Origin: Dipylidium caninum
Taxonomy: Eukaryota; Platyhelminthes; Cestoda; Cyclophyllidea; Dipylidiidae
Length of the DNA: 64,000 nt
Assembly: GCA_017562135.1 (NCBI GenBank)
Contig: QEYB01001425.1
Location: 1-64,000 of the forward strand
Reading direction: 5' to 3'
Position numbers and translations under genes: made by a program. The notes beneath the pieces are model-generated. The model did not search any database. It saw only the letters and a list, made by a program, of their open reading frames with translations, and was not told the origin of the DNA. This document shows positions 1-64,000 of the stretch, in pieces. Within the stretch, counting starts at the first letter, position 1. Each line of letters starts with the position of its first letter.

Positions 1-990
1 TCCACCGCACCAACTACGGAACCGCACTTACTTGAACCACATCACACTCAAATCCTTTATTTTTGCCGAGAGCATTCAGATCATGTCTACACGCCGACCC
101 CCTATCCGACGACCCCGACGAAACCGACGACCCGACGCCCAGACGACCGCCGGAGATCGTGAGTACTTCTAGCGGAAACAGGTATATTGGCTAGGGCATA
201 AGGCTGATCACATCTGTCCGGTGCATGTTATTGTGAGCGAGGATTTGCAATAAGCCGAGTGAAGAACGTGCCGCTTTCCGATCAATAGGCTTAGTGCGTA
301 AACGCGAGACACTAGCCAAGCCACCTGGATTCGAAGTACCTCGCACACCTTCCACATTTTAGGCAGCTCACCAATCGGGAACCGGACCCTCATGACTCCT
401 TCTCAGACTACTCTACGCTACTCATACTCTACTCTACTGCTACTGCTATGCCATTGCCCCTTACTCTGTACCTGTAATGACCCACCGCCAGTGGACACAC
501 AGACTTGCACATGCCGACGGTATGGGGGTCTCGCGGGGCGGGATGAAGCTGAGACAGCCTATCATCACCACCTTTCTACCCTGCAACAAGTATCGGCTAC
601 CTAGGCCTGTAACACTCCCGCCATTCGAGCTCAGCTGCAGCCTTCCTTCGCTGTGCGCACAGGCGCGTTGCATATTGGTTTGACACCTTTTCGAGTAAGG
701 GATTAGAGAAGCGACGAGGGAGACTAACTGCCATAGCAGTATGTTCGGCTGTAGAGTGATAATAGTTTGCGTGGCAATGATTAGAAAGTGAGTATCCATT
801 ATATATAGCAGTCACACTGGCGCACTCTCACACCCTCTGCCACTATTAAACCCGTCCACTTACCAGCCACAAGCTACGCCCACTTCTCACTCTCACTCTC
901 GCCTAACCCCATCACCCCCACACTTCGCCGCTGACCACACCAAACACGCCGACCCCCACCCTCACCCTCGTTCCTCTCTCTCGCTTCCAT

Positions 991-1097
991 CTAGGCCCCT
1001 ATGAGGCCAGCCAAATACTGCGGTTCCAGCTCGCGCACAGCACGAGCTGCATCGATACTCACCATACAAGATTGCAGGTAAGGACCGATTAACGGTG
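991..1097 (-). ncRNA. Spliced-leader (SL) RNA gene, array copy 1
   Basis: The 35-nt leader exon occupies 1,097 down to 1,063, starting CACCGTTAATCGG and ending TTGTATG, followed directly by the donor GTGAGT. It resembles the cestode SL as I remember it, including the terminal ATG that can supply a start codon in SL-trans-spliced mRNAs. The intron part contains a stem (CAGCTCG paired with CGAGCTG in other copies; here the loop side is altered), an AUUUGG Sm-like site in CAGTATTTGGC, and a terminal inverted repeat (CTAGG/CCTAG). In this copy the terminal hairpin has one extra base. The 3' end at 991 is inferred from the end of the hairpin. SL RNA is a small nuclear RNA that donates its 5' exon and cap to pre-mRNAs. 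Confidence 0.9.
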
Positions 1098-1982
1098 CAC
1101 CACCTCTCGCCCGCCTCCACACCACACGCCCACCCGCGCTCCCCGCTCCGCTTCCGCTCTCCATGTCACACGTTCTCGCCCGGTTCGCACACCATACCCC
1201 AGCCTCACATGCCACATCTCACTACACTAATCAGCCATTTGATCTTTGCTCAAATCCTCCTCCTTCTTCCCCAACCATCACATTCTCCTCCCCCTACCGC
1301 CTACTTAACTATTGCCTCATAATCATTCCCGCCCGCCTTGCCCGCCTGCCGCCGCCGCCTGCCCGTCCCGTCCGTCCTCATCCAGCCACACAACAAGAGC
1401 GTTCTAGCCACCCTCACCCTCATCAACTGCATTTAAAATCGCCTTCTATCTCAACCTCCACCTCCACCTCACCTCCACCTCCACCTTTCCCTCCACCTCA
1501 CCTCCATCTAAATCTTCCATCTTCCATCCGCAACACCATTCCCCATCTCTATATTTTCAAGGCACATACACACACACACACACACACACACCCCACTCCA
1601 ACGTGTAGACCTCCTCCTCTCATACCCATAGCCATGCATATAACTATAACTATGCACAATCCATGCCCTTGCCCTGCCTTGGCTCATGCACATGCCTCTG
1701 CCCACCCTCGTCCTCATACTCACCATTACATTGACACTCCTTCCTACCTGCCACCATGACAATGCTCAACCAAAGCGCTCTCCCGACCTCATCGTCACCG
1801 GACGGGCAGAATGCCCACATGGTGAATACTTTCACAGCAGGTGCAGAGGACAACACTGGGCCTAGCTACATGAAGGCCAGATACACGCGCGTCTACTACT
1901 CGTCCAATGCCAGTCAACTCACATCCACGCTTTGTTTCAGTAATCTTCCACTCCCTCCTCAACAACATCCTCTCTACTCGCC

Positions 1983-2032
1983 TAACCTCCTCATACCCTA
2001 CCCTACCCTACCCTACCCTACCCTACCCTTAC
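1983..2032. repeat. Telomere-like CCCTA microsatellite inside the array unit
   Basis: A run of CCCTA/TACCC pentamers, GGGTA on the other strand. Equivalent runs occur in the other units near 4,530, 7,120, 9,680, 12,285 and 14,880. The motif is a pentamer and not the TTAGGG hexamer usual for animal telomeres, so it is treated as a spacer microsatellite. The minus strand is G-rich and could form quadruplexes. Confidence 0.85.
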
Positions 2033-3573
2033 ACTACACTAGCCTAATCTAACTAACTTAATTTTCCTACCTGCTTACCTTCACTTCACTTCACTAGACC
2101 CATCTCACCTTTTCTCCTTTTCTCATTTCGCTACCCCAACTTCCCTTCCTTCCCTTTCTTTCCCACCCTACCTTATCTTACCTTAACTACCTTACCTTTC
2201 CTTGGCCTTACATTTCTCTCTCTATCCCCTCCATCCTGCTCTGCCCTCCCTCGCCTCCTGCTTCCACTTCCCTTGCTTCTCTAGTCTACCTTGCCTCCAT
2301 TCTCTCGAATTTCCTTGCCTTGCCTTCGCCATTCCTCCCTTCCTTCCCTTCCTCCTTCTCCCTTCCTCCCCCCCCTTTCTTCCTCCCTTCCTCTCCCCCT
2401 TGCCTCCCTATTCTATTGCGCACTGGTCTGCCTGCGTTTGCTTTCGCGAGCCTTGCGTGTTTGCGTGCCTGTTCCCCTGCTCTGCGACTTGATGCTTTCA
2501 CGCACTGCTTCACCGACTGCTTCACCCCACCCCCGCCATTGCTTCACCGCACACTAGCCGGGAACCGCACTTACTTGAACCACATTCACCACTCAATCCT
2601 GTTATTTTTGCCGAGAGCATTCGAGATCATGTCTCGACCCCCTATCCGCACGACCCGACGACTCGCCAGACGACGCCGTGAGATGTGAGTACTTCTGAGC
2701 GGAAGAACAGTTGATATGGCTAGGGCATAGAGGCTGGCATCACATCTGTCCGTGTGCATGTAGTTGTGAGCGAGGATGTGCAATAAGCCGTAAGTGAAGA
2801 AGGTGCCGCGTTCCGAGTTATCAATAGGCTTAGTGCGTGAACCGCGAGACACGTAGCAAGCCACGTGGATGCGAAGGACTCGCACACCTTCCACAATTGT
2901 AGCAGCGTCAGCGCAATCGGAACCGACGCTCATGACTTCCTTCTCAGACACTGCTACTGCTACTGCTACTGCTACTGCTACTGCCTATTGCCAGTGCCCC
3001 TGGTTACTCTGGGTACCGTGCCTAAATGACCGCAGCGCCAGTGGACACAGACGTGCACATGCCGACGGTATTGTGTTCTCGCGGAGCCGTGTGGTTGAAG
3101 GCTGAGACAGCCTTTCATCCACTCACCTTTTCTACCCTGCCGACAAGGTATCGCTTACCTAGTGCCTGGTGAGACACTCGCCGCCATTCGAGCTCAGGCT
3201 GCGAGCCTGTGCCTTCGCGTTGCTGCGCACGAGGGCCGCGTGCATGTGGTTTTGCGTGTCGGAAGTAAGGGGGGAGATTAAGAGAAGCCGACGGAGGTGA
3301 GACTAACTGCATAGCAGTATGTTCGGCTGTGAGAGTGATGAATAGGCGTGCTGTGGCAATGATGAGAAGTTGAGGTAGCCATTAGTATACTAGCAGTCAA
3401 CACTGGCGCACTCTCGAGCACCTCTGCCACATTGAACCCGTCCCACTTACCAGCCACGAAGCTACGCGCACTCTCACTCTCACTCACGCTAGACTCAGCC
3501 CCACACTCCCTGACCCCTAACAACCCAAACACGCCGACCGCACCACCTCACCCTCTTCTCTTCTTGCTTCCAT

Positions 3574-3679
3574 CTAGGCCCCTAGAGGCCAGCCAAATAC
3601 TGGTTCCAGCTCGCGCACGAGCACGAGCTGCATCGATACTCACCATACAAGATTGCAGGTAAGGAACCGATTAACGGTG
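3574..3679 (-). ncRNA. Spliced-leader RNA gene, array copy 2 (one-base insertion in exon)
   Basis: This copy has the same leader exon (3,679 to 3,644), GTGAGT donor, stem-loop, Sm-like AUUUGG and terminal hairpin as the other copies. The exon has one additional base in the GGTCC stretch (it reads GGTTCC), making it 36 nt rather than 35. The stem after the donor is intact. It could be a sequence variant of the leader, a non-functional copy or an assembly error. Confidence 0.87.
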
Positions 3680-4008
3680 GCCACACCGTCTCGCCCGCTC
3701 CACACCACGCGCACCGCTTGCCCGGCTCCGCTTCCGCTCTCCATGTCACACGTCTCGCCCGGTTCGCACACCCATACCCCAGCCTCACATAGGCTCACAT
3801 TCACTAGCACTAATCACCATGATCTTTTGCTCAATCCCCTCCTTCTCCCACCATCACATTCTCCTCCCCCTCCGCCTACTTACTATTGCTTTAGTAATGC
3901 ATGCCGCCCGCCCGCTCGTCTGCCTGCCCGACTCTCCAGCCACCAACAAGAGCATTCTCGCCACTCTCACCCTCATCAACTGCATTCAAATCGTCTTCTA
4001 TCTCAACT

Positions 4009-4091
4009 TCCACCTCCACCTCCACCTCCACCTCCACCTCCACCTCCACCACGTCAATCTCCATCTCCATCTCCATCTCCATCTCCATCTC
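4009..4091. repeat. CTCCAC / ATCTCC hexamer microsatellite
   Basis: About seven CTCCAC hexamers are followed by about seven ATCTCC hexamers, all pyrimidine-rich on the plus strand. The same block is present near 9,150-9,240, and shortened forms lie near 1,455, 6,605, 11,770 and 14,375. Homopurine/homopyrimidine tracts of this type can adopt triplex structures. Copy number varies between units, as expected of slippage. Confidence 0.9.
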
Positions 4092-5508
4092 TATATTTTC
4101 AACGCACACACACACACACACACCCCACTCCAACGTGTAGAGCTCCTCCTCTCATACCCATAGCCATGCATATAACTATAACTATGCACAGCATCCATGC
4201 CCTTGCCCTTGGTCATGCCTCTGCCCACCCTCGTCCTCATACTCACCATTACATTGACACTCCTTCCTACCTGCCACCATGACAATGCTCAACCAAAGCG
4301 CTCTCCCGACCTCATCGTCACCGGAAAGGGCGAAATGCCACTGGTGAATACTTACAAAGCAGGTGCAGAGGAACAACCTGGGCCTGGCTACATGGAGGCC
4401 AGATACACGCGCGTCTACACTCGTCCACATGCCAGCCTCCATAACTCACATCCACGCTTGTTTCCAGTAATCTCCACCTCCACTCCTCAACAAGGCCATC
4501 CTCTCTACTCGCCTAACCTCCATCAACCCTACCCTACCCTACCCTTCCTACCCTACCTACACTACACTAGCCTAATCTAACCTGACTTATTTTTTCCTAA
4601 CACTTCACTTACTTAGACCCATCTCACCTTTCCTCGCTTCTTGGCTTACCCAACTTCCCTTTCCTTCCCTTTCTTTCCCTACCCTACCTTATCTTACCTT
4701 ACACTACCTTCCTTTCTTACCTTACATTACTTTCTCTCCCTGGCCTATTCCCTCCCATGCCCTGCCCTCCTCGCCTCCCCTGCCTCCTTTCCCATCCCCT
4801 TGCCTTCCGCTTGCTCTGTCTACCTTTGCCTCCATTCTCTCGAATTTCCTTGCCTTGCCTTGCCTTGCCTTCACCCTTCCTCCCTTCCTCCCTTCCTCCC
4901 TTCCTCCCCCCTTCCTTTCTATTGTCTATTCACGCACTCGTCTCTGACCTTGCTTGCCGGCGTGGCTGCCTGCCTGCGTGCCTGCTTGCCTCTTTGCCTT
5001 TTTGCCTCTTTGCCTGTTCTCCTGCTCGATTGCTTGACTGCTTGACTGCTTCACGCACTGCTTCACCGACTGCTTCTCCCACTGCTTCACCGCATTGTTC
5101 ACGCACGCACTAGCGGGAACCGCACTTACTTGAACCACATTCACACTCAATCCTGTTATTTTTGAGACGAGAGCATTCGAGATCATGTCTACACGCCGAC
5201 CCGCCTATCCGACGACCCGACGACCGAACGCCAGACGACCCGCCGTGAGATTGGAGTACTTCTGAGCGGAAGACAGTGATATGGCTAGGGCATAGAGGCT
5301 GGCATCACGTCTGCCAGTGTGCACGTAGTTGTGAGGCGAGGATGTGCACTACGCCGTAGTGAAGAAGGTGTCGCGTTCCGAGGTCTATAGGCTAAGTACG
5401 TGAACCGCGAGACAAGTAGCAAGCCACGTGGATGCGAAGGACATCGCACACCTTCCACATTGTAGACAGCGACAGCGGAATCGGACACGACGCTCATGAC
5501 TTCTTCTC

Positions 5509-5578
5509 AGACTACTGCTACTGCTACTGCTACTGCCACTGCCACTGCCACTGCCACTGCCACTGCCACTGCCACTGT
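5509..5578. repeat. CTACTG / CCACTG microsatellite
   Basis: Several CTACTG hexamers are followed by seven CCACTG hexamers. Matching tracts occur near 2,948, 8,075, 10,690 and 13,285. Units 3, 5 and 6 carry the CCACTG extension, while units 2 and 4 have only CTACTG. The tract is therefore a useful marker of which units share recent ancestry. Confidence 0.9.
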
Positions 5579-6149
5579 TACTCTGGGTACCGTGCTAAAT
5601 GTCCGCAGCCGCCAGTGGGACACAGACGTGGACATGCCGACGGTGTTGTGTCTCGCGGGGCGTGTGGTTGAAGGCTGAGACAGCCTTTCATCACTCGCCT
5701 ATTCGACCCTGCCGACAAGGTATCGGCTTACCTAGTGCCTGGTGAGACACTCGCCACCATTCGAGGCTCAGGCTGCGAGCCTGTGCCTTCGCGTTGCTGC
5801 GCACGAGGGGACGCCATTCATGTGGTTTTGCGTGGCGGAAGGTAAGGGGGAGATTGGGAGAAGCGATGGAGGTGAGACCAGCTGCATAGTAGTATGCTCG
5901 GCTGTGAGAGTGAGTGAATAGGCGTGTGTGCAATGATGAGAAGTGAGGGTAGCCATTAGTATACTAGCAGTCACACAGCGCACACTCTCGAGCACCCTCG
6001 GCCACATTGAATCCACCCACTTACGAGCCACGAAGCAACGCACCACTCCTTACTCTCACTCTCGCCTAGACCTCAGCCCCACACTCGCCTGCCTGACCAC
6101 ACCAAACACGCCGACCGCCCACCTCACCCTCTTCTCTTCTTGCTTCCAT

Positions 6150-6248
6150 CTAGGCCCCTAGAGGCCAGCCAAATACTGTCCAGCTCGCACGAGCACGAGC
6201 TGCATCGATACTCACCATACAAGATTGCAGTAAGGACGATTAACGGTG
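6150..6248 (-). ncRNA. Spliced-leader RNA gene, array copy 3 (degenerate exon)
   Basis: The leader exon (6,248 to 6,216) is only 33 nt because two single bases are missing, one in GGTCC and one in ACCTGC. The donor GTGAGT and the terminal hairpin are kept. The linker before the Sm-like site is also shortened. It is likely a decaying SL gene or a region with assembly errors. Confidence 0.8.
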
Positions 6249-8695
6249 CCACCACCGTCTCGCCCGCCTCCACACACACGCCACCCGCTTGGCCCCGCTC
6301 CGCTTCCGCTCTCCATGTCACACGTCTCGCCCGTTCGCACGCCATACCCCCAGCCTCACATGGCCCATCTCACTAGCACTAATCACCATCTCGATCTTTG
6401 CTCAATCCTCCTCCTTCTCCCACCATCACATTCTCCTCCCCCTTACTCCTACTTACTATTGCCTCAGTAATGCATTCCCGCCCGCCTGCGCCGCCTGCCC
6501 CCTGCCGCCTGCCCGTCCGTCCGTCCGTCTATCCAGCCACAAACAAGAGCGTTCTAGCCACCCTCACCCTCATCAACTGCATTTAAATGCCTTCTATCTC
6601 AACCTCCACTCCACCTCACCCACCTCCACCTCCACCTCCACCTCCATCTAAATCTCCATCTTCATCCGCAACACCATCCCATCTCTATATTTTCAACGCA
6701 CACACACACATACAAACCACTCCAACGTTTTAGGCCTCCTCTCTCATACCCAAAGTCATGCATATAAATATAACAATTGCACACATCCATGCTTGCCTTG
6801 CCCTGGGTCATGCCTCTGCCACACTCGTTCTCATACTCTCCATCACATTGACACTCCTTCCTACCCTACCACCATGACAATCCTCGACCCAAAGCGCTCT
6901 CCCGACCTCATCGTCACCGGACGGGCAGAATGCCCACATGGTGAATACTTTCACAGCAGGTGCAGAGGACAACACTGGGCCTAGCTACATGGAGGCCAGA
7001 TACACGCGCGTCTATACTCGAAATGCCAGCTCCATACTCACATCACGCTTGTTTCCATTATCTCCACCTCCCTCCTCAACAAGGCCATCCTCTCTACTCG
7101 CCTAACCTCCATCACCCCTACCCTACCCTACCCTATCCTACCCTACCCTACTTACACTACACTAGCCTAATCTAACCTGACTTATTTTTTTCCTAACCTG
7201 CCCTCACTTCACTTCACTAGACCCCATCTTCACCTTTCCTCGCTTCGATTCGTCTACCCCAACTTTCCCTTTCCTTCCCTTTTTCCTACTCCTACTTATC
7301 TTACCTTACACTACCTTACCTTTCCTTACCTACATTACTTTCTCTCCCCTCCTATCCCCTCCCATCCTATTGTCTTCTCCCTGCCTCCTTTGCCCATCCC
7401 CCTTCCGCTTCTCTAGTCCTACCTTTGCCTCCATTCTCTCGAATTTCCTTGCCTTGCCTTCGCCATTCCTCCCTTCCTCCCTTCCTCCCTTCCTCCCTTC
7501 CTCCCCCCTTCCTCCCTTCTCCCCCTTCCTCCCTATTTCTATTCAGCCGCACTGGTCCTGCGTTTGCTTGTCGGCGAGCCTGCGTGCCTGCTTTGTGCCT
7601 GTTCCCTGCTCGATCTCTTGACTGCTTCACGCACTGCTTTCACCCACTGCTTCACGATTGCTTCACCGCACGCACTAGCGGAACCGCACTTACTTGAACC
7701 ACATTCACACTCATCCTGTTATTTTTGCCGAGAGCATTCGAGATCATGTCTACACGCCGACCCGCCTATTCCGACGACCGACACCCGACGCCCAGACGAC
7801 CCGCCGTGAGATGTGCAGTCCTTCTGCGTGGGAGAGAGTTGATATGGCTAGGCGCATAGAGGCTGGCATCACGTCTGCCAGTGTGCACGTAGTTGTGAGG
7901 CGAGGATGTGCACTACGCCGTAGTGAAGAAGGTGTCGCGTTCCGAGGTCTATAGGCTAAGTACGTGAACCGCGAGACAAGTAGCAAGCCACGTGGATGCG
8001 AAGGACATCGCACACCTTCCACATTGTAGGCAGCGTCAGCGCAATCGGAACCGACGCTCATGACTTCTTCTCAGACTACTGCTACTGCTACTGCTACTGC
8101 TACTGCTATTTGCCAGTGCCCCTGGTACTCTGGGTACCGTGCTAAATGACCGCAGCCGCCAGTGGGACACAGACGTGCACATGCCGACGGTATTGTGTCT
8201 CGGGAGCGTGTGGATGAAGGCTGAGACAGCCTTTCATCACTCACCTTTTCTACCCTGCCGACAAGGTATCGGCTTACCTAGTGCCTGGTGAGACACTCGC
8301 CGCCATTCGAGGCTCAGGCTGCGAGCCTGTGCCTTCGCGTTGCTGCGCACGAGGGGCCGCGTGCATGTGGTTTTGCGTGTCGGAGGTAAGGGGGGATTAA
8401 GAGAAGCGACGGAGGTGAGACTAACTGCATAGCAGTATGTTCGGCTGTGAGAGTGAGTGAATAGGCGTGCGTGGCAATGATGAGAAGTTGAGGTAGCCAT
8501 TAGTATACTAGCAGTCACACTGGCGCACTCTCGAGCACCCTCTGCCACATTGAACCGTTCCACTTACCAGCCACGAAGCTACGCGCCACTTCTCACTCTC
8601 ACTCTCGCCTAGACCTCAGCCCCACACTCGCCTGCCTGACCACACCAAAACCACGCCGACCGCCCACCTCACCCTCGTTTCTCTTCTGCTTCCAT

Positions 8696-8799
8696 CTAGG
8701 CCCCTAGAGGCCAGCCAAATACTGGTCCAGCTCGCGCACGAGCACGAGCTGCATCGATACTCACCATACAAGATTGCAGGTAAGGACCGATTAACGGTG
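8696..8799 (-). ncRNA. Spliced-leader RNA gene, array copy 4
   Basis: This is a consensus copy. The 35-nt exon runs from 8,799 to 8,765 and is identical to copies 1, 5 and 6, followed by GTGAGTATCGATG. The stem CAGCTCG/CGAGCTG, the Sm-like AUUUGG and the CTAGG/CCTAG hairpin are all intact. No promoter element (snRNA-type proximal sequence element) could be recognised upstream, i.e. to the right on the plus strand. Confidence 0.92.
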
Positions 8800-11315
8800 G
8801 CCACCACCGTCTCGCCCGCCTCCACACCACACGCCACCCGCTTGGCCGGCTCCGCTTCCGCTCTCCATGTCACACGCCTCGCCCCGTTCTGCACGCGCAT
8901 ACCCCAGGCCTCACATTGCTCCATCTCACTAGCACAATCACCATTTGATCTTTGCTCAATCCCTCCTCCTTCTCCCACCATCACATTCTCCTCCCCCTAC
9001 TCCTACTTACTATTGCCTCAGTAATGCATTCCCGCCCGCCTGCCCGCCTGCCCGCCTGCCGCCTGCCGTCCGTCCGTCCGTCTATCCAGCCACCAACAAG
9101 AGCATTCTCGCCACTCTCACCCTCATCAACTGCATTCAAATCGTCTTCTATCTCCACCTCCACCTCCACCTCCACCTCCACCTCCACCTCCACCTCCACC
9201 ACGTCAATCTCCATCTCCATCTCCATCTCCATCTCCATCTCTATATTTTCAAGGCACATACACACACACACACACACCCCACTCCAACGTGTAGACCTCC
9301 TCCTCTCATACCCATAGCCATGCATATAACTATAACTATGCACATACCCATGCCATTGCCCTGGGTCATGCCTCTGCCCACCCTCGTCCTCATACTCACC
9401 ATTACATTGACACTCCTTCCTACCTGCCACCATGACAATGCTCAACCAAAGCGCTCTCCCGACCTCATCGTCACCGGACGGGCAGAATGCCCACATGGTG
9501 AATACTTTCACAGCAGGTGCAGAGGACAACACTGGGCCTAGCTACATGGAGGCCAGATACACGCGCGTCTACGTACTCGTCCAATGCCAGCCTCCATACT
9601 CACATCCACGCTTGTTTCCAGTAATCTCCACCTCCCTCCTCAACAAGGCCATCCTCTCTACTCGCCTAACCTCCATCACCCTACCCTATCCTACCCTACC
9701 CTACCCTACCCTACCTTACACTACACTAGCCTAATCTAACCTGACTTATTTTTTTCCTAACCTGCCCTCACTTCACTTCACTAGACCCCATCTCACCTTT
9801 CCTCGCTTCGATTCGTCTACCCCAACTTCCCTTTCCTTCCCTTTCTTTCCCTACCCTACCTTATCTTACCTTACACTACCTTACCCTTTCCTTACCTTAC
9901 ATTACTTTTCTCTACCCCTCCTATCCCCTCCCATCCTTGCTCTCCCCTCCCTCGCCTCCTTTCCCATCCCCTTCCCTCCGCTTCTCTAGTCTACCTTTGC
10001 CTTCCATTCTCTCGAATTTCCTTGCCTTGCCTTCGCCATTCCTCCTTCCTCCCTTTCCTCCCTTCCTCCCTTCCTCCCTTCCTCCCCTTCCTTCCCTTCC
10101 TCCCCCCTTCCTCCCTATTCTATTCAGCGCACTGGTCCCTGCGTTTGCTTGTCGGCGAGCCTGCGTGCCTGCGTGCCTGTTCTCCTGCTCGATTGCTTGA
10201 CTGCTTGACTGCTTCACGCACTGCTTCACCGACTGCTTCTCCCACCGCTTCACCGCATGCACTAGCCAGAACTCGCACTTACTTGACTCGCGTTCACGCT
10301 CAATCCTGTTGTTTTGACCGAGAGCACTCGAGATCATGTCTACGCGCCGACCCGCCTATCCGACGACCCGACGACCCGACGCCCAGACGACCCGCCGTGA
10401 GATGTGGAGTACTTCTGAGCGGAAGACAGGTGATATGGCTAGGGCATAGAGGCTGGCATCACGTCTGCCAGTGTGCACGTAGTTGTGAGGCGAGGATGTG
10501 CACTACGCCGTAGTGAAGAAGGTGTCGCGTTCCGAGGTCTATAGGCTAAGTACGTGAACCGCGAGACAAGTAGCAAGCCACGTGGATGCGAAGGACATCG
10601 CACACCTTCCACATTGTAGGCAGTGGCAGCGACAGCGACAGCGACAGCGACAGCGGAATCGGACACGACGCTCATGACTTCTTCTCAGACTACTGCTACT
10701 GCTACTGCTACTGCCACTGCCACTGCCACTGCCACTGCCACTGTTACTCTGGGTACCGTGCTAAATGTCCGCAGCCGCCAGTGGGACACAGACGTGGACA
10801 TGCCGACGGTGTTGTGTCTCGCGGGGCGTGTGGTTGAAGGCTGAGACAGCCTTTCATCACTCGCCTATTCGACCCTGCCGACAAGGTATCGGCTTACCTA
10901 GTGCCTGGTGAGACACTCGCCACCATTCGAGGCTCAGGCTGCGAGCCTGTGCCTTCGCGTTGCTGCGCACGAGGGACGCCATTCATGTGGTTTTGCGTGG
11001 CGGAAGGTAAGGGGGAGATTGGGAGAAGCGATGGAGGTGAGACCAGCTGCATAGTAGTATGCTCGGCTGTGAGAGTGAGTGAATAGGCGTGTGTGGCAAT
11101 GATGAGAAGTGAGGTGGCGATTGGTGTACGAGCAGTCACACAGGCACACTCTCGAGCACCCTCGGCCACATTGAATCCACCCACTTACGAGCCACGAAGC
11201 AACGCACCACTCCTTACTCTCACTCTCGCCTAGACCTCAGCCCCACACTCGCCTGCCTGACCACACCAAACACGCCGACCGCCCCACCTCACCCTCGTTC
11301 TCTTCTCGCTTCCAT

Positions 11316-11419
11316 CTAGGCCCCTAGAGGCCAGCCAAATACTGGTTCAGCTCGCACACGAGCACGAGCTGCATCGATACTCACCATACAAGATTGCAGG
11401 TAAGGACCGATTAACGGTG
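11316..11419 (-). ncRNA. Spliced-leader RNA gene, array copy 5
   Basis: The consensus 35-nt leader exon (11,419 to 11,385), GTGAGT donor, Sm-like site and terminal hairpin are present. The stem after the donor differs by a substitution and small changes in the loop relative to copy 4. Confidence 0.91.
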
Positions 11420-12634
11420 ACCACCATCCTCTCGCCCGCCTACACACCACGCGCCACCCGCTTGGCCGGCTCCGCTTCCGCTCTCCATGTCACACGCCTC
11501 GCCCCGTTCTGCACGCGCATACCCCAGGCCTCACATTGCTCCATCTCACTAGCACCAATCGCCATCCGCACTTCGCTCAATCCCCCTCCTTCTTCCCCTA
11601 CCACACTCCCCTCCCCCTCCGCCTACTTACTATTGCTTTAGTAATGCATGCCGCCCGCCCGCCCGCCTGCCCGCCTGCGTCCGTCCGTCCGTCTATCCAG
11701 CCACCAACAAGAGCATTCTCGCCACTCTCACCCTCATCAACTGCATTCAAATCGTCTTCTATCTCAACTTCCACCTCCACCTCCACCTCCACCTCCACCT
11801 CCATCTAAATCTCCATCTTCATCCGCAAACACCATCCCCATCTCTATATTTTCAAGGCACATACACACACACACACACACCCCACTCCAACGTGTAGACC
11901 TCCTCCTCTCATACCCATAGCCATGCATATAACTATAACTATGCACACATCCATGCCCTTGCCCTGGGTCATGCCTCTGCCCACACTCGTTCTCATACTC
12001 TCCATCACATTGACACTCCTTCCTACCTGCCACCATGACAATGCTCAACCAAAGCGCTCTCCCGACCTCATCGTCACCGGACGGGCAGAATGCCCACATG
12101 GTGAATACTTTCACAGCAGGTGCAGAGGACAACACTGGGCCTAGCTACATGGAGGCCAGATACACGCGCGTCTACGTACTCGTCCAATGCCAGCCTCCAT
12201 ACTCACATCCACGCTTGTTTCCAGTAATCTCCACCTCCCTCCTCAACAAGGCCATCCTCTCTACTCGCCTACCCTCCTTCACCCTACCCTACCCTACCCT
12301 ACCCTACCCTACCTTAACACTACACTAGCCTAATCTAACCTGACTTATTTTTTTCCTAACCTGCCCTCACTTCACTTCACTAGACCCCATCTCACCTTCC
12401 CTCGCTTCGATTCGTCTACCCCAACTTCCCTTTCCTTCCCTTTCTTTCCCTACCCTACCTTATCTTACCTTACACTACCTTACCTTTCCTTACCTTACAT
12501 TACTTTCTCTCCCCTCCTATCCCCTCCCATCCTCTGCTCGCCCCTCCCTCCCCTCGCCTCCTTTCCCATCCCCTTCCCTCCGCTTCTCTAGTCTACCTTT
12601 GGCCTCCATTCTCTCGAATTTCCTTGCCTTGCCT

Positions 12635-12690
12635 TCACCTTTCCTCCCTTCCTCCCTTCCTCCCTTCCTCCCTTCCTCCCTTCCCCTTCC
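12635..12690. repeat. TTCC-type pyrimidine microsatellite in the array unit
   Basis: Repeated CCTTCCTC blocks of pure pyrimidine on the plus strand. Equivalent tracts occur in every unit (for example near 2,340, 4,880, 7,470, 10,060 and 15,225). Length and exact phase differ between units. Confidence 0.85.
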
Positions 12691-13910
12691 TCCCCCTTCC
12701 TCTCTTCCTCCCCCCTTCCTCCCTATTCTATTCAGCGCACTGGTCCCTGCGTTTGCTTGTCGGCGAGCCTGCGTGCCTGCGTGCCTGTTCCCCTGCTCGA
12801 TTGCTTGACTCTTGACTGCTTCACGCACTGCTTCACCGACTGCTTCTCCCACCGCTTCACCGATTGCTTCACCGCACGCACTAGCGGGAACCGCACTTAC
12901 TTGAACCACATTCACACTCAATCCTGTTATTTTTTGCCGAGAGCATTCGAGATCATGTCTACACGCCGACCCGCCTATCCGACGACCCGACGACCCGACG
13001 CCCAGACGACCCGCCGTGAGATGTGCAGTCCTTCTGCGTGGGAGAGAGTTGATATGGCTAGGCGCATAGAGGCTGGCATCACGTCTGCCAGTGTGCACGT
13101 AGTTGTGAGGCGAGGATGTGCACTACGCCGTAGTGAAGAAGGTGTCGCGTTCCGAGGTCTATAGGCTAAGTACGTGAACCGCGAGACAAGTAGCAAGCCA
13201 CGTGGATGCGAAGGACCTCGCACACCTTCCACATTGTAGGCAGCGTCAGCGCAATCGGAACCGACGCTCATGACTCCTTCTCAGACTACTGCTACTGCTA
13301 CTGCTACTGCCACTGCCACTGCCACTGCCACTGCCACTGTTACTCTGGGTACCGTGCTAAATGTCCGCAGCCGCCAGTGGGACACAGACGTGGACATGCC
13401 GACGGTGTTGTGTCTCGCGGGGCGTGTGGTTGAAGGCTGAGACAGCCTTTCATCACTCGCCTATTCGACCCTGCCGACAAGGTATCGGCTTACCTAGTGC
13501 CTGGTGAGACACTCGCCACCATTCGAGGCTCAGGCTGCGAGCCTGTGCCTTCGCGTTGCTGCGCACGAGGGACGCCATTCATGTGGTTTTGCGTGGCGGA
13601 AGGTAAGGGGGAGATTGGGAGAAGCGATGGAGGTGAGACCAGCTGCATAGTAGTATGCTCGGCTGTGAGAGTGAGTGAATAGGCGTGTGTGGCAATGATG
13701 AGAAGTGAGGTGGCGATTGGTGTACGAGCAGTCACACAGGCACACTCTCGAGCACCCTCGGCCACATTGAATCCACCCACTTACGAGCCACGAAGCAACG
13801 CACCACTCCTTACTCTCACTCTCGCCTAGACCTCAGCCCCACACTCGCCTGCCTGACCACACCAAACACGCCGACCGCCCACCTCACCCTCGTTCTCTTC
13901 TCGCTTCCAT

Positions 13911-14016
13911 CTAGGCCCCTAGAGGCCAGCCAAATACTGGTCCAGCTCGCGCACACGAGCACGAGCTGCATCGATACTCACCATACAAGATTGCAGGTAA
14001 GGACCGATTAACGGTG
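13911..14016 (-). ncRNA. Spliced-leader RNA gene, array copy 6
   Basis: The consensus 35-nt leader exon (14,016 to 13,982) is followed by GTGAGT. The stem loop carries two extra bases relative to copy 4, while the Sm-like site and terminal CTAGG/CCTAG hairpin are unchanged. This is the last SL gene before the array ends about 1.6 kb further right. Confidence 0.91.
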
Positions 14017-16614
14017 GCCACCACCGTCTCGCCCGCCTCCACACCACACGCCACCCGCTTGCCCCGCTCGCTTCCGCTCTCCATGTCACACGTCTCGCCC
14101 TTTCCGCACACCCATACCCCCAGCCTCACATGGCTACATCTCACTAGCACTAATCGCACCATTTGATCTTTGCTCAATCCTCCTCCTTCTCCCACCATCA
14201 CATTCTCCTCCCCCTACTCCTACTTACTATTGCCTCAGTAATGCATTCCCGCCCGCCTGCCGCCCGCCTGCCCGCCTGCCCGTCCTGCCGTCGTCTATCC
14301 AGCCACAAACAAGAGCATTCTAGCCACCCTCACCCTCATCAACTGCATTCAAATCGCCTTCTATCTCAACCTCCACCTTCCATCCACCTCCACCTCCATC
14401 AATCTCCATCTTCATCATTCATCTCTATATTTTCAACGCACCACACACACACACACATACAACACCACTCCAACTTTTTAGTTCCTCTCTCTCATACCAT
14501 AGTCATGCACTATAACTATAACATGCACATTCCATGCCTTGCCCTTTTCCCTTGGTTCATGCTCTGCCCACCCTCGTTCTCATACTCCATTACATTGACA
14601 CTCCTTCCTACCTACCACCATGACAATGCTCGACCAAAGCGCTCTCCGGACCTCATCGTCAACCGGAAAGGCGAGAATGCCCACGTGGTGAATACTTTAC
14701 AAAGCAGGTGCAGAGACAACCCTGGGCCTTGGCTACATGAAGGCCAAGATACACGCGCGTCTACACTCAGTCCCATTGCAGCCTCCATACTCACATCCAC
14801 CTTTTTCCAGTATCTCCACCTCCCTCCTCAACAATTCCATCCTTCAGTCTACTCGCCTACCCTCCAACCCTACCTACCCTACCCTACCCTTACCCTACCT
14901 ACACTACACTAGCCTAATCTACCTGACTTATTTTTTTCCTACCTGCCCTCACTTCACTTCACTAGACCCCATCTCACCTTTCTCGCTTCGATTCAGTCTA
15001 CCCCAACTTCCCTTTCCTTCCCTTTCTTTCCCTACCCTACTACCTTACTTACACTACCTTACCTTTCCTTACCTTACCTTACTTTCTCTCCCATTCCTAT
15101 CCCCTCCATCCTCTGCCCTCCCCTTCGCTCCCCTCCTTTTCCCATCCCCTTCCCTCCGCTTCTCTAGTCTACCTTTGCCCTCCATTCTCTCGAATTTCTT
15201 GCCTTGCCTTTGCCATCCTCCCTTCCTCCCTTCCTCCCTTCCTCCCTTTCCTCCCTTCCCCCCTTCCTCCCTTCCTCCCTTTCCCCTCCCTTCCCCCGTT
15301 CCTTTCCCTATTGTCTTTCAGCGCACTGGTCCTGGCGTTTGCTTGTGGCCCTCCATTCTCTCGAATTTCCTTGCCTCTTTGCCATTCCTCCCAGTCCCTT
15401 TCCTCCCCCTTCCTTTCTTTGCGCACTGTCCCTGCTTTGCTTGTCGGCGAGCCTGCGTGCCTGCGTGCTGTTCCCCTGGCGATTGCTTGACCGCTTCACG
15501 CACTGCTTCACCGATTGCGTCACCGCACGCACTAGCGGGGAACCACACTTACTTGAACCACATTCACACTCAATCCTGTTACTTTTGCCGAACGCTGAAT
15601 ATTTTATTTTGCCTTCTCAGAAGTTACTTTTTTTAACAGTTTAATGTGCCCAACAATTCTAGTTCATTTATAATTGTTGGGTAACCCTTTATCAGGTTTT
15701 TCGCTCATTTGATTTCTGCAATATTCGCCCCAAATATATAAATTTTCTTCAGTATGTTGATTATCCGCATCTGTTGGGCGTCGACTTGTTTTACAGATCA
15801 TATGAAGAACAAATTTTAAATTTGGTCAATTTGTAGTAGTTATGAGTCGTTATTTGTGACAGGCTACATGTAGGTTTCTGACTTTCATTACTCATTTGTT
15901 GGAGTTCGGTAAAATTATGCGCTTAGTCCTTTTTCTTATATTTCCACCTTGTTCAGTCGATTTATCGGCAATAGCAGTTGGAATTTTTTCCACGAAATGA
16001 CTAATTCTGTTACTACTAAAAGAAAAAGATTTTGTGTATAGTTGTGTTTCACTACGATGGTAAGGTGGTATTATAAACGCCTCATCCCAGTATTCTTCCA
16101 CAGTCCGATATTGTGTTGCAGGCTGTAACCTTTGGCCGACAAGTGCAAGCAAATTCCGTCTTCACGCGGGAACGAGGAGGTGGTGGACGGAGACTCCAGG
16201 TATGCATGATCGCATCTGTCGCGACGCGCAAGGGTGTAGAGCTATTGGCGGCGGGAAAAAGATCCAAGGTCCGCAGGGTTATCAAATGCTTATTGTGCAC
16301 ATTTAAGGGATAAAAAATAATGTTCTTATTCAGCATTCAGAGAAATTAGATGGGAATGAGGTTACAAGACAAAGAATAGCTGTAATGGAAAAACGAATAT
16401 GTAATGGTGTAAGATGGGCAAGCATTGTGCTTTCAAGCCTGTTTTATTCAAAAGTCATTGTGCATATATTTCGGTCAAGTGTCTTGGAATACACTTATAG
16501 CTTTGTAATGATAGACCTTATGAATGAATGAATGAATGAAATATATGTAGAGCTCGAGAATTATTGGTCACACTTTAAATAAAAGAAACCGAAAAAGCCC
16601 ATTATTAGTTATTC

Positions 16615-16787
16615 AACTTCAACAAATTTTTCTTGTCAGTACAGCGAAGTAGTTTATTCTCCAAGCTTATTTTAAACAGTGATCAAACACCGCTCCGCTC
16701 AACTTCAACAAATTTTTCTTGTCAGTTACAGCGAAGTAGTTTATTCTCCAAGCTAATTTTAACAGTGATCAAACCACCGCTCCGCTC
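16615..16787. repeat. 85-bp tandem duplication
   Basis: Two adjacent copies, 16,615-16,699 and 16,700-16,787, both begin CAACTTCAACAAATTTTTC and end GCTCCGCTC. They differ only by a few single-base indels and substitutions, so the duplication is recent or conserved. Confidence 0.9.
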
Positions 16788-18664
16788 AATGGAAATATTA
16801 TTCTCTGCTATCCATGAGGGCACTGACTATAAACAGCTGAATTATTTTCTCACTGATAAGGCGAAAAGTGAATATAATGGACTGCATAATAATCCCAAAC
16901 ATTAAATCAAATTAGTGTGGTAGACTACATGGCACATGGGTCCGAAGTGGCTAAAGTAACTTGGAGTTGAAGGGGGCTAAATGCTTCTATACACTCCTCA
17001 ACTCAGACACAAGAAAACTCCTCTCTAGCTACCTCGCCGGGGAAGAAACACTGAGAATATTTCTACGTCATCGAAACTGCGGAATGGAAGCTATAGACGA
17101 TGCAGATTTTTAGCGCCATCTAATTAAACGAATTACGATAAACCAAAAATCCCTCTGTGATTTGGAGTTTGCAGAATCTTATTTAACTTTTTGAAGAGGT
17201 TTAGACTTATAACAAGGCTTGTCAGGTTGTTATAAATAGCCAATCAACTAATCTGACAACATTCAGTAACCAGATAACTCCTCGAGTTGAACCTGAAACA
17301 ATTTGAAAAGTTGTCAATCACTTTCTTGCCAAGCACCTTCAAAACTCACTGGCGGGTCATGTTGCTTTACCATATCCGCTGTTCTAGCATTCGGTATTTT
17401 TCCATCAATCGGACTCATTGTTCACATTTAACCTTTGAAATAATGGATACCTCAAACGTGTTTTGACTTGTGAATGATGAAAGATATTCTTTTTCCTGAA
17501 TCGTTTCTTATCTTGCATATTAAGACTGTGGACAAACTTTGTTGTTTACATTAATTAAGTCGAAAAGATTCAATATTGGAAGCCATCAGTCGAGTGATCA
17601 TCAGAGCTGTAATGAGGTTTTAGTTTCCTGACGAATGTTTAATGACGTCGAGATCCAACACACTGCCTTACGGACTGTCATGGAAGAGAGAAGCCTTTTA
17701 AACGCTGATTATTAATAATTAAAAAAATAAAGTTAAACTGTCAACTTAGATCAGATAAAACGAAAAGAGTTAGATCCAAGTGAAATGACGGATTAAAGAA
17801 AAGCTGACAAATTGTCAGACAAAATTCCCAAAAATTACGGTTATTCGTCGCTTTTAGAAGCATGTCTGAGCAGCCGACAGAAATTGTAGCGACTCCGAAA
17901 TTAGTAACTCACATACTCCGTCGGCCAGTCTCATTATCCCCTCGAGATCCCCCGACAAACAATCGTTCCCTCTACAACATGCCCAGTAAAGTAACACAAT
18001 GTTGGCTGCACAGAAGCCCTATTGTCTCCTCACCTCCCTCCTGATACGAACTGAATTAGTGCCCCTACGAGGAAATATTTAACTTGCACGTCTGATTTTT
18101 CTTCCCCTATTCAGCGCAATGGATAGTTTGACTCATCTGTAACGTTATCATTTGGCGAGGAGTGCCGAAACTCTACTCTTTCAAGTAAGCTGTTTCAACT
18201 ACATACTGGGCAACACCTCGTCGTGGCCTTTATCAGCCTCTTTATGTTTGCGCTCGGTGTCTGTGACCTCCGGACCGAAAGCCCCCCCCCCCCCATTTTC
18301 TCGCTGCACGATGGCTTGTAGGAGGGCGTAGGAACATCACGTTGCGGCCTATTTTAACCTCTGTTAATCACCCTAGTTCTGGTAAGCCCTCCCAAGCGGG
18401 TTCGCATATATCCGCCTTTACAGAGGAGTGGTGCAGGTTCTAAGGCATATTTAACACGAGTTGAGGAGACAGGCTTCCGATATGAGTCCTAATGGGTCCA
18501 TTGGAGTAAAGTGACTTGAGGCAATATTGTTGCCTTATCAGTGGCACGGTAATGGACTTCCTCTCGGTTGTCTACCCCACACTCATTCGAGAATCAGTTA
18601 TTGTCCACTTCAGCAGTCTTAACAACACGCGATATCATCTGAAGAACTCCTCGGATATAGGAAC

Positions 18665-18912
18665 CACTTTAGTGAGTAGGTGAGGATTGATAACTGTGAT
18701 GTAATCGCAAACAATTTGCTCGCCTCACGATGCTCTTCCATCTATCAAGACGAGATCGTGCCTTTGAGAGAGCGCGAGATATCTTCACACTTTAATGAGT
18801 AGTTAAGAATTGATAGCTCTGGTGCAGTGGCAAACACTTTTCTCGCCTAACGATCTTTTTACATTTTTTAAAACGAGATTTTGTCTTTGAGAGGGCAAGA
18901 GAGATCTCTACA
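18665..18912. repeat. Imperfect ~123-bp tandem duplication
   Basis: Two adjacent diverged copies begin with CACTTTA(G/A)TGAGTAG at 18,665 and 18,788. Both contain CTCGCCT(C/A)ACGAT and a GACGAGAT-like segment followed by CTTTGAGAG. No coding or mobile-element signature is visible. Confidence 0.75.
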
Positions 18913-21900
18913 CATTGTTAACGCAGGAAAGATATGCATAAGTTGACACAGGATGACCAAATAAAAAGCTTTAACTTCTCTCTCTTTTGTTGTACTCTCA
19001 ACGCGGGCGTGAATAGCGGAAATTCAGTTACTCCTCCACAGGAGCAAATGTTTTCGTTCACGGCGGCTAAAATAATAGAATTCAATTTTTTTCCATGAGA
19101 TAAGTAACTCTTCACGCAAAGGGAATTTGAAGGCCCACAGTGTCCTTAGCATACAATACACTGAGTGGAAAATGTTTGTCTTTTGCGTTTAGGCCACAGT
19201 TTTCATTTTTTCCTCCACCTGAAGAGTGCTTTTTGTGCTCCACAGATGCGTGTGGTAGGTAAAAACGTCGTTCTCGTGCGCAGCTAATGGTACTGCACGT
19301 CAACCTCGGCTCTGTCATTAAATTCTAAAAAATTGTGCCCTCTGCTCTCGCACTTAACTGGCATACATCTCTCTACCTTCCTGTTCTCTCTCTTCCTCCC
19401 AATATTTGCCTATCGGCAGCATAATTTCCTCTCATCCCAGATCACTTGAGCATCATTTGAATGCCACACAACGGCGGCGAATCTGCCTTCAAAGGAGCCA
19501 CAGGGCCTTGAACTTTCGCCTTCGTCAAGTGGATTTCAGCAGTAAGCGCTGCATCTGTACCTGCGCCCCGTTCTCCTCCCTTCTTTCCCTGACCCACTAA
19601 GTTTAATAAACGAAAAACCTCTCCTTCTGCTCCACCCACATAATCATTTACGATTTTTCTTCTTAAGCACAAGTTCAGATCTTATCCCATCATTCTAATC
19701 TCTTTTTCTGTATTATTAGTGAATGCTTAAGGGGAGTTGGACTGCGTATAGTCAAAATCCCCAGAAATCCAAGTTTATTTAGGGATTAAAACCCTTGGGA
19801 ATGAGCAAGTAAGTGTGTGCCTGGTGCGCCAAGAACATTTTATGTATAAAAGAGGCCCAGGAATGGGAAAATGAAATGAAGAAAGCTATGTAAACTGCGC
19901 AACTGTTCGTGCAGCAGTGTAGGAAGTTTACTGTCGGCTTAAACTTTTATCAACAGGTACAACTTCATTAAAAGTGAAAGTGTCTCGTGTTCAAAATTTT
20001 TTAATTCAGGTAGCTGTTAAACATGTAGGTAGAATTTTCGCAAAATCAAATCGAAAATTGCCCTCTGATGATGTCACTTGGTGTGTACCACACTGCCATC
20101 AGAAGTTATTTAGCGAATTGACTTGGGACAAGTATGGCTGAAGTAGCGCTATGATCCGTGAGATTGACGGTAAGGCCAACGCCCAAAAAGACTGGATTTT
20201 GGTCGGTGAACGTCCCCACTGGTCGGCGATGTAGGAGGGGCGGGGGAACGGGGGGGGGAGGGGGGGCGCGGAGAGAGTTGAGACAGGCACGGTGGGATGT
20301 GGACAAACAAGGGGATGGGCGCATGAGTCAATAGTCTCCAGATAATTGTAGTCTTAGTCACCGAATCACATTAACGGTTGCCATGAGAATGCACCATCCC
20401 ATCTTAGGGGCCACACATAGTCACAATTGGCCAACTTAAATAACTTTTTCTCATACAGCATTTACTGAAGTAAATCTCGAGTTTTGCGAACATTCGGAAC
20501 CAAAGTGGGCTTTGGGAAGTCCACAAAACGGGTAACTGCGTCAGAGCCGGAAAGGTGGTCAGCACCACGCCGGAAGAAAATAGCACCGTCTCATATTAAA
20601 TGCCTTTTTATGGTAGAGGACCGAAGTGAAAGTGGTGGTTATAATTCAACACAATAAAAGGGTTGGAGACGGATGCGATCGTATCAAGCGAATCTGAAAA
20701 TGCATGTCTCGTGTTGACTCCAATTAGGTTTCTGGTGGTCATGGCCTGACTTCTTACTGCCTTCCTTGTTTATTGGCGAAAGATGCCTGCTTTTTACGGT
20801 CATCTACTTGAGCTGAACCAGCGATGAAGCAAGGTGATATTCGTCGTCAAGGCGGCATTAGTTAAGGGTGAATAAAACCATATATATGAGCGGGGATTTT
20901 AAGTTTTTTAAATTTCCTTATCCGATTTAGTTCTGCCTGCGCCCTGATTCCACTTGTACTACCCAAACGAGAGGTGAGAACAAGTTGTTAGTTGATCCGC
21001 CAGAAAATCTGTGGGAAGGCGAATACCGGAGGAAGTTCAGGTTAGCATGAAAGTGACTGAAAAGCGCTGTCGCCCTAAATTAAAGGCTCTTTTTCAGTGA
21101 GTATCCCAAATGCTTGGCAGAGCGTTGGCAATGAGAAATGTCCAGTCAAAATACCTTAATCCGAGAGGTCAGCTTCCTTCCTGAGCAGCCAAACATCTGT
21201 CAACGACGCTTTGGTGCCAGTGAAATACTTTTCGGTCTGCTCAACTTTTTAGTCGTCCCGTCTTGGGCGCCTGGAAGACCCGAATTGGGGTAATTTTTGT
21301 TGTTCTTTGAACTACCCGAGTTTTAATAATTAGCGAGCGCGAGTACCGGTAAGGGTTAGATCTACGACCAAATTCCCACGATCTGTGCGTTGCAATAAGC
21401 TAAAGAAATGTTTTTGGTCGCTAAGGTCAGTGCATTAGGAGCCTCATTATCGTGTACAATAAAAACTGTGAAAGTCAACGGGACTGTAAAGTGGTGAAAC
21501 TATGTGAATTCACCATGGAAGGTGAAGTAACGATGGCCAACTGTCCCCGGGTGAATCAGCCGTTCTGACATATAGTTCCAGGGCGAAACTGCCTAGGTAG
21601 TGGACAAAAGCCTAGCAGGAAGAGGTTGGTGAGGCTTTTGTCGGAAAAATTTAATGTAATTTCAACTATTGTGAGCTGGACTTTATTTCCACATCGCAGC
21701 AATCACCGAGTAGACTCATATACTTGCCGTATCTATGGAAAGGAATCTATTCACAATGAAGAGCATTGGAATAGTAGGGCCGGGGGGATATTTTCTTTTA
21801 TTTCATTTTATGTGCTCTACACTCACCAAAGCCAGTGTGTGAGGTCTTCGGCGTTTTTAGAGGGGATGCCATTAAAGCTCCATAGACTTTGTCGGTTGAA

Positions 21901-22795
21901 TGCGTGCACATGAGTGAATCACAAAAGCTAAACTTATCTGGCGCCGGCCAAATGATTTATCGCGTGAGGTTATGCAACTTCCAACCTCTCCGACCGTTAA
22001 AATATTCGACTACCGCACACACACACACACACTGCTCAAATGCAATTCAAACAAAAAGTGTTTCGGCCGCGAGTGACACTCACTTTTTTAATAAAATTTT
22101 GTCATTTTTTGCTCTCCATCGCTCCGACAATTGGTTGAAGCTCAGAACTTTTGCCTACCTACTTTGCGGATAATTTTTACATTCCAGGACTCTTAATAGA
22201 TGTGTAGACCTGCAGTTGAGAGAGAGGCAGTCCTACGATTCTTATCCCCTGCAAATCTACCCGCCTAACTGATCTAAATGAGGAGAATATGCAACTGGCC
22301 AAGGTCTGTTGCCTCGGTCAGACCCTCACCTCAGCTGGATGGTAAAGGCTGACTGTCGTATTCACGTCCAACACGAGATTTGATAACCCATAAAAATGTC
22401 ACCCAGTAAATGCGTATTTTGCGCACTCTTTTCGTACGGTTTAATCCACGCAGGTAACCCTCGCAGATGAGAATACAGGAGGTAACAGCGCGGGTCCTAC
22501 GCTTCTCCCTCTCTCTCTTCTCTCACACACACACATAAGCGACACACCTTAGTCAGTAGTCAGTAAATTCTCAGGTAATTACGTTTGTCGAGTCATGTTG
22601 GCAACATTATTGCCTAAACTAAAATAGGGGACACCGCGGTGTTCCGCTTCGCCGGAAACGAAACGTATTGGTTAAAAACGTTAGTGCTGCTAATGGCGGG
22701 TACCGAGATAATAATTAATTGGTATAAAAGGCAAACGAAAAGGGATCTATTTTGCATCTCAAAAACAAAAAAAGAAAGAAACAAAAAATTGGTAT

Positions 22796-24460
22796 TCACA
22801 GGCGAGAAACCAAAACACCGTGAGAATCAAAGTACTCCTCTGTTGGTGTAAATTGGCATTGATTGATGTCCTCGTGATCGGGAAATGCGTAAAAAAATGG
22901 TGGACTCGTGGCTGTTGTTCTGGTGCTGATGTTTGTATTGGTGGTGCCATTGCCATTGTCGCGCTGGAAACAAGAGAGTTTGACTGATGGGGACTCGAAT
23001 TCCTCTGTGACGGACACCTTGGAACCGCCGTAGGTATAATCCGGAGAGGGCAGAGGTGACGGCGACATTCTGACGTGGAGAGCAGACTTCCTTGTTGTTG
23101 ACTTTTGAGAGCTCACTTGCGATAAGTACAGCTGTACAAGACTATCAGCACCGTATTCGGTCGCTTCTGAAGTGCGCTGCCTGCTAATAGGCAGCCGCCT
23201 TGTCTCTCCCTCCACAGTTGTATCCTCTACTGGTTTACCCTTACGGCAGTCGGTGGATTCAAATAGGGTTTTAGCGAAGAGGATGATCTGTACTAGGAGA
23301 TCACCAGCCAACAGGACGAGCTCACATAATATCCATGCATTCGTGTCTTTGCCATCGTTTCGGATCCACGCTACACGATTCAAATTAGTTTGGGTTTGTA
23401 TCGGGACCCAACTAACAAATTCAACTAGACATATGAGTGAAATAAATTTACTCTCCCACATAACGGCCGTGCTATTCTTGTTCTTCGCGTCTTCGCTATT
23501 ATCTGCTGAGTAGTGGCAGAGACAGTGAACATGGCGATGAGGTTTCTGACCAATTTTAGCAAGTCGGCATGACATTGTAAGAAGTAGAATGAGGAAGCAC
23601 ACTGCTGGCAAGAGGAATATCAGAAAAGTGAGGGCATACTCATAAGCGGATGATCCAGCTACGTAAGCGACACACCAGCCGAGAGAGTCGCCTCTAGACT
23701 CTATCAAGTAATTCCCTATCTGCGGTGCGGTCAGAAGTGTTGAAAAAATGACAACACACATTATGCAGAGGATAGAGCAGCCGTATGTCCGACGAAAGCC
23801 CTGTTGTTCCATCGGAATGCTCCCCCGCGGGCTTTTCGTGCAGAACAGTTGGCATGTCTTATTGGTGAACATTGTGTAAGCTGTGGTGATGCATTTGCAC
23901 GATCGCATATTTTTTTGAATAGCGTTGTTTATATGGGGCGCAAATCCACACTTTGCGGTCAGAGAACGGGTTAATTTGTCTACTGCAAAGACGTGAGTGA
24001 CGAGGAGGAAAAAAAGCAACCACGTGGCTGCCAGACGAAAGGCTTGTTGAGCCATCAATAAAGCTGGCATTTGAGCTGACACCCGTTGACCAGCGTCTGT
24101 GGTTGTACGGACTTGTATAAAACGCGGAAGAGCCATGATCCACACGAGGCAAGCTGCCATCAATTTAAGCAAGCAATAGGCAATAAGGTGAGGTCCATTT
24201 GGACAGTATTCTCGAATGCAAGCACAAAGAATGGCGGCCGCATTGCAGACCGCAAGGAGGGAGGAGAGGGAGGGCAGAATAAGGAGGCCATATTGCAGTG
24301 TACAGTGAAGTCTTCCTGCCGTAACGTTGTCACCTCTTGCCGCTAAGTAAGTATCTTCAACGAGTTGGGCATTTTCTGCGAAACACCAATACTTCCCCAC
24401 CGGTAGCTGCGTCATCGCAAGTCTGTGGAGCACGGCAAAGTTCATATTAGGTGTTGGCAT
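22796..24460 (-). CDS. Divergent rhodopsin-like (class A) G protein-coupled receptor, single exon
   Basis: The 554-codon open frame predicts a seven-helix membrane protein of the plasma membrane. Approximate helices are residues 52-78, 90-112, 130-158, 225-248, 268-300, 342-365 and 378-402. The N-terminus has an Asn-Val-Thr glycosylation sequon. TM5 carries a proline (FLLPAVCF), and TM6 has SWVP in place of the CWxP switch. The DRY motif is replaced by a VDK-like sequence and NPxxY in TM7 is not recognisable, so the receptor is far from the class A consensus. The long, Ser/Thr-rich C-terminal tail (about 140 residues) could be phosphorylated. The ligand cannot be inferred; flatworm-specific peptide-receptor groups are one possibility. 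The start is the first ATG of the frame, and no intron is needed to explain it. A non-GPCR polytopic membrane protein is the alternative. Confidence 0.7.
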   Translation of the reverse strand: MPTPNMNFAVLHRLAMTQLPVGKYWCFAENAQLVEDTYLAARGDNVTAGRLHCTLQYGLLILPSLSSLLAVCNAAAILCACIREYCPNGPHLIAYCLLKLMAACLVWIMALPRFIQVRTTTDAGQRVSAQMPALLMAQQAFRLAATWLLFFLLVTHVFAVDKLTRSLTAKCGFAPHINNAIQKNMRSCKCITTAYTMFTNKTCQLFCTKSPRGSIPMEQQGFRRTYGCSILCIMCVVIFSTLLTAPQIGNYLIESRGDSLGWCVAYVAGSSAYEYALTFLIFLLPAVCFLILLLTMSCRLAKIGQKPHRHVHCLCHYSADNSEDAKNKNSTAVMWESKFISLICLVEFVSWVPIQTQTNLNRVAWIRNDGKDTNAWILCELVLLAGDLLVQIILFAKTLFESTDCRKGKPVEDTTVEGETRRLPISRQRTSEATEYGADSLVQLYLSQVSSQKSTTRKSALHVRMSPSPLPSPDYTYGGSKVSVTEEFESPSVKLSCFQRDNGNGTTNTNISTRTTATSPPFFYAFPDHEDINQCQFTPTEEYFDSHGVLVSRL

Positions 24461-27400
24461 TCTCTGTTTGTTGATTGGTTCTCATACGGCTGGAACGAGG
24501 CAAGGCATTTGCTTCCCGACCAATGAAAAGCCTTATAAACTGAATTATGACTAAGGCAACATAATTAAGTCAATTACTTATAAATATCAGTCAGTCTTAT
24601 CGCATCTGTTAGAGGTCCAAGGATACTCTCGTTTTTTGACTACATTAATAACTTCGTCGATATTGTTGGCCCTCTTGGCCCTCTCGGCCCTCTCGGCCCC
24701 CACTGCCCCCATCTCCGATCAGTGAATCCGAACAGATGCTACTTTCGCCCACTTGCTAGCGTTTTTACGCATCACGCAGCCGCCATCGAGTGGCATGATG
24801 CTATATCTTTTTAGGTGCGTAAATTAACATGGAGTGTTAAATTAATGGTTCCATTTAAAGCACGAAGTAGTGCACCTGCTAGTTAGTAAGTCACATTAAC
24901 ACCATTACATGTCAGTGTGCTAAGTATGCTCAACTGTCACTTTAGTTAGATCATTGCGTTGCATTCCAGTAGGGGTGATTGACAAGGGGCACTTCACTTC
25001 AAGCTTCGTCGCATTAAATTCTGGATGGACAAAATCAGCATGACTTTTAGGGAGAGTGTGGAATTTTGGCTGATTACTTCGAGGCAGGCAAAAGGCCGTC
25101 GGAAAAAGGCTGTGTTCTTATGGGGAGGGTGACTTTTAGCTTCATAGACGAACCATTAAGGAGTTGGATAACGTTTGTAACCTTCGGTCAAATCGCATGG
25201 GAGTTAGAGAGATTCTATGAATTGGAGATAACTACATCCGCGAAAATGAGAGCATCAGTACCTTGGGAATTACGGTGAGCGAGTTAGCACTAAAATTGAG
25301 AGAAAGTGGTGGAAAATATTGGTGGTTGCTAAGTAGTAACAAATTTTTGCCTTAAAAAGAAGAAATCCGGAGTCGTAACATTTACCACGCCAACTGCTGC
25401 ATTCGAGGATGTTCACTGCTGTGCATGCAATATGAAAAACCGGGGAAATGAAGTGCTACATGGGAAACATGCCACAGCTCATTTGTCTAGAAATACACCT
25501 TAGTTTTGGGAGGAGGACGCAGTCAGCAGAACATGTATGCACACCGGGTGGAGTTTGGGGTAGCGATGCCACAACCAGCCAGTGGGCGCGTCGCTTGAGT
25601 TCGGAATCCAAATGTTAACATGTCAGACTGCCATCCAACTGTGGTGCAAGGGACTAAAGGGAAAGAGAGTGGCTGGAAATGGGTTATAAATGCCGCTTCT
25701 AGGTGTGAGAGGTTAGTAATTCACACTCAGACTATGCCATTATACCTAGCTTCCTGCTTTTACCCTCATCCGTGGGTAAAATGTTGATGAACCTATACTT
25801 CGGCGCTGGAACCTGTGGAAGTGAACGCTGGCGATAGGTATCCTGCTACCACCATCCTCCTCACCAAATCCCTTCATCCACATGATCGGCCTCTAGAAAT
25901 AATATTAATTTGTTTTGCGAAGAGAGTCTCAGTAAATACGCCTCTTCCATAATTCACACACAAAAGTAAAGAAGACGGCGAAGATAAATCTTAAATATAT
26001 TCTATTATTTAGGCTTGTATGACTTCGAATTACATAACTATTCTGCATACTTTACGTTAATCCACCTGCCGACTTCTCCGGACTTTTAGAAATTCACACA
26101 GAAAAGTAAGGTGTAGTGCTCATTCATATGTAGTTCAACCTTGACCTACTTTACAACTTCTTACAACAATAAGCTTTCAAGTTTTAGTACTTACTAATGC
26201 CTGTGTCGTAAAATGTTGAAATTTCTCCCCTCAGACGAGCTGCAAGAGGCTAAAAAGACTCCATGGCTTCGTATACGAATGGTACAAATAAATAACGACT
26301 TCATAGCAATCTTCTGTTGAGTGTCACAGGCGGAGCTTTTCTGCCTCGCCTGTGACACTGCGGGCGGTGCTTTGAAGGTCATTCATGAGGCTAGAACGCG
26401 AGATTATTAAATTTTCATGAAGACCAGAAGGAATTTGATTCATTCGTCAGTGAGGAATATCACTTCGGGTGTATCTTCCGCTACATTCCCTCTTTGATTA
26501 CCAGAAGCCAATCCAGCCGGATTCAGCATTCTCCATCGTCCGCAACAGATAATGTTCACGTGGCAATCCACATGTCATAGGAGAGACGTTTCCCAACAGT
26601 CTCAGTTGACATGAGTGACAGTTTATGGTAAATTTCCTTCCCAGAGCCTTCCCAATTCCTTTTGTAATTTATTGAACCACCGTCAACTTCTGTGGTATTG
26701 TTTTTTTACCTATGGTGGGCAATGTGGGTGTAGGCAGAGGCTCGGACAAAACTTGCGTGTATTTTCTGAAACTTTACCTTGTGCAGAATGTGAGTGCGGA
26801 AGGGAAAGAGACGTCTGCCCTTTTCGCCAACTAAATAAGTGCAGAGACCTCAAATCGCGTTTCTGCTGCAAGGAGATGCAAAAAAGCGGAAGAATAGAGT
26901 AGAAGATAATACGGGAGTAATTGAATTTGGCTTGCTTTTTGTTTATGTTCATAAAACCACAAAGTTTTGTAAAAATGTGTTTGAGTGTGCTCGTCAACTG
27001 CTCCAAGTGGTGACGCTGAGGCGGTTTTAATATGCCTTAAGAAGCCGGTTCACTTAGAATCACTTTTTATACCACCGGCCTACTAATTGTTTCCCTCATA
27101 TCTTAAAAGGAACGATTTGATTATGAGATTTTTCCCCCCTGAATATAGACATTGCAATGGGAAAGGTCGCTCGTTCTAGCCTTAATGGGAGGTAAAACAA
27201 TTTATTAGCTTCAACTTTCCGTTGACAACTGTATAGTCAGTCAGTTCTCACCTCTGTAAATGTCATGTCGCTTCCACCGCCTTTTCACAAACAGTGAATG
27301 TTTGTAATTCCCAATAGAGTCAACAGAACCTTGTCAAAAATCTTAAGGTCGCAAAATTCTGCCCCATTCACATATCCATGCAGATAGTCAAGACTACCGC

Positions 27401-30400
27401 CAGATTGCTTTGCTCCCGCGTCTTAACTTTCCGTGTTTGCCAGCTTCACTCTACCAATACAGGCCACATGATTAAAACAAAACTATGAACTGCCTATTAT
27501 AACCTGATTACTTATACTATTCGTAGTTTTATGTTGTGAGCAAGTTGACTTTCGCAAGCAAAGAACTATATTTGAGCGGTATAGTCCACCGTTATTCTCT
27601 GCCTAAGCGGCCGGCTTGTCGAGTGTCTGAATGGTGCACGCCCCTGCGAAGCATGCGAAATACCGCTTTTCGATGTCAAAGTGCTACTACATTAGTCGGA
27701 AAATTGCCCACAGCAGAAATTTTTTGGCATTTTCTCCAGCCTATTTTATGACATGATGCATTATTGGGGAGACTTTTGAGTAGACCGGATGTTTTGCGTG
27801 TTCCGAGCCGCTACTATTTTGAGACAAAGGGGCTCTCAAGTTCGCATTATTTACGATGCTCGCCACTTCCTCGCCTCCCTGTCTAATGCCAGATTCAGAC
27901 TGAATGAACGCAGGTGTCTAATCCGTCTGCCTTGAAATCATACGTATTTACCGGGTACACAGGGAAATATTTGGAATGCAGGTTAACTGCAGCCTGGTGA
28001 TCGCCCCTTAGGGCAGCACGGCAAATACACCTTCGAAGTAGGCTGTCGAAATGGGCCTCCATTCTTCAGTCTTCTGTTAAGTTGGGCCTTAAAAATCACT
28101 GCTGACATGGTAAGGAAAACTCCCCTAGGATGGAAGTGTTTCCATCTGGTAAGTTACAAGGAATACATGCTTTCTGTGTTTTCGAAAGAGCATTTAACTG
28201 GCGACTAACTACTTTCAGATCGCCGCATGGATTGCCCAGTCGAAAAAGACTTTTCTCAACCCAATGCTCGCGTGATCTAATTTGAAGAATGTGGAAATGA
28301 GTTGTCATCATGAGCTCCGAGAAGTGGTAAATTTTATTTTAACTTCGCATTTTCGTCTTCCACTTTGTTCGCTTATTCATCCACGACTAGTGTGAATCGC
28401 GTCTCTTTTAAGGCTTCCATTTATTCTAGCCATCAACGCGGAGTCTTCCGTTAGGCATTAACAATCGCGCCTTTTATTATCCTCCAGTTAGGGGAAACGG
28501 GCGTAAACTCCCATTTTCCCATCCTTAATGCATCAAAACGCATTCTCTAAATACTGAAATAAAGGTTGAGAAAATTGGCTAATGCGCTTCAAACGTTGTT
28601 ATGACACTTCACAACCTGTTAATCAAAGTCAAAGGATACTTCCCTCACGCAAGTTTTGCCATCCTATCACGTAGCATATACAAGAAATTACAACTGTTAT
28701 CACAAGAACGCCAAATAATTATTGACGACATATGCATTGCAGCATTAACATCATATGACATTGTCTTTATTTCCGGGAACTACGCGCAGGTTGTCATTAA
28801 TACAGACATTTCTGTAAATCCTAGTCAGATCTCTTATCAGTCATACGAATGTTTTCCAGTATAGAGACCCATTCGTTTCGTCACGACGTTTTTCACTTGT
28901 ACAGATTTCGCTGGCTTGCGAAAATCCTCTCTGTCATCCCCCCCTTCCCGGCTACAGCATTTCTAGATTTTGCTTTGGCCCGTGTGCAACTTCGAATACG
29001 ACTTTAAATATTATTTATTTTAAGTACAGTAAGTTGGTTGAATTAATGGAAGTGTATATATTGACAGTGAGTGAACATACGTGACCAGAAAATATGGTTT
29101 TCTTAGAACGAAGGCGAAGACATTTTGCTCCATATCCCCAGTCTGCTCATTCACTTCGTGGGGGGATCCGATGCGAATGATATTCATCATTTGTACTGCT
29201 TTACTTCTCAAATATTCTGCCTTTCTCTTTGCCTGTTTGCCGGTCCTTGTCTGTGGGATACCGCTCCACCCACTTCATATTTTGATCGCGTAAAATCCTC
29301 AAAAAGCGAGTCGACAGTACGTTTCGAGATGATTGACTTTGCGCCCATAGTGAGGAAGCTAAGTGTCTCAATGTCTGTCGTTTGAAACGGAGACAATGCG
29401 AACGCATGGCCCAAATCGAGGGGAAATATGAGCAACTTGTCCTAACTCACTTAGAAATCCCTTGTTGATGGGTAATCAAATTGGTCTTAGCTCACGAATT
29501 TTGTTTATCCAGTTTTTCTTTAATATGGGCACGACGAGTCTGCTCTAAATTTTCTTTTCATCTGTGACGAGGTCTCTTATATCTGTAGAAAATATTAAAA
29601 TCGCAGATGAGAGGTGTTATTTTCAATCACTGAATTGCTAAATCATTTTCCTCTCTGACATCAGCTAAGCACATTTGAATGTAAAATTGCGTTAAGATGT
29701 TTTTGTTGGCGCCTACCATCGCTACTAAACCCCACTTCCCCTCAGTGACAACTACCATTTTCGCGGATTATTGCCACCCTATAAATAATAAAAGTGCTCG
29801 CGGTTCTCAGCTTTCCTTACTTTTCTGCCTCTTGGTCTGTATATAAATTAGGCGTTGAGAGAAGATTTTGTCTAAAATTCTTACGCACGTAGTGTATCTA
29901 CTCGAACTGTTTGATTTACCAGCAAGCTTTAAAAAGTAACCGGAGTGATCAGAGTATCTGAGTGACTAAACGAGGAGGGAGGGAAAACACCTCGGAGCAA
30001 GGCAACCTTAATAAGCAGCTTTAATTGAGATTGCCCCGGACTCTTCATAAACTAATCGTTCACTGAAGAGTGGTGGTGATCGGGAGAAGGTACACGTCTT
30101 CATCTTTATTTATAATATTGTTTACTTTTGTCTTTAAACAGACCAATTTTTCCATCCACGACATTTCCTGCCTACTGCCTCAAATCTAATCATATGCGTG
30201 CCTTAGCTCTTAGGGCATCAGAGGCGCTGATGTAATGACAGGGTGTTTAACAGAGACACAGATAACAAGAAGGGACTCGAAGCAAAATGGAGGTTGTGTT
30301 CCTGCATATCAGATAGGTAAAGGAATTCGATGCAGATAGTGTAACTGATATGCGCTAGTTTAATTTTTCCCCATTTCGATTACGCACCTGTAGCACGCTT

Positions 30401-31450
30401 TTATGATATTTTCTGTATCAGTTTTTATTCCCGCACACCATTTTTTTGAGTTATAAGAGGGACTTTTAAGGTTGCATCGGTTCGTCTATCGCATTAAGTT
30501 GATCAAAAAAAATTTATTGATCCGAAGTGATTAATTGCATATGCAAGTGCTAATTCGGTGGACAAGGCGATAAAAAACTGGTATCAAGGAGGCATTGCAG
30601 AGCTCCAACCGATCCTTACATTGAAATAAATTTGGGAGTTGGTGCAATCGCTCATAAGTGTCAAAGAAGGAAGAGAGGCAACGGCTCATGTGTCCAAATT
30701 AAGGGACTCAATAAATCCAAATGCAGAAATTCTCGGCTCAGATCATGTTTTACTATTATAGACTTTCCCAAGTTAGTTCCTTCAATTAAGAATAGTTGCG
30801 AAGGGATTTACTAAGGGAGTAACTGAGGTGTTAATGCACATAGGATATTTTCGTTAATAAATGTGAATGAATGGTTAAATTCAGAGTTTCTCTCCTAATA
30901 ATGCAAGATTGGGAGACTTACGAAATGAACTTCAGAAGCAATTACCGGCGGGTCCTTAGGAACACATGAAAAACTTGTAGGCGGTATTCTTCCGTATAAT
31001 AACCATATTTTGACAGGTATCGCCACGCCGTAGACGGTGAAAATATGTTTTATATATCGCAATACCACCCACGCTAGCTCTTCTCATTCGTGGTTATGTT
31101 GTGTAAACCTCCAGTTCGTCAAGTATTCATAGAGAGGGCTGCATCTTTTTACTTCGCGTAACTAAGCCAAGCCCGCGTAAATGGCTGAATGGGTCATTGG
31201 ATTAAAGGATATCGTAAATTCAGCTGTCCTTATGCGCTTTTATGAAGGAGGCAACTGTCTTTTGTGGACAGGTCGTTTATACCATTTTTAATTGCCTCCT
31301 TCTTAACATTCAAAGAAGTTACAGAGTTTTAGCACTCGCTTCCTTCAATTACGATGGTAGCGATATGATAACCTTGGCATGCTTTGAGCAATAGGTGGAG
31401 CAACATCAGTAGTCTTACTAGCCTTTATCCTGACGACCTTTTCCCTCAAC
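24461..31450. other. Intergenic interval with no recognised gene
   Basis: Composition is mildly AT-rich. Short open frames exist, including a cysteine-rich one at 26,615-26,902 and one at 28,601-28,864, but none shows a known domain, splice-supported continuation or codon pattern that would justify a call. A run of near-repeated GGCCCTCTCGGCC occurs near 24,667-24,700. Promoter elements of the flanking genes are presumably here but were not identified. Confidence 0.55.
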
Positions 31451-32753
31451 ATGTCAATTCCAAATCTTACCGTACCCGGTTTTAGCATACCCTGCATTGG
31501 CTTCGGAACGTACAAGGTTTTTTTGCTTGCCAAATTCTTGACAAAATTAATTGTAAATAGCTAGCAGTGGACGACGTAGAGACTGCTCTCGACGCAGCTC
31601 TAGAAACTGGTTACCGTCATATTGACTGTGCCCACCTGTATCTTAATGAAGAAGCCATTGGGAATACTTTGAAACGATGGTTTGACGAAAAGAAAATCGA
31701 TAGGAGTGAATTGTTTGTGACCTCTAAGGTAAATTTGAGTTAGGACTATTCAAAGCTCTGGAATACATGTCACAGGCCTGATTTGGTTCGAATTGCTTGT
31801 CTTAAAAGTTTGGAGTTACTGCAGTTGTCGTATTTGGACCTCTACCTCGTGCATTGGCCAGTCTCTTATAAGGCATGATCTAAATAACGCAAATTAATTA
31901 GGTATTCGATAGCCTGGGGATGCCATTCTTCCAGTCGACGAAAGTGGTAAGACACTTTTTGACGAAACGCTCCTGGAAGATACTTGGAAGGTAATAAAAC
32001 CTTGGTTGTATAAAGACCTATTCAGGCAATGGAGGGTCTGGTGAACGAGGGCTTGGTTCTTCACATTGGTTTATCTAATTTCAACGAGTCACAAATTCAA
32101 CGCATCATTAACTGTGCTACAATCAGACCCGTCATGTTACAAATCGAAAGTAATCTACATTTCCCAAACCAGAAACTGATTGATTTCGCCACGTCAAACG
32201 GCATCCTATCTACTGCCTTTGCGCCTCTCGGTTCACCGTATCGTGAAATGTACGCAGTAGCCAATCCAAGCCCTTGTTATTTATTTATTTAAGTACCCTG
32301 TCAATTGAAGAAGTACTGCATACTTTTGCAGAACAGACAGACCGCATCGTTTGATTGACGAACCCATACTAAAGAAGGTAGCCGAAAAGTATGGTAAGAC
32401 ACCAGCACAAGTCGCCATTCGTCACGGACTTCAACGCGGGATTTGCGTGGTGCCAAAGAGTCGAACGCCAGAGAGAATCCGGGAAAACTTCCAGGTAACC
32501 GTCAAGCTCAGATACAGAATATTGAACTTTATCATCGCTACTTTTTCATTATCTATAGGTTTTTGATTTTGAATTAACAAACAATGAGATGAAAGAGTTA
32601 TCTTCCCTCGGTATCTATCAGCGTCAAATACGTGCAGATCCGTAAGGCCTATTCCACTTATCGTCTTTTCGTAAATGAATCAAAGTATGTTTGGGTTCTT
32701 CGGTTTTTAGGATGCGTGGCAACCAAGAATTTCCATTCCTCGAACTCCTTTAG
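31451..32753 (+). CDS. Aldo-keto reductase (AKR1-like), 8 exons, 313 aa
   Basis: The product is an NAD(P)H-dependent oxidoreductase that reduces aldehydes or ketones in the cytosol. Exons: 31451-31516, 31561-31728, 31756-31872, 31913-31990, 32026-32249, 32332-32494, 32559-32641 and 32711-32753, which sum to 942 nt without a stop. The TIM-barrel family signature is complete. [11 protein letters not shown] supplies the catalytic Asp and Tyr, FVTSKLW the Lys and LYLVHWP the His. Also present are GLSNFN and the NADP-binding segment near [11 protein letters not shown]. The length matches the usual 310-325 residues. Intron 2 is only 27 nt and holds an in-frame stop. Intron 3 begins GC instead of GT. 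The substrate is not predictable. The gene is tail to tail with SLD5, with stop codons 85 bp apart. Confidence 0.93.
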
Positions 32754-32838
32754 CCAAAGAAAAGAATTGTTGATTAATTGTCATAGCCTTTAATCAATAG
32801 GTTGTTCGAGAGAACATTTGTTTTCAGTAACAAAGGAC

Positions 32839-33993
32839 CTAAAGGAGGGTCACAGCCCCATTGTCAATGTGCTTCCGAATAGCGCGATATGGTAGAAGGT
32901 GTATTTCGCCCGGGATAAGAGTAAGCGCAGACCTGAAAAATACGGGTTAATTATACAGGCTTGGAGCGTTGCAGTCACGTCCATCTATTTAGTCAGAACA
33001 CGACAATAACTCTTACCCGGTTTCCGTAGTATCAACACGGGAATTCACTTTACAGAAGACGTATGAATCCAGATTTGGCCGGAAAGCTAAAATACAGTTC
33101 ACTGTGTATATCTCGTTTATAAAAAGCGACATTCTCAAAGTCATATGCTACGTACCAATGGCCTCGGGCTCAAATTTGCGCATATTTACCGGAAGATGAT
33201 TTAATACTACCGTGCGAAGGTTCTCAGTCGTAGTGTTGTTGAACCTGCTCAAAAATAGACTAACATTTAACAGATGACCTAAAGTAACCGGTAATTTAGC
33301 TAAGGACAAATTTGGTCTATACAGCCTTACGCTTTCACGAAGTCAAATTCCGCCGGTGTGAGGTGTGGTTCTTCTGATTGTGGTCTCGAACGCTCTTCCA
33401 TTACCACATGATGAGGATACTGTTCTATCTGAAATAATTGCAAAATTGCGATATAAATGTCGGCACGAGAGTACAACAAAATGACATTTTCAAAGAAATT
33501 GGTCTGCCTTTCTAATACGTATCCGGAGGTAGTCCGTTAGAAGGTATCTAAGGCGTTCAGCCTATAAAAGAAGCAAGAGTTGGAACAGACGATTGGTGAT
33601 GGGCATGAAAAAGAAACGGAGGATGGCACCTGCATTCGCATCAACTGTGCTCGGATATCACCTTTGGGCAATCCCTTGGCCTGGGACTCGAATTTTACCA
33701 ACTCTCGGTTGATCAAAGCAATGGCATCAGTCTGCGCCACCATCAACTCCGGTGAAAGTTTTTCATTTTGCCAGATCTGAAATCTAAAGTAGAGTCCGAA
33801 TCAAACAGACGACACCTTATGAAGTCGCCAAAAGCCATACCGTTCGGAATCGCTTAATGAGATCCGGCAGTGTAATGCTTTCAATGTTTTGGGAAGATGG
33901 CATCTGCCCTGATGGCCCGAACAAATCCACATTCTCATCGTCTGAGCCGCCAATTATTTCGTCTAGGTCTGGTGCCGACGCCTGAAAAATCAT
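32839..33993 (-). CDS. GINS4: GINS complex subunit SLD5 (GINS4), 7 exons, 234 aa
   Basis: SLD5 is one of four GINS subunits; GINS binds CDC45 and MCM2-7 to form the replicative helicase in the nucleus. Exons (minus): 33993-33841, 33776-33630, 33561-33508, 33428-33331, 33244-33156, 33086-33017 and 32932-32839, 705 nt in total with all phases matching. Diagnostic segments in order are an acidic N-terminus, IWQNEKLSPEL (family WxNEKxxPEL), a helical segment ending RYLLTDYLRIRIRK, IEQYPHHV, then in the C-terminal domain NLDSYVFCKV and a terminal IDNGAVTLL (family SGAVxLL/I). The intron after exon 3 has a GC donor (AAG|GCAGAC). The start at 33,993 is the ATG just before the acidic stretch; an upstream non-coding exon or trans-splice site is possible. 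The family is usually 220-240 aa, as here. Confidence 0.93.
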
Positions 33994-34347
33994 ACCAACT
34001 TCGGAATAGCCTAGAGGCTGCAAACATAAACAAAGAGCACCTAACCAGATTCCCGTTTAGCTTCAAATAAGCTCGTTTCCTATCGTGAGCGAAAATGACC
34101 CCGACACGTTAATGTAACAAGCTATAGGAGACAGAATTCCAAACTGAGCGTTTATTTTTAGGAGTCGACATAGTAAAAAGAGGGTTAGCAAAAACATTGG
34201 AGCGGGGATCTACGACTACGAAAGACTTTCACATTTGACGGCAAACATTCCTGCCACGTGGCCAAGGGGCATCTATAAATATAATGGGATGATGAAATTT
34301 CACTGAAGTGGCTAAAAGTGAGGAATATTATGCAGGTCACCAAAATG

Positions 34348-35780
34348 CTAACCTTGATCTGAAATCATTCCAGGTTTAGGAAGTAGAGGAACATGTTTCA
34401 AGGTCGCTTTGCCTTCCTTTAAATTTCGTTTGTAACCCACTGTAGATTTGCGTTTCGTTACACTACGACGTGCTAGTTCAAATAAACATAAACTTAAGTA
34501 ATTCACAGTTGGGGAATAAGAGGAGCGATGTACTTCACCGATCAAATGAAAATACTTGATATTATAGACAATTTCTTAGAATTCAGTCACGATATAAATC
34601 AGGCTCACAGATGTGGGAGAAGAGTTCGCATTTCCTAACAAACGTTGCGACAAGGCAAAATGGGCAAAGAAAACGCGGCACAGTATGCAATTCACGAACA
34701 TGACCCCGAATGCCAACAGCGACTTCAGCGGCACAGACTTTAACCACACCATCGCGAGACTCACTAGACCAATGGCACCTTTTACTACGAGCTTCTTTCA
34801 CCGTAACATGGCTCAAAACATGTTCAGAGAACTCACTCGGATCTTCGAATCTAATTAGCAATAAATCCCATGAGTCCAGTATAAAAAAGGAATTACTTCA
34901 AACGACAATCATTCCATCCGCATTGAAGGCCGTCATAGTTGATAGATCGAAGACGATCATCGAACCAATTTGATCTGGCCTTGTGGCACCCGCCAGAGGG
35001 TGTTGCAGTTTCTCCTCTAGAAAGACACTTCAGAACAAGATCAGGTTGTTGCTCGATAACTTCAATGGCGTTGTTACGACAAACGTTAGAATAAGCATGC
35101 AAAAAGATATGGGAACGATTAACGCTTCTTGGAGAGGGGCACCCTATCCACAAGCACATTGGTGAAGCCGAATGAACTTCCATATGAGTTACAAGTTCTT
35201 TAAATGAAGCGAATCCTTTGTCGCTACTCCAACATCCGATCCAGAAACAAAAGAAGCCTGTGTAAAAGGTGACGTCCTGGTTGTTTCTCTGTAGAGGAAC
35301 AGTATGAATAAGTAGATCATTCATTGTCTCAAAAGTTTTGAAACAGCAGGAGCAGGCAAAGGCTTTGAAGTGTTCCATTTTGTCATAGTTTTCACTCACA
35401 CAGGTACGCAAGTGATCAAAGAGAATCAAGTGTGAATCAGTTTTGAATCCACAAGCACAATCGTAATCAAACGGCAAATGTTCAGATTCACGCGAATTTA
35501 CACAGGCAATGGGCGCAGGTAATAAGGTACGAGTACGTCTAATTAGGTATTCAACGAAGGCATGAAATTTGATATGGCGAACGAAAGTGGCCAAGGGGAC
35601 GGAGCAGCAGATATTTGGAGGATACTCACAATTCGGCCAACTACAACTATAATCACTTCCTCGAATGTAGCCACTATTCGTGTTTCTTGGGACGTGTGCC
35701 TCAACGAGGTGACCCTCGAGTTCTTGCAAATCTTGGAAGACAAGACCGCAGTCCGACCAACGGCATTTGACAGATTTCAT
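34348..35780 (-). CDS. C2H2 zinc-finger protein with C-x-W-x2-C fingers, HINFP-like
   Basis: This is a probable nuclear DNA-binding protein. Exon 1 runs 35780-34897, the next exon from 34850 to 34765 and another from 34737. A last exon seems to end at the stop at 34,348; the splice into it is uncertain. Fingers begin with a distinctive C-x-W-x2-C: CRWSDC, CSWPNC, CFWIGC, CLWIGC, CGWNDC and CHWSIC, followed by C-P-F-C. The pairing histidines are, for example, HLVEAH, RHIKFH, HMEVH, HVLSH and HVRELH. Two fingers (CGWNDC and CHWSIC) become complete only after removing introns of 46 and 27 nt, which supports both the gene model and the coding frame. The spacing and the RHIKFH linker recall the histone H4 gene regulator HINFP. 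ARID2-type fingers have a similar look, so the orthology is open. Confidence 0.75.
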
Positions 35781-37187
35781 TTCAAGAGCCTAGAGATCCA
35801 TACACACAAAAGATTACATAACAAAAAAATGAAATATCTGCTCTCGTATTTGCCGAGGTGGCATTGAATTCAAAATCAATAGCCATCAAAGATCCAAACT
35901 CGACACAATTCGCATACCGCGGTGTAGAAGGAAACACTACAGCAGACGAAACTTGCGCCAGATATGGAAAGATGGCTTATGAAAAGAGCAAAGGAGAATG
36001 CAGACTACGACAGGAGAATCAATGGAGTTCGAAGCACGAGAAAACCCAGTTAGCAAACCGCCCTTTGTTTTCAATGTGAATAAACAAAAGAATCGATGCG
36101 TCAATTCCTACGCTTATTTCACATTGACGTAACATTCGTAATTCTTATGAATGTTTTTTTGCCGAAATTATTTTATTTGTTTTTAATAATCAATGTTGTA
36201 ATCCATGCTGTGAGGATACTTTTTAGTTGACCATTATTAATTCATTAATGTGGACTTTACTCGCAGTTATAGTCGTGTGCTCCCTTCACGTGTTCATATA
36301 TAAAAAGTTAATAGGTATCCCGTCGTCCTAGGATAATTATCCCAATAACGTACGACTGCTCAACTATTTACCACACAATTAAGTGTCTGCGCCGGAATTG
36401 CCCAAAATCTCAACACATTAATCAATCCCTCACTTAACAAAACCATAAGCCTAAGGGTACTGCTCCCATTATATGCACGCGTAGATCATTCCCGACAAAA
36501 ATATTCGGAGAATCGAGACTCCTATACATTACCGAATGCCGGAAAGCGTGACTTCACTAATTTCGCTGTGCACAGCATACACATTTATCCCACAGATGTC
36601 GGCGACGAAAACTTATAAGGAGCCCACTCCTAAGGGCCTTAACAAGTTGCGACAACACCCCCCTACGAGGTCTTTCATTACGTGAGAATGAGAACTCATA
36701 ATAGTGACGACTAACGTCAACAAACAAAACTATGAGCACCCTGACGCCAAATATCTATCAACAGATCGTAGCGCAATAGGTACACCCAGTTAGGGGCCCG
36801 GCATTCAAAATACCTTTGAAACATCGAAATGATCCACTTTCAACGGTAAAGTTACCAAAAACAAGCGCATCAATCTTGTCAACCATTCACACAAGGCTTT
36901 GTTGCGTTTAACACGAATGGGCGCGTAGTACCAAGCAGTTAAACTCAATTTGCTGACATACAGATCTCGCAGCAAGTGCTTACGTGCTGTTGAAAATGGG
37001 ACCATCTATAGCTGCGATCTTACTTTTTGAAGCGGAATATACAAAAGTAACCATGGAAAAATGAGTCAAAGTAACTCCCACGGAACAAAATAAAAGAGAT
37101 TTGCTCAAACAAGTTAAGAGTTAATGAAAGGAGGATCGTATAAAGTTACATATTGCCATTAATAATGCAAAATCGAAAAATAAAAAT
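35781..37187. other. Intergenic, no gene seen
   Basis: The region between the zinc-finger gene start and the MANF stop contains only short open frames without domains. The sequence is AT-rich. Upstream regulatory sequence of the zinc-finger gene and the 3' UTR of MANF are expected here, but no specific signal is claimed. Confidence 0.6.
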
Positions 37188-37795
37188 TTACAACTCCAGA
37201 TGCGGTATTTTATCCCTGTTTTTCTCTGCCATCTCAATAAAGTCACTTTTGTCCATGCAACCCGTGCATTCAATTCCCATAAATGCAAGCGTTTGTTTGA
37301 GTTCTTTAACACTCATTTTCTTAAAATCAGCGTCTTGAGTGGGCACAAATTCTAAAAAACGTCAAAAAATTTGTAAGACATACGATGTACAATTTCACAT
37401 ATCTGTGGATCATTTTTTGCTAAGCTCTTGCAAATTTTCTCAGCGGGAACTGACGCAGATAATTGGCGAGCAACGTCGTTCACTATTCTGGTTGGTGAAT
37501 TCGGCAAGGCTCCAATGTTTGAACACTAAGAGGTCAACATGACAAAGGGGCGAACTATTTTCTTATGCTTTCCCGTAAAGCTTGCGCACGTGTTATCGAT
37601 GACCTCGACGGTATTCTTATTTTTACTTTCATCCACAGCTTTCTGTAGCCTGTTCATTACTTCAATACACACTACGGAGAAAATTATAAGATTAAATCGC
37701 AAAAAACCTTGACATTTCTTCTGTGCAGCCTCCGATAGTGTGTGTAGGGTAAACAAAAACAAAAGAAACAAGGGGAGAACCGACGACCACCTCAT
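37188..37795 (-). CDS. MANF: MANF/ARMET-type secreted neurotrophic and ER-stress factor, 4 exons, 169 aa
   Basis: MANF is an ER-resident and secreted protein that protects cells under unfolded-protein stress. Exons (minus): 37795-37708, 37671-37556, 37525-37384 and 37351-37188, totalling 510 nt. A signal peptide (residues 1-24, hydrophobic core LPLFLLFLFTL) is followed by a saposin-like domain with CQVC, ICSNIGA and EKICKSLAKNDPQIC. The C-terminal SAP-like domain contains KELKQTLAFMGIECTGC; its CTGC matches the family CxxC. All eight family cysteines appear in place. The protein ends HLEL, resembling the KDEL-like ER-retention tail (RTDL in vertebrates). Introns are 36, 30 and 32 nt. The 30-nt one is a multiple of three but ends in an in-frame TAG, so it must be removed. 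Length is close to the family's roughly 175-185 aa. Confidence 0.93.
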
Positions 37796-40700
37796 TGCCT
37801 GACGAGTAAATTGGCGCGTACACCTGGCACAATTAGCAAAAAGTTTGTGGTCCGCTCAAACAAACAAGTAAAATATTAATTAAAACGTTTATCTTAGACT
37901 AAAGCCTTTTACCATTGCTAAAATTCTAGCATTGACGTGGGATTGCTTTTATACGGGTTGTTTTATTGTGAAAAACCCAACACCCTGTTTTATTATTATT
38001 AAAATAACTGCAAATCGTTCTGATTAACTAATCTGTTGAGGACCGCCTTTGTCCGTTTAAATCGGTTTTTACGTTTTCACCACAACTTTCACTAATGTAA
38101 TTATTTTACTTAACACCGCCTGCGTAACTTGCGCTAAAATCGTGTACCCTCTTTTTTATCGCCTGAGTACTTTTTTATAGAGGCACAGTTCAAATGACTT
38201 TCTTCGCACCGATGTGATTTAAATCCTGAACTTTGCTCTCTATATCTCCCTCTTGGTGCGTAATTTTGAGCCATCATCTTATTTCTTTTTCTGTACATCG
38301 AACTCCAAATCCATCCTCGGGCTTGTTGTGTTTTTTTGCAAGAGTCAATATGCTGACTTACCATGACTAATCATCTTTTAACGAAGAAAGGTGTAACGAC
38401 ATCACCAAAGCGATATTTCTCACCTGACGTAACTATCCACAGCATTGTACGTTGGTTTTCAACTTTTTTCCTCCCTACATTTTTTGCAAAAAGGCGCAAC
38501 TCTCACTCTGACCTTAAAAGACTAAAACTGGTATTTGTTTCAAATTCCTACCTTATTTTCATTTTTCTTGCCGTCGGTACCTACCCCTATCGATAGAAAG
38601 CCAAATAAGGAACATCGCAGTAAGTCATCAAGTGGCCTAAACAGGATTGTCACATTTTCAATGTACATTAAGTGGATGATTACTGCTGCACATAAGAATC
38701 CGGAGCGCTACATGATCCGAAAAACGGGGACCGGATGATAAAGGCAACAGGAGGGAGTATCCCAAGTTAAGTGAAGCCCCTCCTTTTACAAAACCTTCTA
38801 ATGTACAAGTCTGATAACTTTTCAGTTTCTGAACAAGGTGCTACAAGAAAAAACATCAATAAGTATTTCTTCTAACAACGCCTTATTCGTTCTGATTGTC
38901 AGACTCTAGGAAAACATGCCTAAATCTGACCCAATAGGGTACAACTTACTCGAGGAAATGGTAGCCCATTTTTCCTTTCGCCAAATTAATCAAAACCGCA
39001 AAACTACATGTTCCCAACACTACCAATCTGAGCATCGGTCCTGAAACATATTGTAAGGGGGTCCTTTAACAATACAGGCGGCGGTCCAATCTAATCTCCC
39101 TAAGGTAACATCCATGAATGGGCTATTAATTTACTTAGCCATGTTACCAACTCGACGGTATTAAAATAGCAATTTAATATCATGCACAGCTGTGAGACCT
39201 TAAACTTGTGGCCAGATTATGTGCTTCCGAATATCTTTAGACGACATTTCGTCAACTAGTCCTTAAGTGAGGAACCAACTTGCCAATATACAGTGTAAGC
39301 AGCATAGCAAAACCGCTAATTCATACACTACTTCACACTAGGCAGAGTGGCGCTATTTATCAGTAGGCTTTTCTCACACAATCCAAATACGTAGACAGAG
39401 GCGGAGAAATGGACTACTTTTAGTTGCCTATATTTCTCAAGGGAGTGAAGCACTCAGCGCCAGCCACTATCCTTGAGATAAGAAATAGGGTTAAATTCAT
39501 GATGCGGGCGATTGGATAGAAAGGAGTCTCTACACGGGTCACATACTCTAAATGAATCAACAAATTTCAAACTAACTGGATATTTCGCGCCCACGTTCCA
39601 CTGTTCCATAGTGAACAAGATCTATCAGAGATCCATTAATACAAGTATCTACGCAAGTTAAGGGAATATCGTGCTTAAGGATATCTTATCATATGAGGCG
39701 AATGTTTCAACAATGAACACCTCGCAAAAATACTGGTTGACTTTACCCTTTTTGAAGGTCCAGAGCTAAATAGGTTCTTCGGGTGAATAAAAGAAACTAA
39801 ACGATTTATGCTGCCTATTCCAGAAGGGTTTGTGACGTATTGAGCAGAAGAGGTAACCCGACATTAATAAGGCGATGAAGATCTACAAAACTCATCATGG
39901 AAACGCTGTAGAGTTTGCGTACGAGACGCCTAGCACTAGATCCCGTCTCTCACCCTGTATACATGAAAAGGTGTGAACTCAGAGGAAATGGGGAAAATTA
40001 TGCAACCATTTGCCCATAGAGTAAACAAACGCAATGTATTCCTTGAAGGTTTGTGGATACTAAACATTTCATACTAAATGAAGTTCAAGAGGGCTTCACC
40101 AATCATTGCTTTCGTCGCAACTTTTAGGTTATAGCAAAACGTGGAAAAAGTTTCATCAACAGAGATGAAGACAATCAATTCTAACTTGCACCTACTCATA
40201 AATGAACAGCACCGGTGTTGCGGAACTAAACTACTATTAGATGGTAATACGAGAACTCAGACTCCAAACGCATTATTCTAAACAGGCAGTTCTCTACTTT
40301 TGATAAATAATTCTCACCTCACCCAATTTTTTTTCTTACCATAATTGCGGCTGCAAGTTTGAACCTTAATGGGGTCATTGTGTGAACTAAAGCACTCCAC
40401 TGGTGAAAATGCGACAGCGTCTACACGAAATAAGACACATGGGCCAACCTCACGATCGATAACGTCCAAATAGGAGTGCGTCATCGGTTTTTTCCAGTTA
40501 TGAGGGCATCTGCCACGTTGCACCATTTTTTCACGCATCAGAGACTTGTTGTACCCACAATTGTTGCTCAGATTAGAAATCGTTAAGAAGATGATGAAAT
40601 CGCATATTTGTGTAAAACAAATGGAACATTGTTAATCCCGCATTAGCCAAATCATCTAGGGCAATTTTTTTGCAAAGTTTATTGACAGGTAAATTTACAG

Positions 40701-41863
40701 AATCGCAAAAGGGGAGGGGGAAAGGGCGCTAAAGTTTTCTTTAGCTGTGCTTAACGAATACGCCTTCTGAGCTGCACGAAATTGTCGATAAGCTCGGCTT
40801 AAAAGGGCTGTGATTTCTAGAGATCGCGTAAATTCAAAGTATGCTGCAGTACCAATGATTACTTCTTCCAATGCCTACAAAATTATCTACAAATTCTCTT
40901 ACATACAAAAAGAGCTCAACAATCAAGAAGTCTGAGATAAAACAGCAGAAATCATACAGAAACAAGTCTGCAATTAGTTTGTCACTTTAATGCACCTAAT
41001 CACCAGTTTGATTTGCGGAGGAAAGACTTGGCTAATTTATCAAGCCTAAAAGATACCAGAGAGAAAAAGGTCCGATATTTTTCAAATGTCTATTCTCTTG
41101 AAAATACACAACTCATATAGGTGAAAAGATAATTTCATTTGAAGCACCACCAGTTTAGAGAAGGGAGAAGCTGAAATGAGCAAATAAAAGCTGCTTTAGT
41201 GGAATAAGGACAGTATGAACACGTGTACTTTTAAAAGCACTCAACTGAGCACTTCTCATAGATAATATCGACTGTCAAGAGACCACAAAAGGATCGCAAA
41301 GAGGTTGTAGAAAGATGGGATCATATTAAGTGGCGAATTTCTCTTTAGTCTGAGGCGAAACATTTCCGAAAGTACTAAAAGTAGATCTCTTGGACGCATA
41401 TATCCAAAGTTCGTGCAGATACACAGTGAATCATGGCCGCCATTAGTAGAACATGATCGAACTTGCGGAGTAATGGTACAAATGCAGAAGTTGCTACTGT
41501 TGAAAGTTGTCAACAACAATCACCCTGTATAAGGTGGCAACAAGTCAAGCGAACCATATCTTAACCAATATAAACACATCGGCCTGTTCAAAATAATTAA
41601 GCATTTCCAATTTAATGCCATGTATGACCTTTCTTACAAACAACACTTTCACACAGAGTGTGAGAAAGGAAAGATGAGCTCAATTGATAAACCAACACAC
41701 GAAATGCGATTTATGATTCTTATCCATTCTGTTTAATGAACGGGGCTGAAGAAAAAGTACAAACATGATCATAGTACGTAACTTCAGTCTACAAGGTCAA
41801 CAAAAGAATTGCGGTATCTCAGGTCAGTCAATAGAGGAATCGTTACGGAAATATTCGAATAAC
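37796..41863. other. AT-rich interval without a confirmed gene
   Basis: Two weak candidate exons on the minus strand were noted. One at about 40,538-40,330 is cysteine-containing and followed by a GTAAGA donor. The other, at about 41,510-41,385, encodes an EGF-like half motif (CSTNGG...CxC). They could not be joined to each other or to a start, so no gene is called. Nothing else of note was seen. Confidence 0.5.
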
Positions 41864-43232
41864 TTACTGGTAAGGCAAATAGCCAGCTTTCCGAGTGTAA
41901 TATTCAGCCATTTGGTTAAAACCAAGTGTGGCTACGCCGACACCGATTAGCACACCAACTACAAGGATAAAATATGAGGAAAGGTGAGCGATAAGAAATG
42001 AAAAATCTCAAGAAAAGCAAACTCACGACTCACTAGAATGTAGTAAACCCCTGTGTCGGATCTTAGGGCACTTATTGGTGAGAAAGACAATTCCCCCACT
42101 AGTCATAGCGTCTATTCAATGGTTTGGTTAAGGATATAATATCATTAACAAAAAAATCCCGACGGTCCGAACTGAGATAAAACTGGTATTAACGATAAGG
42201 ATACAGAAAAGCATTATTAGAAGGCATTCACAACCGAATTGGGCACGGTTTTCGGGGTAAAGGTATACCATCTACACAAAATGTGGAGTTATGATCTGAT
42301 TCCGGTTTACCTTCCCATTTTGGAAAGTCATAAAAGGCATAGAGTGTATTGAAACCCACATTAACCCGGAACACATACTGCAGATGAATATCTAAAGGAG
42401 AATACATTCTATGATTCTATGAAGAGGCAGATAAAAGCCAGTGAAGAGTAAGTAATAAAACTTACCAAGCACAATGAACCAATGATTTTAATACTTCTCA
42501 GCCATTTGATTTTTATTAACATAACACAGAATACAGCCAAACCAAATAAGGCAAGGAGGTTAGAATAATCTATTGGGATAGCGGCTTCAACCTAGGAAAT
42601 ACAGATATAGTCTACAAGAGACACAAACGTTAAGGTTGGAGACTTTGGATATCCAAGCAGCAATTAAGGCAGGATTGCCTACGATTTGAGGTTGACTTGT
42701 TTTGTCCAAATTTTCAATTGTTGAATGAGGTCCAATGTGAAAAACAAAAGGGGCAGTTTTAACCCGCAACTACAGAATCTGAAGGGATAGGAGGACCTTA
42801 CAAATTTGACAAGCTCCATCTGAAGTGCAAAATCGACAAAGCCAAAGAATACTGCCGACGAATGCGGATGTTGTGTTTCCCACCGCTTAGCAATACCGGA
42901 CAGCGCAGAAAAAGCAGGCCTATAAAAGTATTAAATCGAGAAAATTCTTACCCGCATGGGTCACATTTAGCCACTCTGGACCCGACTACGAAAACAAATG
43001 AGTAATTTCGCGGAGAAGATATAACATAACGCTCGAAACTCTCAAAATCGAGGATAATTAAGCCATTATCCTTGGGAAGAATTTGGAGAGTATTAACTTT
43101 GTCGTCGACTGACTCCTAATGCATGGTAGAACGTAGAAATAAAATTACCTCGAAATTTTTAGCGATACTCCGTTGAACTGTCGCACAAAATGTTAAAAAA
43201 GTAAACAAACAAAAACGCGTCGCGCACACCAT
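41864..43232 (-). CDS. OST3/OST6-type oligosaccharyltransferase subunit (TUSC3/MAGT1 family), 9 exons, 312 aa
   Basis: This is a membrane subunit of the ER oligosaccharyltransferase complex, with an oxidoreductase domain that assists N-glycosylation near cysteines. Exons (minus): 43232-43149, 43115-42952, 42919-42802, 42769-42629, 42591-42466, 42391-42311, 42271-42205, 42111-42049 and 41958-41864, 939 nt with consistent phases. A signal peptide (residues 1-19) precedes a thioredoxin-like lumenal domain with PRNYSFVFV and the redox motif in AKCDPC. Four membrane segments follow, with the family markers SGLMW near the second and Y-x-E-N-R-A-Q-F before the third. The C-terminus AGYLPYQ parallels the family's GYPY tail. 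Vertebrate members have 335-348 aa. The donor of intron 7 was chosen (T|GTATCC) because it alone keeps the frame and the alignment with the family. Confidence 0.92.
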
Positions 43233-45166
43233 ACTTTATCAAGCGCTTTAGTGACTAACAAATTGCTAAACAGCTTTCCTGAGGCGGCAAATTCAAGATG
43301 TAGAGGAATTGACCAATTATAATTGAGCACCTGTCAAAAAACCTGTAAATTATTCAGTGTGACCTTTCATAAAATTCATATATTGAGCATGATATCTATT
43401 ATTAAACCAACAACGGTGTGAAACGCAGATAAACCTAAAAAGAAAGTATCATGTCAATTTCGTCTGCTGCTTCAAATTAACTTCTATTTTTGACGCTATC
43501 CAGTGCCTTGTTGAAACTACCGACGTATTCCTATCAGAACCGAACAGTTCTGCCCTTGAAGGATTCAGTGACTTTGAACGATGCGCTAACGGATGGTATA
43601 TTAATCATGTACACTCCCAATGTTACATATATCTACCCGTCGACTGATGTGGGGAACGATGTATCAACGCAGGTAGAATGCCTGTTAGCTTCGGAAAGCT
43701 AAGATTTTATTTAAATTTTTCGCTCGTGACTGTTTTGTAGGGCATCAGGAGTCCCTAGTCAATTCCCCGAATTCACGTTACGCAAACCACAGCGTGGTCT
43801 TTGAAATGTTTCTAATTAGCGTTTGATTTGGTTTTGATAACACCTTTCCATCAACCACTCCTCATAATACATGTACTTCAATTGTACAGGCAGTAATATC
43901 GAATGTCAGTTGCGTCGATTGTGTCGCTACAGACTCTTCTCTTCATAAGGAGGAGGGACGGGACAAATGATGCTGGAAATTATCGAAATTTCTCAGGATT
44001 GGATATCCCCTACCTGGTATAACCATGTATAACCTTAGTACTACATATACACTCCTAACAACCATGAATATATTTCGGCTGATCAACAAAATTATTTGCT
44101 GCTGCAAGACGTTGACGTCCATACACAATTATTTAATGAGAAAACCTTACGTGAAATGATATCGCCTGTTTCCTGCACTGTGCCGTAGTTACTTTCATCT
44201 TGGGGTACCCTTTTATCCCACCTGTATCCTTATGTGGAGTTCTACATCCTGATCTTGGCACGAAGGCAGAGTATACTGAGTTTGAAGAGAATACATATTT
44301 CTACGCACCTTCAATAATGTTAATTTTAGTCTCCCGACTTCAGTTCATTGACGAGACCCGTCAAAATAGTAATAACTTTCTGTTATTTCATCAAGAGATT
44401 GATAGATGGAAATATCTTGATATATTGTTTGCCATCTAACGGTATTCTGGCGGTGAACAAAGTAATAATGGCAATTAAAATAATTACTTTAAATCCATCT
44501 TATCAATTAAAAAAGTTGCTTGCTTCCTACTGTGCCTAGCTTCATTTTAGTAACTCAAATTCTATTTTTTTGTAAGTCCTTGACGCCCCGCTTTGTACGT
44601 TCACCGTTAACATATTAACGCCTCAAGTAATGTGAATTGACGTGGAACCTCTCTTAGAAAGCAGTTGTTCTAGTCCCTGCATAAATTTTCTTCGTGTGTA
44701 TATTCTGATGTCCCAAGCGGCTGATTTTTCTGTGTTATTACCTCGCTTTTAAAAATTATTATTAATTATTCTCCGCCGGCTCAGTTCAGTCTAGTCTATT
44801 ACCTTTTTCCCTTGGTGATTCAAAATTTGGATTATATCGTTTACTGAAACTAGTTTGTCTTAACGGTCAAGAATTTACAATCTTATCAGCGACAGTACTT
44901 TTGTTCCTTATATATTTTTTTGTGATTTCCAAAAAACCATATCTTAGGCCATACATCTTTTCTTTCCTTTACCACGAGTCTCATTATCTTTTTGTCTTGC
45001 TTGGTCTTGTTTAACCAGATTTGATATGTACGACCTATCAACCTTATAAAAAAAAATTGTTAAACGACATTACTTTATTACATCCCTTCGCATGTAAACA
45101 AAGGATTACAACATTTAACCGTTAAATTTTTTTTACGAGAAACCTATAATTCAATCTTGTGGATAT
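43233..45166. other. Intergenic region upstream of HYDIN and of the OST3-type gene
   Basis: This interval lies between two divergent genes and probably holds both promoters. A frame at 43,490-43,680 ends at a plausible donor (CAG|GTAGAA) and could be an exon, but it matches no family I recognise. The remainder, including 44,540-45,160, is very AT-rich and appears non-coding. Confidence 0.5.
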
Positions 45167-48100
45167 ATGCCAGTCTTATTAAGTGGAGTTCTAACTGCAA
45201 CCTTGTTACGCAGACAGTCCAACCATGTTAATGAAAGTGATACAATTAGAACTACAAACACGAGGCCCCGTAAGTCAACTTTTACCGAATTACTGTTTTC
45301 CTTAGACTTTAGCCACTTTGTGCGGAGATTTTAATTTGGTTCAACGGCACTTCCTGATATTAAGACGGTTTTGCCCTGATACAACTTATACAATTATACT
45401 TAACATTAATTCCTGCCACATAAAGGAAAAGTTTTTCGAGAAGACAAAGTCCTCTTACTTCACTGTAACTAAGGGTTCATGTCAAAGACACGGTGATAAA
45501 AATGATATGATGTTGTCTATATGCTTTCGACCCGAAAATTTGCCCAAATACACACATGAAATCTTTTTAAGAAAAAAAAATGGAAAATTCTTTTCACTAA
45601 TTTTTCTTGCCTTATCGGACCCCCAAACAATCAGTGGACCGATTCATGTATCGTTTCCGCGTTGCCTAATAAATGACAAGAGCCAGAAACCCGTAACTTT
45701 CTATGCAACCTCACATTCCCTCTTAAAGTATAAAGCAACAACATTTGGGTAAGAACTTCTTAACAATGTAACTTTAGTCCATTTGATGTTCACCCTAAAC
45801 AAGGCGTGATGTGTATCGGTAGTGAGGCCCGTCTTCTTACCACATTTGCACCAGAGGCAATATCAAATCAACAAGGCCTTCTAGTCTTCGTTTGTGAGAA
45901 CGGTAATCAGTGTAATGTCCTATTTGGTGACCTCACTAGGCGAAGAACTGGTATGCGAATTGAACGGCGATGGATATGAAGCAGCAGTTTCACTGTCGAC
46001 ATCATCATTAACCTTAACAGATACAGTGATAGGAATGCACGGTTGCGCCTTCGTTAGCGTTTTAAATAATAGTGATTCGGTAATCCACTACAGTTGGAGG
46101 CTACCAGTAAGCCGCCCTTTTAAAAACGATGTGCAGGAGTCTTGCGAAGTATTTCTCCTGCAACCAACAGACGGAGTTTTAATGCCTAAGGCATCCCAAG
46201 ACATTATTATCACCTTCAGCCCTGACACGGAGAAGGAATTCATTATAACTGCTCAGTGCGTTGTGAGTGGACGCAAGGAACCGCTAGATCTAAGACTGTG
46301 CGGTCGGGGCAAGGCACCTGATATCGAGTTCTCCTCCACTTCAATTAACCTCGAAAAGGTTTTGATCACGACAACACAAATTTTTGATCTAGTACTTCAT
46401 AATAAGAGTCAAGTTGAGGCAATCTTCTCCACCTTCCTGGAATCGGAAAGTCTGACCATCTCCCCACACGAAGGATTAATTACCGACAATGGGTTTCAGG
46501 TATTTGTGGTAGCTTTCCGAGCAACACGATTGGGTACATTCTCATCGACAATTGAATTTGAATTCGTAAGTTGTTCGAGGAGAAAATCCATTACAATTAC
46601 GTAAGCATAAATGTTTACTAGTGCTTTCTTCCACCTCCTCATACCTGACAGTTGATATTTTTCACCCTAGAGCTGAAGTCGTCGCGCCCGAAATGGTGTT
46701 TAAACCGCCTTACTTAGATTTCGGAGAAGTCGCGTTTGGTGAGGCGGGGATGTTCATGACATTTTGCTATTTTCCCGTGAAAGAGGATGCTTTCACAACC
46801 TTAACAAAAGCTGCTCACTGACTCAGGAAACCTCTAAGAAATGTAGCAGTCATGGCAAATACTTCCTCCTCGATTAATGAGGGCGGCCTGTTGAGTTGTT
46901 CACTGACAAAGTACCTAAATAGTTAGTCAACTCCACTGTGAAATCCCAGTTTTTAGTCTTTGGTGAAATATGAGGTAGCTTAATTATTTCTGCCGTCAGT
47001 GGTAACTTAATGGGAAGAGAGTGGATAGTTTCGCTTTTCACTAAAATGTGCGATACAGGTTATGCTAAACTTAGCAGTCTGGCTTTCAAAAGATCCCAGT
47101 ACTAAGGACTAAAAACTTGCTTTGCGCCAAAATCCGGTTTTCCACAAGTCTTGTTCCCATTTAGACTGTTACTATTATAAATCTTAAGGCAAAAGTACTC
47201 CGGTTGTACTTAGACACTAAAAACCATTATTTGTAGGTTTCAGCGTAACAAGGTCTTTAGAGATACAGAATGCTTCCTCCATTCCCATTCCTATTACTCT
47301 TAACGCCGCCGAAAACGAACTGTTTTTGGTGAGTCCATCCCAGGCCCTCCTTAACGAAAGGAACTACGTAAAAGTGGAAATTACCCACGCTGCCTCTAAA
47401 ATTGGCTCCAACGACAGCTATATTTGTATTACCATGGAGGGAGTTGGAAGCATCTACGAACTTCCACTTATTGCTAAGTTAGTGTCACTCTCCAACTGTC
47501 GCCATAATGAACCAAACGGCAACGTTGCTGTAAATGCAAAATTTTCTCTCGTCTCCTCAGATGTTGTGTCCCATTCATCGAAACAAAGTTTCAAAGCTTA
47601 GTACTGGAATCGTGCTTTCTTAACTACCCTAAGGAGTTTGCGCTACCAATTATGAACACCTCGAAACTTCCCGCCAAATATCGTGTCGCATCGTCAGAAG
47701 TTCCGAGTGTTCAACTCGTGCCTATTACACCCGAGGTAGTAAAACAATCTCCAACGTGTCCAAAGGCGGTCATAAAATTCCGTAACGGTATCTCGGCAAT
47801 TTTAGGGCCTACTACCGGCCGAGACGGTAACATTCATCAACTTTCAAGCTTTTGCAAGGATTGTAGGAAACACTTCGATGACTTTAGAAATCTTCATTGT
47901 CGGGGCAGACTATGACCCTTTGGCAAGTTCCAAATCCATTTTCTCCCTCCCTCTATTTTTTTACTTGTTGAATATTCCACCGTGGTAGTATCCATATTGT
48001 TGTATTAACAGTGGAGGGTTTTGGAGGAAGTTTTAGCTTCACCAGGACACTAAGGGGCTCATCGATGTGCTCATTTTAATGGTGGTTGTTCGTTTTGCAG

Positions 48101-51100
48101 GCAGTGGAAGTAGTCTGTCACTGCATTGGCCCAATATTACTTGCAAGTAGGGAGATGTTGGACTTTGGCAGGCTCCATGCTCTTACATCGTCCTCACTTT
48201 TCATTCAACTCTCCAACGAATCCCCAATTCCAGCAACTGTGACCGCCATTAGGGTAAGTTGACCTCTCTGATCACAGTAGAGGGAATGGAAGGGAAGGAA
48301 TGGCAGCAGGAAGCAGCGACTTATTCGACATGTAAGGTGCACTACGTTTACTTAACCGGAGTGTATTCTCCACCACTGGTCCCTGACACCTGACAAAACA
48401 ACAAGAGTCTTCCTTAAAATGTGCTTAAAGCCAAAGCTTAAAGATTTGGTAAGAATGTATGGCGCAGATTTTGTGATTAGAAGCAAAGCCTAACCCCTGA
48501 TAAAGCGGTGAAGGTCTTATTGATACCATGCGCCTGTAGTATCGCTTTGAGAGAATGGGATCATATTAATTTTGCCAAAGAAAGTCTCTTATGACTCTTA
48601 TCAGCATCCATGATTGCTGTCCACAGTGCTTGCTGTACTACTTTTCATCCACTCCGGCTCGCTAAACTGTTTCTTCCGCTCCCTTCAAGGTGCGCAAACC
48701 CAGAGTATTTCGTGTGCATCCACACGAATTCTCGCTTGCCCCATTTACCAGCACAAAGCTCGAGGTAACAGCTTTTCCCGATGATGTCGATGTGGAGATC
48801 GTTGATGCACTCGAAATCTTCGTCGAGCACTCGGATACTCCCGTTCGAACTGTTCAACTTCGAACCGTCGGCATGGGCAATACAATTACCATTGAACCCG
48901 AAATACCGCAGAGCCTGATACTGGGCCAGCAATTCGAATTGCTCCCACATATACGAGTGTTCACGATTAAAAATTGTGGAAAACGTCAGAATCGCCTCGT
49001 TTGGACTATTGAGGAGGTCAAATGTAATCTAAAAGACTCACCCGACAGGGTAATTCAGACGTTTCAGAAGAGTCATTGCTTATCTTTAAAAAGCATGCTC
49101 TCGTAATGAAATAGTTTAGCAGTAAGAAAAGGCAAAAACACTTCAGGAGATTAATTCGGTTACCGAGTTTCAGGCAGGATATTTAATCGCTGATTAGAAT
49201 GAAAGCACCCTTTGACACGTACTTCCGGAGATATGCAGTGTTGTTTGTCAAGAACATCGCCTCACCCTGTCTTATCCCGACAGATTTTCCGGTAGACGAG
49301 ATTTTAAGGCGTATTTTGTATGCCACTGTCTAAAGCCTCTTGGTGGTTCCTCATGTCAGTGGATATTAGTGACATGTCATTTTCTTGTTCCTTTTTCCCA
49401 ACAGAGACCCAGGAATCCGCCTTACGAAATTGAGCTGGACGTCCCAAAATTCGAACTGAGATCATCCCAGAGTGTTGATTTATCGTTGAAAGTGACGTCT
49501 ACTAGGTAAGTGGGACGAAGTTTCGTTAAATGAGTCGCAATAATGACTTAAAAATGAGATGGTCTTGTGTTCATGTGGACTGATGTACCTGAAATAATCT
49601 ACTTGTAAACTAGCCACTCTCTTTCACCATTCGGACCCGTTAAGGAAATAATAAGTCTATTTCATGAAATTAATAAGGATAAATGGAAAGTGTCGAGGCT
49701 CAATTAACATTCCTTTCCACAAAACATGCAAAAGGAATTGGTGACCGAGTACAACTTCCTACCGACATGCAAATCTAAAACTGTTTCGAGGAAAAAAGAC
49801 GACTTAGCAGCAATAAGGGCAAGAACAATTACCCTCAGATTAGAGTTACGTGAGTATCGTTTCACATTAGAGTTTTGAGGATTATCTCCTGAAGCTCAAC
49901 AGATCTGATCTCCATGGGGGACGACGTCAAGTAGTCTGCGTCTTATAAGGTAGACACTTCGACGCCGGTCATGGCATTTGAACTTACTACTCACCTGGGC
50001 GCCAGACTAAAGGGAACCTTTCTGTTCAACTTGGTCATGTTTACTGCCTCCATTACGCCTCGCAGATCTCTGAAGCTGAGATTCCTTCTGAGGTGCCACA
50101 CAGTGATAGGAAATGCTGGACACAAACGACTACTGCGAGAGTGCTCTGTTTCGGCCGAGTTTATCAAACCCATGATCGAGGTTACTCCAAATCCAATCAA
50201 GTTTACCATTTTCAAGGTGAGTATTTACGTCGTTGTTAAAGAGGGAATGAATCAAGGTGCCCGGAAAGAGGATGAATGAAGCCTACCAACAGGCAGTATT
50301 AACAAATGCGGCAGAAATTGGCATCACAATTCGGATTGCCGTTGAGGAGCCCTTTTTCTTATTTGATAGCGAAACACGTCTTCCAAATACGGTAAAGATT
50401 CATTTGAATGTGGGTTAATAGGCATTCCACAAACAGGAATTTCAACTCTGTGGAAGGGAGAAGCGCGAGATCTGCATAGGATTTGCTCCCCACTCAGTTT
50501 CCAGTTTGTGCACAAGTTATGGAGTTGGTAGACATATGAAACTATCATTTGTCGAACATTCGTCGAAGGTGAGAAGGAATTTGTCAACAATGCCTCCATT
50601 TTTAGCATTCAATCCCAATCCGCGGGGAAGTTTATTTCCCCAGTCTGCGGTTAGAGCACGACTCAGTGGATTTCGGCAGTATCGAAAACGGAGAAAGTGC
50701 AGTGAAATCGGTGGTTCTTTACAATGATAGTCCACTTAACGTTAATTTCGTATGGCGACTTATCAATGGTTCAGTGAAGACCAATCCGCGGGCAGCCCCA
50801 CGAATTCCGGTCCGACCAAAGTCGCAGACATTGTCCGTCCCTCCTGTCCATCCTATTGTCCGTTCCCAGTCCATCTCCAACATTGACTCACTGCATATTG
50901 CTGACGTTTTTCCAATCACCCCACAGTCAGGTTCCATTAAGGTTGGTGATAAAATGCTCGTTGACCTTGGATTCCGTGGCCATACGGACATATCGGCGAG
51001 ATGTACGGCGATCTGTTGTGTCAGCGATGGTCTTGAATATGCGGTTGAGTTGAAAGGAGAAACTTCAACTTCTGACTGTTACGTGGAAAAGTGTGAAGTT

Positions 51101-54100
51101 GCATTTGGAGATATTCTTTTCCGTGAAGAAGCCATACGCTCACTCTGTATCTTCAATGCGGGTAATGTGTCAAACGCCTATTTCTTCACCCACGACAGAA
51201 CCGATGTGAATTTGCGACTAACTCCTATGGCAGGCGAGGTGCCAGGCCAGAGTTCTATTGAAGTTGAAATTTGTGTCTATGTGTCTGTGCCCAAGGAATT
51301 CACTGTTTTCGCTAAAATTCACATAAATGGCCGACATTCAAAGCTAATTCGTATCTTTGGGAGGGCGTGTTTCCCTCACTTCCTTTTGAATCTACCCCGT
51401 ATGCTCAAAAGTCCGACATCGGATCAGGAGTTATGCCGAGGTGAATGTAATTTCGTACATTCACAATTGAACTTAATGGGGTTGAGATATCCGTAAGAGT
51501 CCTTTCTCAAGAAACACGGTTTTATAGCTTGTCGCTACCACCCTACAAAATCGACCTTTCCGATCTCATTCAAAATGAAATAAGGGAACTCGAAGTAACA
51601 TTTGACCAGAAACACCACAATTTTATGCACCAAATCTACGTAGAAAAAGCAGCCCAAATGCTGCTGAACAAAAAGGGCGTGAAGATTCAAATTGGGAATG
51701 TCATTTCTATAAAGATTGACACTTCACGCAACGAACTCGGTCAGTCAGCCTTCGACATACCATTGACGGTTAGTTGAAACCTCATCCGTGACAAGCGTTA
51801 TAGATTCACAAGGATATCACCTTGCCGCTACGAATGACGTTGAATGTAGTTGCTCCGGAATTGAAGGTTACAGAGAGCCTCCTCGACTTCGGTGAAGTCT
51901 ACTCCAACGAGGCGAAAATACGGTCAGTGCAATTGCACAATCCTGTGTCTTTTCCCATAGCCTGGACCTATTCAGAGCCCTTAAGTTCGATCAGCGCCTT
52001 CGAGATTCTGCCAAGGAATGGCCACTTACGAGGCGACGAGAGGGAAAATATATTCGTATGACCCTGGTTCACATATATAATCACCGCGTTCATAGGTTAA
52101 GTTCAGCCCTAGGAAAGGTGGAGAAGTGAGGGAGACGTTGAACATCATTTTCGCGGACGGGGGAGCAGGCATTTCGATAGACTGTCAAGGCGTTGGTCTG
52201 GAACCGCGCTTGATTGTCCAGCCGAATAGAGTCGACTTCGAGCCCTTGTTACCCAATGGGGAGTCAAGTGAACAAGTTGTCGTCTTCACAAACCCCTGCG
52301 CGTTTCCAGTTGAATTTTACAGTCTGGATTTTGATGATCTTCACTCGAAGGTGGCTCGACTACGCTAAGTTTCATTTCCTCCATGTCTGCTTATGTTAAA
52401 TAATATTATTATCCTTGCGACTTCCGCAGGAGGAGAGAGTTTTAAGCAGCCTACTTCACCTTCATGGGGAAGAGGAACTGCTGTTGCCCCTTCGGAGACC
52501 AGGTGAAAAATTGCCACGAGAGGCATACGACACCGTCGCCCATCTTGAACACCTAGGTGACAGCGGACCTAAGGTGCGTGAGAAATGTGGAGTGCGATTC
52601 CTTTCTCACTTTCCAAATAGTCGCCATGAGTGTGCCTAAATTTATTCCAACTTATTGCATATATAACTGAAGTGGGGCATCTCCTCACTGCTCGGATTTA
52701 ATCTCCAATGCCGGATTGCTTACAAAAAGGCTTTGTGCCCCTCTACTTTTAATAGCTAACAACTAGCTAATCCTCACATCCGGTTTAAAAAAAATAACTG
52801 CGGGGGGTGGGAACAGAAATGACATTGAGTTGTCAATGATCCTGATTCCTTTCGAAAAAATGACTTCTCGCCTAACACTGCTTCCTCCAACTTGTATTAA
52901 GAAGTATTTGATAGTGATCTACTGACAAATTAGACGTTGATTTCGGGGAAGATTAAGGTTAGTGAGTGCAAAATAACGGGGCAGGGGGAGGAAAACGTTT
53001 GATCGCTTCACAAACACAGGCTAATGACGAAGAATGATTAAGTTCTCGGTTGAAAACTATGGAACTGGCGTTGAATATAGGTAGAAGACAAAAAGCGAAA
53101 TTTTCACATTAGTTAACCTATTCAATCGAATTATTGTCCGTTGGCATCTACAAGGTTCTGCCCACGAGCGGGCAAGAAATACATGTCTTTTTCAAAAACA
53201 CATCTTATTTGTAGGGTTAGTAAACGACTCAAAGTCTTCTATAACATCATTTTGGCTACTGTACTTTTCCCTTGAAAATACTTCGTAATTTAGGAAAAAG
53301 GTAATAATCGGTCGACTGGTGAAAGATTAGGATGTGGGACAATTTCATACTGCAGAGAAGTGAGGTATTTTGTCAAGAGTATTTGAAGCCTTATGGGGTC
53401 GTCGAAACAGTAGCCTTTCACCGTGCCACTTCTGTCTCCTTCATCAGTTTCTCACGCATGACATCAGTCAAATGATTGACAATGGCACTCAGCCGCTGTT
53501 CTGCTTTCGCCTGGTTGCATTGCCTGGAAGACTACAGGATGATCACTCGTCCAACACTTTGTCCGCAATCTTTCATTTGCTGATGAAATTTCGGCTGATG
53601 CGTGTGTCCTCCTCATGTATTCCATCAAGCCCATTTGCTGGTTCCTTTCCCATTGTCATTACAAAATCCACTTTTCGTCAGAGGTGATGATTTGGTGCAA
53701 AAACGGCGACAGTCGTGCATTGCGAAGGAAGCAACGAAAGATGCCCATGTGCACTTGTGGTCGTTCTGACCATCTCCACTTGCGACACTTCCTGCGGCAG
53801 ACGCATATGGGTCCAACACATTTCCTTCATTATTTACCGTACACAGACGTTGTTTTGGCACAGCCACAGCCATGGAAAGAAGTGGGACTCTCTCAAGGTA
53901 GCCAAATGCCTCGTCACCTCATTAGTGACGCACAGGAGTGGATCCACTGACGAGTCACGGTAATCGCATGCGGTGCGACGGGGAGCGGTCGTAGTTACGG
54001 GCCGAGGCGCCTCCCCATGTCTACCGTTCGGGGAGAGTGTGTCCTGGAACCCACTCCACCCAAAACTTGGATCAACCCCGCGGGTCGACGGGTTGGCGTC

Positions 54101-57100
54101 CATCCTGGAGGTTATTCCCTCCACTGACAGGAACGAGGCTTACCCCAGTACACCCTCGAGGGCCCCGAAAAGAAACGCTTTCGATTTGGGCGACGGAGGA
54201 GGAAGCGGTTGCATTTCAGAGCGCATTCGCCTTTACCCCTGAGCCTGACGAAACTCACTCCCCTTCCAAAGTGGCATGTGTGCACACTTCTTGTTCCTGT
54301 GAACTGTGTCGTGGCTGGTCTCTACACGTGCTCTTGCGGTCGCCTGACCATCTTCACTTGCGGCAGTGCGTGCAACAGCCACATATGAGCCCATATTTTT
54401 CTACTTTTCCCATGGTACGCCGATAAGTCAACAGAGTCCTAGCCGTATGGTCAGTTCCCAGTTTAAACGCAATTTCACGAGTGGTTTGTGTGTGGTAGAT
54501 CGGCTTCCACAGTCATCCTCATACCCTTCTCGTTGCCAACATGATCCGGTAGTCTTCCTCGAGGCGCTTTGACGATACTTAAATTGCCAGCCGAAGGTTT
54601 TGGGACCGAAATTGAGCACTTTTTTCCTTAGTCGATCCACCCCCGAAGGCCTCATTAATGTTTCCTGTCAGAAAAGTAGATGTAAACGGCGTTTTGTTTC
54701 CATTTGTTCTTGAGCGAAAAAGAAAATAAATATAAAAGAGAAACACGGATAAATCTTACGAAATGAGTACGAATAACACCCTTTTCATTTATAAATATAA
54801 ATTTAGAGTTCAGGTTGTAATGCATTTTTTCCCCTCGCAAGAATGTCCGTTTCCTTGTAGGCAACCCCAATAAGTGAGTAGCTAAATTGAGCCCACTATC
54901 ATCTTGTAGACAAGTCGTCTGGAAAACTCGAGAAGAGGACTGACTAAACAGGCACCAGCAAAGTCGAAAAAATCCCAGGCCGACTCATATTCGTCCAGTA
55001 GTATAACAACTTTTAGGAGATATGTGGAGGAGAACCGAGGGAGGCCCGACGGAGTCAGAATAGTTGTACTGGTTTTCGGCTCCCCTCTCGCCGGGAAAAC
55101 GGATCTCGCTAGGGCTCTCGCCCGAATGTATGACGCTATTTACTTGAACGTGGAACAATTCCTCCATGATCTCCATCTCACCAAGCCAGAAGTAATTTTC
55201 CATACTAAGTTACAAATATACACACGTTCTAGGAGTCCGAAGAAGAAGCTTTGTATGCGCGATTTCAGCAAGAAGATTGCATATTTGGGATAATTGTAGA
55301 CGATATAGGAAATGCACAACAGTGTGAGAAAGTGTTGAGGAGTCTGGACAAGAAAACGTCCACTATCGTTGCTATCACTGTCGTCCGTGAAATCGAGTCA
55401 ATCCGGTTAGCAGATTCGCGCTATGAAGATGCCCTAAAGAATGCCGAAAAGCGCATTTATGAACGCAAAGTCGAGGCATTCAGGAACCTTGAGGAGTGGG
55501 AGTACGATGCACTGTCGGAAAACGATCGAGAAGAAGTGAATATGGTTCTGGCCGAGTGGAAACGCCGTCAACGGAAGCATATGGAAGAGTAAGTCCACAA
55601 AAGTAACGGGGAGACTTTGTAGATCAGCACATCAGGACTGTTCACAGGTCCAGCCGAAGAGGTAAATGCGGTTAGATTTCAATTACGATGTTCAATAGGC
55701 GACTAAAGCCCAAACCTTCCGCCTCTTCGACTGGCTCAGGTAAAGGCAAGTACGCTGAACTGGAGAACAAGTAGGTCACCCTCAATCCTGATAAATCCCA
55801 AGTGCACTTATATATTTTCATGCACGGTAGTAGAATTACGTGGAAAATAGTTGTGTCCGCCATCATTTTTGCATGGAATGAGGGCGGTTCGAAGTAGTCG
55901 TCTTCCAGTCATCCAACTGTGGAGAAAGTCTCCTTCCACTACCGCTTATTCCATTTATACTGGGATTTCGTGTCCAGTTACCAAGACATATGAGTTGCTC
56001 TGCTTTCCCTTGAACTTCGTTACAAGATCCTTTCTGGTTAAAAAAAAACAAAACAACTAAGTTTATCGCAATTTTAACCCAATTAGCCGAAATGCCACTT
56101 TAAATACCTATGTACACAATGGTGAAACCAGTCGTTCTCCCTCACAAGCCCTTTGGAGGCATGGGACGAGACCTCAGTTGTGCACTCGATGCAGTCTCCG
56201 TATCACCAATGGAAGGGCGAATCTAGTTGCTTTAAAACATGTTCCACGACAGTGACCGAGATGCGCTAATAAACCTTGGCATATTCATTATGGAGTTCAA
56301 GCATGGCCATGAAAGGGATTATGATGTCTATACTTTGTATTTCTTCGTCTTTGCAAAAATTGTTAGAAATAAGGCGATGTCAATGCTAATCATGCATTGT
56401 CACCTGCCAACGTTCAGTTGAATAGTCACACTCATGGACTACGTGTCGTCTAGGTTCAAGGAATATGAAAAGGAGTATCGTAAAATCTGCGATTTTCTGG
56501 CCAGCTGGAACCTACGAGGGCAAGATCAAAGCGCCATGGAAACCCTCAAGTCCCCCATTTATTTAGACTCGAAGAAGAACACTCCAACTGAAAAAGTGAA
56601 TATTGCGGAGATGGACGGTTTACATTTCGTAGTGCAATCAAAGTTGAGCGTCGAAGTAGACGACACCCTTGAAGATAGAGTTTACGAGCGTGTGGAGGAT
56701 GTACAACGGGAGAGGCCGAATATTTCATTTATTTTAGATAGGCTTCTTCCTCACCTGCCAAGCCGCGAGGAGGTACGACGTCAATTGGGCTATGGACCCC
56801 TTGCAATTGAGACTCCTCCTCCAGCCAACTTCTCTGTTGTAAACGCACCAGTAAAAGGGGAAGGACTTAATGTATCCACTCACTACTTCACAATTGTGAC
56901 ACTTCCAGACGAAACGGACTCGGTGGGTGCAGCCTTATTAATTATTTTAAGACCAAACCAACTTCTTAATTCGTTATTTATTAACGCCGAAACCTTTGCA
57001 CACAATTTGTGGCGCATTTGAAAATAATTGTGCGATTTAGTCGGAAGTTCGGTTCGAACAGCCAGTAGCTTTATTTTTTCGTTGGCTCTATAAAAACCAT

Positions 57101-60100
57101 TTAAATCAACAGGCGCGTTGTTCACGAGCGAATTAAAAGATTGCATTTTGGTGACAGTCTAGAACACTGGAGACACTACAAAGTGCCAGTCTGCCGTCGA
57201 CAGCGACACTGCGATCCCTGATTTCATCCAAAAGTCCATCGTCTAGGAGCAAACTACGTCACGGACACTCGGCCTCATTTGGTTCTGGACAGAATGTTTC
57301 GTAAGAATTTCATTACCACCAATCGTAAATGTTCACAATAGTAAGAAAAATGTCACAATGTTGGCTACTCTGCTTTGCTACCAACTTGAATTTAGAAAAG
57401 AGGTCGTGCCGAGAAAACACTAGCCTATAAGACGACGAACATGTTATTAATTTTGAAACCGATTTATTTTCATTAGTATAACCCATTTACTTATTTTAAA
57501 TGTTATGGGTTCTAGCTCTTCGAATTACCGGTGGATAGCACCAGCAAATAGTCAAATCAAACTCACGTTAAGATTCAGTCCACCTGGGATAGGCGACTTC
57601 AAAGAAATGTTGACATTTGAAGTCTTAAGAACGAAAGAACGCGTGCGAGTTGAGTGCAGAGGGCCCTGTCAACTGCCTCGTCTTGTTACCGATCCTAGGT
57701 ATGCAATCGTAAGGTGACTAAACAAAGTATTGTATTTGTTCCCCGTAACGATGGAGAGGTTTCGAATTTTAGCGAATTATTTGCTAAAGTTGGACACTAT
57801 CTGCAGGACAAGCCACTAAGAAAGGTGTTTATTATGGAGCGAAACTGTTTTGACTTTGGTCCCCTCCTCGCAACTAAATCACGTGCCCGGTATGTTTTTG
57901 AAGTCTTAACCAATAATACGCGCATACGCATCATCGTCAGCCTATCACTTGCCAACATCGCCGCCCTCAATTCTCATTGGTTAATAATAATTTTAGTATT
58001 TTAGCTGGCGATTACGCGGAAAATGTGACTGAAATGCGGTTGAGAAATGAGGGTCCACATAATGTACAGGTGAAATTCACTTTCGAAGAGTCTGAAGATG
58101 AAGACTTTGTGGTGTCGCCGACAGAAATGTTTGTCGGTTGTGGCGAAGTTAAAGTAGCCAATATATATGCTCTCCCCACCTCCGCAATGACCAAAACCAA
58201 TAAGCTCATTGGTTGGATTAAGGAGAACCCACAACCAATCACAGTGACCTTTTCTCTGATTGGTGTCCTACCAAGCCTTACAATTAAAACCAAAACCTTG
58301 GACTTTGGCAAGATTCCATTGACAAGGTAAGACTTTTCCAACAAAAAAAAACTACGTAAATAGGAATGGAACGGAACAAATAACAATTTTAAATCCAACA
58401 CCGATTCCAATTGTTTGGAAGTGTGAAGAAATTGAGTTGAAGAGAGAAGAGGGTTTTAATGTTTATCCGACTTCAGGCGTTCTTAGTTCACTTAATGACA
58501 TTGCTAATATTACAGTTGAGTATACAGCATCTTCAATTCCAAAATCAGTTGTGCTCAAGAAGGCATTGCGATTTATTGTCACGGATACAAGGGGATTATC
58601 GGACCCAGTGGCAGTTCAACCTCCCGTCAGTTTTCATGCAGAATCAATAGACCCAGATTTTCGAGATTTCTCTTCCAAAAGGTTTGTCCGTGTTTAACCC
58701 TAGAAGTATTCACTTTCGCGTATACAGATGGAATTTGAACTTCGGATTGTTGAGAATTGGGCAAGAGGCTAAAAAGTCAGTGCAACTGCATAATCGTGGT
58801 CCTATCAAGTTGCAATTCAGGCGAGTTTCCTACTTATTTTTGATTGAAAGTTGCGAAAAGAAATTGATGTCTCGAGTAATATGTCTCAGTGGAAGAAGTG
58901 GGACGGAGTTAGCCGTACGAAGTAATGAATTCTAACTTACTAGATTTATTTTGGCTCCTATTACATTGGATTTCAATTTCTTAATTTAGATTGAACTCCC
59001 AGACATTATAGTTGAATGTGTTTTTCCAAAATACTAGATCCCCACTGTCTACTTCAAGTACCTCTTCACTTTGGCGACTAGGCTGCTGCTGAAGAAGAAA
59101 TATTTTCGACAGTCTCTTCGTATTCTTGTGAAATTGGTGGAGAGTCGGTTAAGACCAATGACCTTTTTCCTTCTTTTGCAGATTTCGCTTTGGACTGAAT
59201 CACCGAAGACAGGTAGACCTACAGAAGGTCTTCGCTGTGTTTCCCGATTCCGGGGTACTGTCACCGTCACATAACACAGTCGTCAAAGTAACTGGCTGTG
59301 CAATTCACGCCTCATATTAGATTCACTGCAAAGTCAGCCTGCGAACTGGAAGTCTTCAAAGAAGACGTCTTTGATTTGCGAGGTTGAAACTCATAAGGGA
59401 ATATTTCAGTTACTACAATTCCCATTCCCATTTCTGTTAAAAATATGTCGTAGCCAGTAAGTTTCCTACATGTTTCATCCAAGATTCCCAAAAAAATGTA
59501 ATTTAGATTAAGGGAAGGAGAAAGCTGTCGTTTATACCCCCATAAAAAGTTATGTATTATAATGGAATTAGGTTTATTCGTTTTATGAGACAATGTGACA
59601 ATACCTGTAGAAAAGCGGGGCCTTCGTCCGGGTGCTCCTGACCGCGAGGAAATACTGCAAATTGCAGTAGTAACTGGAATGTGGAACGCTAAAATACTTG
59701 GAGAGCCTAAATCGTGCAAAACTCCCAGCGCCTTGCGCCTTTTATTTTGGTCGTTTTTGACATAAAACGTTTTTTGACATTTCGCAGCTTCAAAATCTTC
59801 CCCTCAAAGAAAGTTGCCTTTGGAACAATGATGGTAAGCACAACTAGAGTGATTGAGCAGATAACAGTTGAAAACGACGGTGTCTTCGATCTGCATTATT
59901 CAGTTGTTCCAAAGCCTCAACCTCACAGTCTCAAATCTAAGCTCCGTCTTCCTAAACAAGAATCACGGTGAGTGCATCTTAAACTATCCCTTTTCCTCTA
60001 ATTTTCGCATCCTTTAATTTCCACTCGTGTGGTGTGGCCCCATAAAATTGCCAGAATTGTTAAATACTCGTTTTTTCCCTCATCCTCTTCTGTGTGCGCC

Positions 60101-62565
60101 CAAAAATCCAACTATTCCGTCTATAGTAAGTAGACAACTTGCAATTCGTGAAGGCTCGGATTGGTCAGTCTTCAGTATAATTTCGGCCGAAATACCAGCT
60201 GAATGAGCTTCAGTTCCGCCTACACTTATTTTTTGATGTAGGGGAACATGCGGGGTAGTTGTCTCTCCTTAAAATCCTTTTAGCTTTAGCAGCAGGTTTT
60301 CCGATATTCCACAATCGTTGTATTTAACATTGTAAGTCGTTCTCTTTGTCTTTTTCATTCTAGCGACGTATATAGTATTATGTGGTTTTATGATTCCCCG
60401 ATACTTGGACAGAAAGCCTTAAACTTAATACCACAGGTTCAAAACGGTCAAACTACTTGATCAGGAAGTTGTTTTTTGCTCGTTAATAAATCCCCTCTTC
60501 GCCGTCATCTCAGAATTCCACACCTATGTATACATGACCTCAACTACACGTCGCATTCCCTCCTCCAAGGCGAATGAGATCCGTGGGTGGAGAGGAATGA
60601 GAACACCTATCGCGCGGTCCCTTTTGTGATTTCCCCAGCCAGTCGGGACAATCCTGACAGGTGAAAAGCAGAAAAATTACTGTTGAATGCTCTCCCGGCC
60701 AAATCCCAGGCGTCTATGATGAGGACTTTATTCCGTCTTATTTGAAGTAGGCAAAGTGATAGACAGCGGGCACGAAGTGTACGCCACGTACGATAAACAT
60801 TATTGGGCTGGGATTGCTAATTTTTAAGGACTAAAATCTGGAAGAATGCGATTTAGGGACGTTCGTGAACTAAATAATTACCGGTTAGGAAACAGGAAAC
60901 TCCCGGCAAACAAAAGCACATTTAGTTTCCAACGGCAGGCAAAAAGATAGTCTGAGGGAAAACTAAGACGTCAATTACCAAGTGGGGCAAAGTCCGGACG
61001 ACTAATGCCAGGCTATCGTGTAACCCAAATCCTGCAGTTGCCTTGCGTTAAAAGTTTGCAAAATCAACGCACCCAATCGAACATCTTGAAGTGTCATAAC
61101 ACATGTCTAAAAATTGCCACTTTCTCTAACTTTTAGGAAGTAATCATTCAAATTGCTGACAAATTAGGCTTTGGAACCAGTCGTCAACAAACTTCCTTTC
61201 GTGCTCTCTGTAGAAGTGTGCCAACCGCCGCTGAAACTTGATGATGTTAGCCTCAGTTTTCGAAGAACACTTCATCTGCCAGTCGCGGGAGGAGTTGCTA
61301 GTTATTGCCAGTCATGGTGTATGTCCTTGCACTATCCAAGACTTTTACATTTCCCTTCCTTTAGATTTTGGACATGGCATACATTTGAAGACGAAAATTG
61401 CTTTGACTTCGGTGTGACGCAACTGGACTGTGTGCTTCTGTGGGCAAAATTCAAAATTTCCAACAGTTCTAAAGTTCCCCTTGACGTAAATCTTGTGTTG
61501 AAGCAAGAAGAAGAGGGAGAAAAACGACGCCGAAAGACGGAATGACACGAAGGGCCCTGAAGTATTCCAAGTTAACCCGGCCCAGAAGCGACCATTGAGC
61601 CATACCAATGCGTCTATGTTGCCTGTTCGTTCGCTCCCAAGTCCCTACTGGTGAATTTCCCAGCTTTTCGTACTCTTAAGAGTTACAGTAGCGGATTTTA
61701 CCATGTTAGAATGCTCTTTTAGACGTACACTGCGACTTTACTGGTTCTCACTGAGGTCGAGAATAAGTCCCTTCTTGGAGTTTGACTTAAGAGGCAAAGG
61801 GGACAGGGTTGCCTCGGGTCAACATCATTGAACCGGTTCTGAGGGGCTTCATGGCGGAAAAGCGTTACTTGCTCTTTGGAAAGAATCAAATCTCTCCAAT
61901 CCATTAAAAAATTGGCCAACGATGGCCTCGTCCCCCTGTCAATAAACTAGGCGGTCATTTTAGCTCAGCTAAACTTGTATACCTTTTAGGTGAATGTGCA
62001 GTTGACGACTATGGGATGTGTTGAGTCTCTTTTCACCTTCGATTCTGGTATGTTTTGACTGAGGAAATAAATAACTAAGTTACTTTACTTCGTTTAAATG
62101 TCTACGCAACTTGGTTAACACCAAAGTTAGAAAACAAATCCTTACGCCTTCTTTACAGCACATGATTGTGATACTAGGAAAAATTCTGTGCATTTCTCAA
62201 TGAACATTGGTGAAATCCGAAGCATAGAGATTCACTTTGACTGGGAAAAGGCTAAAATTACCGACGTGATTTCGGGTAGCGCTAACATTTCGTTCTCGGC
62301 AATGCCTACGAGCACGAGGCTATCGAACTACTTGGCGTCCCGCCGGCAAATCGTCTACACTCTCCACAGATAGACTTTCCGAATTCTTCCTTCATCGCTC
62401 CGGACCTCGACATCAAGCGGTTAGAGGGTGAGGGCTGTTTTCAGAACGTTAATTTCTTAATTGTTAGTTGTAATTATACCTGTGCAGCGTCTACTGTCGA
62501 AATGCCTCGATTTGAGACAGAAGTTCAAGGAGTAGAAGCCATCCCGTTGCGTGACTTTCATTAGG
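45167..62565 (+). CDS. HYDIN: HYDIN homologue (axonemal central-pair apparatus), many exons, 3' end not reached
   Basis: HYDIN is a giant ciliary protein of the C2 projection of the central microtubule pair, needed for ciliary bending. Translations follow the vertebrate protein in order from its first ASH/MSP-like repeats to roughly two thirds of its length. Recurrent features are the repeated DFG motif at strand ends, PxxG(x)(I/L)xP turns and GLEPRL followed by NPCAFPVEFYSLDFD. In the middle is a nucleotide-binding insert with GSPLAGKT and an acidic/basic coiled segment containing EEWEYDALSENDRE. Most introns are 34-80 nt; large ones hold a mariner fossil (52.6-54.9 kb) or nothing notable (46.74-47.24, 48.25-48.69, 60.0-61.1 kb). 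The start is uncertain (45.17-45.31 kb). At least six frameshifts are seen (one near 47.83 kb, five in 61.5-61.9 kb). The last third of the protein lies beyond the window or is missing. Confidence 0.92.
45300..48253 (+). other. HYDIN: HYDIN N-terminal exon block (ASH/MSP-like repeats)
   Basis: Exons supported by splice sites and collinearity: ~45300-45748, 45778-45902, 45940-46601, 46671-46738, 47237-47477, 47561-~47930 and ~48105-48253. Markers include YTIILNINS, PFDVHPKQGVM, LDFGEVAFG joined across a 498-nt intron to FSVTRSLEIQNAS, and REMLDFGRLHAL. ASH/MSP-like repeats are beta-sandwich domains that dock proteins on cilia and centrosomes. Between 47,831 and 47,838 the reading frame shifts by one base, with the family pattern continuing in the new frame (INFQAFARIVGNTS). 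Confidence 0.88.
48690..52640 (+). other. HYDIN: HYDIN middle exon block
   Basis: Exons: 48690-49049, ~49405-49505, 50066-50216, pieces near 50,310-50,400 and 50,490-50,569, then 50606 to ~51490, ~51527-51770, ~51806-52049, ~52096-52351 and ~52430-52575. Each aligns in order with the family. Examples are LDFGEVYSNEAKIRS, the strongly conserved GLEPRLIVQPNRVDF, and PGEKLPREAYD. Introns within the block are mostly about 35-80 nt; two longer ones are 355 and 560 nt. Confidence 0.87.
53100..54664 (-). mobile_element. Degenerate mariner (irritans-like) transposon, copy A, in a HYDIN intron
   Basis: The inactivated transposase reads on the minus strand in broken frames. A helix-turn-helix segment with TTREIAFKLGTDHTAR and GKVEKYG lies near 54,500-54,400. 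The first catalytic Asp is in ITSDEKWIL near 53,690-53,660. A PHPNLSPVDRL segment near 53,310 corresponds to the family's PHPPYSPDLAPxD region. Downstream, RSWAEPCRCQR near 53,150 resembles the final RWQKC block. Stops and frameshifts make it non-functional. Between the N-terminal and catalytic parts lies an extra segment of about 550 bp (see findings). The limits are approximate; terminal inverted repeats and a TA duplication were not confirmed. Confidence 0.82.
54910..57021 (+). other. HYDIN: HYDIN P-loop (adenylate-kinase-like) and charged coiled segment
   Basis: The exon 54910-55190 contains a Walker A motif GSPLAGKT (55,078-55,101), preceded by hydrophobic VRIVVLVF as the first beta strand. 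The next exon (~55,236-55,592) holds GIIVDDIG (a Walker B-like strand) and a highly charged helix with EEWEYDALSENDREE. After small uncertain exons between 55.6 and 56.4 kb, the exon from ~56,434 carries FKEYEKEYRKICDFLASW and ends near 56,920. Vertebrate HYDIN has the same insert. Whether it binds nucleotide is not known to me. Confidence 0.87.
57022..57480 (+). other. HYDIN intron without recognised content
   Basis: An AT-rich stretch between the exon ending near 56.92-57.02 kb and the YRWIAPAN exon. No open frame of interest or repeat was seen. Confidence 0.5.
57505..62565 (+). other. HYDIN: HYDIN distal exon block with clustered frameshifts
   Basis: Recognisable exons include ~57,510-57,700 (YRWIAPANSQIKLTL), ~57,715-57,910 (RNCFDFGPLLATKSRARY), ~58,000-58,326, ~58,364-58,680, ~58,730-58,825 (LNFGLLRIGQEAKKSVQL), a segment near 59,180-59,320, ~59,785-59,968, 61,170-61,545 and onwards to 62,560 (ETEVQGVEAIPL). 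Between 61,500 and 61,900 the conserved reading passes through five frame changes that introns cannot explain. Downstream exons (~61,990-62,051 and ~62,160-62,373) again match the family, so the gene was collinear beyond the disturbed stretch. Confidence 0.8.
59972..61140 (+). other. Large HYDIN intron (~1.2 kb)
   Basis: It begins after a GTGAGT donor at the end of KQESR (59,969) and runs to the acceptor before the NKLPFVLSVEVC exon. No embedded gene or transposon was recognised. Sequence composition is ordinary. Confidence 0.6.
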
Positions 62566-62802
62566 TTAGAAAATATTACACTATCGTTTACACTTATTCT
62601 GTGATACGTTGCAAAGTGTCCTCGAAATTTTTCTTTAGAAGCATTAAAGGTATTTCTCTTACTCAGCTCGTAACATGTTTGTCCTCTTGTATCCCATTTT
62701 TGTTTTATTTTTCACCGAAACCAGCTGACTAAAGAAACAGATTTACATTCGCTTTTTTGTACGAGTTTAAGTTGAAGCACAGTGCAGATTAACAAGCTTC
62801 GC

Positions 62803-64000
62803 GAAACATTAATGAGGCCTCCAGAGGTGGATCGACTAAGGAGAAAAGTGCTCCATGTTGAGTATCGTCAAAGCGCCTCGAGGAAGACTACCGGATCATG
62901 TTGGCAACGAGAAGGGTATGAGGATGACTGTGGAAGCCGATCTACCACACACAAACCACTCGTGAAATTGCGTTTAAACTCGGAACTGACCATACGGCTA
63001 GGACTCTGTTAACGCATCAACGTGCCATAAGAAAAGTAGAAAAATATGGGCTCATATGTGGCTGTTGCACGCACTGCCGCAAGTGAAGATGGTCAGGCGA
63101 CCACAAGAGCACGTGTAGAGACCAACCACGACATCAGTTCGAAGGAACAATAAGTGTGCACACACGCCACTTTCGAAAGGGAGTGAGTTTCGTCAGGGTC
63201 AGGGGTAAAGGCAAATGCGGTCTGAAACGCAACCGCTTCCTCCTCTGTCACCCACATCGAAGGCATCTCCTTCCTTGACCCTCGAGGGTGTACCACGGTA
63301 ATACTCATTCCTGTCAGTGGGGGGGAATAATCTCCAAGATGGACGCCAACCCGTCGAGCCCCGGAGGGTTGATCCAGGTCTTGGGTGGAGTGGACTCGAG
63401 GACACACTCTCCCCAACAGTAGTCATGGGGAGGCGCCTCGTCCCGTGACTACGACCGCTCCCAGTCGCAGCGCATGCGATGACCGTGACGCGTCAGTGGA
63501 TCCACTCATGCGCCTCACTAATAAGGTGACGAGGCATTTGGCCACCTTGAGAGACTCCCACTTACTTCCACGGCTGTGGCTGTGCTAAAACAACATCTAC
63601 GTACGATAAATGATGAAGGAAATGAGTTGGACTCATATGCGCCTGTTGCAGGAAGTGTCGCAAGTGGAGATGGTCAAACGACCACAAGTACACACGGGCA
63701 TCTTTGTTGCTTCCTTCGCAATGCACGTCTGCCGCCGTTTTTGCACCAAATCATCACTTCTGACAAAAAGTGGATTTTGTAATGACAGTGGGAAAGGAGC
63801 CAGCAAACGGGTTGATAGGAATACATGAGCAGGACACACGCATCAGCCGAAATTTCATCAGCAAATAAAGATTGCGGACGAAGTGCTGGACGAGTGATCA
63901 TCCTGTAGTCTTTCTGGCGCTATGCGGCCAGGCGAAAGCAGAACAGCGGCTGAGTGCCATTGTCAATCATTTGACTGATGTCATGCGTGAGAAACTGATG
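62803..64000 (+). mobile_element. Degenerate mariner (irritans-like) transposon, copy B, running off the window
   Basis: This copy is homologous along its full visible length to copy A (53,441-54,664) in the opposite orientation. Both begin at GAAACATTAATGAGGCC and share the internal extra segment. The catalytic-region motif reads SDKKWIL near 63,755, so the usual Glu after the Asp is changed to Lys. Several stop codons interrupt the frame. The right part of the element, including the last catalytic region, lies outside the window. Confidence 0.85.

Follow-up and report, generated by a model that had tools for sequence, protein, structure and literature searches.

One end of a tapeworm spliced-leader (SL) RNA tandem array very probably lies at the left end of the 64,833-bp contig C531; judging from the sequence, its 35-nt leader is predicted to be donated by trans-splicing, and its genes are likely activated through an upstream element that also precedes U1, U2, U4 and U5 genes. 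In the window, which is the whole 64,000-nucleotide stretch analysed and whose base 1 is base 1 of the contig, we identified six SL copies, all on the minus strand and with a spacing of 2,551-2,620 bp, and delimited the array with a consensus unit:

13907..14016, minus strand, SL RNA gene copy w1 (exon 13982-14016)
11312..11419, minus strand, SL RNA gene copy w2 (exon 11385-11419)
8692..8799, minus strand, SL RNA gene copy w3 (exon 8765-8799)
6146..6248, minus strand, SL RNA gene copy w4 (exon shorter by two bases; predicted to fold weakly, z = -0.3)
3570..3679, minus strand, SL RNA gene copy w5 (exon longer by one base)
987..1097, minus strand, SL RNA gene copy w6 (exon 1063-1097)
1..15591, no strand assigned, SL tandem array, from the consensus unit aligned along the window; it leaves the contig at the left
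13341..13608, minus strand, segment of the unit's conserved, non-repetitive block (other instances at 10745-11012, 8124-8391, 5579-5847, 3005-3270 and 485-660)

The exon is 35 nt long in w1, w2, w3 and w6, and a 55-nt exon-plus-donor stretch is identical in four of the six window copies; the exon shortfall and weak fold of w4 are possibly assembly errors. Comparison with the published taeniid leader CACCGTTAATCGGTCCTTACCTTGCARTTTTGTATG (available part of PMC3795323) shows agreement at 34 of 36 columns, the exon being shorter by one base and differing at one base, and its first 20 nt are the published Echinococcus SL primer (available part of PMC4031130); the earlier note was thus right to recognise a cestode-type SL exon with a GTGAGT donor. 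In all six window copies, the exon ends in ATG and is followed by GTGAGT (7 of 9 over all copies), and each copy contains the Sm-like sequence TATTTGG (8 of 9 over all copies). Flatworm SL RNAs, as described in the available text of PMC12582326, have AUG and GU at the leader end and an Sm-like motif, UVUUUGG; the genes found here combine a leader that falls within the 31-36 nt of flatworm SL RNAs and resembles known ones, a terminal AUG, a GU donor directly after it and an Sm-like motif. Two hairpins with the donor within the first (the cestode type) are predicted in 5 of the 6 copies (z = -3.4 to -5.2); nowhere else in the unit is the predicted structure as strong as in the SL part (z = -5.7). 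The predictions also give an additional small hairpin around the Sm-like site, placing the site in or at its loop rather than on an open strand, which counts against the SL reading. No second structured RNA was found in the spacer (other fold windows had z = -3.1 or weaker, except for one of -3.8 overlapping the SL start), nor a spacer gene (ATG-started consensus ORFs of at most 123 aa; no Pfam match for the two spacer ORFs searched). The tRNA scan yielded none, and Rfam gave no matches at gathering score on the window, on a second SL-bearing contig (C354) or on the last 1.8 kb of the contig, and none at E up to 1 on positions 11,400-16,600, with no matching Rfam family for the SL gene.

The array consists of five whole units, part of a sixth and one partial leading unit that extends about 1.57 kb past the last SL gene, so that its right edge lies at 15,591, not at 14,016 as had been proposed. 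The proposal that it leaves the left edge is true of the contig itself: the window starts at the first base of the contig, so that the array is cut by the end of the contig and not merely by that of the window. The spacing and the GTGAGT in 6 of 6 copies agree with one minus-strand SL copy per ~2.6-kb unit, as previously described, and, being on the same strand with spacings below 5 kb, the six copies form a tandem SL-RNA cluster as defined in the available text of PMC12582326, which allows spacings of up to 5 kb. Columns identical across all seven aligned units (bin means) account for 89% of the first 100 nt, that is, of the SL gene, 85% of consensus positions 251-1000 and about 59% of the positions from 1001 onward. 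Consensus 251-1000 is 47% purine, i.e., unbiased, and the non-microsatellite part comprises about 750 nt per unit; for this block, the description of the spacer as pyrimidine-rich microsatellite fails. Toward the contig end, unit-to-consensus identity drops (95.5, 95.3, 93.3, 89.9, 89.0 and 81.8%) and gaps relative to the consensus climb from 47 (over 2,616 columns) to 121 (over 1,180 columns). We read this decay, which follows the distance to the contig end, as a matter of assembly quality, and do not claim the differences between units as biology.

All nine SL matches in the assembly are located in the window array (6) or on C354 (3), and what had been suspected to be one end of the main SL locus is accordingly one end of the only SL locus detected in the assembly. 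Among the C354 copies, GTGAGT is present in one of three and TATTTGG in two of three, and copy c3 is without both. An alignment of the unique flanks of C354 and C531 spans 11 kb at 89%, with 3.4-13% mismatches in gap-poor 500-nt bins, and C354 therefore shows one and the same side of the locus a second time; on this comparison of flanks, it repeats this array end in diverged form. That both contigs end within the array might suggest two outer ends of a single array inverted in the middle, but the flank alignment refutes such an outer-end reading, so that C354 is rejected as the opposite end and the inversion is exceedingly improbable. Nor is the array at all likely to be mostly non-functional satellite DNA, with the working SL genes elsewhere or missing from the assembly. 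The exon indels and poor predicted fold of w4, the losses in c3 and the truncation of the array by the contig end would fit that account; the 55-nt identity among window copies, the ranking of the SL part with the most conserved stretches of the unit, the lack of any other SL match in the assembly and the dependence of unit decay on distance to the contig end all argue against it. A 5S-linked type of SL array was likewise rejected: Rfam at gathering score found no 5S match on the window, C354 or the contig's last 1.8 kb, and none of the at least 47 5S matches in the genome (a lower bound from the genome-wide search) lies on C531 or C354, such that no 5S gene was found on the contig, in agreement with the earlier note, which had seen none in the array.

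An element centred on GCAAG near position -48 of the SL genes recurs at the same distance before U1, U2, U4 and U5 genes. It is clear in the SL consensus and, to varying degree, in 7 of the 9 SL copies, and is not found in the most error-rich copy; candidate sites in the window are as follows:

14054..14065, minus strand, candidate proximal promoter element of w1, GGGGCAAGCGGG from -49
11457..11468, minus strand, candidate element of w2 (weaker), CGGCCAAGCGGG from -49
8837..8848, minus strand, candidate element of w3 (weaker), CGGCCAAGCGGG from -49
6284..6295, minus strand, candidate element of w4, GGGCCAAGCGGG from -47
3713..3724, minus strand, candidate element of w5, CGGGCAAGCGGT from -45, which the joint test does not align with the snRNA sites

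A proximal element at about -50 is common to SL and snRNA genes, though it is not in every SL copy; this points to an snRNA-type Pol II promoter, and the element is likely part of a putative promoter common to SL, U1, U2, U4 and U5 genes. It is possible, but in our judgement unlikely, that the SL array is genuine, that the element is a chance likeness among upstream regions that are G-rich, and that the SL promoter is another. Several results lean that way: the sites in w2, w3 and w6 are not significant singly (anchored p = 0.11-0.12 for w2 and w3, and p = 0.63 for w6), w5 and w6 fail to join the motif in the joint SL and snRNA test (24/150 and 8/150 shuffles as good, respectively), the snRNA genes alone were equalled by 4 of 250 shuffles, and 3 of the 4 U4 promoters score weakly once U4 is left out of the matrix. 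Against dinucleotide shuffles that keep composition, however, no shuffle was as good as the joint element with w1 (0/250), with one promoter per family (0/250), or with the SL consensus, w2 or w4 (0/150 each); U4 promoters, which are A+T-rich, nonetheless carry GCAAG at about -48; and, with their own family left out of the matrix, the U1 main array, U2 and U5 continue to have their peak score at -49 to -51. The element is also absent from both U6 genes, from all six tested 5S genes and from two isolated low-scoring copies, U1_C711 and U5_C533. When the flanks downstream of the SL gene were lined up by eye, nothing convincing emerged as a 3' box.

The U1, U2 and U5 genes of the same genome are arranged in tandem units of 1.0-2.0 kb (medians 993-1,987 bp); the SL unit is the longest among the four, but of the same kind. 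As long tandem units are common among the small nuclear RNA genes of this genome, the length of the SL unit alone needs no special explanation, and the architecture cannot be called unusually long, as it had been, cestode SL arrays being already published as well. The U1, U2 and U5 arrays resemble the SL array in their long tandem units and in an element near -48 to -50, and differ from it in the RNA made and in having shorter units. We consider it reasonably probable that tapeworm SL genes are part of the snRNA gene system, with one proximal element (GCAAG near -48) for SL, U1, U2, U4 and U5 and a long-unit tandem format for SL, U1, U2 and U5; with element and format in common, the leader RNA and the spliceosomal RNAs would come from one dedicated Pol II machinery. 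In the literature searched, we found no flatworm report of a promoter element common to SL and snRNA genes, and the common -48 element is the result that may be new. It provides a concrete candidate promoter element for flatworm SL and snRNA genes, where the snRNA promoter motifs of Schistosoma mansoni are called highly derived in the available text of PMC2770079.

Under the preferred reading of a functional SL array, each SL gene would be transcribed separately, as a Pol II unit of the snRNA type, and the SL RNA would be capped and take an Sm core. A pre-mRNA whose 3' acceptor reacts with the GU donor of the SL RNA would thereby gain the leader, and perhaps a start codon. A large number of copies would meet the demand for an RNA that every trans-splicing reaction consumes, and the copies would be kept alike by exchange between units.

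The available text of PMC12582326 describes tandem SL clusters in E. multilocularis, Taenia multiceps and E. granulosus, the last having two clusters with 93 loci, plus five loose loci. The Echinococcus and T. multiceps clusters resemble the window array in their one-strand tandem SL genes, cestode leader, ATG followed by GU, Sm-like site and two hairpins. The S. mansoni array also consists of tandem flatworm SL genes, but its unit of 595 bp (available part of PMC2770079) is four times shorter, and the RNA is of the single large hairpin type. In the cyclophyllidean Hymenolepis microstoma, the leader ends in ATG, as here, whereas the available part of PMC7653826 describes four discrete SL loci with three leaders and no array. 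Tandem SL arrays are already known in cestodes and trematodes; the window array adds a further tapeworm to those that have them, whereas H. microstoma has a few dispersed genes.

Homologues of the neighbouring GPCR and aldo-keto reductase (AKR) genes are apparently on one contig in three other cestodes. The GPCR matches Taenia and Echinococcus at 62-66% and Hydatigera at 59% over 38% of the query, and AKR identity is at most 72% (Mesocestoides corti, 70%). For cox1, the top match reaches 86% among named species and 87% among unnamed entries; by these identities, the source lies outside the named species that were matched. The E. multilocularis GPCR homologue is located on a 20.1-Mb contig, which its size would make chromosome 1. 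By these gene neighbours, the SL array likely occupies the same genomic neighbourhood as the Echinococcus and Taenia clusters.

Within the window, which covers positions 1-64,000 of the 64,833-bp contig C531, a conserved block of ~110 nt that contains the SL gene is present in six copies, all on the minus strand:

987-1097, minus strand, SL copy w6
3570-3679, minus strand, SL copy w5
6146-6248, minus strand, SL copy w4
8692-8799, minus strand, SL copy w3
11312-11419, minus strand, SL copy w2
13907-14016, minus strand, SL copy w1

Neighbouring copies are 2,551 to 2,620 bp apart, in agreement with the earlier note, which had described six minus-strand copies, one per ~2.6-kb unit, in an array at positions 1-14,016 running off the left edge. 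The left edge indeed coincides with the contig end; the right edge had to be moved, as the repeat reaches 15,591, from where the DNA is A+T-richer. The locus is of a known kind, a cestode SL tandem array, and the first observation was correct.

The first 35 nt of the block, the exon, are CACCGTTAATCGGTCCTTACCTGCAATCTTGTATG in 4 of the 6 window copies, with small indels in w4 and w5. Comparison with the platyhelminth leader given in PMC3795323 shows agreement in 34 of 36 columns (R counted as A), and the first 20 exon bases are identical to the Echinococcus SL primer of PMC4031130. GTGAGT directly follows the exon in 6/6 window copies, as claimed for the donor, and in 1/3 copies on the other SL-bearing contig, C354 (c1-c3); TATTTGG lies further downstream in 6/6 and 2/3 copies, respectively. 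PMC12582326 names AUG+GU and UVUUUGG as what is conserved in SL RNAs of flatworms, and describes two hairpins ahead of the Sm-like site in cestodes. The six window copies were predicted to fold into two hairpins, the first containing the donor (z = -3.4 to -5.2 in five copies, and -0.3 in w4), plus a small extra hairpin at the Sm-like site, at odds with an open Sm site. In a scan of both strands of the unit consensus, the SL part was the strongest structure (z = -5.7), followed by windows at -3.8, overlapping the SL start, and -3.1.

The spacer had been described as pyrimidine-rich microsatellite, which holds for consensus positions 1001-1750 and 2101-2450 (75% and 70% purine on the SL strand, respectively) and fails for 251-1000 (47%). 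Averaged over alignment bins, 85% of the columns in 251-1000 and 89% in 1-100 are identical across all seven aligned units, compared to about 59% from 1001 onward. A non-repetitive block of ~750 nt (approximately 13017-13766 in the window) recurs at the same place in each unit, with conservation nearly equal to that of the SL gene; it matched no RNA family in the searches made and contains no long ORF. A 270-nt piece of this block has 9 genome sites, all in the window array or on C354. The unit next to the flank is 95.5% identical to the consensus; toward the contig end this value declines to 81.8% and gaps become more frequent, so that differences between copies there are not taken as biological. 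The partial flanking unit has 87.5% identity.

The SL unit (median, 2,582 bp) is long, as the earlier note had stressed, but not exceptional, given that snRNA arrays of this genome also have long units. Match counts are lower bounds: at least 46 for U2 (median units, 993-1,068 bp), at least 30 for U1 (26 over the cut-off; 1,456-1,583 bp) and at least 14 for U5 (1,649-1,987 bp), mostly in tandem arrays, and few for U4 (at least 4) and U6 (at least 2). On contig C517, two U2 arrays face each other, at 19887-26042 (plus; 7 copies, median unit 993 bp) and 31946-45894 (minus; 14 copies, 1,068 bp). The two U6 matches (C539:53615-53720, plus; C233:2588-2694, minus) are each oriented head-to-head to a U5 array, at ~0.75-0.78 kb from its first gene.

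Unit length is of less interest at this locus than a candidate upstream element (core GCAAG) shared near -48. We aligned the upstream regions (100-120 nt) of the SL and snRNA genes on predicted 5' ends and searched for one ungapped 10-mer per promoter, at most 3 nt from a common distance, trying all distances; the main runs were made without U6, near-duplicate promoters and two isolated copies, U1_C711 and U5_C533. The best common position was -48 to -50.

Candidate element in the joint 10-mer search (all at -48 to -50)
SL w1: GGGCAAGCGG
U1: CGGCAAGTGG
U1 variant: GTGCATTCGG
U2: GGGCAAGTGG
U4 (two promoters): CTGCAAGAAT, GCGCAAGGGG
U5: CGTCAAGGGG

The motif score with w1 was 70.0, and 0/250 dinucleotide shuffles were as good (mean 55.2, sd 2.6, maximum 64.2). 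With a single promoter per family the score was 58.5 vs. 45.4 (0/250), and for snRNA genes without SL 58.8 vs. 50.7 (4/250). Replacement of w1 by the SL consensus, w2 or w4 gave 69.9, 67.7 and 67.7, respectively (0/150 each); with w5 (58.2, 24/150) and w6 (59.5, 8/150) the SL site was out of register with the others. When U6 replaced the U1 variant, the score was 64.9 vs. a shuffle maximum of 64.0 (n = 60).

A 12-mer matrix built from six snRNA promoters only and applied to each SL copy gave anchored p = 0.0035 for w1, 0.005-0.007 for c1-c3, 0.025-0.028 for w4 and w5, 0.11-0.12 for w2 and w3, and 0.63 for w6. Of the 31,258 array positions scored on the two strands, the w1 site ranked 2 (13 when the matrix was built without the U1 variant), and those of the other five window copies 27th to 1,437th. 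When one family at a time was left out, U2, U5 and the main array of U1 kept their peak at -49 to -51; it was not seen in the U1 variant or in two of the four U4 promoters, and the remaining two U4 promoters scored only 3-5. The element was absent from the low-scoring U1_C711 and U5_C533, both U6 genes and 6/6 tested 5S genes. Alignment of the flanks by eye gave no convincing 3' box. We regard the element near -48 as a likely proximal sequence element common to both gene classes, SL and snRNA; in nematodes, the two classes are known to have one in common. In all four U4 promoters, the GCAAG element is also preceded, by ~23-28 nt, by ATAAAAG (about -71 to -76), which resembles a TATA box but lies further out than usual.

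Two genes were placed in the flank:

22,796-24,481, minus strand, GPCR-like gene, named from homologues
about 31,451-32,612, plus strand, aldo-keto reductase gene, seven exons, placed by eye

The GPCR-like product has no Pfam match; it shares 62-66% identity with proteins of Taenia and Echinococcus, and 46-47% with those of hymenolepidids and Anoplocephala. Since the T. asiatica and E. multilocularis homologues are 79% alike, the window probably comes from a cyclophyllidean that belongs to neither Taenia nor Echinococcus. The aldo-keto reductase has at most 72% identity to cestode proteins. Homologues of both lie on equal-sized contigs in T. asiatica (130,945), T. crassiceps (19,046,179) and Anoplocephala perfoliata (37,650,078), but occupy separate short contigs in Hymenolepis diminuta, Rodentolepis nana and Hydatigera; equal sizes in 3 of 6 species indicate that the neighbourhood is likely conserved. 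The E. multilocularis GPCR homologue is on a 20.1-Mb contig, which, going by size, we take to be chromosome 1. The E. granulosus chromosome 1 SL cluster is orthologous to those of E. multilocularis and T. multiceps, according to PMC12582326. Together with the likely shared GPCR neighbourhood, this suggests that the window array is probably an orthologue of these clusters. Further along, a likely cilium protein gene on the plus strand (45885-51496) is marked by two exons that encode CFAP65/HYDIN-type Ig-like domains (Pfam E = 2e-17 and 1e-9), and the unique flank contains two-copy tandem duplications of 87 bp (16613-16789) and 123 bp (18665-18907).

In the whole assembly (106.3 Mb, 920 contigs), we identified nine SL matches, six on C531 and three on C354; a 27-nt SL pattern with at most 3 mismatches had 7 matches, all on these contigs. 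This fits the suggestion that the array is one end of the genome's main SL locus, and the proposed lack of 5S linkage was likewise upheld, with no 5S detected on C531 or C354. The C354 flank is 89% identical to the window flank (11,453 columns, 608 gaps), with 3.4-13% mismatches in 7 of 21 bins (500 nt, gaps at most 1.4%). In the GPCR region, gaps occupy 229 of 1,901 columns, and the mismatches are spread evenly over codon positions (21, 20 and 24). C354 represents the same end of the array in a diverged copy, parts of which are rich in errors. The assembly also contains two mitochondrial sequence types: C637 is 86.4% identical to C471 (3,953 columns, 59 gap columns) and 95.7% to C261 (129 gap columns), and the cox1 reading frame of C471 is broken; the sample may include two worm lineages, or C471 may be a nuclear copy.
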